Below, in pieces: positions 1-64,000 of a stretch of DNA of 64,000 nt. The translations under genes and the position numbers were made by a program. The notes under the pieces were generated by a model. The model did no database searches, was not told where the DNA came from, and saw nothing but the letters and a program-made list of their open reading frames with translations. The stretch is taken from the NCBI GenBank assembly GCA_963693305.1, contig OY855906.1, positions 5,955,501-6,019,500 on the forward strand, read 5' to 3'. Origin of the DNA: Meandrina meandrites. Lineage: Eukaryota > Cnidaria > Anthozoa > Scleractinia > Meandrinidae. How positions within the stretch are numbered: the stretch's first letter is position 1; every line of letters starts with the position of its first letter.

Positions 1-594
1 AGAGACAATCCTTCCTGGCAAATGGTCAGGAAAGGTAGACTGACTGCCAGTAATTTTGGATGTGTTTTGAATGCTAAGAGAATAACACCCTCCTTGCTCA
101 AACGCCTGCTCGGTGACTACAACTTGTCAAGGGTAAAAGCTGTACAATGGGGTGTTACAAATGAGCCAGAAGCCCTGAAAGCATTCTCATTAAAAACCGG
201 CCTACAGGTGGTAGAGACTGGAGTGTGGCTGGATGAGTCAGGAGTACTTGGTGCTTCCCCAGATGGCCTGGTTGAAGATGACAGTGTTCTGGAAGCAAAG
301 TGCCCATACACCCAAAGGAATTTAACAATCGAGGAGGCCTTAAAAGACAGTTCCTTCTGCCTGGAAAAAAAGGATGGAAAGATCCAACTTAAAAAAGATC
401 ACGTGTACTGGCACCAAACCCAGGGCCACATGTTCTTCACTAAACGAAGAAAATGTTACTTTGTAGTTTGGACATTGAAGGATTTTGTTGTTTTAGAAAT
501 CTACCGGGACAATTCTTGGGCTGAGAAAGTTCAGCAACTTAAAGATTTTTATCTTGAGCATCTATTTCCGAAAATAATTGAAGGTGAACTGTAG
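1..594 (+). CDS. YqaJ-type nuclease of a DNA transposon, 5' partial
   Basis: The frame is open from base 1, so the protein starts outside the window; the first internal ATG is at 22 and the stop ends at 594. From that ATG the 190 residues match the YqaJ/lambda-exonuclease-like fold. RLTASNFG lies near the start, QWG with a downstream Glu at about 42-48, and the catalytic-type pair GASPDG (Asp81) and LEAK (Glu91, Lys93), the D-(D/E)xK core of this nuclease superfamily. The family name includes viral recombinases, but eukaryotic copies of this kind commonly travel with DNA transposons. The convergent THAP/DDE transposase 620 bp downstream supports reading this as the second gene of the same element. 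No frameshift or stop is seen. A role in transposition (end processing or recombination) is inferred, not shown. Confidence 0.8.
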   Translation, partial: RDNPSWQMVRKGRLTASNFGCVLNAKRITPSLLKRLLGDYNLSRVKAVQWGVTNEPEALKAFSLKTGLQVVETGVWLDESGVLGASPDGLVEDDSVLEAKCPYTQRNLTIEEALKDSSFCLEKKDGKIQLKKDHVYWHQTQGHMFFTKRRKCYFVVWTLKDFVVLEIYRDNSWAEKVQQLKDFYLEHLFPKIIEGEL

Positions 595-1213
595 TGACAT
601 TTTGTTTGCATTTAAGCTTCTACCAAAGGTTTTGCTCTACACAAGGTTAAATTGAGAAAATGATTGTAAAGGCACGATTTTACATTGCTTTGAAGCTTGT
701 AACATACAAGCAGAGGTATTTACAGCTAGCTATTGTAAAAATTTCTTGACAGTTAACATTGTTAAAAAGCTTTTAAGTTTGTGACATACCATAAATTAAA
801 TGTATAATACAGATGGTAAAACTGGCCTGCTGTTTGTTTAGCTGTCATCTTTTTTTGTGTAACAATTCCAGATTCAGTGACAGACCTGTTCTCCTACACC
901 ACTCCCTTCTTCAAGTATCAAAAACAATATAAACCCACATAAAGTTTTTGAAATGTAACCCAAATGTTCTCTGTAATGATCTCACATTCCAGTACAACTG
1001 ATTTCCAAGACTCAGTCCACATATTAAAGATAAAAACAAATTATCAGTATCATAATTGTCTATTTAATTCAAGGTGGGAGTGAATTAGCTCCTAACAAAA
1101 CAACTTATTATCTGAAAACATCACTCATATAACACCCTTTGAAACAAACGTATGAAAATCATGTTCACTATTTACATGTAACTCAGTGCATTTTGCATAA
1201 CAATACGCTTTGA

Positions 1214-2957
1214 TCAGTCAAAGTCTGTTCCTTCGCACCCCTCCTTAATTAAAGGAAACTGTAAGTTCACAAGAGCAGCGCATAACTGGAACACTTTGTC
1301 CATGTAACACCTCAAATAAGGGGGTACAAAACTGAGGATTTTGAAATCTTTGAGCCTGGCATTGGCCCTCTCAACATGTATGCGACACCTGGCAATCGAT
1401 TTAGTCACCTTTGCCTCACTTTCAGTAAATTTTCCATGTTCAAGAAAGGGTGGTATGTTCACAGACACACCCTTGGGAACAACGTCTTGAATGAGGAATC
1501 CCTTGTCTGCTAAGATTAGATCACCAGGAACAAAATGCTTCAAAATACCAGACTGCTGGACAATTTCCTTGTCGGAGATGGAGCCAGGGTAGAGTCTGCT
1601 GACAAAGGTCAGCACTCCATTTGGAGCTACTCCTGTCAAAACTTTAAATGAGTTCATCCCTCGGTAGCTTGAGTAAGTAGCATTTTGCTGACTCATAAGG
1701 CTAGGTGTGGCAACTTCAATGTCAGTACAGTCAATGACAATTCTGCAACTTGAGTAGGTAGAAAATGATGATGGTGAACACAACTTGTTTTTGTCTCTGG
1801 AAGGGATTGTTGTCATCAGGTCATCAAAAAGTAGTCCATGGAGGACATGAATGAGTGTTATGACAATGTTAGATATTGTTGCAACACTACAAGAAAACAG
1901 CTGAGCCAGGTGCAGATTGGTGTAGTTCTGACGTAACTTCATGAGTGTAATAAAGATTTGATCTTCAAACGAGATCGACTCTACTTTCCACCCAGCATAA
2001 TAACAAATTGATTCTTTAAAATTAGCTGCATATTCCATGACAATGTTAAACACTTCCTTGGTAGGAAGCCCTGTTTCCATCCTGATGACTTCTGAGTTCA
2101 AACATGATACAGAATAGTGTGTCCTCTGGTAATGCTTAGTTTCTTGATGAGAATATAGCTCTTGTTTTGCCAAATCAAGTTCAACCTCCAGTATTATTCG
2201 CTCAGTTAAGATGCTTCCATTTTGCATTTTATCTGAGATATTTTCAGAATCATTTACAATTGCCACTTCACTGATTGCAGATTCTTCAGGCATTGAGTTA
2301 AGCTTCCTTCTCTTCTGAGGGGGTTTTTCCTGTGAAGGAAACAGTTTGCCTACATTTCGTTCAAAAATCTCAGGTCCAGATGATTTTAATCCACCTCTGA
2401 AGTGGCAGCTGCACACCTTTGAATACTTGCTTGGTTCTCTATCAGCTCTCCTGAGAAAAAGTAAAAAGAAAGACTCATGTCAAGGTAACATTTATAAAAG
2501 GATTCCTTTCTTTCTACTGCACAAACTAATTAATTTTATACTGCTGTAAATGTCTGCAACACAACACAGTTCTGCACTTTTTTTATGACAATATCTTAGC
2601 TTCTAATCCTGCATGTTTACATTTTTTAGATACACCAGTAAGTAAGTAAAATACATTTTCTATCCTCTTCCACTTACAAAACACATATAATACCCCATTA
2701 CTTCGACGGTTATATGGAAGGTTCTGAAATCCTCGAAACCTTTGGCCAGAGAATCGTGTATGTGCATAACCACAACAAATTCTTCACTGCATAATCGTGT
2801 ATCAAAATGGAGTATTAAACAACATTGTTTCATACCTCAACAAACGAACCCAGCGACGGTATTCCTCCTTGTTTTTTTCTTTATTTGGAAAGAGGAAAAA
2901 CTTGCAGGTATGGGATTCCGATTGATGCTTACAATGCGGAGCAAAGCACTGTACCAT
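1214..2957 (-). CDS. THAP-domain DDE transposase, two exons, apparently intact
   Basis: Exon 1 runs 2957-2836 and exon 2 runs 2450-1214, giving 452 residues; the intron has GTATGA at its donor and CTCAG at its acceptor, and the phase joins exactly. The join completes a C2CH THAP zinc finger: Cys4 and Cys9, Trp36 in RRWVRLL, then VCSCHF carrying Cys54 and His57. A basic stretch (about 87-92) follows, then a helix-turn-helix of the HTH_Tnp_4 type (about 200-235) and a DDE_Tnp_4 catalytic domain with Asp281 (VID), Asp356 (LAD) and Glu401 (HVERA). THAP plus DDE_Tnp_4 is typical of PIF/Harbinger-related elements, notably ISL2EU. All catalytic and zinc ligands are present and the frame is unbroken, so the copy could be active or recently active. 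A domesticated gene is the alternative, but the YqaJ partner favours a transposon. Confidence 0.85.
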
Positions 2958-3260
2958 GGCGACCCTTGACCTAGCTACGAACCGATCGAAAACATCCGCA
3001 TCCGTTCGCGTCCAGCGTTATTTCGTTCGTAGAGCGGTAAAGTTTTGCGAGGAACTCAAAGTCTGTATCTAAAACCACGTACTGTTTCAGTCTAAACAAT
3101 CACCAGTGAAATGCAACAAAGGTTTTAAACGAACAAAAGTGAAGACAATATCCAAAATGGCGTCGCTCTGAGCTTTGCGTGACTTTGTTTAGAACCAAGA
3201 ATTTGGTTGTCATGACACCGTGACGTCACACTTTAGTACTCTATTAGCTTACGTATTTGA

Positions 3261-5898
3261 ACAAACCCAGATTACAACAGGATAAAGATGCTATGTTCTG
3301 TGCTAGTTGCCGCTCACAAATTTGTTCTGTGGTTGCAAGGCAGGTTGACATGTTGACTGTTCGTGAAAAATTGCGAGATAATTTGCAAGAAAAAGTACCT
3401 TGAGTCACAGCACCTTTTAATTAAAGGATTGAATGAAAAATGTAAGTTACGTTTTGGTGTGAAAATACCACGTTTCAAGAATAAGTAATGCATTTGTAGG
3501 GAACCCAAATTTCCTTCAAAGGTGATATAAAGCAATGTGACGCGAACATTGTTTTAAGGGAAATATGAAAATGGCTTACAGCAAAAAAAACATGCACCTA
3601 AAGGGTACCACAATAGAGACTTGCTGAAACTAATTCAAAAATCTCGCGTAAACTGCGATGTCCTAACCACGAGGCTACTCTACCCTTTGCCACGCTGTAA
3701 ACAAACCAGTAACGTTTCGATCTCGAAGTATCGCGTATTGTATTCGCACAAAGTTATTTTACTTCGCGTTTTAATTCTTATTTCCTATTGTCCCATGTAC
3801 ATATTTTAGCGCTTTAATATATATTTATACATATAATTTTTTATTCTTGTTCCGTTCTTCGAAACATCATTCAACTCTTTTAGCGTTTACTTTTATAACA
3901 AAGATAATACCAGTATTTGAATAGTTATTTCCTCCTTCATTTCACTTTTATGAGTATTACTTTGATTTACGTAACTGTAGTCTATCCTCTTTCTTTGATT
4001 TTTGTAAGGCAAGGGGCTCAGCTTGTCAACGCGAACTGCAAGTAGAGTGCGGACGAACGTATGGACGAACGGACGATCAATCACGTGGCAACCAAAATTT
4101 TTTAGCTCGATGAGTTTATCAACTAGTATGGGGCTCCGCTCGCGGATATGTGCGCTAATAAAAGCGAAGACTTAAGTTGATTCGTTCGCTTTTTTTCTTT
4201 CAGACCAAAATGATCCAGGGCTCTGGATATGAGATAGTTTCTTGCTTAGTACGCATGGCTTTTTTTACTAGTTTACTAGCGTTACAAATAACAAGACCCT
4301 TTAACCCTTGGGTCTATGCTCGTCAGAAACTATCCGACGGTTTCTTTCCATGGGCAGCTGTATTGGTTTCGTTAGCATATCGTAAGTAACACTTGAATTG
4401 GGTTTCAACCGAAAAGTTAATCTCGTACCCAAAAATAAGACTAAAGATCTTGGACTGCTAGAAAAAAGTCGCCTTGAAATCTGTCAAATCTATTTTTCGA
4501 AAAGAGTTTAAAAAAAGACAAAGACCTGATTTATCAACAGCCAAATCTGTCCTCGCTTCCGGCGAGTAATATCATGAATATCTTGGTCTGATCTGGTAAA
4601 GGATGGCTACAAGATTTAAAAATATATATATAGTTATTATTTCCTAACGCAACGGTTGCTCTCTGGCGAATAGACTGAGCGGGCGACGACATTTGCGCCC
4701 ACGTAAAAGCTGCGAGGGAAGTTTAGTTACTCTCGAAATAGCACGATTCATGATCATAAATCCAAGAAGACTTTTTATTTGTTTTGCTCGTTAAGAAAAA
4801 AAGAAGAAGAAATTATTTATCTCTTTAATGTCCCGTGCGGCATATATAACTCGTGTTTATTATCGGCGCGAGATTATTTTTATAGATCCTATAATTCAAA
4901 GGAACTACGGAAATAGCGGTTTAGATTATACAACAGTACAATCTAAAATGAGAAAAGTTAGAAAAGAAAAAAAAAATTTCTATAAATTTTGGCATAAAAC
5001 CAGCTGATTTTAGCTTTTAGGCAGCTGACTAGTCAAAAGATGTCGCCATTGTTATTCTTATTGACACACACCAAAATTGAAAAACATCAAATGTATTTTT
5101 AGTACGCGATATTACTTTTAAGCGTTAGAAATAATTCCATGTTTTGGGCTAGCATGTAATTTTTATTTTAAAAGCTTATCCAAGCTTTCACAGCGCAAAT
5201 ATGGGATCAGAAGGTGTTACAGAGCAATAAAGGTAGATTGAAATCACCACGGCAACAAATCCCTTCTTTGTTCTCCAGATTGGCGGGGAGCTAAAAATAG
5301 ATTTAACGTGTTAATTTATGCTTGTTTCAGTCCAAGAAAATTAATAATGAAAAAAACGTGGCCTCGCCGACGTTGCCAAAATGAATAAATAAACCCCTGC
5401 CTTGTGTTATGCGTTTGACTAGAAGCCACAAAATTTTAATAGGCTCCTTATCGGAAGGCGAAAATCTTTATCTATACCACTTGGAAGGCTTGGGAGGCGT
5501 TGCGGTTTAGCAATCAATTGGGGCGAAAGTTTCGAATTTACTTAAGAGGCGGAGCTGTGCTATTTTTACCTGACCTTTTTCATGAAAAGCAAACAATATA
5601 ACGAAAGTCGCGTCTAGCCTATTTGAATATCTAAATTTAGCTTGATAACAAAAGCAAGAGAGTACAAAGCGAGTTGTTCCTAACATCAAGGGAGTTTATC
5701 TGTGGTGTTTCAAGCAATAAACACGAGTGCCCTTGGAGGAAAAGTGCGGAAACGGAATTTAAGAAAGTAGCTTTAACGTAACAACCGGGAGGAAAACATC
5801 CATCGCTAAAGAAGACTCGACGACACGTCTAAAGGGATTATTTTATATCTGCCCGAACGAAGGTCTCACTGAATAACAACTGAGATCTTTACAAGGAA
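3261..5898. other. AT-rich intergenic region, no confident gene
   Basis: About 2.6 kb without a reading frame that looks real. One splice-flanked candidate exon (4204-4382) is listed separately. The rest is short open frames, A/T runs and scattered CG-containing words. I see no RNA gene or repeat with recognisable ends. Confidence 0.5.
4204..4382 (+). CDS. candidate orphan exon, membrane-like peptide
   Basis: A strong polypyrimidine acceptor (TTTTTTTCTTTCAG) ends at 4203, and a consensus donor (GTAAGT) follows 4382. The enclosed frame starting MIQGSGYE is hydrophobic and includes NPWVYA, which resembles the NPxxY of helix 7 in rhodopsin-type receptors. No neighbouring exon was recognised. 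It may be chance, a decayed gene fragment, or one exon of an unrecognised gene. Confidence 0.2.
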
Positions 5899-6252
5899 AT
5901 GGTTTGCAGCCATTCGGAAATGAATGCGTCTTCGCCGCTCAGTCAGTGTGGTCGCCCGAGGAGTAACTCTGAGCCTGTACAGAGGCAGAGACGAAGCTCC
6001 ATCGTTTTAACTCCTGCCGTTCTGAATGAATATGCAAGAGGCGGTGAGGATGCAGCGATGTTTAAAAGACAATATGAACTGGCTTATTACAACGTGTACG
6101 GCTCACATATCCCGCAAAATAACACCGCTGCAACAGATATGGCCATTCCGTGGAGCGATCAAACTGTGTATTCGAGGTACAGCTCCGACCCACGTCTCAA
6201 TGCGATGGGTTTCTTCGACTTACCGAGGCGCTCACACTCTCGTTGTTCTTGA
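5899..6252 (+). CDS. small disordered protein with RRxS motifs, function unknown
   Basis: A single-exon frame of 117 residues with a favourable start context (GGAAATGG). The N-terminal half is low-complexity and basic, with RPRSNSEP (about residues 20-27) and RRSSIV (about 32-37), which look like basophilic kinase or 14-3-3 sites. The centre is helical and tyrosine-rich (FKRQYELAYYNVYGSH). The C-terminus has SRYSSDP and ends RRSHSRCS. I do not recognise the family. Base composition across the frame is clearly richer in GC than the flanks, supporting coding. Possible poly(A) signals lie at about 6791 and 6826. Like the gene at 14880 it is intronless, short, disordered and rich in RRxS sites, but the two do not align obviously. 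Confidence 0.55.
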   Translation: MVCSHSEMNASSPLSQCGRPRSNSEPVQRQRRSSIVLTPAVLNEYARGGEDAAMFKRQYELAYYNVYGSHIPQNNTAATDMAIPWSDQTVYSRYSSDPRLNAMGFFDLPRRSHSRCS

Positions 6253-9200
6253 AATGTGTTTTGATGATGCCAGTGGCAGCTGCGGTGAGCACAACTCTGA
6301 AAATTCACAATGATATAGAAACGGAAATTATTATCGAGGGAAGCTTTGATAGTGGAGCATTGTCACACAGACTTTTGAGAAAGCTGTGGAGAGTGGGAAA
6401 CTTTTCACTTTTGTGTAAAATTTCAGTATGGAATTTTTTAGACAATTAACTGGCAGAGGATGAGTAAAAACGCTTGGCCGCGCCATGAACAGGTTGTTGG
6501 AGTGATTATCAAGTGAAAACATCGGTTTTCTTCGGTGTGTGCCATGCCAGTTCATTCCCGAGGTTTTTAAAAATGCGTTATATAGTTGTTTTCATCATTT
6601 AACTGAAAGTAAACCGTTTTAGTTCTTGTTTAATAGTTAGCCTGCAACATGTAAATTTTGTTGTATCGATGTTGTACCAGTTACACAGTGCATGAAATAG
6701 TACAGCAAAGCTTTCCACGAACACGAAATACTTAGCTAAGATCTAAGTTTTCGCCTGCTTCACTCACCATATAAATGATGCAAGGCAGGTAAATAAACAT
6801 TTTCAAAAACGGCTGGAGTTTTCTAGAATAAAGGGACAAACAAACTCACCGATAAAATCTTGATAATTTTATTGAATTAAAATGTATTCTCCGTAAAAAG
6901 AAACTGTTGTAGACGATTTCCTTTGTGTTTTTTTTTTCAGTAGCTTATTTCCTCCTAAAATAGCACGAGGTACGCGCATTCAAATATGCCTTGTTCAACT
7001 TTCACTTTTCAAACATTGCTCAAGAAACGATAACTTTCCATAGCAACGGCTCCGATCCTTCTTTGATTTCAGCGGGATTTCTGAAACTGAAAACCGGCCG
7101 CGAAGTAAGCGATACGTGAAGAGACAAGCCAAAAAAGTTCTGCGGTGTTTAATCCCTTTATTGACGAAAGAACTCTTTGATTTTTTTTCTATTTGGAACT
7201 GTTATTTTTTATTGGCGCGGTTTTCGTGCGCACTATCTATAGCAAGATAAAAGGCAAAGTTCAGCACTTTAATCACTTCCTAGCTAACCCTTGGGGCTTC
7301 GGACGGTCGGTTGGAAAAATTCCAATTTGGGAAAAGAAAATAACAAACTTTTTGAATAAAAGCCAAGAGCATATACCAGTAACAACGTTTGCGGCTATAT
7401 AACCGTCCAAAAGTGTTGGTTACAGAACTATTTTCACGCGATAAACTGCCGCAAGTTTATGTAGTTCGTAGCTTGCGAGGTTTTTAATACTTCGCGATTA
7501 AAAGATAAGACAACACTTTCCGTTGATGCTGGTCGGGGAAAAACACATTTTCCTAATGTGGATTTTATCGATCTGATACGTGATTTAAAGCAAGGAAATG
7601 TCCAAATATGTACGGGTTTACTTGAATGGGTGGTAACATCTTAGAGAATGTATTGGATATTAAATATTCTACAGTACAGAAGAGCTAAAAATACCGCTTT
7701 GCTTTACACGTGGTGCATTAATTATCTTATTGGGACTTTTCCCGAAAATATTGTCCCTATTCAGGGAAGCAAAGACGGACAGGGAACTAACTCTCTGAAA
7801 GTTATGTCACGATCCTCACAGCAGGTCTACAAAAGAGTGTATGCCATGTTATGACAATGACAAATTAAACTGTAAAAAAAATATATCACTGTTAAGGTTC
7901 GAAAGCAACTACCCTTGAGGATTGAATATCGAGTCTCTCAAAATAACGGTAAAATTTCACGGTTGTTCAACTTAGTAAATCAACTCGTAGCGGCCCGCAA
8001 GAGAAACGAACCGCCGACGACTCAACGTAATTCATCGACGCGCTGTGTTGTACGCATGACATGAAACAAGTTTAAAAAAACACCCTGTGATCTAAACACG
8101 CTAGATGGATCTAATAATGGAAACTGAGAGAATATTCACTGAATTAAAGAGTGCTTCCTTCGAATTTTCTATGCAAAGCGGTAACACGCCTAATTAATAT
8201 CTTTTAAATAAAAATAGCTTAAAAAATACGCGCGTTTCCACATTTTTACGATTTTATTCAGTTAGATTTGCCCATATGCGTAACGGTACACGTTTTCAGA
8301 GAGAAGCGAGCACAGGAAAAGGGCTGCAAATCCGACAGCAACGAATGCCTTTTGTTTTCGGAACTTTAAGGTATCGGTCTTAAATATGTCAAGAGCCATA
8401 CAAGTTTAATAATGCTCTAAAGCGCAACAACAAAAGCCTGCAAGCGGAGGCACGATTTATATTTAGCCCTAAGACTCGACACGAAACTTTTGTGCTAAAT
8501 CAGTGAACTGTTAATTGATTAACAACGCTTGTGTTCATTGTTAAAGCGATCTTTCTGGGGTCTTCCTATAATTTCCGTTCCAGAAATTTTGACATCAAGG
8601 CCGTAAATAAAATAGCCATAATTTCAATTTTAATTTGCGTTTCCCTGAATGTTTAATTAGGATGTCTTACATGGCTAGGTGGTCCGTCAATAAGAATGAC
8701 GTTTATAAAAATATCACTGCCAATCGTGCAAATGTTTTTAGCTAGAATCGACGAGTATCGTTGTTCCTCGTTGTTCCCACGCTTTTCAACCAAAATCTTA
8801 CCACTTTTTGCTCTGTAAATAGCTACGAATTGCCAGCCACCGCGTACGCTCCACAAGGAATGTAAATATTTGTTATCGGTTCCAATTCTGCCATTGTTAT
8901 TCGAATTATATATAACCTCTGCTCGCTGGGGTGGTCGCACTGTGGCTGAGCTTGTGTTTACTTGTTTAATATAGTTGACGGTCTGTTAAGACTTGTCGCT
9001 GGTCGAAAGGTGCAAAATACCTTCACATAATTAATTCAAGCCAAAAATAGCTGTGTGTTTTGAGTCCCTAAATGAAGTGATATTTCGGCTTGGGTTCCAA
9101 TTTTTTCACTCCACTAGCAGCACTACTATGCTATCGTGTGGTCATAGCTGAGACAGACATAACCGTGTCTTGAGAAGCACGTTTTAACATTTCAGTAATG

Positions 9201-11573
9201 CTATTACTGTGGAGGCAATGACTTAGCTTATTATAAATCACACAGTTGATTTAAGCTTTAGGCCATGTCAGGCAAATTTCACTTACGTCTAATTATAAGC
9301 GAAAACAAAACAAAAAAGGGATTTGCAAATGATCAGTGTTTATATTCCAGCGAAGGGAGCTATTAAGTTTTGATCGGTGCCACATCCACGTTGGTGGCAA
9401 TGGCAAGATCAGAGTCCACTGTCAAGATGAAACGTGCAGGAAGATTACTCAGTCACGAGACGAACACTGGTGAGCGCATATACTTTGCATGTAGATCAGT
9501 TCTTTCCCCTCTGAGCGCCAATGGCAACGTAACTATTCACGATTTGATTTCTTTTGAAATATATGGACAAGTGAAGTCTCCCGTTCTTTCTTTTTTTCTT
9601 TCTAAATTGCTTTCATGTCTTGTGTTTACAGAAAAGCTTGAAACAACAAAACGTGCGGCGTAAGCCATAATACTCCTTAAAAGGTTTGTTTTAAGTTAAA
9701 ATCCAGATGCACACAGCTAAGAAGACGTTCTTTTTGAAGGAACTAGAAGTTTCCATTATCTTGCTTTCGGCCTAGAATTCCTTTGCGTGGAATGTTTATT
9801 TATTCATTTCTTCCCAATCTGGAAGCTTTTGCATTAGCACCAGGAATCGCCAGATAAAGCGCAGGCTCTGGAAATGGAATTTTGGAGCGACTGAATGCGC
9901 ATAGCCTCCTACGTATTCAGTAATGCAGTCTGGCTATTTCCTGATCTTCAAATGAAGTATTTCGGGAGCGAAGACATAAAAGAATTGAACGGTTTTATCT
10001 GTAAAATGAAGACTCGCACCAAAACTTATCTTGGATCTGTATTGATTAGTACAACTCCCATGATGCACTGTATTCAAATTTCATAAAGGCATGCGCAAAT
10101 GTGCATATTTTAAATTCAGTTTGAACATTTTGCTTTCTATCTCAAAGGAGGCTGACAGGCATTTAAAGACATTCGAACCAGAAATTTAGTCGAATGAGAG
10201 ACTGCAGTAAAAAACCTCCTCTTGCAAAAATTTTCAATGATGTTTCATACGGGAGAGGGCGAAATGTTGCTTTGCCGCTGAACTATGGATGCCACGCAGG
10301 CACACCGCGGGAAGGAAGAGACGTGGCAACATAAGGTTCGCTTGCCTCAGGCATTACGGACGGAAAGCACTTGTGGATGTCGCAGACATGGTGGTCGAGT
10401 GTTTAAAGTGACAACGTTAATGTGGCATCAATTCTAAGAGTCGCATCCCAAGTGATAAAGTTTATCGCTGAGTCTGTCGCAAATCTCTCCACGTAGTCTT
10501 GCCATGTTCCAAGTTCCTGCGACCTGGCTTACCTCCCATGGCCACAGTTGTATCACTTCTCACCAACGGTCTTCCGATTTATGATATCAGAAGAATGTTG
10601 GTGAGAACTGATAAAATTCTGTGGAAAACCGTGGGGCAGAATACAGCGATAAGCTGGGAGAAGCAGTTAGATCATAAACTGCATGCACTTGTCTCTGTAT
10701 ATACCTTGCATTACCTCAGTAAAGGAATAAACACTGATCACCTTATGATGAAGGCATATCTTAATCGCAGCAGTTTTCATTAAGGTTTACAATCCTGATT
10801 TACTCTTCTTGCTAAAACTCAGACCAGTCGGCTTAAAATGAAAGCTAAAAATAAAGCAGAAAGCCAAGTTCCACTTCCGTTGAAGCACTCCACAGGCGTC
10901 CAAAAGTCTTCTTCTGAGATAAGGTCACTTTATCTTGTTTTGTGCTTTTCGCATGTTTCGTGATCTGTCGTAATGTGTTGTAAGTGCCGTTTTAAGTGCC
11001 TGTCACAGTGAAAAATGACTTTGGCATGCGAATTTAGTGGTAATAGAAAACAGGTTAAGTACTGTCCTTTTAAAAGCCTCGCTTGATGATGGCCCGAACG
11101 TCATTACGAAGCAAGCGCAACTTCAGATATGTTATCTTTCTTCCCTGATTACTGTATTACCGCCGTACACCATCATATGCGACACTTAAGTTGATGCAAA
11201 AGCTAAATAAAACAGCCCAAGTGTTTCAAAGGAGAAGTTCCAATCGCGTTTTTCTTAACGAAAATCGCGGCTAGCGACTGGTGGGATTGTCGGGCAGTCG
11301 GGTAGGGGTTGGTGGGGTGGTCGGGTCAGTAATGGCCACAAGATAAGTTAAGTCCAGTCTGTTCTCTGGAATTGGAGGATCTCTGTACCGCCTGCGCGTC
11401 AAATTTGCTTCCGTCTTGTAAAATCAAGATGTCTGCACGCAGCAGCTATGGTTTTCGTAGCACAGACGAGTATTGTAGCTCCTCCTCAATCGCCCCTTGT
11501 CCATGCATCTGTCTGTTGGGCCTCGAAAGGATAGTCAGGCATTGAGCTAACTTATAGGAGCTAACTACAGGAG
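6253..11573. other. long gene-poor stretch
   Basis: About 5.3 kb of AT-rich sequence after the small gene. Open frames of 60-97 codons occur at 7193, 8653 (minus), 9370 and 10499, but none has domain-like features, supportive splice context or a compositional shift. I see no RNA gene here. Confidence 0.4.
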
Positions 11574-11850
11574 GCAGCGTGGCCGAATGGTTAGAGCGCC
11601 GGACTTGAAATCCGGAGGTCCCGGGTCTAAGTCCCGTTCTGACCACTATCTGAATTTGTTTTCGGTTGTCCCAAGTTCAACTCGTCGATTATGCTTGTAA
11701 AATATTTAAAATAGCCTACTGGTGTGCCTCCTGCCAGTTGGAATTTTTAACATGTTATGTTCATTTAGTATTCGTTCCATATACACGGCCCCAAAAGCTT
11801 CCAGCTTTAAATACAAACCGTGTATACATAAAGTTGCTTTACCTTTGCTT
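11574..11850 (+). mobile_element. tRNA-derived SINE
   Basis: The head (11574-11648) reads like a tRNA: an A-box-like GTGGCCGAATGGTTAGAGCG, an anticodon-type arm CCGGACTTGAAATCCGG (loop with TGA), and a B-box-like GGTCTAAGTCC. The T-loop departs from the TTCRA consensus and no long variable arm is present, so it is not a functional Ser-tRNA gene. The 3' part (11771-11835) shares CGGCCCC, AAGCTT and AACCGTGT words with 22441-22497, as expected of a SINE tail family. Confidence 0.65.
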
Positions 11851-12417
11851 TTAGTACGGTATCTAAACCGTGAAGCTCGGAAATCTGATTAGCTACATTG
11901 GCTCTTAATATCAATAAAACGACTTTTTGGACTTGAATGGTTCGTAGACAAATAAATGGGCAGCAGGTTTAGTTAGGTCTTGCACGCTTGCAAGGCCGTT
12001 GTCATGAGAGATTTCTTATGCTCGGGCTCCTTTACATCCACGGATGAGTTATTTCGCCATGTCTGTTCTACTGAAGGCCTCTTCAAGTTTCTCGAGTCAC
12101 AACCTTATTTATCGAGCCCACGAATAGGACGTTAATCGTTCAGACGAACTCTGATAGAAATTGTTTGAGAAGGATTTGTTAAAAAAAAATCAAAGTGGCT
12201 ATGAGTCACTGAACTCGAAAAAAGAACTCTGAAACAATTAAAATCTAAACCCGCACCTTTGATAAGCAAAGATTTGCCAGAACAAATCATGTTGTGCATG
12301 GGTTTAGCGTTAAGTTGCCTGTTCTTGGAAGAATAGTACCACAAGGAGAGCAAAGTTTCCAGAAGCCGAAATATACTGCCTTTGTGTTCTTCATATAGAA
12401 AAAAAGTAGATGTACTT

Positions 12418-12830
12418 CTACTATGCACGTTTCCGTTTCGTAAACGGTCGGTGCCATTTTAGCGACACTTAGAAATCTTTTCACAGTCATCAATTTTTTT
12501 TTTCTACTAAAAAGAAAAAAAAATCGAATCTGGAACCTCTGGCATGCTAGCATCCCTCTCTCACCACTACACCACCACGTTGATCCGCCAAATTCCCGAA
12601 AAATTTAATTATTTTAAAGATGACTTTCTTACTGTTACATCTATAATAGCTGACCCTATCCCTATCCCTAACCTAAGCGTGAATCTAACTTAGATTTAAT
12701 AATCGTCTTCTCTTAGCCTAATTTCATCTAATAATCAAAGAGCAGATATGGCACTCTCCATTCCGAAAAGCTTGGTTACCAATGATGGCATCGACCGTTT
12801 ACGAAACGGAAATGAGCTTCTACTATACCC
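12418..12830. repeat. element with long inverted ends
   Basis: Near-identical inverted arms at about 12418-12463 and 12784-12830 share CTTCTACTAT, TTCCGTTTCGTAAACGG and TGCCA. The spacer is about 320 bp and contains a tRNA-like SINE head. This looks like a nonautonomous inverted-repeat element or a palindromic duplication. No target duplication was identified. Confidence 0.5.
12500..12592 (-). mobile_element. tRNA-like SINE fragment with A-rich tail
   Basis: On the minus strand, GTGGTGTAGTGGTGAGAG resembles an A box and CCAGATTCGAT a degenerate B box, followed by runs of A/T near 12490-12530. This is the general form of a tRNA-derived SINE lying inside the larger inverted-repeat element. Confidence 0.45.
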
Positions 12831-12863
12831 AGTGCACATAGCTGGTGCTCCCACCCCCTACCC

Positions 12864-13007
12864 CGAACGAACGAACGAACGAACGAACGAACGAACGAAC
12901 GAACGAACGAACGAACGAACGAACGAACGAACGAACGAACGAACGAACGAACGAACGAACGAACGAACGAACGAACGAACGAACGAACGAACGAACGAAT
13001 GAATGAA
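12864..13007. repeat. (GAAC)n microsatellite, about 35 copies
   Basis: An essentially perfect GAAC/CGAA tetranucleotide array of about 140 bp, ending in GAAT variants. One frame through it encodes repeated TNER, but nothing suggests translation. Purity over this length indicates a young, probably length-polymorphic array. Confidence 0.97.
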
Positions 13008-14879
13008 TTTTAATTGATATTAATTAAATAGAATGTTTAATGAAGTGACGAGGAAAGGAGTGAAACTGGCCTCCCCTCACCAAACTCGGAAATGGCCTCG
13101 CCATTTTCCGAGATAAAAACAGTGACGCTGTTCATACATTTTCTTCAATTGATTTTATTTTATTTTTTTCTAACTGGTCATCTCATGCCAGGGATAACAA
13201 ATGAAGTTGACCCACCTCCGACCACCAAAATATAATATTTATATCTTTACTTCGAGGCTTGGTGATTTTGTTTTACATTCTAAGGTATGTTAGGGACTGG
13301 CGCTAGCTACGTTCAATCACATGCCAATTTTCTCAGTGACGTCAACAATCTCTTGTTCACAGCGCGCTTTATTTGGTCAGTTCTGCCCGTCTGATTATTT
13401 GAGAATGCGCAGAGTGTTCATTTTCGATTGTCAGTCAATCAGGGGTGCTGACCAAAGGAAAAGCGGGCTCTGGGGACGTAATGTCTCATAACAGACACAT
13501 ACCCAATCGTATTTACGTGTTTCGGGGACGAGGGAAGACTGAATACGAGGGCTTCCCATAACACCCCGCGCACCTCAGTTCACCTTCGTATCCAATCTTC
13601 TCTCGCCCTAAAAACACGTAAATAGCGACTGGGTACGAGTATGGTCTCATACCTCCCGCCTTGTCGCCTTGTAGGCATTTGTGTGACTTTTTCTGTAGTT
13701 ATTCTTCATGGACTAAGCACGTTTATTTTCAAAACATACTGCACTTCTATTAAAAAACAACAAAGATCTTGTCTTGTCTTGGAGGAATAAACTGGTGCCA
13801 GTTTTGCTTATTTTGGGGCCGTTACAAACCATTTGAATAAATTTGCAAAAATTGTCCGCTAAAGTTTACGATTGTTATGACTAAAGCTTCAAAAGATAGA
13901 CCTCCCCTAAAAAGTATTTTCTGCTGATAACGAGAGACCAATGCTTAATTTTTTGCTAATCGTCAGTAATTTTCTCCGAGTATCTGCATGATTACGACTT
14001 GGCAATTTCATTAATGGTAAAAATAGCGCGCGAGTCACGAGCTTCTGTCGGAAGACTTTTCACGCCTTTGTATTATACCGTTAGTCGAGATTTCAACAAA
14101 ACAAAAGCAAATTAAGCATTTTTTGTTTCGCTATAAATATATAATCCCTTGAAATAACACGTCGTTTATACAAGTGACAATGACTTTGCATAATTCTCCA
14201 AATATTGTATGTATTTCATTAAATGAAACTGTTTATTGGCTGGCAAATAAACTCAAATTACCAGGTTGGAGATTTCAGGCGCCTAAAAGTTGCTGTTCCT
14301 TTTGCACTAACCCCCTTCATGACATACTCCCTGACAGAACAGCTTTTCGGCTTCATTACATTAATGGATATCTTATCAAATAAAACAAAATGCTTCCAAA
14401 AAGGCCGAAACCACTCTAGCTGTTTATAGTGAGAAGGAATGGAATCTGCGCGTCGAGATAATCGCAAGTTATTTACAACTCAGCAAACGATGGGCCTTCC
14501 TGTTTAAATATTCGTTCATTTTGCCCGGTTACCAGAGCGAATTTTCTGGCTGCAAATTATTTTGTGTACCCTTCAAAGCGGTTAAACGTCACGTCTCGAT
14601 TTCTAAAGAAAAGACATTGGTAAAAGCCCTCGATTCATTTTCGCCCAAAGCCAAGCATAAGAAGAGCTGTTAATTGTTTTTATTAAACGACACGTCTTAT
14701 CGTCGAAATAATTTATTTTTGGACAGGTGCACACTCCAAAAAAAAAGCTCCTTGCATAAACTGAAGTGAATTTGCATAATTGTCATCTCTGCACGAAACC
14801 AGCCGCAAAAAGCAACGTTTCGCACGATTACAAATTGAAGCTGAGCGGTATTGACTTCACCGTTAGCTAAAAAAAAAAA
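13008..14879. other. intergenic, contains one hairpin element
   Basis: No convincing gene. A fold-back element occupies 13501-13635 and is listed separately. The remainder is AT-rich with isolated short frames. Confidence 0.4.
13501..13635. repeat. fold-back (hairpin) element
   Basis: Imperfect inverted arms of about 50 bp: 13501-13551, starting ACCCAATCGTATTTACGTG, and 13582-13635, ending CACGTAAATAGCGACTGGGT, separated by about 30 bp. The structure is that of a small fold-back miniature transposon. No clear target duplication. Confidence 0.6.
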
Positions 14880-15722
14880 ATGGCGTACCAAAGGACCGAG
14901 TACGCGGACAAAACACTATTCATGAACTCAATGGCGGATAGAAAACTCAAGATTCAACTGGACTCTATAAACTACCACAGGGACTCGATTGGCAAAGAAA
15001 TAGACCGCGAGAAAAAGAAGATTCAAAAAGAGCTCGCCGAGGCGGAAAATCGGCTGAGTTTGCCGGACGCCTCCTCACCGAGCGACGGTGCAAAGAAACT
15101 ACTTGTAAGCCCTCGCTTGCCGCGACGATATAGTACACCGCAAGTTTTGTTGTCAGCCACAATGTCTTCCCGTGACCTATCCGACATGGATAAACGTTCA
15201 CCCGCAGCTAACAGACGGAGGATTTCTTCCGAGGGGAATTCGGATGTGGGAATGAGAGAACGTTCGTTAATGAGCCCAACACGTCCACTTAGTCCGACTT
15301 CCCAATTTCTCCTTCCTCCATTGAATCAGCCAAGGAGGCAGTCTTTACCGCCTATTGGTGCCGGCGGATCCCTTGTTGCGGCTGATACAACCAGGGACGG
15401 GCTCACTGCAAGCTCACCAGGAACTCGCAGAGGAAGCTGTACTGGAAACAAATCACCCAGAGCTTCGCCGAGCTCTTTAAGCCCGCGAGGGTCGCCCCGA
15501 AAAGGCAGCGCTGCCAACGATGGCGAGCTTGAAGAAGTAGCGAGTAAAGTGAACCGATTTTTACAAAGAATGGACTTGGGTAAACAAGAGGAAGCACCGA
15601 ATATCGACGCCAAAGAGGAAGAAGAAGAATTAACTGATGAGGGAGAAAACGAGTTTATTCATCCCTTGACTGACCGAACTGTTAAAAGAGCGTCGATTTT
15701 TCAGCCTTCAAACTTTGAATAA
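14880..15722 (+). CDS. disordered Ser/Pro/Arg-rich protein, unknown family
   Basis: A single-exon gene of 280 residues starting immediately after a short A run. Residues about 18-58 are charged and heptad-like (KIQLDSINYHRDSIGKEID, KKKIQKELAEAE), suggesting a short coiled coil. Residues about 60-215 are low complexity, with repeated basophilic kinase/14-3-3-like sites (RRYSTP, RRQSLP, RRGSCT) and SP/TP pairs. A second helical patch, EVASKVNRFLQRM, lies near 220, followed by an acidic stretch (KEEEEELTDEGENE) and a final KRASIF. GC content is well above the flanks. I do not recognise the family. The motif pattern suggests a phosphoprotein scaffold or regulator, which is inference only. AATAAA occurs at about 16379. 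Confidence 0.65.
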   Translation: MAYQRTEYADKTLFMNSMADRKLKIQLDSINYHRDSIGKEIDREKKKIQKELAEAENRLSLPDASSPSDGAKKLLVSPRLPRRYSTPQVLLSATMSSRDLSDMDKRSPAANRRRISSEGNSDVGMRERSLMSPTRPLSPTSQFLLPPLNQPRRQSLPPIGAGGSLVAADTTRDGLTASSPGTRRGSCTGNKSPRASPSSLSPRGSPRKGSAANDGELEEVASKVNRFLQRMDLGKQEEAPNIDAKEEEEELTDEGENEFIHPLTDRTVKRASIFQPSNFE

Positions 15723-16976
15723 TAACACTTTCTAAATTTTCAAGCTCTTGGAAACCAAATAGATATTGTATATCTTCAACAAATCCGCGCTGCGAGATAT
15801 TTAAATGAATTTCGTTCGCGTTTCGTAAACATATAGACATTAGAGAGTTTACTTTCTTACTGGGAATGCTAAAAACAATTTCAAAAGGAATTAATCACTG
15901 ACGCATTTCACTCCAGTTGAACACAAGATGACATAATATTGCAATATTGCGGGACAAAGAAAAATTAAGACAATAGTGTACACAAGGAGACAAAAATCCG
16001 GAGATAAAGTTCAGCTTTCCTAAATAGGTACATCTACTTCATACAAATGCGATTGAAAATAAGTATTGCGGGCATACACACAAGATTAATGTTGGCATCT
16101 TCCATATTCGCGCACTAATCTGAATGCCATTTGAATTGAATTCTTATCTTTTTTCCGCGTGCCTTATTTCGTTTCATTTTCTGGGTGAATGCGATATAAA
16201 TATAATGGATTCCTGAAAAAAAGAGAAATATTTATTGTGAAATAAATCTAATATTAGATGAATTTGAAACAGACTGATTAGGTGAATCGAAGCTGGAAGA
16301 AAAAAAATGACAAGCATTATAAGTAATCTTCCCATAAGCTGAATGATCAGTTGGCGGTATTTCAATCAACAGGATGGTAAAATAAACTCTGATGAAGAAT
16401 TACCGCGAGTTACAGGAAATACAAACTGAGCAGGTAGGAGGGAGTCATTGGAATCGGATTAATTTTATACAGACATCTTTCCAACTGCGGCAGATAATGG
16501 CAAACCAAAATTTACTCCCCTGACAATTTAACTTTTTTAAGTGCTATCAACTTCGAATTTAAGATTGCTAACATTTGCAGATAAACACCTGCTTCAAAGA
16601 AAGCTATCTCACAGAATATCCTTTCAGTTCTGCCGGTTCACATTGGAGCTGCCTGTTCAAAATTAAAATCAACATGGACTTCCAAAGACCTTCAAATGGT
16701 TTATTTGAAGCTTTTCCATAGTGAATCAAATTTCTCTAGTTATTTTCCCAACGTATTGATACTCGTTTCAAAAGGGAGTTTTTTTTTAATTTCCACAACC
16801 ACACATTGTTAAGAAATTGATGATCTCGCCCCAAGGACGCAGGAAATTGGGTTGTATTTGATTGTTTGATTTTACAAAGATGTCTGAGAGCATTTAAAGA
16901 GAAAAAAAGAAATGAAGATCGATCAAAAATCAGCAGATGCATGTAAATTTTACCCGCGTCCAAGCAATGGATTAAT
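15723..16976. other. AT-rich DNA between disordered-protein gene and LINE
   Basis: No gene seen. It may hold the 3' UTR of the upstream gene and the 5' UTR of the LINE; the LINE's true 5' end could not be placed. Confidence 0.4.
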
Positions 16977-16988
16977 TTGACGTTAACA

Positions 16989-17933
16989 ATGTGCCTCTCA
17001 TGGCTCCGTTTCTCGGGTCAAATATTATTAACCGTAACGCCTATGGAAGCATTTCTTTCGTCTGTGAAAAGGAAAATTAGATATTCTGACTCTTCGGGAA
17101 GCTCACAGGAGATTTCGCCGGCGGAAAAACGGCTGAAGGAATTTTCTTTTGACCACGCGGACGAGGACGAAGTAATGGCCGCGGAACTTGCAGGTAAAAT
17201 AGACTTAATACTGTCTAAGCTTGAGAAACTGGACACTCTTGAAAAGAAATTGGAAGAAGTATGCTCTACGATGAATAGTCTGAAAGCCTCCGTATCCAGC
17301 TTAGAGAAAGATGTTACTGTGGTCAAAGAGAAACAACGGAGCTTCGATAAGAACATTAAAGACTTAGAAAAGAATGCCGAGTTCGTCAGCAGTCAAATTG
17401 AAAAGCTAAACAATACCGTACAGGAGGAAAAGGAAACGCGTCGTAAGAAAATCAGTGAAGTTCGTAAAGAGATGCTATACCTAGAAACTTATAGCAGAAG
17501 GGAAAACCTTAAATTTGACGGGATTCCCGAGCGCCGAATGCAAGTATTACTGAACGGACAGGAAAGAAGTATGGATGACACGCATGGCCAATTAGTGGAT
17601 TTCTTGCAAAACGTTCTCGAAGTTGAAGATGCTCCAAATATTGAATTTCAACGCGTTCACAGACTAGGGAATCAGCCTAGAAGCGATGGAAGTGGCAGGA
17701 TGATAATCGCACGATTCCTGAGGTACTCAGACCGGGAAAAAGTTATCAGGTGCGCGTATAAATTGAAAGGCACCGATTTCAAAATTTATGAAGACATCCC
17801 TAAGGAACTGCACGACCTTCGCAAACCTCAAATGAAGAAGTTAAAAGATGCCAGAAAGGAAGGAAAGAAAGCGTATTTTAGTAGGTCCGAGCCAGACAAA
17901 CTTTTTATTGACGGAAAATATGTTAAATCGTAA
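16989..17933 (+). CDS. LINE ORF1p (coiled coil plus L1-type RNA-binding domain)
   Basis: Open frame ending at 17933 with candidate starts at 16989 and 17043; the latter (MEAFLSSVKRK) gives a more typical cytosolic N-terminus. A long coiled coil spans about residues 50-160, then YLETYSRRENLKFDGIPE opens an L1 ORF1 RRM-like domain (Transposase_22 type). The C-terminal domain has QRVHRLG and ARFLRYSDREKV. ORF1p binds LINE RNA and forms trimers in the ribonucleoprotein. The frame is intact, in contrast to the deleted ORF2 about 460 bp downstream. Confidence 0.85.
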   Translation: MCLSWLRFSGQILLTVTPMEAFLSSVKRKIRYSDSSGSSQEISPAEKRLKEFSFDHADEDEVMAAELAGKIDLILSKLEKLDTLEKKLEEVCSTMNSLKASVSSLEKDVTVVKEKQRSFDKNIKDLEKNAEFVSSQIEKLNNTVQEEKETRRKKISEVRKEMLYLETYSRRENLKFDGIPERRMQVLLNGQERSMDDTHGQLVDFLQNVLEVEDAPNIEFQRVHRLGNQPRSDGSGRMIIARFLRYSDREKVIRCAYKLKGTDFKIYEDIPKELHDLRKPQMKKLKDARKEGKKAYFSRSEPDKLFIDGKYVKS

Positions 17934-18390
17934 AATCAATATTTGCGAACAATCCAAAATTCTTGTTTATAAGTTTAAGCTGACTTTCGCTACTTTTGAA
18001 TACTAATTTACTCTAATATAGGTGTTACACACGCTTTAACTCCAACAAAGGATACCCGTGAACGTACCATCTAGTTTTTGTTCTCCATCACAAAACGCTA
18101 GACCGAAAGCGTCGATTGCTCAACAGTTAGTTTCTGGAGCGTAAGGTAAGGGTCAATCACGGAGCTTTTATTATCTCGCTCCTTAATTATTGTCATTGTT
18201 TTTTTGTTTTGTATTTGTTTTCTTAGTGCGTGTTCTTTTTTCTTAGTATATAAATGCGGGAACCAACAATCCACTAAGTATTGTAAAACTAAAAGATTAT
18301 CAAAATATTTTGGTTACATAATCAAACAGTCAAATGTGATGTTCGAACAACAACAGGGGAACTTCTTTCCACAGAGGCTAATGATTTTAC

Positions 18391-20292
18391 GTGTTGATCA
18401 TAGGTGAAGCTCAAATTGCTAACGTCAACTTTAAACTAATATCACTGAATGCTCGGGGAATCCGGGACTTTCAAAAGCGTAAAGCTATTTTCTCGTGGAT
18501 AAAAAAACAAAACGCTGATATCGCCTTCTTGCAGGAGACCTATAGCACCCCTTACCTTTTCATTATCGCGCTTGAAATTCTTAATATTTCAATACGTGAA
18601 AATAAAGAAATTATAGGTATCAAAGTAGGCAATGAAGAGATAAAACTTAATGTTTTCGCAGATGATCTTACCACTTTCGTTAAAAATACGAGATCCTTTT
18701 TTTCTCTAAAACAGGTTATTAATAATTTTGGATATATTTCGGGATTAAAACTAAACGAAGAAAAAACAGAGGTATATTGGCTTGGCAGCTTACACAATTC
18801 CCCTGAAGATCTTGGAATAGACAACGTTAACAAGCCAATGAAAATTTTAGGTATATTTTTTACCTACGACTGGCAAAAATTCCAAGAACTTAATTTTGAA
18901 AAAATTATTACCTCTATAAAAAAATCCTTAAATATATGGCAATGGAGAAACTTAACTTTACTTGGCAGAATTCAGATCATCAAAACCTTCGCTATTCCTA
19001 AGTTTATGTTCCGAGCCTCTCAAATCCCTCTCACAAAAGAAATTATCAAGGAGATAAACTCGGTACTTTTTAAATTTGTATGGAAATCTAGAAAAGACAA
19101 AATAAAGCGAAAAACTCTTATCAGTGATTATAAAAATGGAGGATTAAGAATGCCTCACTTAGAAACGCTTATAAAAACCCAAAGAATCATGTGCATGAAA
19201 AAATATTTCGATAGCTATAATAGCACATGGAAGGTGTTTCTCGATAACTACCTTTCAGAATTCGGAGGTTCGTTTCTATTGAAATGCAATCACGATATAA
19301 AATTCCTCCCCAAGACTCTTCCGAGGTTCTATAAAGAATGTCTTAATGAGTGGGCAAGTTACAAAGAAACGCACATTCATACTCCATCGAACGTGTTAAA
19401 TGAAATTATCTGGAATAATAAGTTCATTTGTATAGGTGCAAAACCGCTGTTTAGAAATAGAATAGCCAAGAAAGGCATAATCAAATTATGTGACCTATTG
19501 GATGACACAGGTAAACTAAAGACCTGGGACGTATTACAGAGCAAAAATATTACGATGGCTGAGTATTTTCTTCTTATGAGTGTTTTTGACACAATCCCAT
19601 TAGAATGGAAAAATATTTTGAAACAACAATTACAAATGGCACAAGGTGATGGCAACAATTCTAATGACATTGTTTTCCCTACTACTTCGAGGGTGCTATA
19701 TTGGGATCTTGTTAAGAAATTCGAGACTAACCCAACATCAAAATACAAATATGAAGAGTTGTTTCCAACAACCGATCTGCCATGGCAAGAAATTTATCTT
19801 ATTCCTAGAAACGTAACTGTAGACACCAAAACTAGAGAATTCCAGTTTAAATATTTACATAGAATTGTTTTTACTAATAAAGCCCTTTTTAAAATGGGCA
19901 TAGTTTCTTCATCTCTATGCACGTTCTGTGGGAAGTTTGAGGAATCCCTCAAGCATTTATTTATTCATTGTGAAATTACCTCCAGCTTCTGGCTTTCAGT
20001 AACGGAATGGCTAAAAATTTATTTTACCAACCTTCAAAATTTAAACGCTTCTAATATAACATTTGGGTTTTTTAGAAAAGATTTCCTTTTACTAAATCAT
20101 ATTGTTATCCTTTCCAAGCAAGTAATCTTTCAATGTCGAAATCTTAATATAAAACCATCCCTTTCATTACTGAAAGCCAGGATGAAAACAACCTACGAAT
20201 TGGAGCTCTCCATAGCTAAACAGAATCAAACGTTAGAGATTCACAACAAAAAATGGAAAGAACTGCTCCCTGTTGTTTCAGGACTAGTTTAA
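18391..20292 (+). pseudogene. LINE ORF2 with large in-frame internal deletion
   Basis: The 633-codon frame begins as an APE-type endonuclease (LISLNARG, then AFLQETYS with the conserved Glu near residue 49). At about residue 54 it jumps directly into the reverse transcriptase, PYLFIIALEILN, followed by the catalytic FADD at about 89-92. Most of the endonuclease and the fingers/early palm of the RT are missing, by comparison with L1/Tx1-like proteins of roughly 1,200 residues, yet the frame is kept for another 540 codons. The C-terminal CTFCGKFEESLKHLFIHC is the CCHC-type zinc knuckle. The first codon here is GTG, so the true start is uncertain. The product should lack both enzyme activities. 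The junction is near 18547-18556. Confidence 0.85.
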
Positions 20293-20504
20293 ACAGAAAT
20301 AGTTCTTGCTTTTTTTTTTTTTTTTACAATTAATAGTGAAATACTACCTCGCATTTAATCATGTAATCGATGTTTTTTTTTTGTAATTAGACTTTTTTTG
20401 TTTGCTTGTTTATCTTGTCTTTTGTGTTTTTTAAGTGAAATGTACCTTTTTTTTATATTTTTTCCTTTGTTAAAGAATTGTAAGCGTGTTTGGTAAGTAA
20501 ATAA

Positions 20505-20537
<33 letters not shown>
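20505..20537. repeat. (TA)n tract at LINE 3' end
   Basis: A TATATACATATA... run followed by AAAAAA. It probably represents the simple-repeat tail of the LINE. Confidence 0.85.
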
Positions 20538-20540
20538 AAA

Positions 20541-22105
20541 AAACTAGAGAGTCAGAAAAAAGCTCAAAAAAAAAACAAAAAAAAAAACAAAAAGTGTTTC
20601 CAAGCTTTGACGTAATAACTATCCGAAAATTAAAAAACAATAACGTCAAAAATGTCGCAAGTTGAAAAAAAAAGTCTGTCAATCGCCATCACTCAGTCCA
20701 CTTCAGTAGTTACTAACCTCTATGATTCTTCGTTTTTGTATTAGCCCTCGAAGCTTTGCTTCTCGGGCTAGTATTTGTTTAAAGAACGGCTGTACACAGG
20801 CTAATAGTTCTTAGACAGAAACACTCTGTCGTCTTTATTGTTCACCACTAAATTTTCTTTCGCGCGGCCATTAAAAAAACTAACATCTTGAATTATTTTT
20901 AACTTTTTAGTCAGAAAGAATTGAAAGCCGAAATGTTACAAACGAACCAAAAACCGGACAAGAAACCCACTAAATGCAGATTATTCAGATATTTATTAAA
21001 CTATTTTGTCTGTAGGCCCGCTTGTTTACAAAAAACAATTCACGGACGGGTACTATCCATCCGGGTATTTTCCGCGGGACGGGCGTCCGCTGATAGTGTC
21101 CCTCCGCGGATGAACACTATCGCGTCAGATGATTAATGTAAAAAACTCAGAATCGGAGAAAATTTAGTGGTGAACTATAATTGATCACATGTACTGTAAT
21201 ACAGCATTACCTAATAATCTCCGTTGATAATAATCATTTCGGATAAAAAGTTGAAGATGAGTTACTGCTGGAGAAATGGGGTTACCCCAAGCTTTATGCT
21301 ACAAGCTGTGTAAGCGACCAGCTGCTACTGTTTCAGCGTGTGGTGTTGTCGCTTTCACGACTAGCTGTAGTTTATACGACCACTTTTTCGAATTCGCGAG
21401 GTGGACACTTACGTGATAACTAAACCGGGGAGGGGGAGTGGTGACTAAATTGGGGAAGCAGGGGTGGCGCGAGTGGCGCAGTGATGAGAGCGCTCGCTTC
21501 CTGGGTTCGAATCCCTGACCTGGCGTCGTGAAGCCCATAGAACGTTGTCATTCCCGCCTAGCAAAGTCTGTCATTTTGCCTCGCAAAGTAATCAATTCAA
21601 CCGTGACAACGAACGCGACAACTGAGACCGTTAAGGTGAAGCGAAAAAAAAAATTTCTCACAGCTTGGCTTATATTATAGTTTATGTGTAGTTACATCAT
21701 TATTCATGGTTAGGGGCTTGTTGTCCCCTCTTTTAGGATGTATTAAATGCTACAAAGCAGAAAGGTTTTAAAAGAAAAGCAAGGGACAAAATCACAAAAA
21801 TTTTTATTTGTGACATTTTTAGGTGTTAATTTTCACACCTTCCTGATGGGAAATTGACATTTTTGCCTTCAAATTCGGATTCTATGGTTAAAATTACCTT
21901 TAGATGGTGTTATCAGGAACTCCTTCAAAGTTGATAAATTATTTTAAAATGGCCTCATTTTACACCCATCTGACCCGTATGTACTACCTTAAACGCTCAA
22001 CCTGGTTCTCGTCCTTGCTCGGAGGTTTCTTCTCCGGGTTCTCCGGTTTTCCTGCCTCCACAAAAACCATCATTTCTAAATTCCAATTCGATCTGGGATA
22101 CATGG
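20541..22105. other. intergenic with A-rich tract and SINE head
   Basis: Starts with interrupted A runs (20560-20600), then AT-rich DNA. A palindromic word TCGAAGCTTTGCTTCTCGGG near 20748 and a tRNA-like SINE head at 21462 are the only structures seen. No gene supported. Confidence 0.4.
21462..21529 (+). mobile_element. tRNA-derived SINE head, truncated
   Basis: GGTGGCGCGAGTGGCGCAG and GATGAGAGCGCTCGC resemble the D-arm/A-box region, and GGGTTCGAATCCC is a consensus B box with T-arm. The anticodon-arm region between them is shortened, so this is a defective copy. Confidence 0.6.
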
Positions 22106-22440
22106 CCCGGGGGAGGGGGGGGGACTCCCATATGAAATGGACGGGGATGCTCGTCGGAAATTTTGAATTTAACCCCTAAAAGAGACCAATCTGGGTGTGG
22201 CCGAACGTTATGCAGACCCCTAAAAGAGTAAATATAACGAATCAAAATTCTTTCTTTTTTGTTATTTCTTCGCGTGCAACCCTAAACGACACCTTGACGG
22301 CTAAAAATAATGACATTTTGCCCAGAGCACCCTAAGCGAGACCAAAATCCGAAATTTACACCCCTAAGCTAGACGACGAGCATCCCCGTCCATTTCATAT
22401 GGGAGTCCCCTCCCCCCCCCCCACCCACCCCCACCCCGGG
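22106..22440. mobile_element. G/C-tract MITE inserted in a SINE tail
   Basis: The termini are inverted repeats of about 45-50 bp: a CCCGGGG-type G run, then ACTCCCATATGAAATGG, then GGGGATGCTCGTC, mirrored at 22372-22440. The flank ATACATGG is duplicated (22098-22105 and 22441-22448); the duplication could be read as up to 14 bp because the CCC/GGG ends are ambiguous. Sequence after the right copy continues as the SINE tail also found at 11771. Confidence 0.8.
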
Positions 22441-22500
22441 ATACATGGCCCCACAAGCTTCTTTCTAGCTTTAAACACAACCGTGTCTGAACAAAGGTAA
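22441..22500 (+). repeat. SINE tail fragment
   Basis: Matches the tail of the SINE at 11771-11835 (GGCCCC, AAGCTT, TAGCTTTAAA, CCGTGT). The MITE at 22106-22440 split it. Confidence 0.55.
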
Positions 22501-23520
22501 TTTTTTTTATTATTATTTTAACCTGTATTCTGCCACGTGGGAACGAGGGTCTAATCAAGATAAAATGAATTTAGCGGCAAGATATAACGTAGCTTTCTTC
22601 TCGACTAATTCCAACAACGTTGCCAAACGAAAAAGAGAAATGAAAAGAGGCAAATAAGAATTAATTAGCTTGCGTCATTCACAGGAAACTCCTGCAGCAT
22701 GCGAAGAATTATACTACAAGCAGTGATGGAAAAATCCAAAACCTGAGTGCTGACTGCTCTGAGAATTTATTTATTAAAAATACAATAATGTAGTTTGACT
22801 GTGCCGATATTAACCCCTAGTGGCCTTTTTTTATATTTACTTTTTTTCAATAACGTCATTGCAAATAGGCGTATAAAAAGATATATAAACCCAAACATTG
22901 CATAATTTGCATTTTAGGTTTGAAGCTTCAATAGATTGTGTTCCATCGAAAATGAACTCAAAATTTACGATTTTCTCAAATTTCGTTTTTCCACCGAGAT
23001 ATAAATCGGAAGTGTAACAAATGAAAACATACCGGAGTATGACCTTAGCTATCGTGTTCATAAAGCAAGTCTTCAAATTAACTTCAGAAGGAAATATTTT
23101 ATTTCGATATTTACAGCGGTCATATTACAAGTAACAAGGCAACGAAATCCTATTGGCGGGTACCCTCGATCCACCCTATAACAAAAGCAGAAGGATAGCT
23201 TTGGTCAATACTGGAAGACAATCCTATTTGTTATGTTTGCGTTAACCGTGTTTTTTTTTGGGGGGGGAGAGTGACTCCAGAATTTGCAACAAGTTTAGTT
23301 CGCTTGCAGGTAGAGGCATGACATCACTTATGACAATGGGATGCGAATAATTGGCCCAGTAGTCTGCAGTTTAGGCATTCTGGTTTTATTTTTGTACCTC
23401 TTTCAGAGGAAAACTTTTTTGTCAAGTTCGGTCGAAGCACATGGTTAGCCTGTGTAGCAGACCTTCGCACATCACAGGAACTACAATCTTTGACAAAATT
23501 CGTTGATACACCAACCCCCA

Positions 23521-23533
23521 CCACCCCCCCCCC

Positions 23534-23591
<58 letters not shown>
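23521..23591. repeat. poly-C followed by (CA)n microsatellite
   Basis: A run of about 14 C and then about 28 CA dinucleotides. It creates long spurious open frames on the minus strand. Confidence 0.97.
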
Positions 23592-23592
<1 letters not shown>

Positions 23593-24254
23593 CTTTCCAA
23601 TGTTGGATACCGCAATGTGGCGGAACTCCTTGTGCATTCCGTTTCAGTTTGTAAGCAAAAATAGACAGCAATCGTACGCATTAATTTTTGCATGCTACGC
23701 AACATTGAAAAGGGGGAGAGAGGGGGGGGGGAGGGTCATAAATATTTCAATGTTTCAAGTGATAAAAAAACAGTAAATGTACCAAGATTTTGACACTGAT
23801 TGTAGGTAACAAACAAGTTGTTTTTATGTTACATTAGTGGCATTTCAAGTGAAAAGCTTTTCTCTGAGATCCAATCAATGACAATAGACCAAGGCCATGA
23901 GAAGACAAGGGAAACCGAAAACTAGTTCGAGAAAAACCTGTATATTAGAACAAGACAAACCTGTATTGAAGTCCAGGCTTCCTATCTATGTGTGCTGTGC
24001 GTGGTATAGCTGCCACTGGAACCTACAGTAAACGCAGCAAAGCAAAACAGTAAGATTTCCACAAAAGTTAAATCGTCAAGATAGCAAGTATACCAACTGC
24101 CGTTTTAATGGAATCAAAACAGTAGGAATTTAAAATTGTTTTCTTTGTTCAAGTTGCTAGCTGATGTTTGTCGACTTCAAAACCAAAAGTTAGAACTTCT
24201 TTGAACTCAACTCAAAATTCAGTCTTTCAGTTTTCTGTTGCTAATTTCCATTTT

Positions 24255-24440
24255 TGTAAAGGGGCTTTGTCATGGATTTTACCGATTTTTTTTATAGCCA
24301 AAATATGTATTTGTGTCGCAAGAAACCTAAAAATTATGGTCCATTTTCATTAAAAATTGCTCTATGAGAGCACTGTAACTGTCAACGAGCATCTTTGGCT
24401 GGGGATGGCTCGGATTGAAATGGATTACAACTTGAAAAAA
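24255..24440 (+). repeat. diverged copy of the TTAA-type MITE at 26327
   Basis: Starts GTAAAGGGGCTTTGTCATGG and tracks the first half of the 26327 element (ATATTTGTGTCG-like words, GGTCCATTTT, GAGCAC, AATGGATTACAACTTG). The right end is missing. Confidence 0.6.
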
Positions 24441-24464
24441 TTAAGGCTTAACTTTTGAGTGTGC

Positions 24465-25335
24465 TTCAGACATCAGTTAGGCTGAGTTTGTGATCAACTG
24501 AGTGAAGTTGTAACAGTGGGTTCTGCCATTTCTGGCTCTGCTACAAACAACACTCTCACAACTTGAATTTCATCACTGCACACCAAACCAAGGCCATTTA
24601 TAGCCCTGCATGCTACACTGACCACTTGAGTTTTGATAAAGTTTCGACAACTTTTTGACATCTCTTTTACAATTTTCTGAACTCCAGAACTTCAAGGCAG
24701 AGTTGTCAAGCTCCATCTTTGCTCTCTGACAGCTGTCAGCTCCGCCTCCCGTACGTGTTGCATTTTGATTGGCTAATTGAAACACAAGCCATCAGAAAGT
24801 TGCCAAAAATATGTCAAAAACTTGTCAAAAAAAGCAGAACTACAAGGTTTAGAAAAAGGTGTTAATCAAGAGAGTAACATTTCTAAACAACAGAAAGGGA
24901 CTGACAACATTGATATAAAATATCTTTGGATTTACTTGACTGATGAAAAATTTGTAACAAATTTGACACACAAGCTTGACAGTGCACGGAAAAAGGAAGC
25001 TCTTACTGAACTCCACACATACCTGGCAAGACGACAAAAGATGTCTGTGGGAATCCCTTGGTTGCACGTACTGTAGATCAGTCAAGGAATTAACACTTCT
25101 TATCTCAAAAGATGTCTGTGAGAATCCCTTGCTTGCACATACTGTGAAATCAGTCAACAAATAACACTTCATACAACAACCATGTTACAAAATGCAAAAG
25201 TGCAAAGGCCTCGCTATGTGCTTCAGACATCAGCCAGGCTGAGTTTGTGATCAAATGAGAGAAGTTGTAACAGTGGGTTCTGCCATTGCTGGCTCTGCTA
25301 CAAACAACACTCTCACAACACAATATTTCATCATC
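24465..25335. repeat. pair of about 115-bp direct repeats
   Basis: 24470-24572 and 25218-25335 share CTTCAGACATCAG, CAGGCTGAGTTTGTGATCAA, GTAACAGTGGGTTCTGCCAT and CTGCTACAAACAACACTCTC. A second, shorter duplication of about 71 bp lies between them (25038 and 25109, both AAGATGTCTGTG...AATCCCTTG). This is a local duplication cluster and overlaps the candidate ankyrin-like mini-exons. Confidence 0.75.
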
Positions 25336-25467
25336 ACACAAGCACAGTTCATTTTTTGCAGTTATGTTAGAAACTAACATCTGTAACCAAGGCTTTATAC
25401 TGACCTTAGCTGCTAGATGAAGCAAGGTATGGGCATCAATTCCATGGTGTCTATGGCAACTTTTGCT
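25023..25467 (-). CDS. candidate pair of ankyrin-like mini-exons
   Basis: Two short, splice-bounded, in-phase segments. The first is 25467-25405 (acceptor CCACAG, donor GTCAGT; 21 codons ending GIDAHTLLHLAAK). The second is 25070-25023 (acceptor CTACAG, donor GTATGT; 16 codons, YVQPRDSHRHLLSSCQ). Joined, they read like an ankyrin repeat (TLLHLAAK with LL at the following position). A duplicate of the second segment at about 25141-25100 lacks the donor and hits a stop. No other exons were securely found, so this may be a decayed or very divergent gene. Confidence 0.3.
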
Positions 25468-25619
25468 CTGTGGATTAACAAGGGTCAAAACAAGTTGCAA
25501 TTTATAATTTCTCCAGGTAATGAGACTTCCTTGACTGTCTGATGAAGATGGAAATGTCTCAAAATGAACTTTTTTTCAAGTCAAGCATCATTCATTGTTT
25601 CATTCAATGTGTTTCCTGC

Positions 25620-25900
25620 TGTATGCTGATTAAAATCTAGGTTGTGACCTTTTGAATAAAAGCTACAGAAAATTGCTTGTTATACTGCTCGCTGTTTATG
25701 ATGCTGTAACATATTGTTATAACTTCAAAGTCTGCTGATGAAAATTGTATGTGTGATCATTCAAATGAAAGCCATTGAGCAGGGCTCTCTTGCAGCACTG
25801 TTTTTTAAGCAGAAAAGCTGGATAAAACTTTTGACATCTGTGGATGAAACACTAATATGTGATCATTTAAATGAAAGCTACTGAGCAGTAGGGGCTCTTA
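25620..25900. repeat. degenerate tandem repeat, unit about 108 bp
   Basis: Successive units share TGTGATCATT(C/T)AAATGAAAGC followed by (T)GAGCAG, and TCTG(C/T)(T/G)GATGAAA. About 2.5 units are recognisable, strongly diverged. Confidence 0.6.
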
Positions 25901-26326
25901 TGGATACCAGCCTACCAGCTGAATGGGCTACCCTACATACTTACTGGTACTTTCATGTACTGAAAGGTTTTGGCATTAATGGGAGTAAAAGAGTATAAAA
26001 TGTCAGAATGGTCAACAACTTATTCATGTTTAAGTGCATCCAATGTTGGTGCTGCTTTTTGTACACATGCATGACTTGAGTGAGTTCGCTCTACGACAGA
26101 AAGGGTTTACAGCTAAACAAAACAATGATACAAAACTTCTTACCTGTCATAAAATGACTACATTCCACAGGTTACCAACCTAAGCTATTGACAAGGAAAA
26201 ACACAAAGAGCAAGAAAGGTTATCAGAATGTGATGAGTACAACAACAATGCAATATCAATAACTCTCAAACATCTAAGCCCTGGTTCATATGCTGTTCTG
26301 TTGATGTGCCGAACCAAACTAACAAA

Positions 26327-26728
26327 TTAAAGGGGCTTTGTCACGGGTTTTAACAGAATTTTGAACAGCCAAAATCTATATTTGTGTCGAAGGAAACCAA
26401 AAAATAATAGTCCATTTTTATTAACAATTGCTATATTAGAGCACCGAAACTGTTGACAAGCGTCTTTAGCTGCAGATGGCTACGATGGAAATGGATTGCA
26501 ACTTGAAAAGTTTAGCTAAACTTTTCAAGTTGTTTCCACACGTCTACATAAGAATCGATTTTTATAGCCATAGTTAGAGTTCTATCCACATATTAAGGTT
26601 ATGTCTACCTTTAGATGTTAGTACTGATGTTCAAAGGTAATGATTTTCATGGGTTAAGTTACATACCGCTAATTTCAGAACAGTTTAGATCAAAAATCTG
26701 TGAAATCCCCGTGACAGAGCTCCTTTAA
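26327..26728. mobile_element. TTAA-flanked MITE
   Basis: Both ends read TTAAAGG(G/A)GCT(T/C)TGTCACGGG inward, a 21-bp terminal inverted repeat including the TTAA, with two mismatches. TTAA target duplications are characteristic of piggyBac and Kolobok-type transposases, so this is a nonautonomous member of such a group. It is about 400 bp and non-coding. Confidence 0.8.
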
Positions 26729-27497
26729 GCAGGGTAGAACAGTAGCATTATTTTTAATTAAATCAGCCTCTGCTCCCAAGTTGTGTTCGGTTGGCACATC
26801 AGAGTGGCTTTTGAACCAGACCTAAGATTTCGATTCTCCAAATCAAATGGAAGCCAACAAACAAGTTGTCAAAAAAAAAAAATCAAAAAGTGTTCATAAC
26901 ACTGAAAAATTAATCAAAAGAATGTTATCTGTGTTTGTCATAATAGACAATGAGTTAAAAAAAAAAACAACAAAAAACACTTGTTACAAACTTCAGAGTA
27001 GCAATGGTACAGTATGCATGGCTTAAAAGGACTGTACGCTCTAACAGTCTACATGTATAAATGGATAACTCATGCTATTAATTTCATTGCTACCATTTTC
27101 ACAAGCTCACAGCCCCAAACTTTGAACACAAAGCTGCAGCAGTACAATACGAAAGGTTAAAACTTCTACACAGGTTTGTTCATAAAACCAAGTGCCCTGA
27201 GCTCTTCTCAAAATGGCTTTATACTGAAACCACCATTTCCGTATTTGCAATACATAGAAGATTGATTGTCATCTCATGTTCAACTGTGTAGTACACAAGA
27301 TGTTGTGTGCACGATCTTGCACAGGCAACTAAGTCACTACTGAGATTTCACCTTACATGAGATACCAAAATAACCTTACAAGTTCAACCTAATCGAATGC
27401 TCCATAAGAGACAGTGCTTCATAAACACGCAAAATGCATTGATGAAAACATTAGTACCCATTTGACTTCTAACTGAACTACTGAAATTGTACCCGCC

Positions 27498-27707
27498 TTG
27501 CAGGAACTGCTATTAATAATGAAACAAGATCATTCTGGTGAATTAGTTTTACAAAACACTAGTTTCTCACAAGATGTACTCTTATTATCAAATATTGAAA
27601 GGAGTAAGAAAAAAACGAAAGTTGTGGAGAAAGTGAAAATAAGTCACACCAGTGTTCCCTCTCTCCATTTTTTGAAGAGAACAAGCAGTTATGATCTACA
27701 ATATTAA
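27498..27707 (+). other. open frame after a splice-acceptor-like site, uncertain
   Basis: CCGCCTTGCAG precedes a frame of about 69 codons ending SSYDLQY. It has some protein-like composition, but no domain and no partner exon. Probably chance. Confidence 0.12.
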
Positions 27708-27901
27708 ACATTTTGTGTTAACTACTCCTTTTCGAATGCTGTACCAAAACTTAAGAACCAAGGTGAAATACTGCAAAAAAAAAAAATTCAAGTCAAGCTT
27801 TTCAGAATGAGTTGCTTTGTTGATTTACGATATGCAATTTAGATGTAACTATACGCACATCATGCTAGATACCTAATTCTTAAGAACTTGTAATACATTA
27901 C

Positions 27902-27983
27902 CTTCAGTTGTAAAGCACATCGCATCGACAGAAACGCCATCAACATCAGACACTGAATGTTGGGAATCTGCAACTTTTTTCAT
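27902..27983 (-). CDS. candidate first exon, uncertain
   Basis: ATG at 27983 opens 27 codons (MKKVADSQHSVSDVDGVSVD, then AMCFTTE) ending one base before a donor-like GTAATG. It could be the 5' exon of the gene hinted at by the ankyrin-like mini-exons 2.4 kb downstream on the same strand, but the intermediate exons were not found. Confidence 0.2.
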
Positions 27984-29636
27984 ATTTTTTTTGTCTACTG
28001 CTAGGCAATAGTAAGACTAGATTTAGCGCACACTTTGTTTACGCTTCATGGCTCGCCGCAAACAGATTCATGCTCGTCTTTCACAATAACATCTACCACA
28101 AGTATATGTAGATGAATTACTGCATGTAAATTTGTAATAAAACTGTCTTTCAGCTGATATATAAATGCCTGTTTGCTGCAATTTTATTTGGTATTGTTGC
28201 ATTTCACAATTATTAACAAGGTTAAAAAATATACGCAGGCTGCAAGATTATTCAAATTATGAACTTAACATAAACACTATAGCCTAACAGATGAATTTGC
28301 CGTGCCATCTTGAATTTATGGCCTGGCCAAATCATTTGATGACAAGACACCTCTGTAAAATCTACTAGTTTGCAATCTTTAAAAGCACTAAACTCCATTT
28401 CAGAGCAAAATTGTTAACTCTATAAATTTTATAGATGGCATAAAGAAAATACAAGTAAACATGTATCAGCATTTGTCATGTGCGATACACAATAGATTCA
28501 CATACCTTCTGTCATCTATGTGGTAACATCCAATGGAACACAGTTTCACTTGCATGAAACACACTTAAGATTTCTGCTGTTTTCTTCAATGGGTTGAATT
28601 TTTTTTTTACCACATGAAACTGCCTTCATTTGCCAAAAGATTTTTAACAGCACAAGTACAAAGCCAATTTTTTAAAAGTTGTTTTGCAAAACTATGAGGA
28701 TTTCACACAGCTCTAATTGGTAGTGTAGTTGTTCTGCATGATGCAATGAAAGAGTTATGAAACATAATTGCATTTTGTTGGGTTTCTCATATAACATAAC
28801 CAGGAAACAGCCAATTTCATGGCACAATGCAAACACTTGAGAAAATTTGTGAGAATTCCAAAGCATTCACGTCAATTTAGGAGTTCTTTCCAACTCTCTT
28901 TGATGTTAGCGTCAGAATTAAAACATGTGTTCAATTTTCTATTTCTTAAATTGAGATTATTGTCCAGTTTTGACTTCAAGCTTGGGCTACCTGTGGTTCA
29001 GACCTGGGCAAAATTCAAATCAAACCCAGGGAATAATAATGTAACTGCAAATAACATTCATTTGCATGTTGATTGAGAGTTTGTTGACATTTTTCTTTGG
29101 TAAAAAATATGATAAAATGATCAAAACGATACTTAAAAAACAATGGTGTATTTGACTTGAAAGGAATTAAGTAAAGGAATCTATGTAACCACTCAAACAA
29201 TTTTCAATAGAAAACAGCTCACCAAAAAGACAAATTTTAACACACTGGCCAAATTGTATTTGAATGCATGCAAAGGATAATTTTTTCTTCACTGAAAAAA
29301 TCTGTTACATTCAGGCCAGATTGATTGCAACAATTCTTGCAAGTGTTTTGGAAGGAAAATGCCTAATGGTAGGAACGTTAAAAGACTGAAGTTTCAGTAA
29401 TGCTGCCATGATCAAGGTTGCAGTCATAGAACCCACTGTAGCAGTGCTGAAACATCAGGTTCTTAACATCCAGAGAGCGGAAAACAACATTTCTTCTGTT
29501 CATAGAGTTTACAAGCTTCCATATGGGGTCAATACACCCAGCATTTTAACTACTCAAGGAGGTATGGTAAGGACTATTAGTGTATGCAAACGGATACACC
29601 AATAGCCCCATTTCAATTCACCCAGTAGCTGAATTT

Positions 29637-29729
29637 CAGACATCTTCCTCTGGTTGCATGCTCCCAAGAAATGACTGTGAACAAAAGAGCTGCTTTTCTC
29701 TGGAGCACACAACCAGAGGAACGTGTCTG
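29637..29729. repeat. fold-back element
   Basis: 28-bp arms 29637-29664 and 29702-29729 (CAGACA, TTCCTCTGGTTG, GCTCC against their complements) with three mismatches and a 37-bp loop. Confidence 0.55.
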
Positions 29730-30542
29730 ATATTTAGGAGATTCATCCAAGTCCTGCTTCACAGAATGGCTGCTCCACAATATTGTAGACGAGGGTCCTT
29801 CACCTAGCCCAACGCCTCCCATCAAGTATCCCAACCCAATTACTGGTTAACTGGCTAAATCTGGTGTCCAATCTGAGCCCTAAAATAAATATCAAGCCCA
29901 ATATAATATTAAGACCTCATGTGAACTTTCCATTTTTGCAATGCATAAAATAACATGGAAAATGCCAAGCACTGAATTCTTTTCTTAAAATTTTATAGAA
30001 TTTAGTCAGACTTTGGTTAGGTCAAGAGTGAAACTAAGACTCCATCTCATGCAAGCGGTTCAAAACAAGAACCAACCCAATCTCGCAGCACACAACTGTA
30101 TAGCTCAAAATCTCAGGGAGTATCCCCCCCCCCCCCCAACCTCAGCCCCCAGGTATCGGCCTCACTATAATTTACTACTATGCTGCAAATTTTATTGGAT
30201 GGACTTGCTTCCCCCCACCTCCACAATCGGTATTTTGCTGTTGAGAACAGCGTTGCTAACTCTCCCTCTTTAAGAACCCTAGAAACCTGCTTAACTTTCC
30301 CTCAATGATAAGGAACCATTTTCTGAACAGGAGAAACTTAGCACAAGTTAGTATCTCCTACATTCTACCTGACTTTTGCCAATGACTCCCCCCCCCCCAA
30401 AAAAAAATAAATAAATAAAAACTTACTGCTGTTAATTATAAAAGTTCTGGCCAATTACTTGTACATTCTGTTGTTTACTGTATTCCATGATTAAATGCAT
30501 TTTGCATCTTATTCTTAGTCTCCCGGTGACCAAACAGTTACT

Positions 30543-30709
30543 ATTCTCTCTTTTCCAATTGCCCATAATACACTTTATTTGCCCCCCAAATTTTGCATGA
30601 ACTATTGTTTTGGGAATATGCAGTCCTCCCAAGAGAATTTGAAACCAATAGTTTATGCAAAATTTTGGGTGCAAACAAAGTGTATTATGGGCAATTGGAA
30701 AATAGAGAA
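30543..30709. repeat. fold-back element, arms about 67 bp
   Basis: Arms 30543-30610 and 30642-30709 share CCAATTGCCCATAATACACT, AAATTTTGCAT and AACTATTG in inverted orientation; the loop is about 31 bp. A small nonautonomous hairpin element. Confidence 0.75.
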
Positions 30710-31366
30710 TTAGTGTGCATCTTATGATCTCACTTAAAAATTTTGAAATCCAGATTTTTTCTCAGCACACCCTATTTGTCAATATTATTAAAGGGACAGT
30801 GCCCTGGCAGATATATTGTGCTGTCATAAGTATGGCAGGAGCCAGCTATGAACTTGCTTTATTATTTTAAAACTGAAAGAAACAATGCCAAATTTGGTGA
30901 TAGCAAAGAAATATCAACTAAAAGGAAAAGTGTAAATATTCAAAATTTCACAGGAATAGAACTTATGATTTCTTGACATCCTGTCACAAAATCAAATTTA
31001 ACAAATTTTATTATATGGCTACAACAGTACGCACGCCCTGATTGGCTGATGAGCGGGCAGGATTTTCGTGTAATGACCGGGCATTATGAAAATTTTTATT
31101 GCCTTAGCTTTTTATAACTTTTTAAGTGTCAAACACTTGTAAACACAAGTCAGTTTGTTTTGTGAAAATTAAAGTGGTTAAATTTGCCCTAGATCTTGGC
31201 GTAATGAAGACAAAAATCACCTCATTGTCAAAGAATCTGTTTCTTCTGGTTTGGATCGCATGACCTCAAATGACCTCTTGCGCGCGCAAGCGGATATTGA
31301 AAAACGTTTCCCTTTTTCAGCGCTAAAAAGGCCATATAATAAATAACGTATTAACCTCGTCCGTTC

Positions 31367-31468
31367 GGTCATTACAGGGAAATCTCAGACCTCAGCCTTG
31401 ATGTATTGACCTCGCTATCGCTCGGTCAATACATCAAGGCCTCGGTCTGAGATTTCCCTGTAATGACC
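31367..31468. repeat. fold-back element, arms 45 bp
   Basis: GGTCATTACAGGGAAATCTC through TGTATTGACC (31367-31411) is mirrored at 31424-31468, leaving a 12-bp loop TCGCTATCGCTC. Only about three mismatches. The inner repeat GGTCAATACATCAAGG also pairs. Confidence 0.8.
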
Positions 31469-32958
31469 TCACTCTCAGTTAATAAGTAGTATGTAACCCA
31501 TTTCCATCCTTGTAATCCTGCACTTCTTCCCCAAAATATGCCTGCAATCACGCTCATGACTCATGACCAGGACTGAAGGACTGCTGCTAAATAGTTTTAC
31601 AGCTTAGTTTATCACTGATCTGATAACTGGACCAGTTAAGGAGGTTGACAATAATTGTTTATGTGCATCATCACTGTGCATGTAATTGATGTCACAACGT
31701 CACACAACAAGCACACATGCATGTTAATTTCACTTGCAGTTTACTCTCTTTGGTCAGTGGCACCCACATTTTCACTTTGATAAACAACTTTCTCTTCAAA
31801 TTCTCTACAGATTGTAAAAATGTGGGGATTTTTCTGTCCACGTCGCATTGAATCTTGCTATCTTGCAGCTGTTAGAAGAGTGCAAATGTGTTCCCTAAAT
31901 GATAAGATTTACATTAAGGAAAGTTACCAGTTGAATCATTTTTATTAATAGATCCGCATAAAAAATATTTGGCAGAGAAAACTTCATTACAGGAATTTGT
32001 TTATGTTTTTTTTAAACAGACACTGCAGCCAGATTCAGTAACAAAGTCGTTAACTTTAGCCTTTGAATAGCATCATCCACCCTTTAAATAACCATGCCTG
32101 CACTCCACTCAGTTCTATTGCCATTAGTAATTTTGCACTGAAAGCAAACTGGAAATGTTGGTTAATTACCAAAAATTAGGGGTTAAATGCTAACATGATC
32201 ACTAGGTTTAGTGTATCAAAATAGTTTGAAAACTGATAACTTGGTTTACAGCAGCAGGGCACAAAGTGAACTCTCCTGCAGCTGTCCATGCAAGAGTTGA
32301 AGACTTTAAATTGAGTTGGGGGATGAAATGATGTGATGGTGTGATCTCTCCTCCAAAGAAAATTGTTTTCCTTTTGTGTCAAGAGCTATTATCTCTAGTC
32401 AAACTGAATACGATCTCTTTAAAAAAACTTTTTTTTTTCTCAAACCCATTGAAATGTCACATTTTAATATATACCAGCCATAACTTGACTATAAAGTAAA
32501 GTGAATGAGAACCAGAATAGTTGTACATTATATTTTGTCCACTGTGACATAGGGATGCTTTATTCAATTTGAAATTAAAGACGCATCTAAAAGCAGAGCC
32601 TCAATTAAGGGCAAGTTAACAACTGCCTGTACTTTTATCAAAGATATCAATCAGTCAATGAGCTTGTCTTTGTGCCTAGCATCTTCCAATAAGCAGCAAG
32701 CAAGCAAGAAATCAAACTGATTATGCAAATGAGCGACAAGACTGCTTGATGTTGGCAAAAGGTGTGAAAATTGCAAACATCACCATAAGTGGATGGTAAA
32801 ACAGTGGCACAAACCAAATGGAAACCACAGGTTCACAAGGCAGTAATTTTCACTGATGACAATTCCTAACAAACACTTTGGGTTGTTTCACCTTGTAATT
32901 TTAATCACTATGTTAACATATAAAATGCAATGTCATAAGCCTTTAAACATGCACAAGA

Positions 32959-32964
32959 TTTATT
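32959..32964 (-). terminator. candidate poly(A) signal of the DBHS gene
   Basis: TTTATT on the plus strand (AATAAA on minus), about 450 bp past the stop codon at 33416. Chosen by position only. Confidence 0.35.
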
Positions 32965-33415
32965 CAAGAACTTGCAACCTTTATACAGGAAGACAAGCAT
33001 AAAAAACAATTTCCCCTTAAGAAACCTCTCGTAACTAACACTGATAAATAATATGGACAAAAAAAAACACTATGACAATTCAGTTTTATCTCTACATGCA
33101 ACAAAGTGAACACTTGATTAATGAGCTATATTATGTTGCTAAAACTTGCTTCATTGAGATGTTTTGTTTAACTTTCTATGCAAATTTTTCCAACTAAAAG
33201 GTAAAACTACCATATCCTAGATTCAAATCCTTCCATGCTTATCATCAAAATGTCAGTGCTAGTGCATAAAATATCCTACTGCTCTCCATCATGTCATCTA
33301 CAAGTAATACCATGCCTACTACAAACTCAAAAGTTTTTTTTGGTCTTGTCAATCAGTGCCTCAATAACACAGGAATGCAACAAAGTTTGTGTAAGAAACA
33401 GTGCACAGTTTGTGC

Positions 33416-36400
33416 CTAGTAACGCGGTCTCTTGAAATCTCCATGATCTCTTGCAGGTGGCTCTCGTGAGCGTGCAGCGAGCCGATCTCGATCAACCATG
33501 TCACGATCATGCTCTCTTTGCTTTTCAAACCTTGGCCTCTGAATGATTATTAAGTAAAGTTCAATAATTTTGTTTGTAATGTACAGTTCATGGGATGATC
33601 CGTGAATCCAATGCACAACAGAGAAAATCCAAAAGGAAAGTTATCCATGGTGGAAGGTGGCAGCAAAAACAGAAAGCAAACACATAATTAGAACACATTA
33701 AAGCAACATTATCGTATTACTCTAGGACTATTGCTAATTGAAATGTTGAAGACAGCTTCTTGTATCTTGTAGTATGTATCACTAACAACATGTTATTACT
33801 CACTGGATTTTGACACACATAAGTATATCACATTATTATTATCTTATGTTCTTTGTATAGCATACGAAAAAACATGCCTTTGATATATGAACAAGTATAG
33901 AACACGCGCTGTGTGGCAAAGTTTCTTGCAAACAGTCGAGATGCAAAAGGGTTTTTTTTGCTATGACTCAATATACACAATACATGTGAATAAACAATTC
34001 ATTTTCTTTTTTCATTCTTTGATTCTCAAAGCAAATAACAGAAGAAGTCACAAGGCACTAAAATAATGGATATTCTCTTCACTTGATACTTGTTTGAACA
34101 TAAAATAACTCAGGAAGGTTTCCAAAAACCCAAAGTGCCTGCCTATAAATGGCGTTCGCATTGTACTATTGAACTGAAAGTTATTTTTTTTTGTCTGTTT
34201 CTTGTTGGCCACCTTCTGGCCAGACTTCTGAAAGGTAAACATATTAATATAATGTATCATTACACATTTCTTCATGTAGAAATACTGGCCTGGATATTAC
34301 TATAATGTGGTACTAAGATTGTTTCTTCAATGTGAATCAAAAATACTTAAATGCTCTGCTTTTTTTAATGATTTTGTAGCAAACTGGAGTGGCCTTTTAC
34401 AATAATTATTGCAGCATTTAGCATTCTGAAATGTCACTAGAAATATCAATCATGTTGTGTTGGGCAAAACAATGTGCTCTTTTTTCACTTCTGTCCTCGG
34501 TTCTTAAATCAAGTAAAGAAAATTATAGCTCTTTATCATACAGTTTCTATGCACATCTGGAATCTACTGTGACCAGGTAAAACACTACTTGTTAGAAGTG
34601 CTTAGTTGAAAACTGTTCTATCAACAAGTGACACTCTTTCTCATAATTTACATTGACGAGGAAGACTTAAATTATACCATCTTCTGAGGAAAAAAAAACT
34701 CCACCAGTAGGCTTACTGTGCTTTGCATCTGACATGCCACGAAAAGTAGACATCCATTTTCTTCTCTGTTCAGATAAATATCCACTTGATAGATTGTATT
34801 CCAGGTTTTCCGGGAGGCAATTAACCATTCTAGTTAACTGACCAAAAGATCTCTTAACTTTTAGTGGAAATTAAATAAAAACTTACCCCTCCATTGGGCC
34901 GAATCCCTGGTCCCATGGGTCCACGTGGGCCTCCAGGACGTGGTCCTCCTGGTGGACCTCCTGGCGGGCCTCTAGGAGGCGCCATTCCTGGGCCCATTCT
35001 GGGTGGGTTCATCATGCCTGGTCCACGAGGACCAAATCCTGGTCCACCACGTCCAGGTGGTCCTCCACGTCCTGGTGGTCCTCCACGGCCTGGTGGTCCT
35101 CCACGGCCTGGGGGTCCTCCACGGCCTGGGGGTCCTCCACGTCCTGGAGGTCCCCCACGTCCTGGGGGTCCTCCGCGTCCTGGGGGTCCTCCAGGACCCA
35201 TTCCCCAATCTCCACCAGAAGGTCCCTGTTGGCCAAAAAAATTGTTCTTTCAAGGGGCTGAATCACAGCATATTCATAACACCAAATGAAGACACACTGA
35301 TGAGCAAACAGCGAGCGAACAGAGCTGAGAGTTTCAAAATGACAATTAATCACTAAAGCGCAAAGTTCGCATGTGGAGAAATAACTGGAAGTCTTTATTC
35401 GAGAGAAAAAAGTTAGAATTCTAGTAAAACAATTAGATTATTTGCTCTAGATTTCTATGAGGTGATAGTTGATTTGGCCTTCGGCCTCATAATCTGTCAC
35501 CTCGTAGAAATCTTGAGCTCACATTTCTAATTGTTAATTAGACTAAGAATGCATGTAACTAACCTTTGGAGGCATTCCTGGTGGAATGTTTGAATCCATT
35601 CGCCTTAAAGATTCCTGAAATCAGATTGTATTGGTATAAAAAATCAAGAGTCAATTATTGGATTCCACTAACTAAAGATGAAACCAGACTCAAATCAGTT
35701 AATTCCAAACTAGTTTGCAAAAATGCTAGTAAAGGAAATGTGTGCCACGCAATACATGAGCAAATCAATACTTCAACATGAAGTGGTAACAAGAAATCTT
35801 GTCACACTCAGCAGTTGTCTTTAGCAGGGGTCACAATAAAATTTTAAGTTAGCAGCTGGTTTGAGTAGAGAAACTAACTGTTTGAAAGAATCTTAAATTA
35901 CTTCAATTGAGGGTAAAAGGTAACCGACTTCTCTGAGCGAAGTAGAGCAAAGTAGCCGAGGCTTTTTGCCAGCTGAAAGCACTGATTTAGGTTACCTGGT
36001 GGAGAGAATAACTCAAAGAACCAGGGGAATACCACAAAACCAAAATATAATGCTGACCTGTAAGTACATATCCTCCTGCCGATGCCTCTGAAGCTCGCGC
36101 TGCTGCTGCCTGAAGAGCTCCTCCTTACGACGCAGCTCTTCTTCCCTGCGGTGTAGTTCATCCTGAAGACGCATTTCCTCCTGTCTCCTAATTGAGGGGG
36201 TACAAGGAAAAAATAAACATTACAAAAGTACATCTAAGATGGAAAATAGCTAAAGGAGTTACAGTTTTCAAACATTGGCCTTTGTTTTATTTTCTCTATG
36301 CCTACTTCTGATGAAAAAAAAGCTAAAACATACTGAAATGTCTAATAATTTATATTGTCTTGAATGTAATTCTAGACCGTTTAACCAAAAATAAAACAAG

Positions 36401-39400
36401 CTATAGCGAAAATAACCTTTGCTCCTTACAGACTTTGGACTTTTGTTTTTTTGGAGATTTTCATAAATTAACCATCATAACTGCCTTATGTATATAACAA
36501 GGAACTACGCCCTCCAATTCACAAAAGGACAGCCAAATCTCTTTGCTTTACCTCAACTCTTGCTGTCTCATCATCTCTTCTTTTTGACGTATCTCTTCAA
36601 ATCGGCGCAGTTCATCTTGACGACGTTGAATTTCTACACACAACAAACCACTTTGTTAGCACTAGAGAGAATGCTGTCAGGGGTAAGTTGTTCCATTTTA
36701 AAGTTTGCATCTTTCAGAAGCCAAAACCTACACATAAGTTTCTGCAGAAACTTCATACGGTAATTCCAATAAAAGATTCATCACCAAGATGCAGCTGTTT
36801 TTACCCTTTAAGCCCCAATATCCACATATACAAATTCTCCTGACTGATCTTCATACATTTTCTTACAGTATTAGGAGAATTTGTTTAAGTGCCCCTGTGA
36901 TCAAATTTTGATTTTGATTTTTTTAATTTTCATGTACTATGAGACCTCTTTACACATCTTGTGAAATTTCAATCCAATATGATCATCAGAAGTCATTTTA
37001 TTTTAACATTAAATTATATTTGAAGATCTTTGCTTATAAACATTCAAAATAAGAAAAAAAGTCAATCCATCCTTTCCCTTTGCTGTAAAAGATTCCTTCA
37101 AATTGGAAAGACCATGTTTGAAATCACTCAAAAATGTATTGCAAACCCTTGAGCATTGAGTACGTCACATATGCCTACAGATTCTGTCTTTTCGAAATGC
37201 ATGGCTGAACGCCATGTTGATTCTCTTCAGGCTTTCCTTGTGTTAGCTAGAGGCCATATAATGTGTTTCCTTTTTGGAATGTTTATATATTGTCCTTTTT
37301 TGGAATAAAATAAACACTTTTAAACTAATCCTAAGAAAACCTTGTCTCATCAGCACAGCCTCGTGTTCCTGTATAGCCTGCTCCATTTCTGCTTCTAATT
37401 TCTCTCGAGCTTCCTTGAACTGCTTGTCCAGAGCTTCCTTCTGAGATGCTTCCATTTCTTCCAATGCACGCCACCTTTGTGCCCATTCTGACTCAAATGT
37501 GTTGGGTGCCACAAAGTGAGGTTGGGCTTCTCTCTCTCTGAAGTGAAGATTTTAACACAATCAACACCTCATTTCTACTTATAGTACAAAAAAGGTTAAA
37601 AGATGCGAGCATTTATTCATATTTGAGTTTGCATCTCTCAGGAGCCAAATTGTACTCAAAAGCTTCTTCAGAAACTTCATACGGTAATTCCAAAAAAGCA
37701 GTATCATCACTGAAATGCAGTACTCTTCAGACCAGTTATTACAATACCAATGGCATTTCAAAGAGTGCTATGCTTAGTTCTACTTGTATGTCATCAGTAT
37801 GGCTCATGATCAGTGCTGAGCCCTGTTTAAGGTCATTCCCCATTATTGCATTGTGCATCCCTTCTGCACATAACTTCACACATGATTAGTTTGGGTGCAT
37901 TAGAAAAATGGCAGCTTTTTCTTTACGACTAGACCTCGCCAGAGGTAAATTGTCATTTTCTCAAAAACAAGTACAGAGACCTATCATTTTTTCTGTTGTT
38001 TTAAATTTAGCAATGAATTTCTCAGTGTCGAATAACAGTCGTTGAAAATGTGAATTTATTCAGCAATGGTGACTATAATCATGGTGATATTATAAGGATT
38101 TATTGGGTATAGACAAGGGGACCCCTCATTTTTATTTCAAAATTTAAGTTATTAGAATGTAAACAATAAATAGGCAAAGTTTGGCAAAAAAACTCAGTGC
38201 AGGTTCTATTTCAGTGGAATGACCTTAATTAGAAACATATTCAAGTTTTGTAACACTCTTACTTCTGAAAGACAGGGTTCCTCTTGATATGTTCATCAGT
38301 GATGCCATCCTCATCTTCAGTATGTTCTAACTGTTTAACAGACACAGGACGTGGTGTCCTGAAAAGTCAATAAAAACAAAGCATGATGGATCATGGCTGC
38401 ATTGTTTGTTAATCCAGGATTAGGGTGAATTTTGATTTAAGTTTTTTTTACTTTTCATTAAGGCTTTCTGTGTATATTTTTCCCCCTAGTTTTGATGTCA
38501 ACTAATCTCAAACTCCACAAAACACAGGTGATAAAAACACTTTTATTTACACGAGAAAGTGAACCCTTCATGAACTTTAAATCCTGGGTTAGGGATAATC
38601 AGCTATCAAAAAACCCAGATCACAGTTTAAAAAAATCAATAATCATAACTTTGACTCTCAGATGCCAAATTTATACACAGGTTTTTTTGAAACCTCATAC
38701 GGTAATTCCAATCTAGAAACATTTCATCACTGAGTCAAGATCACAAACAGTAATCATATTGAACTGAATACTATAGAAGTGGTAATTATAATTTACACAC
38801 TTATATTTTGCTCCAAGCTAATGTTCTTGCAATCAGATACAAATAGAATTGGAGTTACCTTCCAAGGAGAAATAATCCATCACTGATTTGTTGCAGTGCT
38901 TGTTGAGCAGAGCTTTTTCTTGCAAACTCGATGATGCCATGTCCCTTTGTTCTTCCTCTATCGTCACAAACAACAACGGCTCGCTCCACATCACCAAACT
39001 GTGAAAATGCTTGATGCAACAGGTCATTTGTGACTACTGGTCCAAGATTAAGTACTTTAAGGGCAGCCGCATGTAAAGCAAACCGTACTCGCACAGTTCT
39101 TCCATTGCGAAATATACCATCAACAGCATGCTTGGCAGTTTCTGCATTCAGACGTGTGTCCTAGCAACAAAAAATAAGAGCACCTAACAGTTAACTATAG
39201 AGTGTCCACCTCTCTAATCAGTACGAGGCTTGTATTTGTGCCTGGTACCAGCACCTTTTTTAGGTACCGGTACATTACCAAGCTCATTCTATTGGTAATG
39301 AGTTTAAAACATCTTCAAGACCCATTTCTTTGTTATCAGACTCTGTAGGGTAAGAAAGAGATGCGTACAGTACCGCCTGAAATCATATGCACCCTTGGGA

Positions 39401-42035
39401 CGTTAACTGTAAGGGCAGAATGCGTGTGTTGCATGAAGGAGGAATGAGACGAAACCGCACAGTTCACAAACAAAATCCACGCAGTTCAGTTAAGAAAACC
39501 TAGGTTGAAAATTTTCCTGGGTCAAATGGACAAAACACTATCACAATAGCCTTTTGTTTAGTTATTGTTTTTCTGTTGAATAGATATATTTTTCTCACAT
39601 TTAATGAGCTAACACGCCCATGACCACTGCATTCAAATTACTTTCATTTCATTTGCTTTTACCATACCTGACCGACATGTTCGTAATGCTGACTGAAATG
39701 CTGTTTGGTTTTAAGCTATTAACTACAACAGTAAATAGCTGCTGGTATCAAGTTAGAAAAGTTAACAAATGAATTTATTCCGAGCTTATATATAGGAACT
39801 GTAGCTACAGTTGCGCGCGGGACTAGCGAACTGAGGTAGCGCGCGCGACTTCAACAATTTGCACGCGCTCTACATGGCGCAATTACATTTTCCGTTAATT
39901 AAGTTTTTTGTGCTTCGTCGTTATTGTCAATTTAAACAGATTTTTTAGGGTTTGTAGTTTAAGAGTATTGTTACCCTTTGTTTAATGTTTCTTAAGACCA
40001 TTTGTTTAAGTTATTTAAAGGTCTACATTTACGCATTTAAAAAGCTCGCGCTAATATAATTTCCAGAAAGTTCGTCAATGTCGCGAAAGCATACGCGAAA
40101 GCGCCGCGGCATCCAACAAGCTATATAAGTTTTTAGTTTTTTGCCTTTGAGTTCAGTTGACGTTAGATACAAGCCACAAGAAGTCAAGTACGGCAACTCA
40201 ATCCTTCTTTAGTGATTTTAGGCAGCACCAAGGTAAATATTTTTGACGCTACTTTAGTTTATTCACTTTATCGCTTTATTTGTTTCTGTCTTAGTTTCAG
40301 TTTTATCGTTTATATTTGTAATTTAAGACTTAAGATTTAAAATAAGAAGAAAGTTGTACCCGACATCGTTAACCGTTATTTGTAAATCTTTACTTTTTTA
40401 TTTCCTTCTTGTAAACTGTACACTTTCTTAAATGCATTTATATTCCGTAGTTTTCACGATGTTATTTGTAATTTTACATATGTTTTTATTTTAGTTCTCA
40501 CGTTATTTATTAAACAAGCAATAAATATCAGTTACGTGAACGGTTTCCTAAATCACTGGAGTAATAGGAACCTCTCCTGAAACTATGCTTGCCATTTGAA
40601 ACAATTCGAAAAACGACCAGGGCTTGATTAACTTGTAACGGCAAATGGTGAATTAGCTCCATTGGTCTTTGTAATCATATATTCACGATGGCGTCTGTAG
40701 TATAGCTTTTCAATCATTATTCGTGAATTTTTTTTCAATCATAATTCGTGAATTTTTTTTCGAAATTTTTTCCCCTTTAAGTTTAACAGACAATACCCAA
40801 TATAGTTTCATGTACGGACATACTCCACAAATGAGCAGCGCGTGTACACATACATTACATAACAAATTGAAAAACGAACATTCCAGTATGTACGCAAAAA
40901 TGTTTTTGCTGCTTGTAATGCCATTTTCGGCTAAACTTTGAATTAGATAAATATAGTTCTGTAAAAATTTTCTAGCTTCCCCAGGTCTCCAGAGAAGGCA
41001 GTTTATCATAGCCTAGCATCAACATAAATAAAAGGACAATTATGCAAATTGAAAAATTGGCCACATGTCAATTTTTCACTGCCAGTCGATGAGACAAGGG
41101 GACACTTAGCCGGCGGGGCCTTGGGACGAGAAATGAAGGGCTCTAGAGACAAAGGATTTTCAGTCCTAGATTCTGGGACTTCCTGTATTCATGTATGCAG
41201 TCGTGATGTTTCTATAAACTGTATGGGAGAGTTGTGGCATATTTTACTTCGGCCCAAGATCTCCAATTAAAAAATTGAATTGATTCAAAAATCCTATGTC
41301 CACGGAGCCTTCTGTTTCTCGTGCCAAGGGCCTGCCGGCAAAGAGAAGCAACAAGGGCTATGGGGACAAGAATGTTTGCTGGCTTGAATTCTGTTGCCAC
41401 AAACCCCAGAGCCCTTTATTTCTTGTGCCAATGCCCCAGCCAGCTAAGAGAAGTGAAAAAGAGGTGTGAGGACGAGAATGGGAGCCTGAGGCGAATCACC
41501 ATTTACAGCCTGTTGCCGAAATTATATGTGGGTTTTTTTCTGTCTTCTAAGTGATTTAATATTCTGTAGTATCACTACTTACCATTCTGACAAAGCCAAA
41601 TCCTTTCTCCTTGTTTACAAACACCTCAGCGACCTCACCATACTTTTCAAACATCTCCCGCAGTTCGGTCTCTTCACAGCTTAGCAAGTTACCAACGAAA
41701 AGTCTGCATCGACCGGAAAACTTCCGTTCCTTCGGTTTGGGTTCCTTGGATTTGTACGAAGAGTTCCATGCTCCTGCATTGCCGCCTTTAGAGACCGGTG
41801 ATTCAGACGGCTTCCGATAAGATTTTTCTGCTGCAGGTTTGCTGTCTTTAGTAGCTGTGGTGTTCGATTTGGGCGACTCCGACACGCTGGTCTTTTTCGC
41901 GTTGTTTTCCGAGTTCTTCTCCTCGGTTTTTATCGTAATTAGCTCGCGAGAGTTCGGTTTCCCTGTCTTGTCTTTAGAATAAGGTGAACTAGAGGTCCGC
42001 CTAGGCGACCTTGAGCGTGAACGAGTCGCCGGCAT
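33416..42035 (-). CDS. NONO: DBHS family RNA/DNA-binding protein (NONO/SFPQ/nonA type)
   Basis: Nine coding exons: 42035-41583, 39160-38859, 38358-38263, 37537-37341, 36633-36552, 36187-36058, 35614-35564, 35225-34887 and 33538-33416. All have GT-AG introns and phases that join to 590 residues. Order of parts: RS-dipeptide N-terminus (RSRSRSPRR); RRM1 from about 111 ([14 protein letters not shown]); RRM2 from about 185 ([16 protein letters not shown]); the NOPS segment ([28 protein letters not shown]); a long Arg/Glu/Gln coiled coil; a GGPPGR repeat block in exon 8; and a charged tail. This RRM-RRM-NOPS-coiled-coil order defines the DBHS proteins, nuclear factors in splicing, RNA retention, transcription and DNA repair that dimerise through NOPS and coiled coil. 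The vertebrate paralogues split later, so NONO is a family label. Introns 2, 3 and 4 each carry a C/D snoRNA. Confidence 0.93.
34990..35195 (-). repeat. coding minisatellite GGPPGR in DBHS exon 8
   Basis: About nine near-identical 18-bp units (CCTGGTGGTCCTCCACG-like on plus) encode [13 protein letters not shown]. The repeat opens long spurious frames in other phases. RG/G-P-rich tails are typical low-complexity regions of DBHS and other RNA-binding proteins and may vary in length between alleles. Confidence 0.9.
35420..35545. repeat. fold-back element in DBHS intron 7
   Basis: Arms of about 60 bp flank a GGCCTTCGGCC-type centre: ATTTCTATGAGGTGATAG pairs with CTGTCACCTCGTAGAAAT, and AACAATTAGA pairs with TCTAATTGTT. 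It lies wholly inside the intron between exons 7 and 8. Confidence 0.75.
36706..36793 (-). ncRNA. C/D box snoRNA (copy A), 18S guide, DBHS intron 4
   Basis: Read on the minus strand. Terminal stem GCATCTT/AAGATGC, plus one further T-A pair; box C GTGATGA (36784-36778); box D CTGA (36717-36714). Guide TGGAATTACCG (36768-36758) is followed by T and a D'-like ATGA. It is complementary to CGGUAAUUCCA of 18S rRNA, and the fifth position before D' pairs with the U after CGG. The internal hairpin AAGTTTC/GAAACTT is perfect. The RNA ends 72 nt before the exon 5 acceptor, near the spacing usual for intron-processed snoRNAs, in sense orientation to the host. Confidence 0.9.
37630..37719 (-). ncRNA. C/D box snoRNA (copy B), 18S guide, DBHS intron 3
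   Basis: Terminal stem GCATTTC/GAGATGC with one G-U pair and an extra T-A; box C GTGATGA (37710-37704); box D CTGA (37641-37638). Guide TGGAATTACCG (37692-37682), then T and a D'-like ATGA, exactly as in copy A. The internal hairpin AAGTTTC/GAAGCTT keeps pairing through G-U. The 3' half (GAGTACAA, TTGGCTC) is nearly identical to copy D in UTP14. It ends 92 nt before the exon 4 acceptor. Confidence 0.9.
38651..38738 (-). ncRNA. C/D box snoRNA (copy C), 18S guide, DBHS intron 2
   Basis: Terminal stem TTGACTC/GAGTCAA, a different sequence from the other copies yet perfectly paired; box C GTGATGA (38730-38724); box D CTGA (38661-38658). The guide TGGAATTACCG (38710-38700), spacer T and D'-like ATGA are conserved. 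The internal hairpin is AGGTTT/AAACCT, a compensatory change relative to copy A. The most diverged copy, 292 nt upstream of the exon 3 acceptor. Confidence 0.88.
39800..40563 (+). mobile_element. LTR-like insertion with its own promoter in DBHS intron 1
   Basis: The 764-bp segment is flanked by an 8-bp direct repeat, ATAGGAAC (39792-39799 and 40564-40571). It begins TGTAGC, holds a TATA box (40122-40128) with a TTCAGTT initiator about 32 bp downstream, a possible donor CACCAAG/GTAAAT near 40230, and AATAAA at 40520 close to its right end. That order (promoter, transcribed part, poly(A) signal near the end) is LTR-like. However, the right end does not read CA and 8 bp is long for an LTR duplication, so the class is uncertain. 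It is antisense to the host gene. Confidence 0.45.
40122..40158 (+). promoter_or_regulatory. TATA box plus initiator inside the LTR-like insertion
   Basis: TATATAA at 40122-40128 and TTCAGTT at 40152-40158 are spaced as in a focused core promoter, with predicted start at A40155. Transcription would run antisense to the DBHS gene. Confidence 0.5.
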
Positions 42036-42180
42036 GCTTTAAAATTCGGCGAAAAACGGAGCCACAAACTGCACAACAGCTGTCCGCCGCTACCAAGATG
42101 GCGTCGACTCGAGAATAGGCCACGTGGTAGAAGTATCCCAGTCTCCTTTGCGTGGTCACGAGGGTGAGGTTTGCTGAAAA
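42036..42180. promoter_or_regulatory. bidirectional promoter of DBHS and UTP14 genes
   Basis: Only 145 bp separate the two start codons (42035 minus, 42181 plus), so both 5' UTRs and the shared promoter fit in this gap. It contains CAAGATGGCG (42094-42103), a YY1-type motif usual near starts of housekeeping genes, and a CACGTG E-box (42121-42126). No TATA box is seen. Both genes act in nuclear RNA biology, which makes co-regulation plausible. Confidence 0.75.
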
Positions 42181-45100
42181 ATGGCCGTGAATATAGCCTT
42201 GAAGTGAGTAATACAAAATAGGGGTGCTTTTTATGCTCTAAGTAACTTTTTTAGTAACGACGGTAAGTAGAAAACACTTTCCTTTCTTTATTTTTGATTT
42301 CCAAACAGGATTGCGCCCGTGCTGGAAAGGAAAGAAAGCGACGAACTTCTGGATCACGGAACAGACGATCTGAGCGCCAGCGACGAAGAGGTTTGCATTT
42401 CAATATTGTCTGAATTAGTAATTAACAGATTTGTTGTGGTGTTGATCTTTTAACTTACTTCTAGAACTGGTTGATTCCTGATGTTACCCTTTTAATTGCG
42501 TATTTGTGGGTTGTTTAAGCTCGGTTTTCCACACCATTAACTCCCAGATATTGCGCTCCTACTTGTCGAACAAACGTGCAATTATGGTATTTTGTAGACT
42601 TTGTCCACGTGCGCTAAACCTGGTATTTTTTGTTCACGTTCCGTTTGAGTAGAGACGGAAATGTTTGTTATTGCTATAGCATTAAACTATAACTTGCACA
42701 TGTGGAAATGAAAAACTAAACACAGGATGTACAGTAATTTGATACAGGGCTCTGAGACAGCTTTGACGAGATTTCTGACATTTCTTTCCGCTCCCACTTT
42801 CCTCTGATGGACAACCTGGGGGATTGTAAAAAAGTAAAGCAATCTTTATGAATTTTCACTTTACACAGAAAGATAGCGGAGATGAAGAAAAGCATGAGAA
42901 GCTCCTCAAGGCAATCAAGTCATTATCATCCAGTGGAAAACAAAAGTATGCCTGCTTCATAGTTTTAATATATCAGATACACTGCTAGCTATTCACAGAC
43001 TAGGTTTCATTAATAGGACCAGGCACCCAGGGAATGTGAGCGGCTGTGGACATGGCTTTGCCTGGCTGTTTTCAAAATCTGAACCCACTTCAGAGTAGAG
43101 AGTAGGGCCTTGCTATTCAGGCTATTCTCAACTATTTGCGTGGTTGAACTTTGCTCTTTAGCACTTTGATGGCAAATATTGATTGTGTGGTTCCAAAAAA
43201 TATCCATACTCCCCTCACAGAAGGATTTTTAGTGTTAAACCCCACCCCCTCAGAATTTCTGTTCCAGGGAGGTCACACACACACACACCCCTTTGGAATT
43301 TCCATTATTTTTTAACATGGCCGCTCTACCCCCTGGAAAATTCAAATCATTTTGTTATTTACAACCACTAAAATTGTGGGTAAGACTTCAATGCTCAATT
43401 ACGTTTCATTAAGTGAGTTACATTCGAGGAAGAAGACTTCTAAAGACTTGACTTTGGATTTCTTTCAGAAAACTTTTTTCCCTACATTTGAGTTCCTAAT
43501 ATCAGGGTGCAATTTATCTGGCGGTGCAGATTATCTGCATGTGTGGCTTATCTGCAGGTGTTAACAGTATTTCCCAGAATTTACGGCTGCCATTAGAAAA
43601 TTGCACAAAGAACAAATCTAAAGTTTTTGTTGCTTTTGGCGTGATTGTCAATACTTATTGTTATTGTAATTTCAACCCTAGGTATTTTTGAGCCCTTGGC
43701 ATCACTTCCTGCCATTCGCAACCAAGCATTTGAACAACACTGATTAACAGTGGCTGTAAATTCTCAGAAATAAATGTTAAAATAAAATGACTTCTGATGT
43801 TCTTAATGAATTAAAATTTGGCAAGGTGAATAAGCAAGTCTAACAGTACACGAACATGTTTAAAAAAATGAACATAACAAAAAAATTGATCACAGGGGCA
43901 CTAGTTTCCATGGCATGAATGAAGTGGCCAAGTATGTCATGGGATGCAAGATCATCCCAGGTTACTCCCCTAGCTTCTTTGCGAGGTTGCAGTAATAAGG
44001 CACTGGTTACCATTGGATTATTTTGTACTCCTGGGTATAAAAGAGAGTAGAGAGTAGGACTGTGAGTTTGCTTTCTTTGCTTATCCTGCTTGAAAGCTGA
44101 CACTACAGGGGAAAGGTTGGTTTGGATCACTTCTGAAAATTGCAAGGTTAATCCAAACCACATGTTAGCCTAAAAAATATTCAAATGTTTGTTCAAGATC
44201 ATAATTAGATTTTTCCTTTCAGTCACACAAAATTAATCTTGCTAACATAATAAACCTGTTTCTCAACAGACACAGGGCATCACAGCAGCGATCAGAACCA
44301 AACAAGACAGTGTCCGAGTTTCATTTAAGCACTGTTAAAGGTATTGTCAAAAACACCAACCAGATTATAAAAGTTAATCTAATAATCTGATCTCTGGAGA
44401 TGATTCCTTCAAGTTCTCCCTTTCCTTACTCCAGTATCGTTGGACAAAAACAAAAGCTCTCACTAGCCTTGGAAAGAACATTTCTTAAGTAGCAAGGTGA
44501 ACTGTGTATCCTTCTAAATGCTTTTCCTTCCCTTTTTTGCTCAGATGTGCTCAGACATTATTCACAATACCAGGGCTCGAAATTAAAAAAATTCTTAAGT
44601 CGCCACTTGGCGACTAAGTGCTAAAAACTAGTCGCCAAATGCAAATTTTTAGTTGCCAGATTGTAAAATCAATAGGGACTAGTTCAAAAGTGCTTAAAAT
44701 CATTTGTAGGAATTGAATCTAAAAAGGACTGAATACATAAACATTCGAAAAGAAAAACAAAGCAATCTTATCACAAGGTTTAAAACAAAAACATTTTATA
44801 AGATTTTATGGCCACTAACTTTGTAGCTGACGTAAAGAACTGGAAGGAACCTCGAAGGAATCAACATGGCGGAAAGCACTGCATTACAAGAGACACAATC
44901 CATATGCATACATAACGTACTCTTTGAAAAGGGTTTGCAGAGCATTGTAGGGCAACTTCAAACGTGCAAGTTTTCGGATGCGAGAGAATCTTTTTTGGGC
45001 AAAGCAAAAGGATGGATTGGAGCAGTACGACTTCTTTTCTTATTTTGAATGTTTTAGAAGCAAAAATCTTCCAATATAATTCTCTGGAAGGACATAATGT

Positions 45101-48100
45101 CCGAGAAAATGGCCATTATTCATCGTCAACACAGAGAAATGTAGTCGCCATTTTGGCAACTAACCCAGAAATTTAGTCGCCAAGGACGAAATGTTGGTCG
45201 CATTGGCGACCGTATTGGTCGCAATTTCGAGCCCTGAATACCAGTAATTAATTTTGTGGTTTGCCCTTTTTTTAGTCATCTTCAGTCATATCAGTGTAGA
45301 TGTTGCAGTTAATTTTTTACTTCATGAAAATTTTATTCTTCCTTTGTTTTTTAGTATGGTGAAATGTATGGTAACGAGTTTGAAACAAAGGAAGAATAAA
45401 ATTTTACCTGAAGAAAAAAGTAACTGCAATATAGTACATTGTTATCCAACAACAATGTGAATCAAGCATAATCATATCATGGAATACTTTAGAAAGTGGT
45501 ATTTACAAAACATTGTATTTGGTGATAAGTATGTTCATGACATAGATTTGGTTTCCACTTTCATACAGATAGCAAACAACAAGTTGACTTGAGTGATCTC
45601 ATTGGATCTTTAAACAACAGCAGTGAATATGGTAATCTCAAGAAAAAATTGGTAAGAACATAAGAAAAAAGTGATCGTAGTCCCAAGTAAAGAAAGCTTT
45701 TTTCTTATTTTACGATAAATGCAAAAGGAAGTTTATCAGGTGACATGAGCAACAGTCCCTTTGCAGGAAGTTTCATACCAAGTGACCAGTTGCAGAGCCA
45801 GATTCTTCCAGTGATTCGACATTGCTTTTTTATTTGTCTGGGAAGTCTATGTTTAACGAATGCCAATCATGATGAATAATTACAAGTTGCACAGAGGTTG
45901 CATGAAAACAGGATTGTGAAACTGTTATCAGTGTGAGTTGTATTGACCAACATCAGTATGGTACCAGAATTTGAATCTTTTTTCATTCTTTTGTCTGTAA
46001 AATAAAGACCCTTTATATGCAGTATGCTACTAGAATTCTCCCTGCTGTTGTTGTTATTATTGCAATGGTTAATTAGTGTGTTCATTTCATCTTATTTCAG
46101 GACAGTATGCAGAGAAATTCTGGCACCCTTGATGTTCCTTTACCAAAACCACAAGCGCAAAAAGTAAGTAAAATTCCCAACTCACTTATCGCTGATCTTG
46201 GTGAACTCTGAAGTGAAAGCAGAAGGATCAAATTTTCCTGAACAAGGGATATGATTACCAACACAAAAATGGATGCTGCAACTTGAGACATTTTGTGTTG
46301 TAAATGTTTTCCTTTTTTATAAGGAAATGCTAATTTATAACATTTAATCCCAAAAGGGCCATAATCTGCATTTACTTGAAATGCCTTTGCAATATTTGTA
46401 TATAGCTAAATAGAATTTAGGCCAAGCTAGAATTGTGGGAATTATTAATAAACCAAAAAAATCCTTTGTGTGCTCCCAAGTACACCCCAAGAATTCACAC
46501 AACCAGCTGTTACTGCCCTGGTAATATTTTATCTTTCTTTTTCCAGATTCAACGTACTATTGCATATGGAGAAACCAAAAAGGACATTGAAAAATGGACA
46601 CCAACTGTGAAAAAGAACAGGGAGGTAACAAAGTTGACTTGCTTTCAAATTCTTGTCTATCCTTTGTGGGAATTCTCAACGGGTATTGATGTAAATGTAA
46701 TTTTGTTCTGCCAATTTGGTCTCAATCTTAAGTTAGGCAGTGATTGTAAATGTGTGCTTTGATTTGTTTCTAGGCTGAACATTTGTCGTTTCCACTCAAA
46801 CCCTATGAACCACCTGTACCAACACTGAGGGGAATATCTGTAAATTTCAAGGTAATAATGCCGTTGCGTGCGGCTTTCCCCATTTCACTGACTAGCTCAA
46901 GTCGACAGACTGCCCTTTCATTGTAACCAAGGTCGTTTAGCAATAAACACTCAGTATATTAAAGATTGTCTTATAATTACAGGAAAATACCTAGAATCTG
47001 CCATTCTCAGCTGATAAGTGTTAAAAAAAAAATAAAATAAAAAAGTTATTGTTGTGAAAGATGAAATATTCAGCATGTTGCGAGTGTGGAAATCGGATAC
47101 AAAGCAGACATAAATTCTGCAAAACTTTGGGTTGTTGAGTGTTGTCAAGATGTGTACAGTCATGTATACATCAAGTCATGAGGTTTCTGGATGTTGCAGT
47201 TTTGTTGGGTGTGGCATAAGGGCAGCCACCCCTTTTTACTGAGGGTTGCTCCCCTTATGCCTCATGTGACAACATCATGCTCCCATCAACAACAGGTTGT
47301 CATACACTAGTTATATCTTGAAGATGATCTTTTTCAACAATGACACGAGCATGGGACAAAGAAAAATTCTGAGTCGCTGACGGGAATCGAACCCATGGCC
47401 TCCCAGATACCGGTTGGGCGCTCTAACCAACTGAGGTACAAGAGACTGGTTGTGAGCTTGGCCATTTACTAGGTTGATATGTGACACACGTCCTGCATAC
47501 TGCTACATTGCTGATCCTAGCAGTATGCAGGACGCGTGTCACATATCAACCTAGTAAATGGCCAAGCTCACAACCAGTCTCTTGTACCTCAGTTGGTTAG
47601 AGCGCCCAACCGGTATCTGGGAGGCCATGGGTTCGATTCCCGTCAGGGACTCAGAATTTTTCTTTGTCCCATGCTCGTGTCATTGTTGAAAAAGATCATC
47701 TTCATTATTTATCACCAAGCTTAAAATTTACCATCTTTATTATTTACTACAAACTTGATGATTTCGACATTGCTGATCCTAGCAGTATGCAGGACGCGTG
47801 TCACATATCAACCTAGTAAATGGCCAAGCTCACAACCAGTCTCTTGTACCTCAGTTGGTTAGAGCGCCCAACCGGTATCTGGGAGGCCATGGGTTCGATT
47901 CCCGTCAGGGACTCAGAATTTTTCTTTGTCCCATGCTCGTGTCATTGTTGAAAAAGATCATCTTCATTATTTATCACCGAGCTTAAAATTTACCATCTTT
48001 ATTATTTACTAGTTATATCTTAGTATCTAGTAATTTATTGTCCTTAGTTTCTCTACTTTTCAATGACAAATTTAGAAAAGGTTCATTGTTTTGATTTTTT

Positions 48101-51100
48101 TTTTTATTTGATTAAAAAAAGGTTCAAATATGAATAAGGGAAATTGTTTTGAACTGTTTGAGATAGTGAACAGTTTGGAGTAACTGAGTTTGTGAGGGTT
48201 AGTTTAACAGTAAATGAAATAAGACTTAATCCGACGGAAATGGTTTCTTGTTTAAGATAGCAAGGAGTTTTGAGATAAGGGAGTTCTAGATAGCTCAGCA
48301 TCATGTGTTTGTTATAATTAGTCAGATGTGTTTACTTGGCAGCCTTGTAGCTGGGGTCTTCGTTCCCTTTGTCAGGAAACAAGTGACCCTGGAAAGATTC
48401 AATTTAAAGTCTGAAAATATTAGACTTCCTGTAGAATTGCACATGCTTAGGTTTCAAAAAAATACTTGACAAACTCCTTGGTGTTTTACTTCTGGCCATT
48501 TCTATTGTTTTTAAAACCAATCAAATGCGATTCTACAGCGTTAGTTTCAAGAGTCGCTTGTTTTGTCAAGCTTGTGCAGTAAGGAAGGAAGACTAGAGGT
48601 ATGAGATTGTTTATTGGGTGTTAAATGTGTAATTTAATGAATGGTGAATGAAATGATTTGTCTTTTGCTACATTCTATCATGTGTTACTGTTCAGCCCCG
48701 TACTCCTTTGGAGGAAGAGGTTGCTGCAGTTTTGAGAGGGAGTGCTCATGTTCTTGAGCGGAGTAACAAGGAGCTCACAGAAGAGGAAGAGAAGGCGTTA
48801 CTGGCCATGGACTTGGAGGAGGTATCAAAATACTACTTCTTATTGGCCAAGTAGGAGGGCGATATTGGGTGAACATCATCCAAGGCCTTTCTGCATCTGA
48901 TATTTACCAATAGAAGCAAGGTCTTTACAGGAAAAATGAAGGGTGATATTCTCCCAGTAGCTTGTGTGATATAATAAAAGGTTTATTATATGGCTGTCTT
49001 TGCTGCACTGCCTGCCTGCAATTTTCCAGCAAAACAAGCCTTTTACATCACTTGTAGCATTACAGGACAATCCAGCCATGTCTATCAGCCTGTTAGAACA
49101 TGCGTTGTATCTTAACAAGCTCTGTAATAAAATGATTACAAATAAATTACTTGCTTTCTTCAGAAAGATCTGATCTCATTGAGAAAAAAAGGCTGAATTG
49201 ATTTTACCAGAATAATGATTCAAAGGTTTCTTCCTATCACCCTTACATTTCTTTCATTCTTCAGGCAAAGGAGAGGAGACATGAACTTCAGAAGCTGCGA
49301 GCATTGCAGTCTTATTACGAAACAAAATGTCGCAGGATGAAGAAAATCAAAAGCAAAAAGTATGTTACCAAGTAAACTTCCAGGTGTGTGATGGAAGTCG
49401 CAGGAGTCATCACAATGTAACATTTATAGACAAGTTTTTAATTTCTCCCATGTACAGTACTACCAAATTCTCACAATAAACATGAAAAGAAATGTATAAC
49501 AGTCAGTAAGGAGAGAATAATTCAATCTAGGACTGGGTTAGGGGGGGGGGGGGGGGGTGCTGTCTGTGATGTACTCTGGATTAAGCTCTCAGGCTCCGGG
49601 GGTCACTGTGGTGTGTATGTTTACTCTCACAGTGCTTCTCGCAACCCAGGTGTATAAATGAGTACTGGTGAATTTACTGCTGGGGGTAACCCTGTGATGG
49701 ACTAACATCCCATCCAGGGGGAGTAGAAATACTCCTTGTCGCTTCATGCTACGGAAACTGGTGTAAACTTCAGCAGTGTGCTCTGTGGTCCAAGTGTGTA
49801 TTTAGCTTTTTAGTTTGGGATTGTGTTAGCACGTAAACAGTACAGTATGGTATTGTTGCATCTCGATGATGAATATGTCATTGTTTTGGAATTACCGTAT
49901 GAAGTTTCTGAAGAAGCTTTTGAGTACAACTTGGCTCCTGAGAGATGCAACGACATTAAAGAAAACAGCAATCCCAAGAATACTGTCTAAATATACCATC
50001 AAGTTATAAAACCCAACATTAAGGTGGCTCAAAACAGTGTTCACCAATCAATGGGCATTTGTCTGATACCATGATTGTAGCATCAACTGACAGAGACTTG
50101 TAGTATTAATCCGTCGAGGTTGAGTTGCTGAAAAATGCAGGAAACTGTTTTGAGCCACCTTAAAAGATATGCTTAGCAATCAATAATTAGAAAACATTTA
50201 GAGGTGATGAATGAAATGGTTAATCTATAGTGTGATGTTTATACTAGGTATCATCGGGTTAAAAGAAAAGCCGAGAAGCGTGCAGCTGGAAAGGTGGCAG
50301 GAGAAGAGCAGAATGAAAATACAGAGGAGACTTCAGAAAAAGCTGAAAGATTGCGAGCCATGGTGAGAATTTACCTTTCATTTCCCACATTTATTGGTCA
50401 TAAAGTTCTCCTAAAACTCACAGGTAGTTAGAAAGAAAAAATTTAACACCTTTGTGGAAAAGTTGATAAAGTGCCACATTCTCCTATGGATAATTGCAGC
50501 AAATGTTTGAAAATAAGTTAGGAGAATTCAATCTAGTTTTCTCTAAAGTTTCCTCCTAAATTTACTACCAGCCAATCATTTGTTGTATATTTTCCAACCA
50601 AGATCTCCAGCTGATGAGGTTTAAAACTGGAAAATATTAATTTTGTGATGTTGTCTGTACCTTGCCTTTAGGAACGTGTGTCTTTGAAGCATCGGAACAC
50701 CTCCAAATGGGCAAAACACTTGATTGTTAAAGCAGGCAAGAATGCAGACGTAAGTTATTTCAGTGTGTTCCACAACAAGTTCTTCTAATTCTTTGCTCAC
50801 AAACCTGACATTTTCACCTGCTTTTGCTGAAATGTTAGTGAATGTACCATGTTCAACATATTGTTCTTGGATGAAAGTGTCTTAAGCAATGTTTTGTTAT
50901 CACATCTTTAGGCCAAGAAATTACTACAGGAACAACTACGTATCAGCCGAACCTTGACAGAGAAAACTGTGGAGTTGGAGAGTGATGAGGAGATGGAGAC
51001 ACCTGCACAAGATGGACCTTTAGAAGATGATGAAGACACAGACACATATGGCAATCTCTTAACCTCCGAGGACAATCCTTGGAAGTTAGACACAAGTGGG

Positions 51101-53153
51101 ACACTTCATCAAGAAACTTCATCAAGCTTAGACAATGGTAATTTTTTAAGTTAACCACTCACATGTAACTAAAAAGTAGTGCAAAGTGAACCGAGTGTGA
51201 GGTAGTGAAAATAGTTTTGTGCACTAGGGGAAGACTTCTTTCAAACTGCATTCATATGAAATAATATCATAAATAATCTCAATACGTGAATTTTATGATG
51301 TGTAACCTTACTACAGATATAACAGAATCTAAACAGTGTTCTTGAATGTGATTGGTCCTCTATAATGAAACAAATTAAGGAATACGAGAATGAACGTTTC
51401 TGCTTGGCTTTGTGCTTCCTTACTCATTCCCTGGCTGCAAACCTAACCTGTTATTGTGATTATGGAGAAAGTGCATTTGTGATGTTTATCTCTTTTAGAT
51501 GCTTCAACCAAGCTCCATAGACTTCAGCCAATCAGGACAGAGGAGGCGAGAGAGAATAGTGATGAAGATTTGGAACACAGTGATGCTGGGGGAGGGGACA
51601 GGGAGGAGGAGGAGGAGTTTGAGTTACAACCAGTCATTCACACAGAGAAAACAACAGAAAAGCTTAAGAAACAAAAAGAAAATGAAAGCAAAAAGAAGAA
51701 AAAACGAAAATCTGAAGCTGAAGTAGAAGTGACTGCTAAGAAAAGTAAAAAATCTGAGAAACCAAATAAGACAGAATCTAAAAGGACTGTTAAGGAAAGC
51801 AAAAAAGCAAGCAAGAAAAGGCTTAATTCTAAATTGAAAGACAAGAGGGAAAGTCAAAATGTAACCAAGGAGACTTTGGAGGAGGAAACAGAAAACTCTA
51901 ACTGGACAAATTCCAATGTTGACATCAGTGAAAACAGCAAAAAGAAAATAATTAGTCACAATGAACATAATGGTACAGCTGTTTCACAAGACATTCATGT
52001 TGACCCGAAGAAAATTTTTAGAATTGAAGATAATGGAATTGAAGTTGGCGAAAGTGATTTGCTTCAACAGAAACGAATTGACATTCGGAAAGCATTCGCC
52101 AATGATGATGTGGTGGAAGACTTTGTGAAGGAGAAAAGTGAGATAGAAGATGCGTCCAAACCCAAGGATATTGATCTGAGTCTTCCAGGCTGGGGGTCCT
52201 GGGCAGGAGCAGGAATTAAGCCGTCGGAGAAAAAGAAGAAACTTTTCACCAAGAAAGCGGACCCTGCCCTGCCCCGGAAAGATAAAGATTTGTCGCATGT
52301 GATTATCAATGAGGAGAAGAGCAAGTTGTTTAGTAAGAATCAGGTAAGGAATGGTGTTTATGAAACAGCAGTGTAGCAGCTCTTGTAAGCTTGTAATTCT
52401 ACTGGTCCTCTAGTGTAGCAGTTGCTATTGTTTTGGGGGCTAGGGGCATTATTCCTGTTGTTTGTTCTATTCTCGTGATGGGTAATGAGCCATTCTTGTG
52501 AGAGCTACTACCCGACCACCCAAAAAACACATACATGTACATGTATGCATTGCGGTCCTGTTTTTATGAAAACGTTCTATACCAAGTGTTCAAATGCCAT
52601 TTTCTCTTCTCAAGATTTGATCAATGAATTTTGTGTAATAGGAAAGAGGAGGCCCAAACTGATCTTAGGGCTTACTCTGGCTACACTTGTGCCAGCTTTA
52701 CTTCCATTGCGGAGCAATGTACGAAGGAACCGCTAACAGTTAAGATAAAGGAATTCTGTTATGTCTTCTACACCAGTGAAAATTTAGGAGATTATAGCAG
52801 TTTCTACCGATTTCCTTTGAAAAGGTGGTCTCATTTGTTCTAAATAGGTTCTTAAGTCGATCACTGTTGTGGACTAAATAGTTTTTCCCCATCTATTTTT
52901 TCTGCAGGTTCCCTCCACGCCGCACCCATACGGCAGTCACGTGCAATTTGAACGGAGCATGCGCAATCCTGTGGGAAAACACTGGAACACGGGCACAACT
53001 GTCAATCAATTGACAAAACCACGTGTCGAGACTCTGATTGGTACGATTATAGAACCCATCAAAGCGACCAAAGAAATCAAGCGGAGCAAACCGGAAGACC
53101 GGAAAAACAAGAAGAAGGGAAGAGAGTCCTCGGGAATTACAATTCATAGTTGA
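42181..53153 (+). CDS. UTP14: UTP14, U3 snoRNP / small-subunit processome protein
   Basis: Fifteen exons: 42181-42203, 42309-42390, 42869-42945, 44270-44340, 45569-45651, 46101-46163, 46547-46624, 46774-46851, 48696-48821, 49265-49359, 50248-50362, 50672-50749, 50912-51137, 51499-52343 and 52908-53153. Phases join to 761 residues, close to the usual UTP14 length of about 770. Family hallmarks: HEKLLKAIKSL early; KWTPTVKKNRE and LSFPLKPYEPP; PRTPLEEEV; LRALQSYYE with KKIKSKKYHRVKRK across exons 10/11; RVSLKHRNTSKWAKH; an acidic and lysine-rich middle in exon 14; LPGWGSWAG; and a C-terminus with VQFERSMRNPVGKHWN. UTP14 works in the nucleolus in 18S rRNA processing and stimulates the helicase Dhr1/DHX37 (family knowledge). 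Intron 10 hosts a C/D snoRNA that should also act on 18S rRNA. Confidence 0.95.
43184..43240 (+). repeat. one end of the TGTGTGGTTCC MITE family
   Basis: TGTGTGGTTCC, AATATCCATACTCCCC and CACAGAAGG match the left end of the complete copy at 58605. The other terminus is absent, so it is a truncated copy in UTP14 intron 3. Confidence 0.65.
44571..45236. mobile_element. nonautonomous hAT-like element in UTP14 intron 4
   Basis: Perfect 14-bp inverted ends CAGGGCTCGAAATT, flanked by the 5-bp duplication AATAC (44566-44570 and 45237-45241). Many GTCGCCA/TGGCGAC subterminal motifs occur on both sides. CAGGG ends point to hAT; a 5-bp rather than 8-bp duplication would fit a hAT5-type group. It contains no transposase. 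Confidence 0.75.
47320..48028. mobile_element. three tRNA-derived SINE units, one inverted, in UTP14 intron 8
   Basis: Arms 47320-47504 and 47519-47703 form a nearly perfect 185-bp inverted repeat with a 14-bp spacer. The plus unit is then repeated in tandem with a 262-bp period (47505-47766 and 47767-48028). Each unit has a tRNA-like head (TACCTCAGTTGGTTAGAGCG as A box, GGTTCGATTCC as B box). The anticodon arm pairs poorly and position 33 is C, so these are not functional tRNAs. Confidence 0.85.
49520..49790. repeat. interspersed repeat with poly-G tract, UTP14 intron 10
   Basis: A G run at 49541-49557 is followed by sequence including CCCTGTGATGGACTAACATC and GGAGTAGAAATACTCC, wording I recall as a common dispersed repeat in invertebrate and fish genomes. 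Boundaries uncertain. Confidence 0.4.
49855..49951 (+). ncRNA. C/D box snoRNA (copy D), 18S guide, UTP14 intron 10
   Basis: Perfect 10-bp terminal stem GTTGCATCTC/GAGATGCAAC (49855-49864 with 49942-49951); box C ATGATGA (49866-49872); box D CTGA (49938-49941). The guide TGGAATTACCG (49887-49897), spacer T and D'-like ATGA (49899-49902) are identical to the three copies in the DBHS gene, and the internal hairpin AAGTTTC/GAAGCTT is conserved. Sense to UTP14. It ends 296 nt before the exon 11 acceptor, but a 145-bp MITE lies in that gap. Confidence 0.92.
50019..50163. mobile_element. TTAA-flanked MITE, 145 bp, UTP14 intron 10
   Basis: Perfect 20-bp inverted ends TTAAGGTGGCTCAAAACAGT including the TTAA target. 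No coding capacity. A different family from the 26327 element, but the same TTAA target. It sits between snoRNA copy D and exon 11. Confidence 0.85.
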
Positions 53154-53200
53154 AACTGGGGAATGCTCTTGCTGTCCACTACCTTGTGATGCTAATTGTT

Positions 53201-53206
53201 AATAAA
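53201..53206 (+). terminator. poly(A) signal of UTP14
   Basis: AATAAA 48 bp after the UTP14 stop codon, followed by T/G-rich sequence. Confidence 0.75.
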
Positions 53207-54912
53207 GTACTTGCCTTTAACTTTGAAGAATTGTTTTTTGTTCACCTGCCGCAGTCCTAAGTAAGCATTCCATAGGTTCCGAAATAAAAACCCTTGTATG
53301 TTCGGATTTAGCCGCGTTTTCCTATCACTTCCTTCAGACTACCGTACTTTAAGCCCTGCATAAGGGGTGTTGGTTGGGCTTATAAACGGAAGGGCTTATA
53401 TTGGGGTGGGGATTATAAGAGGAAAAAAAACCTTTCGAAATGAGCCATGGCAGTGTTGATCGAAACATGTTTTTAAGTTAAAATGCCATAATAAAGCACC
53501 ATTTGGCCCTGTTCAGTACTGTCATGTCACCCAGCAGAGGGGGCTTAAATCCGGGGAGGAAGGGGGCTTATAACCGGATGTATTTTTTGTTTTATGTATA
53601 CCACGGAAATTGTTGTTGCCTTGCAAAATTACGAAAGCGGAGACTTTTCCTGTTATAAAATAGCTCGCCCACTTTTCCTAAGAAAAAATTTCCCGATTTT
53701 TCTTGGGCTTTTCATAGGCTACAGTCCTTCGCTCGTTTGAAATGAAGTAGCATGTTCCGGGGTCTCGGTAGTAGGGGGAGAGAACAAAAAACGAGGGCGA
53801 GTGAGGGTAAAACTACGGAGGACTTGGCCTCCACGGCGGCTAAGAAAAGCGGGAGTTGCCGGAGGCGCGCTTTCGAGTCTTTCTCGTTGACTTATCTTTC
53901 GTTGGTTCCTAGTCTTCCCTCAACAGCGGAGTTGCCTGTGGGGGACTAAGGCTCTTCCGCATTTTACCCTTCTTCCCACCCGGCAACTACTGAGGGCCTG
54001 GGGCAGCCTATAAATGAAGTTATTATACGGCTGCAAGAAGGGCCAATATCTTGCCCGCTCGGGATTGCCCTCGATTTTCCCGCAAATTTGTTGTTGCTGT
54101 GTCCGTTGTTGCCCTATTATAAATCCTTTATTGAGCAAGCTTGTTCGGCCAAGATGGCGGGATATTTGCCTCGTTCTTTTTTGTGTGTGTTTATGGACCT
54201 CGACTTCGTCTTGGCTCATAAATGCAAAAAATAAATAAAAAATAAAAACTTGGCCAATATCCCGCCACCTTGACCTCACGGTCAATTACCTATATATACT
54301 GTGTGAATAGCAACTTACAAAGACTCGGACAACTAGGAACAGGTGCCATTTATTATTTGTTTTATTTATAATAAGTACATTTCAGAGTAAGGAAAATGAA
54401 ATGGCAGCCATTAAGGACGTAACAATGACTCAATTCAAAGCCAAGGAACGCTTCAGGTACCCAGTTAGATGTTGGCTAATGTTGGAGTTAATTAAACATC
54501 GAAAGGAACTTAAACGATCCATGATTCCATTCCATCCACGTTCCCTCCCCCACCCTTGCGTGACGAGCCCAAACAAAGGAGACTAGCTAAAACTTGAGTT
54601 GTCCATCTCACGAATGACGTCACGAATTTAAAATTTAAAATTTACATCAGATGCGAAAACAAAAGGATTCTTTTTTCCCCCGGGAACAATGTGAAAATCC
54701 AGTAGTTTGAATTAAAATTATTCGTTCAACTAAAAGGATCAAGAAACAGACTTAGAAAACCAGTATCATAATCGAAAAAGTAATATTCTGTAAGTTGAAA
54801 CGATTTGTAAAAATGTAACTATTGGAAAGATTCAATAATAGTTGTACTTTTGATAATTCTCTGCTATACATCTGTGTTAAAAAAAAAACATGATATACCG
54901 TCCTAGCATGAT
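53207..54912. other. convergent intergenic region between UTP14 and AGPAT
   Basis: Contains a repeat with GGGCTTATA and GCTTAAA words (53341-53590), a hairpin MITE (54148-54275), and TTTATT words near 54347 and 54361 that could be the AGPAT poly(A) signal on the minus strand. No gene seen. Confidence 0.45.
54148..54275. repeat. hairpin MITE, GGCCAAGATGGCGGGATATT family
   Basis: GGCCAAGATGGCGGGATATT (54148-54167) pairs with the complement in 54253-54275 (CAATATCCCGCCACCTTGACC). A second copy of the family is at 58383-58495. Confidence 0.65.
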
Positions 54913-57900
54913 TTAGGTTTGTTTTTTGGCGGTGCTGTCATTTGGTGGTGTACTGTTCATGACCCCATTTGAGGGTTTCAGTCCAAAACTGCTTCCTTTC
55001 TTCGAGTCACTGAAGTGCAGCAGTACTTTGATCATGATGTAACCTGCAGGGGGAGTGGATAACTCGAGTAAGTGAAATGTAGGCAAACGGACACCCAGAG
55101 CGCGAAGTGCGAGCAACTCGCGCCCATTTCCTTCTAATAAAACAGAGGCGTCTGGGGAAGTAGGCTCGACTTCCGCCGTCCTCTCGTGTTCGGTCTTTCC
55201 TCCCCGAGAGTCTTTTCGAGGAGGAGCGCGGGCTCATTCCCCGAACAGCGGCTGGTAATCGAGCCTACTGGGAACGAGGCAGGGACAAAGTTGTTCCCAG
55301 AGTCTTGTCGGTTGTCCAATTCAAGATGGCGGCCACAGGGGTAGGGGTGGCAGCTATATTGGATTGTACACTCTGCTCAAATAAAAAGCGTCACCACACT
55401 GGGATTTGGAGGTTACAAGGAAACCCCACACCGCTTTCAGGCCCAAATAGCGCAGACAGTACGTTCGGTTTCCTTTTGACGTGATTCCCGCTCTGTTTTA
55501 TATTTGATTGTTACGAAAGTATAATCAGCGCGCTCCGATTTGTGCTTGTTATGTGAGTGATCCAATCTTTTTGCGTTTGGTTGTTATCTTACTAATTCGC
55601 GCGCAATGTTTTGTATTTGATCGTTACACAACATCAATCATTCACTCTTTGTTTTCTAGTTGCTACGTTAGTGCTCCACGCTCGGTTTTATGATTTGTTG
55701 CAATACATTGGTCATTCGCGCTCTGTTTTCTGTTTGACTGTTACATTAGTGATTCGCACGTTCTGCTTTGTGTTTGATTGTTACGATAGTGATCCGCGCG
55801 TTCTGTTTTGTGTTTGTTACGTTAGTGATTTGCGCGTTCTGTTTTGTGTTTGTTACGTTAGTGATTTGCGCGTTCTGTTTTGTGTTCCGCGCGTTGTGGT
55901 GTTTCATCGTTACGCTAGTGACTGTCACATTGGTGATCCGCACTCTGTTTTGTATTTGACAGTTACGTTTGTGATCCGCGCGTTCTGTTTTGTGTTTGTT
56001 ACGTTAGTGATCTGCGCGTTCTGTTTTGTGTTTGATTGTTGCAGTTAGTGATTCACACGCTCTGTTTTGTGTTTGATTGTTATGTTAGTGATCCGCGCGT
56101 CCTGTTTTCATTTGTGTTTCTTACGTTAGTGACCTGCGCGTTCTGTTTTGTGTTTGATTGTTACAGTAAGCGATTCGCACGCTCTGTTTTGTGTTTGATT
56201 GTTACGTTAGTGATTCGCACGCTTTGTTTTGTTTGATTGTTACGTTAGTGATTCGCACGATCTGATTTGTGTTTGATTGATACGTTAGTGATTCGCGCGT
56301 TGTTTTGTATTTAATTGTTACGTTTGTGATCCGCGCGCTCTGTATTGCATTTGATTGTTACGTTAGTGATCCGCGCGTTCTGTTTTGTGCTTGTTACGTG
56401 AGTGATTTATTCAGTGATTCTCGCGTTCTGTTTTGTGTTTGTCACGTTAGTAATTCGCGCGTTGTTTTGTATTTGATTGTTACGTAAGTGATTCGCGCGT
56501 TCTGTTTTGTATTTGATAATTACGTTAGTGATCGCGCTCTCTTAGTTGGTCTCGGTGATTATTTATTGCGTTTTGAACGTTAGCCCATTCGATTTGTTCA
56601 CATGAGGAAGGTCTGACCGCCTGAGACCGTAAATTAACATACTATTTATAAAATCTTGATGCAACTTACCTACTAGGGCAATTGTAGCAGCGGTTAAAAG
56701 AGAAGCAATGGAGCCAGAAAAAATGAGCGAAATGAAATACCAAACAAGAGGTAAGCACAAAATGATATTCCAGAATACAACAACGACCAGATTCTTGGAT
56801 TTCCTAGGAAACTCAAATCTGTCTGCTGGAAATCTACCATGTTCAAAAAAGTAACTCATTCCTTTGTCCTGAAAGAAATGGTAAAGGAAATGGTCACAAC
56901 AGCAATACAAGTGTGTTCTGTACGTTTCTGTGAAAGTAGGAGGATTAGGACGGGCAGGTCGTACACGGCGCCTAAACCAATCAGAACTCAAGCAGCAACA
57001 TGCTACCAGCATAAAGCGCGGGAAAATGGGCAAATAGCAGCAAGCGCGGGAAAATATGAAACCAGTGGCAAGCGCGGGAAAATGTGAAACTGGTGGCAAG
57101 CGCGGGAAAACATGTAACCAGTGGCAAGCGCGGGAAAATGTGAAACCGGTGGTAAAAGCGGGAAAATACGTAAACGACGACAAGCGCAGTAAACAGGCAA
57201 CTGACAGAAAAAGCCAAGACATTACACTGGAAGAAAGAGCGGGGAAACACCTTCCCTTTGTTAATTCACCTTTTCTTGGAAAGCCTCCCTGCACCACTTG
57301 GATGTATCCTCAATACTGTTGCATGGAATATCTTTAAGTGGAATTCGCCTAGATGAGAAGAGATGACACAGGCGAAAATGAAACTGCCGGCAAGGAAAAC
57401 AAGTCTTGGGCATTATCCTCCAATATAAGTCTTATATACTAGCCGCCTGAAGCGGTTTATTTACTTAAGTTAATTATTCTTCAATGCCGGAAAACATTCC
57501 GTACTCCAAAAGATTTCATGTCATTTAACGATTCTGAGGTTTCCAGACCACAGTCAGACACTTTTTCCTCTCTGCACAGAGCTGGCTACATTGGACAACA
57601 CATTCGACAAAATCTAAAGCAACTGAACAAATGACAGACTGCATTTAGCAAAGAAAACAAAAAACAAGCACAAGTTTCATTATTGCACTGTTCTGATCAC
57701 TCAACTGTAACTGTAATTCTAGCTTTATTAGCTGAGATAGATAAACTACTTTTATAGTTTGAAGATTCCTTTCCATCTATAAAGTTGGGTTTAACATGTG
57801 GTATTCTGCTGTTCCCTGCTGAATAAAACACATTTCTAAACTAGTATTAATTTTTCATTAATACCAGTATCAAATTGTTAATCATACTATTACCTTAACC

Positions 57901-60900
57901 AAAGATGAACCTCGTTGCCCTGCCCTGTGAGCATCCGAGTGAGGTTTGGTTCTTTGTTCTTCGGAAAAGCAACTTCCAAGTCATATACGGCAGGTACTAA
58001 AATCAAATATCATTAAAGAGACTGTTTCAACACAAGCCATTATTATATGAATAGCTCTCCATGAGTGGACAAGATGAATCAAATCCTGTACAGTGATTGG
58101 CTACTCAAGAGGGCAAGATGGGGCTACCTTGCCACTCATGATTGCTCACTGTCTCACAAGAAAGTGGAGGGGACAGGGGGGCAGGAAGGTGCAAGAGGGG
58201 ACAGGGGGGGGCAGGAAGGGTATAGGAGTAAGGAGAACAGAGGGCGGAAAGTAGGATTCTCAAGGTGGCAGGAACCAGGAGTAAAAGATACAGGAAGCAG
58301 AAAGTTTAGAGTCCCCCATCCCCACCACAAAAAAATGGTGTTCTCCATGCCATAAATTATAATAAAACCTCTGTGACCAAACATGCTTGGTCAAGATGGC
58401 TAGATATTGGCCTCCTTTTATGTGAAGGTGTCTTGAGCAAGATAAACAAAAAAAGGAACTTGGCCAGTACTCAGCCATCTTGACCTCATGCTTGGTTAAT
58501 AACTTCTTTATAATACAAATTTGACCCATCTTGACATCATGCTTGGTTAATAACTTATTTATAATACAAACTTGACCCACAGAAATTTCACAGTAGTGAA
58601 ACAATGTGTGGTTCCAGAAAATATCCATACTCCCCCCACAGAAGGGATTGGAAATTCCGGGGAGGAGAGGGGTCTCAAAGACCCAAAAATTTAAAGCAAT
58701 GTATGAAGCTAAATTGGAATTTCCGGAGGGGTGGGGGGGTCATTGGGCAAATCCCTTCCGTTGGGGCGTATGGATATTTTCTGGAACCACACAATTGTAT
58801 TTTCTTTTTTTATGAAAACTGAAGACATTTGGAAATTCAACTTTACCCTTGTCCTTAAAATATTGAACAGTCATGGAGAAGCCTCTTGATCTTGGTAGTA
58901 GATGGTGTTTTAACTCAGGCAAGCCATGTTCTCTAGCATATTCTACACTAGCCTGTACTTTTGCTTCTGTTAGCCTTGTTCCTTCTGCAAAGATTGCCAT
59001 CTGGAAGTAAAAAAATATAGTAATTACAGCCATAGTCTGGAAGTTACGTTAATTAATAAAAGGAGTTGTAAACCTTATTGTTACTGGTACTCATTTTTGC
59101 AGGAATTTTACAACTTTGCGGAAACGAAAACAGGCATATTTCATGGGACTCAATTGTTGTGATTTTGGTAAAAATATCCCATTAAAAAGGCTAAAAATAC
59201 ATTCTCACAAGTCCATAATTTTGCAATTTTTTAAAAAATTGCGAAAATCATGAAAATTAAGTCCTGTGAAAATAAGTAACAATAAGGCATGTTGGTTGTT
59301 TACATTCAAAATAACATTTGTCACCTAAGTGTTTTTTCTGTAAGTTACTGTTGACAGCTTCCTCGTGGGTGTTTGAGTTGGCCAAACAAAAACGGTGAAG
59401 CTAGGTTTTTTTCCCAGGTGGCCAAAAGGTAATAAAATCTTGTGCTGCTATTACACCAAGTGAGGCAAGTGATCAAAACCTCAACAGTGAAAATCCAAAA
59501 TGCATTGACGAATGGTTCAAATTAGTGTAATGCATGCCATCCAATTTGAAAAAAAATATTATTAGTGGATAAAACATTCTGAGAATGTGGGCGAGTGCAA
59601 TTTTCTTCTCCAAGAAAGTTTTCAAAGGGTGTGAGAGGTGATGAGTGGGCAAGACTGCTAATGTCAATTGCCGCACACCTCTCCTTTACCACAGCCCTCC
59701 CCAGGAAATTAGACAAGAAGAAGGCCTTGAATGATTAAATAAAGATGTTAAATTTAACTCATCAACAATAGATGAGCTTGGGGAAGGTGCATGGAAAGAT
59801 GGAGCCACAAGCACAAGACCTGGGCACCTAGGGTAACCATGACAACCCTGTAAGTGGCAACCACCAGGCACTGACACACTGAAAAAAGTGGAACAACGAT
59901 GCTTACAACATGTGTTACCTATCTTCTTTGTGCCTCGTGGCACATAAGGCCTCAACATATGGGGGCGCACAATCATACCTTGTTTTCATTGGTAACATTT
60001 AGACCATGCGCGCATTGTTGTAATCAAATTTTGAAATCTTGTGATGCATAAATGTTTGTGGCGCGAGCAACAAAAGGAGGATTTTGGATTTTGCATTGAA
60101 TCGGTTGTTGGGTTTATTTGTTGATCATTTTAATTGTTTTATTTGGGATTTTGTGAATTAGATTGGACTTAACAGCCACATTTAAAAATAACATCATAGT
60201 CTAGCTACCAACCCAGAATGGAAATGGGAAATCTTTTAGTGTACTCAAACTCCTTTCCAGGACTTTTTGATCCTTCTGCCAGTTTCGACGTAAAAAGACA
60301 AATTCTGTGCACCACCAGGAGAAGCCAATTATTGGCAAAAACTTCAAGTAACCTTTCATGTAGCACTTACAGGTCTGCAACAACAGAGAAGATTAAAAAT
60401 ATTACTTATTAACTGAACATAACGGATTGCAAGGGCAAAAATGGGAATATTAGTGTCGTAAAAGGTCAGTAACACAATTTACTGTTATGCATAGACTGTA
60501 ATTTGATAAGGTTATATCAACCAAATATAAAAATTTGATGAAGGGTTCATGCCAAATACAATTTGATTTTAGCTTTTTTACACCAAGTACTCTTCGGCAC
60601 CACATCTTAAAGGACTTCTGGGGACCTCAATCCAGTTTTTTTAGAGCATGTAACTGAAATTTCTGTGCCATTATGCCCAATATATTAAAATCAATTTAAT
60701 TTTGCAATTATGCAAAAGGCAAATTTTATTTTTTTAAACTGTTTACCATGTGAATCAATAAAGACACAAATTGCATGTGTATATGTTGATGCATCAATTT
60801 CCTATATCTTTTCAACGACATTCAATACCTTAATGAATTTTGTTTTTCAAATTCAAGGTATTCAAGGCACATACATGTGAACCCTGTTGATAAAATGATC

Positions 60901-61078
60901 ATATTTACCGCCAATACTCCTGCTCTATCAGCAAGTATGTATCCAATCAACCAATCAACATCACTGCGGTGATTACACAGACAGATAGCGCTCTCCTTTC
61001 CTATTTTATCAAAGTCTTCCTTTTTTCCATAGAGCTTGATATCCATACCTGACCACCACTCAGCAAGGAATGTTAACT
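54913..61078 (-). CDS. 1-acyl-glycerol-3-phosphate acyltransferase (AGPAT3/4-like), 5' partial
   Basis: Seven exons: 61078-60909, 60374-60213, 59000-58847, 57996-57894, 57348-57270, 56868-56670 and 55043-54913, joining in phase to 331 residues and a stop. Family members run about 370-380, so some 50-60 N-terminal residues are missing; no matching exon was recognised between 61.1 kb and the right edge. Visible motifs: NHRSDVDWL (the NHx4D catalytic motif), FLRRNW, FAEGTR (glycerol-phosphate binding) and VPAVYD. Later come IPLKDIP with WCREAFQEKDKG, then a hydrophobic segment LVVVVFWNIILCLPLVWYFI and IASLLTAATIALVG. The C-terminus MIKVLLHFSDSKKGSSFG corresponds to the MIGV...KGSxYG tail of AGPAT3/4. 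The enzyme makes phosphatidic acid from lysophosphatidic acid in ER/Golgi membranes. The last intron is mostly a minisatellite. Confidence 0.9.
55500..56545. repeat. degenerate minisatellite in last AGPAT intron, unit about 42-45 bp
   Basis: About 20-25 diverged units built on TTGTTACGTTAGTGATCCGC, GCGTTCTGTTTTGTGTTTGA. Some subunits are shorter (about 33 bp). Because unit lengths are often multiples of three, long frames with LVIRAFCFVFDCY-like repeats appear, but no sign of a gene. It lies between the last two AGPAT exons. Confidence 0.9.
57000..57190. repeat. 28-bp minisatellite with GCGCGGGAAA core, AGPAT intron
   Basis: Six to seven units of CAAGCGCGGGAAAATGTGAA plus ACCAGTGG-like sequence with a 28-bp period, decaying at the right end. 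Each unit holds GCGGGAAA, the reverse of the E2F consensus TTTCCCGC. Located between the exons at 56670-56868 and 57270-57348. Confidence 0.9.
58383..58580. repeat. second copy of hairpin MITE plus 51-bp direct repeat
   Basis: ATGCTTGGTCAAGATGGCTA (58383-58402) pairs with 58476-58495. It resembles the 54148 copy in order and loop content. Its right end is duplicated: two units of CTTGACCTCATGCTTGGTTA plus AATAACTT-(C/A)-TTTATAATAC, about 51 bp apart. Confidence 0.65.
58605..58793. mobile_element. complete MITE with TGTGTGGTTCCAG ends, AGPAT intron
   Basis: 189 bp; the termini TGTGTGGTTCCAGAAAATAT and CCATAC are mirrored exactly for 26 bp, with weaker pairing (AGAAGGGATT) for 20 more. The interior is G/A-rich. 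A truncated relative is at 43184. No clear target duplication. Confidence 0.8.
59078..59290. repeat. inverted-repeat element, AGPAT intron
   Basis: CCTTATTGTTACT at the left and its complement AGTAACAATAAGG at the right, extending imperfectly to about 27 bp (TTGCAGGA / TCCTGTGAA). Short A/T-rich interior. Confidence 0.5.
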
Positions 61079-61217
61079 CTGAAAACAAAACAAGTCCATC
61101 TTTCCATAAGGCAAAATTAAAGGCATATTTAAATTAATGGCAACCTAAAAATAATGGTCTGGCTTTGTTTAAAATGACTATATCAGTCCACTGAAGTAAC
61201 AAAAGAGGTATATTATA

Positions 61218-61251
61218 GGAAAATCAATTACCTGACGAGGGAATTCCACGT

Positions 61252-61314
<63 letters not shown>

Positions 61315-61362
61315 TGAAGTGAAATTTAACGTGGAATTCACGAGTCAGATAATGGATTTTCC
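61218..61362. repeat. fold-back element, arms about 64 bp
   Basis: GAATTCCACGTTAAATTTCA and AAAAACCGATATCGCAC (left) are mirrored at 61299-61362. The 17-bp loop contains ATCGCGAAGCGAT, itself a small palindrome. Very few mismatches. Confidence 0.85.
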
Positions 61363-62050
61363 TTGAATCGCATAGAACCTTTTAAACATGAAAATGTGGT
61401 GACTGTTACGAATTTTACCCGGGATTTTAGTGCAGCCTCACTTTCAAGTCGCAATACCGCGCTGAATACCCTCGCATCTCTAGCCAATCAGAGCGCGCGA
61501 ATTCTTTGAGCTATGCGATTCTATCATGAATTATACACGCAGGGTTTTCATTTGAGGCCGGAGGCTGGCCGTACCACCCGGTCGTTTCTCATTCCATGTT
61601 GAGTAATTTGATACCAATATTTCGGAAGGTTTTTTTACTTTTTTAACTATATTATTTAAAGAGAACTTGAGTGAACTCCAGCCCTGCCTGGGAAACTGAG
61701 AAACCCTGGAAATGGCATTTCTGACTGTTCTATTTTAAAAATTTTCTGCAGAGGGCATGCCCCCAGAACCCCCTAGATGCTTGCGCCTTCAGCACTTGCG
61801 AGGCGCCTTGTGGCACCAAGAAAAATTTCATGTCCAGTGCTTTCACAACTATGTCCACTACTTTACAAAACTATTGAAAGCCCTGATACAGGCATGAGAT
61901 TTTGATCGCAAATTGAAAAAGCCTTGAAGCTTTTTTTAAGTGATGCCCATGTGTCTTGAATAAATAACAACAAAAATAATAATTACATTTCATTTTCCCT
62001 TGAGTAATTCACATAATATCTTTGGCACATCTTCTGAACAAGCAAAGCTA

Positions 62051-62231
62051 CTTGGTCACTCTCTCCTCCGCAGAGGCTCCTTCAGTGGAGGGGGGCGAAA
62101 AAACACGAAAAATGAAAAATAGGCCCGTGCGCTATCGTTTTGATTCTTCCCAGGCTCCTTGCGCTCTACCCATTTCCCAGTCCATATGAAAAAAAAAACA
62201 GAGGCCTCTGCGGAGGAGAGGGACTTGGTCA
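62051..62231. repeat. inverted-repeat element with TCTCCTCCGCAGAGGC ends
   Basis: Arms 62051-62079 and 62202-62231 pair over TCTCCTCCGCAGAGGC, with TGGTCA at the outer edges. The interior is about 120 bp. Confidence 0.65.
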
Positions 62232-63711
62232 TAATTTTAGCTCTGTAATATGACCACAAATGCATCAAAATCCCCGTGATAGTGCACCTTTAACAAACGG
62301 ATGTCAGATTTTGCACATGCTGCTTGAAAGACAAATGAGCTGTTATTTTTCTCAGAAGTACAGGCATAAGCAGAAGATCATTCGCAGAAAAATCACTGTC
62401 AGATTTTACTGTGCATGACCAGACCATTATTTGTAGACAGTTATTTGCAGATCACGTGATGGGCTCTCAGCCAATGAATAGGAAGAGAAAAATGTATTGC
62501 ATGAAAATAATTTTATTGATTGTGAGGACTGGGACATCTGTTTACTTCAAAATTAAAATTCGATCTGACTCTGTGGGTGGAAGTAGGAAGGAGCAAGAAA
62601 AACTGTGGAAACATTGCAGACATAAATACAAAACAAATACAGTTGAATGTAGTGAGTTAAAAACAATTAAATAACATAGATAGAAAGGTAAAAATTCGTT
62701 TGATGTCCTAAAATGTGAAAAACATATAGTATATAGCTATATATAAAACTAAAATGTTCTTTATTGAATATTATACATTATAAAAATATTGGCCAAAACA
62801 AGATTGCACGAGACAGATAATATGCAAGCCAGCAAGCCATGTGAGTCATGCGAGCCAGAAATCCCTAATCCCAATGAAAAGGCTAACCACAAGCTACCTA
62901 AACTACCGGTAACTGTAGACTAACCGGAGTGCTATTTAGGCTAACCAGAGTGCTATTTAGGCTAACTGACGTGTTATTTAAGCAAACTGGAATGGCTCGC
63001 ATGACTCGCCTTTTGTTCAGACCCATACATAAGGGCCGATTATATAACAAAGTTTAGACAGCATTTATGAAAGTTGTCATCTAGCCCATGTTTAAACCGC
63101 GAATACCAATAATTATTATTGTTTCTCCATAACCATGTTCAGAATCATGTCTAAACGCCGACTAAAGTTAGACCTGCTCACAGGTAGATTAAACACTGTT
63201 TAACAGTAATTTCTTGGCCAGCCATTTTGAAATGGAAGAACTACAGCGTCATACAGGCAGTGTGCCAATCAACATAATATTATTTACATTTACGGCAAAT
63301 TCTGTGTGTTTTAGGGACAGGTTTAATCCTTTAGAGAAATATGAATTTCTTCCCTAGCCTTTGCCTTCTTCATGCTGGTGTATCAAATATTTTCTACATC
63401 TGGAAATTCTCTTCCCAATTCTGCCAACAAAAGTTTTTTTTCTTTGCTAAAATTGGTTGTTCCACTGGATTTAGAAGCCATAATTAGTAAAATGTGCATA
63501 CAAGTAACTCAACAGACAATGTATTTCCTCAAAAGGCATTGTTTAAAGTCTGACTGGAAAAAAACATGGTTGAGTTGCATTGTAATGATATATTTGCAAT
63601 TGCAATTAAGCCAAAAACAAGTCAAGGGAAAACTCAGACTTTGTTTAAATAAGCAGGTCTTAGTATTTAATTTACCCATACTAAATTATTCACCATATGT
63701 TTGCCAACCTA

Positions 63712-64000
63712 CAGGGCTCGAAAATTTTTCTGAAATTCTTATAGCCATGATATGGGCTAGCTGGCATTGCTTCTTTACTAGCTCAGAGCCTGAGAGCTCT
63801 AGCCCTCTTTCAGTTCAGTTGTTGCTCTTTCTTTCAATTTGTGTTGTATTCGCACTCCACATCCTTTGTGCTCCCACAAACGCTGATGACTCTTCAATGG
63901 GTAATCGCGAAAGTTTTATGTAACAGAGGGCTGGATTTGTCCACTTAAGATGAAATTTGTGACAGGTGTGGCAAAACATTGCACCCTTTTCCTCATCATA
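63712..64000 (-). mobile_element. hAT-like terminus with TTF-type zinc finger fragment, cut by window edge
   Basis: CAGGGCTCGAAAA at 63712 matches the terminus of the 44571 element. On the minus strand a frame open at the window end (64000-63815) reads YDEEKGAMFCHTCHKFHLKW, resembling the TTF/BED-like finger at the N-terminus of some hAT transposases and ZNF862-like proteins. The finger lies only about 200 bp from the terminus and the frame then stops, suggesting a truncated or internally deleted copy. Confidence 0.4.

Follow-up and report, generated by a model that had tools for sequence, protein, structure and literature searches.

The nucleotide methylated under the direction of a C/D box snoRNA is chosen by the +5 rule. 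In what follows we take HBII-135 and SNORD65 to be names of one RNA and chicken GGgCD16 to be its presumed counterpart. One uridine of 18S rRNA is modified in yeast, human, Arabidopsis and Dictyostelium, and the available text of the published accounts gives Um578 (snR77), Um627 (HBII-135), Um580 (AtsnoR77Y) and Um571 (CD21) as equivalent sites, with the chicken and Neurospora homologues directing it from box D'. Set against this, the available text of an Arabidopsis study (PMC7464842) describes a putative RNA called snR77 for which no rRNA target was predictable and which may not be AtsnoR77Y. Here we describe four copies of a related C/D box snoRNA within a 64-kb window, the whole stretch of DNA that was analysed, probably that of a stony coral. 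With a probability of roughly 0.93, these copies constitute a family of the snR77 / HBII-135 (SNORD65) / snoR77Y type that is made from introns, guides 18S methylation, and arose by local and trans duplication.

Four C/D box snoRNA copies in a coral window

Copies A (36706..36793), B (37630..37719) and C (38651..38738) lie on the minus strand and copy D (49855..49951) on the plus strand; an earlier note on this DNA had placed all four there, each with box C, box D and a closing stem, and every one of them was confirmed. Box C (RUGAUGA) and box D (CUGA) are exact in each copy, near its two ends. The guide UGGAAUUACCG is followed in all four by a U and a D'-like AUGA; in the DNA of copy A it reads TGGAATTACCG (36758..36768, minus strand), then T and ATGA, and the other guides occupy 37682..37692 (B) and 38700..38710 (C) on the minus strand and 49887..49897 (D) on the plus strand. 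Box D' is AUGA throughout, not CUGA, with a possible hairpin after it, and the C' boxes of copies A-D are degenerate by eye. The closing terminal stem contains at least 7 contiguous pairs in every copy, with one unpaired base beside box C. A script counted 8, 8, 7 and 12 pairs for A, B, C and D, respectively, the last pairs of D falling in flanking intron, and by hand the stem of D is 10 bp.

A scan of the window required an exact RTGATGA, an exact CTGA whose first base lies 42-108 nt downstream of the first base of box C, and a contiguous closing stem of 6 pairs or more, in which G-U counted as a pair and no more than 2 bases in total were unpaired. Copies A-D account for four of the six matches, and the same scan of 100 dinucleotide shuffles averaged 0.14 matches with a maximum of 2. 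The two other matches, at 24466-24576 and 25223-25334, look alike by eye and are not claimed as snoRNAs. The exact 11-nt guide occurs four times in the window, once per copy; in the 100 shuffles its mean was 0.01 (maximum 1), and it never fell within a box/stem match. A covariance model of the four copies, which matches them by construction, recovered only the same four when the window was searched to E 10. The observation of four such copies in this window is confirmed, and the family looks real and well formed.

Family assignment and the probable 18S target

The earlier note assigned the copies to the class that targets yeast Um578 (snR77) and human Um627 (SNORD65), and this assignment is supported by the guide, the boxes, an Rfam match and the published equivalence of the sites. 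In Rfam, snoR77Y (RF01178) matched all four copies, at 32.8 (A), 35.4 (B), 38.9 (C) and 39.3 (D) bits, all of these scores lying below the gathering cut-off of 52. The E-values were 1.7e-4 to 7.8e-3 for 18 kb searched and rose to between 6.2e-4 and 0.028 with the full window. At the gathering threshold Rfam lists none of the four. When other snoRNA families were sought in the window up to E 3, only a weak snoZ112 match (E 2.2) overlapping copy A was seen, and no RF00571 match was listed for the window, only the best match per clan being retained. The snoR77Y match belongs to clan CL00057, under which the available part of the Rfam entry also lists HBII-135 and snR77. We do not file the copies as RF01178 members; rather, they probably work like snoR77Y and are probably homologous to it at the level of this clan.

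An element antisense to CGGUAAUUCCA of 18S is present in all four copies and D'+5 is placed on the U, the fifth base before AUGA being an A that pairs with the target U after CGG. An 18S primer, which occurs together with '18S' in 170 papers and which we take to be universal for eukaryotes, covers 10 letters of the 11-nt target; the last letter is presumably also that of 18S. Two patterns used to seek the 18S target in viral contigs gave 0 matches each. Judged by guide, boxes and family, the copies most likely guide 18S methylation at the U after CGG. An ancient methylation site would thereby gain a probable coral guide whose host genes are identified.

Covarying stems and conserved guide

In a MAFFT alignment of the four copies, standard pairs fill 96.6% of 59 pair cells, as compared to 26.9-54.2% when the 3' partners were slid by 1-3 columns as a control. 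Both partners changed in six of the 15 pairs, a count as high in none of 500 shuffles, and such double change between copies affects five of the eight closing-stem pairs; the covariation reported in the earlier note thus holds. Less informative is the number of additional pair types, which 26 of 500 shuffles also reached. Five of the six double changes set C, the most divergent copy, apart from A, B and D, and one sets A apart from the rest, so that they represent few independent covariation events. The closing stems had been quoted correctly, that of copy B including one U-G pair, as had the internal hairpins of A and C, but those of B and D read AAGTTTC/GAAGCTT, with one U-G. Fold z-scores are modest (A -2.54, B -1.69, C -1.38, D -3.36), with 3, 12, 22 and 0 of 200 shuffles, respectively, folding as well as the copy, and the internal hairpin is absent from the minimum-energy folds of A and B.

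The 5' parts that precede the guide (stem arm, box C and spacer) are 62-70% identical between copies, while the guide itself is identical in all four and lies within the longest stretch common to them. A UUGGC element at most 10 nt from box D is likewise kept in all copies, the two bases nearest box D varying; the idea of a further long guide 5' of box D was rejected because of these variable bases. Resemblance ends at the snoRNA ends. In 12 comparisons of 250-nt flanks, no local score was above the highest obtained from 200 single-base shuffles, and therefore no segmental duplication or retroposed host fragment is visible within 250 nt. With stems and spacers changed and guide and boxes constant, the four natural variants make up a compact data set on what selection keeps.

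These observations bear on two other readings. The window contains transposon-like ORFs and SINE-like repeats, as might be expected if the copies were a transposon or repeat with a chance resemblance to a snoRNA, but the sharp limits of their similarity, the covarying stems, the Rfam match and a target site modified in such diverse eukaryotes make this reading barely credible. The 16-mer TGGAATTACCGTATGA was also found in 11 viral-contig stretches (7 distinct contexts), none of which shows box C within the preceding 35 nt or CTGA 25-70 nt beyond the 16-mer, whereas all four window copies have both; this control is weak, as the boxes are rare by chance anyway. Intronic snoRNAs that alter host splicing are on record in the available text of PMC10324135, and the copies could similarly act chiefly on the splicing of their hosts and not on rRNA. 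Because the longest shared stretch contains the ancient 18S guide and the flanks are dissimilar, we consider such a role very unlikely.

Host genes and position within introns

The hosts are, by their sequence matches, a DBHS gene (PSPC1/NONO/SFPQ type; 34887..42035, minus strand), with copies C, B and A in introns 2, 3 and 4, and UTP14 (42181..53153, plus strand), with copy D in intron 10 (49360-50247). Splice sites of both hosts were picked by hand in gene models made from sequence alone, and on these models the sense-strand intronic position in two divergent hosts reported earlier was upheld, with one copy per intron. The DBHS coding exons (42035-41583, 39160-38859, 38358-38263, 37537-37341, 36633-36552, 36187-36058, 35614-35564 and 35225-34887, minus strand, 3' end provisional) join into 550 codons without a stop. 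RRM_1 was found above cut-off on two of the exon ORFs and NOPS on one, the second-exon ORF matches PDB chains of SFPQ, PSPC1 and NONO, and residues 1-437 show 79% identity over 93% to Pocillopora verrucosa PSPC1. The 15 coding exons of UTP14 encode 761 aa plus stop; Pfam Utp14 was assessed on five exon ORFs (two above cut-off, two below, one none), and the model matches human UTP14A (7mq8_SS) over residues 13-736 (E 2.5e-102). The divergent start codons are separated by 145 nt (42036..42180) with CACGTG at 42121-42126, and this interval is likely a shared bidirectional promoter. UTP14 is an SSU-processome factor acting on the 18S precursor, i.e. the RNA that its intronic copy would target.

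Each copy would be transcribed within its host intron and released by splicing and exonuclease trimming, with the snoRNP proteins 15.5K, NOP56, NOP58 and fibrillarin, assembled on the box C/D motif and closing stem, protecting the RNA. The element upstream of D' would then pair with 18S rRNA, and fibrillarin would methylate the U after CGG. Copy A has its 3' end 72 nt upstream of the 3' splice site. It has two branch-point-like matches; CTAAC, the one closer to the splice site, begins 46 nt past the snoRNA, which puts the copy ~49 nt before the branch-point-like A, the published optimum being 40-50 nt (PMC10234308, available text). Copy B is 92 nt from its 3' splice site. Copies C (whose distance to the 5' splice site is 120 nt) and D, at 292 and 296 nt, are far from the classical optimum. 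One might argue that only the well-placed A and B yield mature snoRNA, C and D being silent remnants or inefficiently processed, given that branch-point distance matters for some C/D snoRNAs (PMC10234308). However, C and D keep intact boxes, guide and stems, D has the longest stem, that of C still pairs despite its changed sequence, and expressed human intronic snoRNAs lie mainly beyond this optimum, a terminal stem often compensating (both points again from the available text of PMC10234308). We therefore regard poor processing or silence of C and D as unlikely, albeit the most serious of the alternatives, and favor four functional intronic guides.

Origin of the copies

The DBHS trio in successive introns and the UTP14 copy may have arisen through ordinary local and trans duplication. 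Copies B and D are identical at 62 of 65 positions from the guide to the 3' end but at only 23 of 33 in the 5' part, a pattern that might reflect gene conversion between the two arms. One could extend this to a scheme in which a single bidirectional promoter serves two nuclear RNA-protein genes that house the same 18S guide, the copies are homogenised by gene conversion, and the doses of guide and processing factor are co-regulated; we consider this scheme unlikely. Retroposition of D from B was rejected, its 5' part (23/33) being no closer than that of A to B (19/27), and neither a poly(A) tail nor a target-site duplication is visible by eye at copy D. Head-to-head hosts of which one is an 18S-processing factor offer a modest, testable example of a guide encoded together with its pathway.

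Comparison with known systems

The arrangement had been called unusual, a view that does not stand: in the available text of PMC8178906, members share one host gene in 59.5% of human C/D families with at least two expressed members, and one cis-plus-trans snoRNA family is recorded in chicken, in the part of that account available. Copies spread over introns are thus ordinary for such RNAs and leave the understanding of snoRNAs unchanged. A limited search of open-licence literature met no description of this DBHS/UTP14 host pair.

The coral copies share with snoR77Y (RF01178; Arabidopsis AtsnoR77Y, 18S Um580) the guide before D', boxes C and D, and, in the alignments, a UGGCU element before box D. 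They differ from it in the region between D' and box D and in being hosted by introns of animal DBHS and UTP14 genes. As far as the available sources go, HBII-135 / SNORD65 (RF00571, human Um627) and yeast snR77 (RF01181, Um578) address the same 18S site, the latter from the SNR72-SNR78 gene cluster (PMC6171561), in contrast to one coral copy per host intron. Similarly, chicken GGgCD16 is described as an intronic gene with a D' guide, but as a single copy, within intron 4 of mRNA CR391615, instead of four in DBHS and UTP14. Finally, SNORD12 and SNORD58, the latter in RPL17, resemble the coral family as C/D paralogues within one host gene (PMC8178906, available text), whereas in the coral one copy lies outside that gene, in the adjoining host that is transcribed divergently from the other strand.

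Four snoRNA copies with one guide

An earlier note, made from the sequence alone, had described four candidate C/D box snoRNAs, and a sequence of 88-97 nt is indeed present in four copies, A (36706-36793), B (37630-37719) and C (38651-38738) on the minus strand and D (49855-49951) on the plus strand. Box C reads GUGAUGA in A, B and C and AUGAUGA in D, box D is CUGA in all four, and each copy is closed by a terminal stem with one base unpaired beside box C. Within each, the guide UGGAAUUACCG is followed by a U, a D'-like AUGA and a possible short hairpin; the window contains four exact occurrences of this 11-mer, all within A-D. A mechanical scan of the window, requiring exact boxes and no fewer than 6 stem pairs, gave six matches, four of which were A-D, while 100 dinucleotide shuffles yielded a mean of 0.14 matches (largest 2), none containing the guide. 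The four copies are real, with coordinates, boxes, stems and guide confirmed and a scan result exceeding that of the shuffles. The 16-mer TGGAATTACCGTATGA by itself also occurs in 11 viral-contig stretches (7 distinct contexts), which serve as a weak control: none has a box C in the preceding 35 nt or CTGA 25-70 nt further on, and all four window copies have both at these distances. The remaining two scan matches (24466-24576 and 25223-25334, minus strand) are alike by eye and carry both boxes and a 7-bp stem that leaves two bases unpaired; they are probably chance matches within a repeat, and we do not claim them as snoRNAs.

Family identity and probable 18S target

The copies had been assigned to the snR77/SNORD65 type, SNORD65 presumably being the newer name of HBII-135. 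A covariance-model search, suggested as a check in the same note, bore this out in part: all four match snoR77Y in Rfam 15 (RF01178, clan CL00057), but at 39.3 (D), 38.9 (C), 35.4 (B) and 32.8 bits (A) they fall below the family cut-off of 52, and therefore a search at the gathering threshold lists none of them. E-values were 1.7e-4 to 7.8e-3 when searching 18 kb and 6.2e-4 to 0.028 when searching the whole window. The fifth base back from AUGA is an A, pairing with the U after CGG, and 10 of the 11 letters of the predicted 18S target are present in primer CCAGCASCYGCGGTAATTCC, which co-occurs with the term 18S in 170 open-licence papers. Equivalent sites, as given in part of PMC8817022, are Um571 in Dictyostelium (CD21), Um578 in yeast (snR77), Um627 in human (HBII-135) and Um580 in Arabidopsis (AtsnoR77Y); clan CL00057 includes HBII-135 (RF00571) and snR77 (RF01181), according to a portion of PMC3511168. 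With this published equivalence and four of four sub-threshold snoR77Y matches, the proposed family and site appear right. Counting against the identity, an excerpt of PMC7464842 reports no rRNA target for a putative Arabidopsis RNA named snR77, which may be a different RNA. UUGGC is conserved in all four copies within 10 nt upstream of box D (e.g., 49931-49935 in D), near the place where the snoR77Y consensus has CUGGCU, and could provide extra pairing to 18S.

Covariation of the stems

In a MAFFT alignment of A-D, covariation was measured over 15 pairs in two helices, the closing stem and the internal hairpin after the D'-like AUGA. Standard pairs filled 96.6% of 59 cells, and sliding the 3' partners by 1-3 columns lowered this to 26.9-54.2%. 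In six pairs both partners changed (five pairs of the closing stem, one of the hairpin), a number reached by 0 of 500 shuffles; the number of further pair types was reached by 26 of 500. Because five of the six double changes set C apart from the other three copies and one sets A apart, independent covariation events are few. Single-sequence folds were only moderately stable (z of -2.54, -1.69, -1.38 and -3.36 for A to D), and the internal hairpin is missing when A and B are folded to minimum energy. Since it is protein that holds the interior of C/D RNAs, folding energy tells little here. The claim of covarying stems holds, with few independent events.

Divergent host genes and intronic placement

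The plus-strand host, hand-spliced from the ATG at 42181, has 15 coding exons and 761 residues plus stop; its predicted product aligns over residues 13-736 to human UTP14A (E 2.5e-102), identifying it as UTP14. The minus-strand host, hand-spliced from the ATG at 42035, has 550 stop-free codons in eight exons in a model partial at its 3' end. Two of its exon ORFs carry RRM_1, one carries NOPS, and one matches PDB chains of SFPQ, PSPC1 and NONO; it is predicted to encode a DBHS protein. Among the best 120 of 474 matches, the closest named relatives were from Pocillopora verrucosa (79% over 93%), Montipora capricornis (72%) and Acropora palmata (72%). The window is therefore probably of stony-coral origin. 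In the C-terminal part, an 18-nt tandem repeat (35023-35220) encodes GGPPGR repeats. All introns of both models are GT-AG with predicted, hand-picked splice sites; the DBHS donor at 37340 (GTTTTC) is weak. The start codons lie 145 nt apart, which places the genes truly head to head; the divergent layout first proposed holds in these models. The interval contains a CACGTG (42121-42126). This E-box occurs at many animal ribosome-biogenesis genes, Nematostella included, according to part of PMC2570694; by eye, its flanks here differ from the Drosophila RiBi consensus MAACACGTGYG given there.

As had been proposed, the copies are intronic within the two hosts; they lie in sense, one per intron: C, B and A in DBHS introns 2, 3 and 4 and D in UTP14 intron 10 (coding-exon numbering). 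Most likely, each would be released from the spliced intron, assemble as a C/D snoRNP and guide 2'-O-methylation of the 18S U after CGG. The snoRNA ends lie 72 (A), 92 (B), 292 (C) and 296 nt (D) from the 3' splice site. According to excerpts of PMC10234308, such snoRNAs classically sit 40-50 nt ahead of the branch point. Copy A fits: two branch-point-like matches follow it, and in the one closer to the splice site the adenine falls about 49 nt past the snoRNA; C and D are off this position. Expressed human snoRNAs mainly sit farther away, and the terminal stem often compensates for distance (same excerpts); D has the longest stem of the four.

UTP14 intron 8 holds a SINE-like palindrome (47312-47973) of tRNA-like repeats, of which three exceed the Rfam tRNA cut-off, with a direct repeat spaced 262 nt and inverted arms of 194 nt, 97% complementary. 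DBHS intron 4 (36926-37223) shares similar stretches in inverted orientation with UTP14 introns 3 and 4 (43768-43857 and 44858-45054), perhaps mobile-repeat copies. By eye, ORFs at 18385-20292 and 1214-2479 resemble a LINE-type reverse transcriptase fragment and a DDE transposase, respectively.

History of the copies and comparison with known systems

The 250-nt flanks of A-D showed no similarity in 12 comparisons and the snoRNAs are 71-87% identical to one another; therefore, the similarity does not extend past the snoRNA. From the guide onward, B and D agree at 62/65 positions, against 23/33 in the part preceding it; for the other five pairs the figures are 47/63 to 54/63 and 20/32 to 19/27, respectively. 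One reasonable, though weakly supported, explanation is that B and D exchanged sequence by local gene conversion.

The arrangement had been called unusual and undescribed. A thin search of open-licence literature did not turn up any snR77-type snoRNA described from cnidarian DBHS or UTP14 genes, but the kind of arrangement is well known, and A-D add another case. Chicken GGgCD16 (in a portion of PMC2653536) and Neurospora CD24 (in an excerpt) guide the same site from the D' side, as A-D probably would. Chicken also has intragenic and intergenic snoRNA copies, family GGgCD61 having arisen by both (same portion of PMC2653536), and ongoing snoRNA mobility between introns has been argued for eukaryotes generally (in part of PMC3511168).
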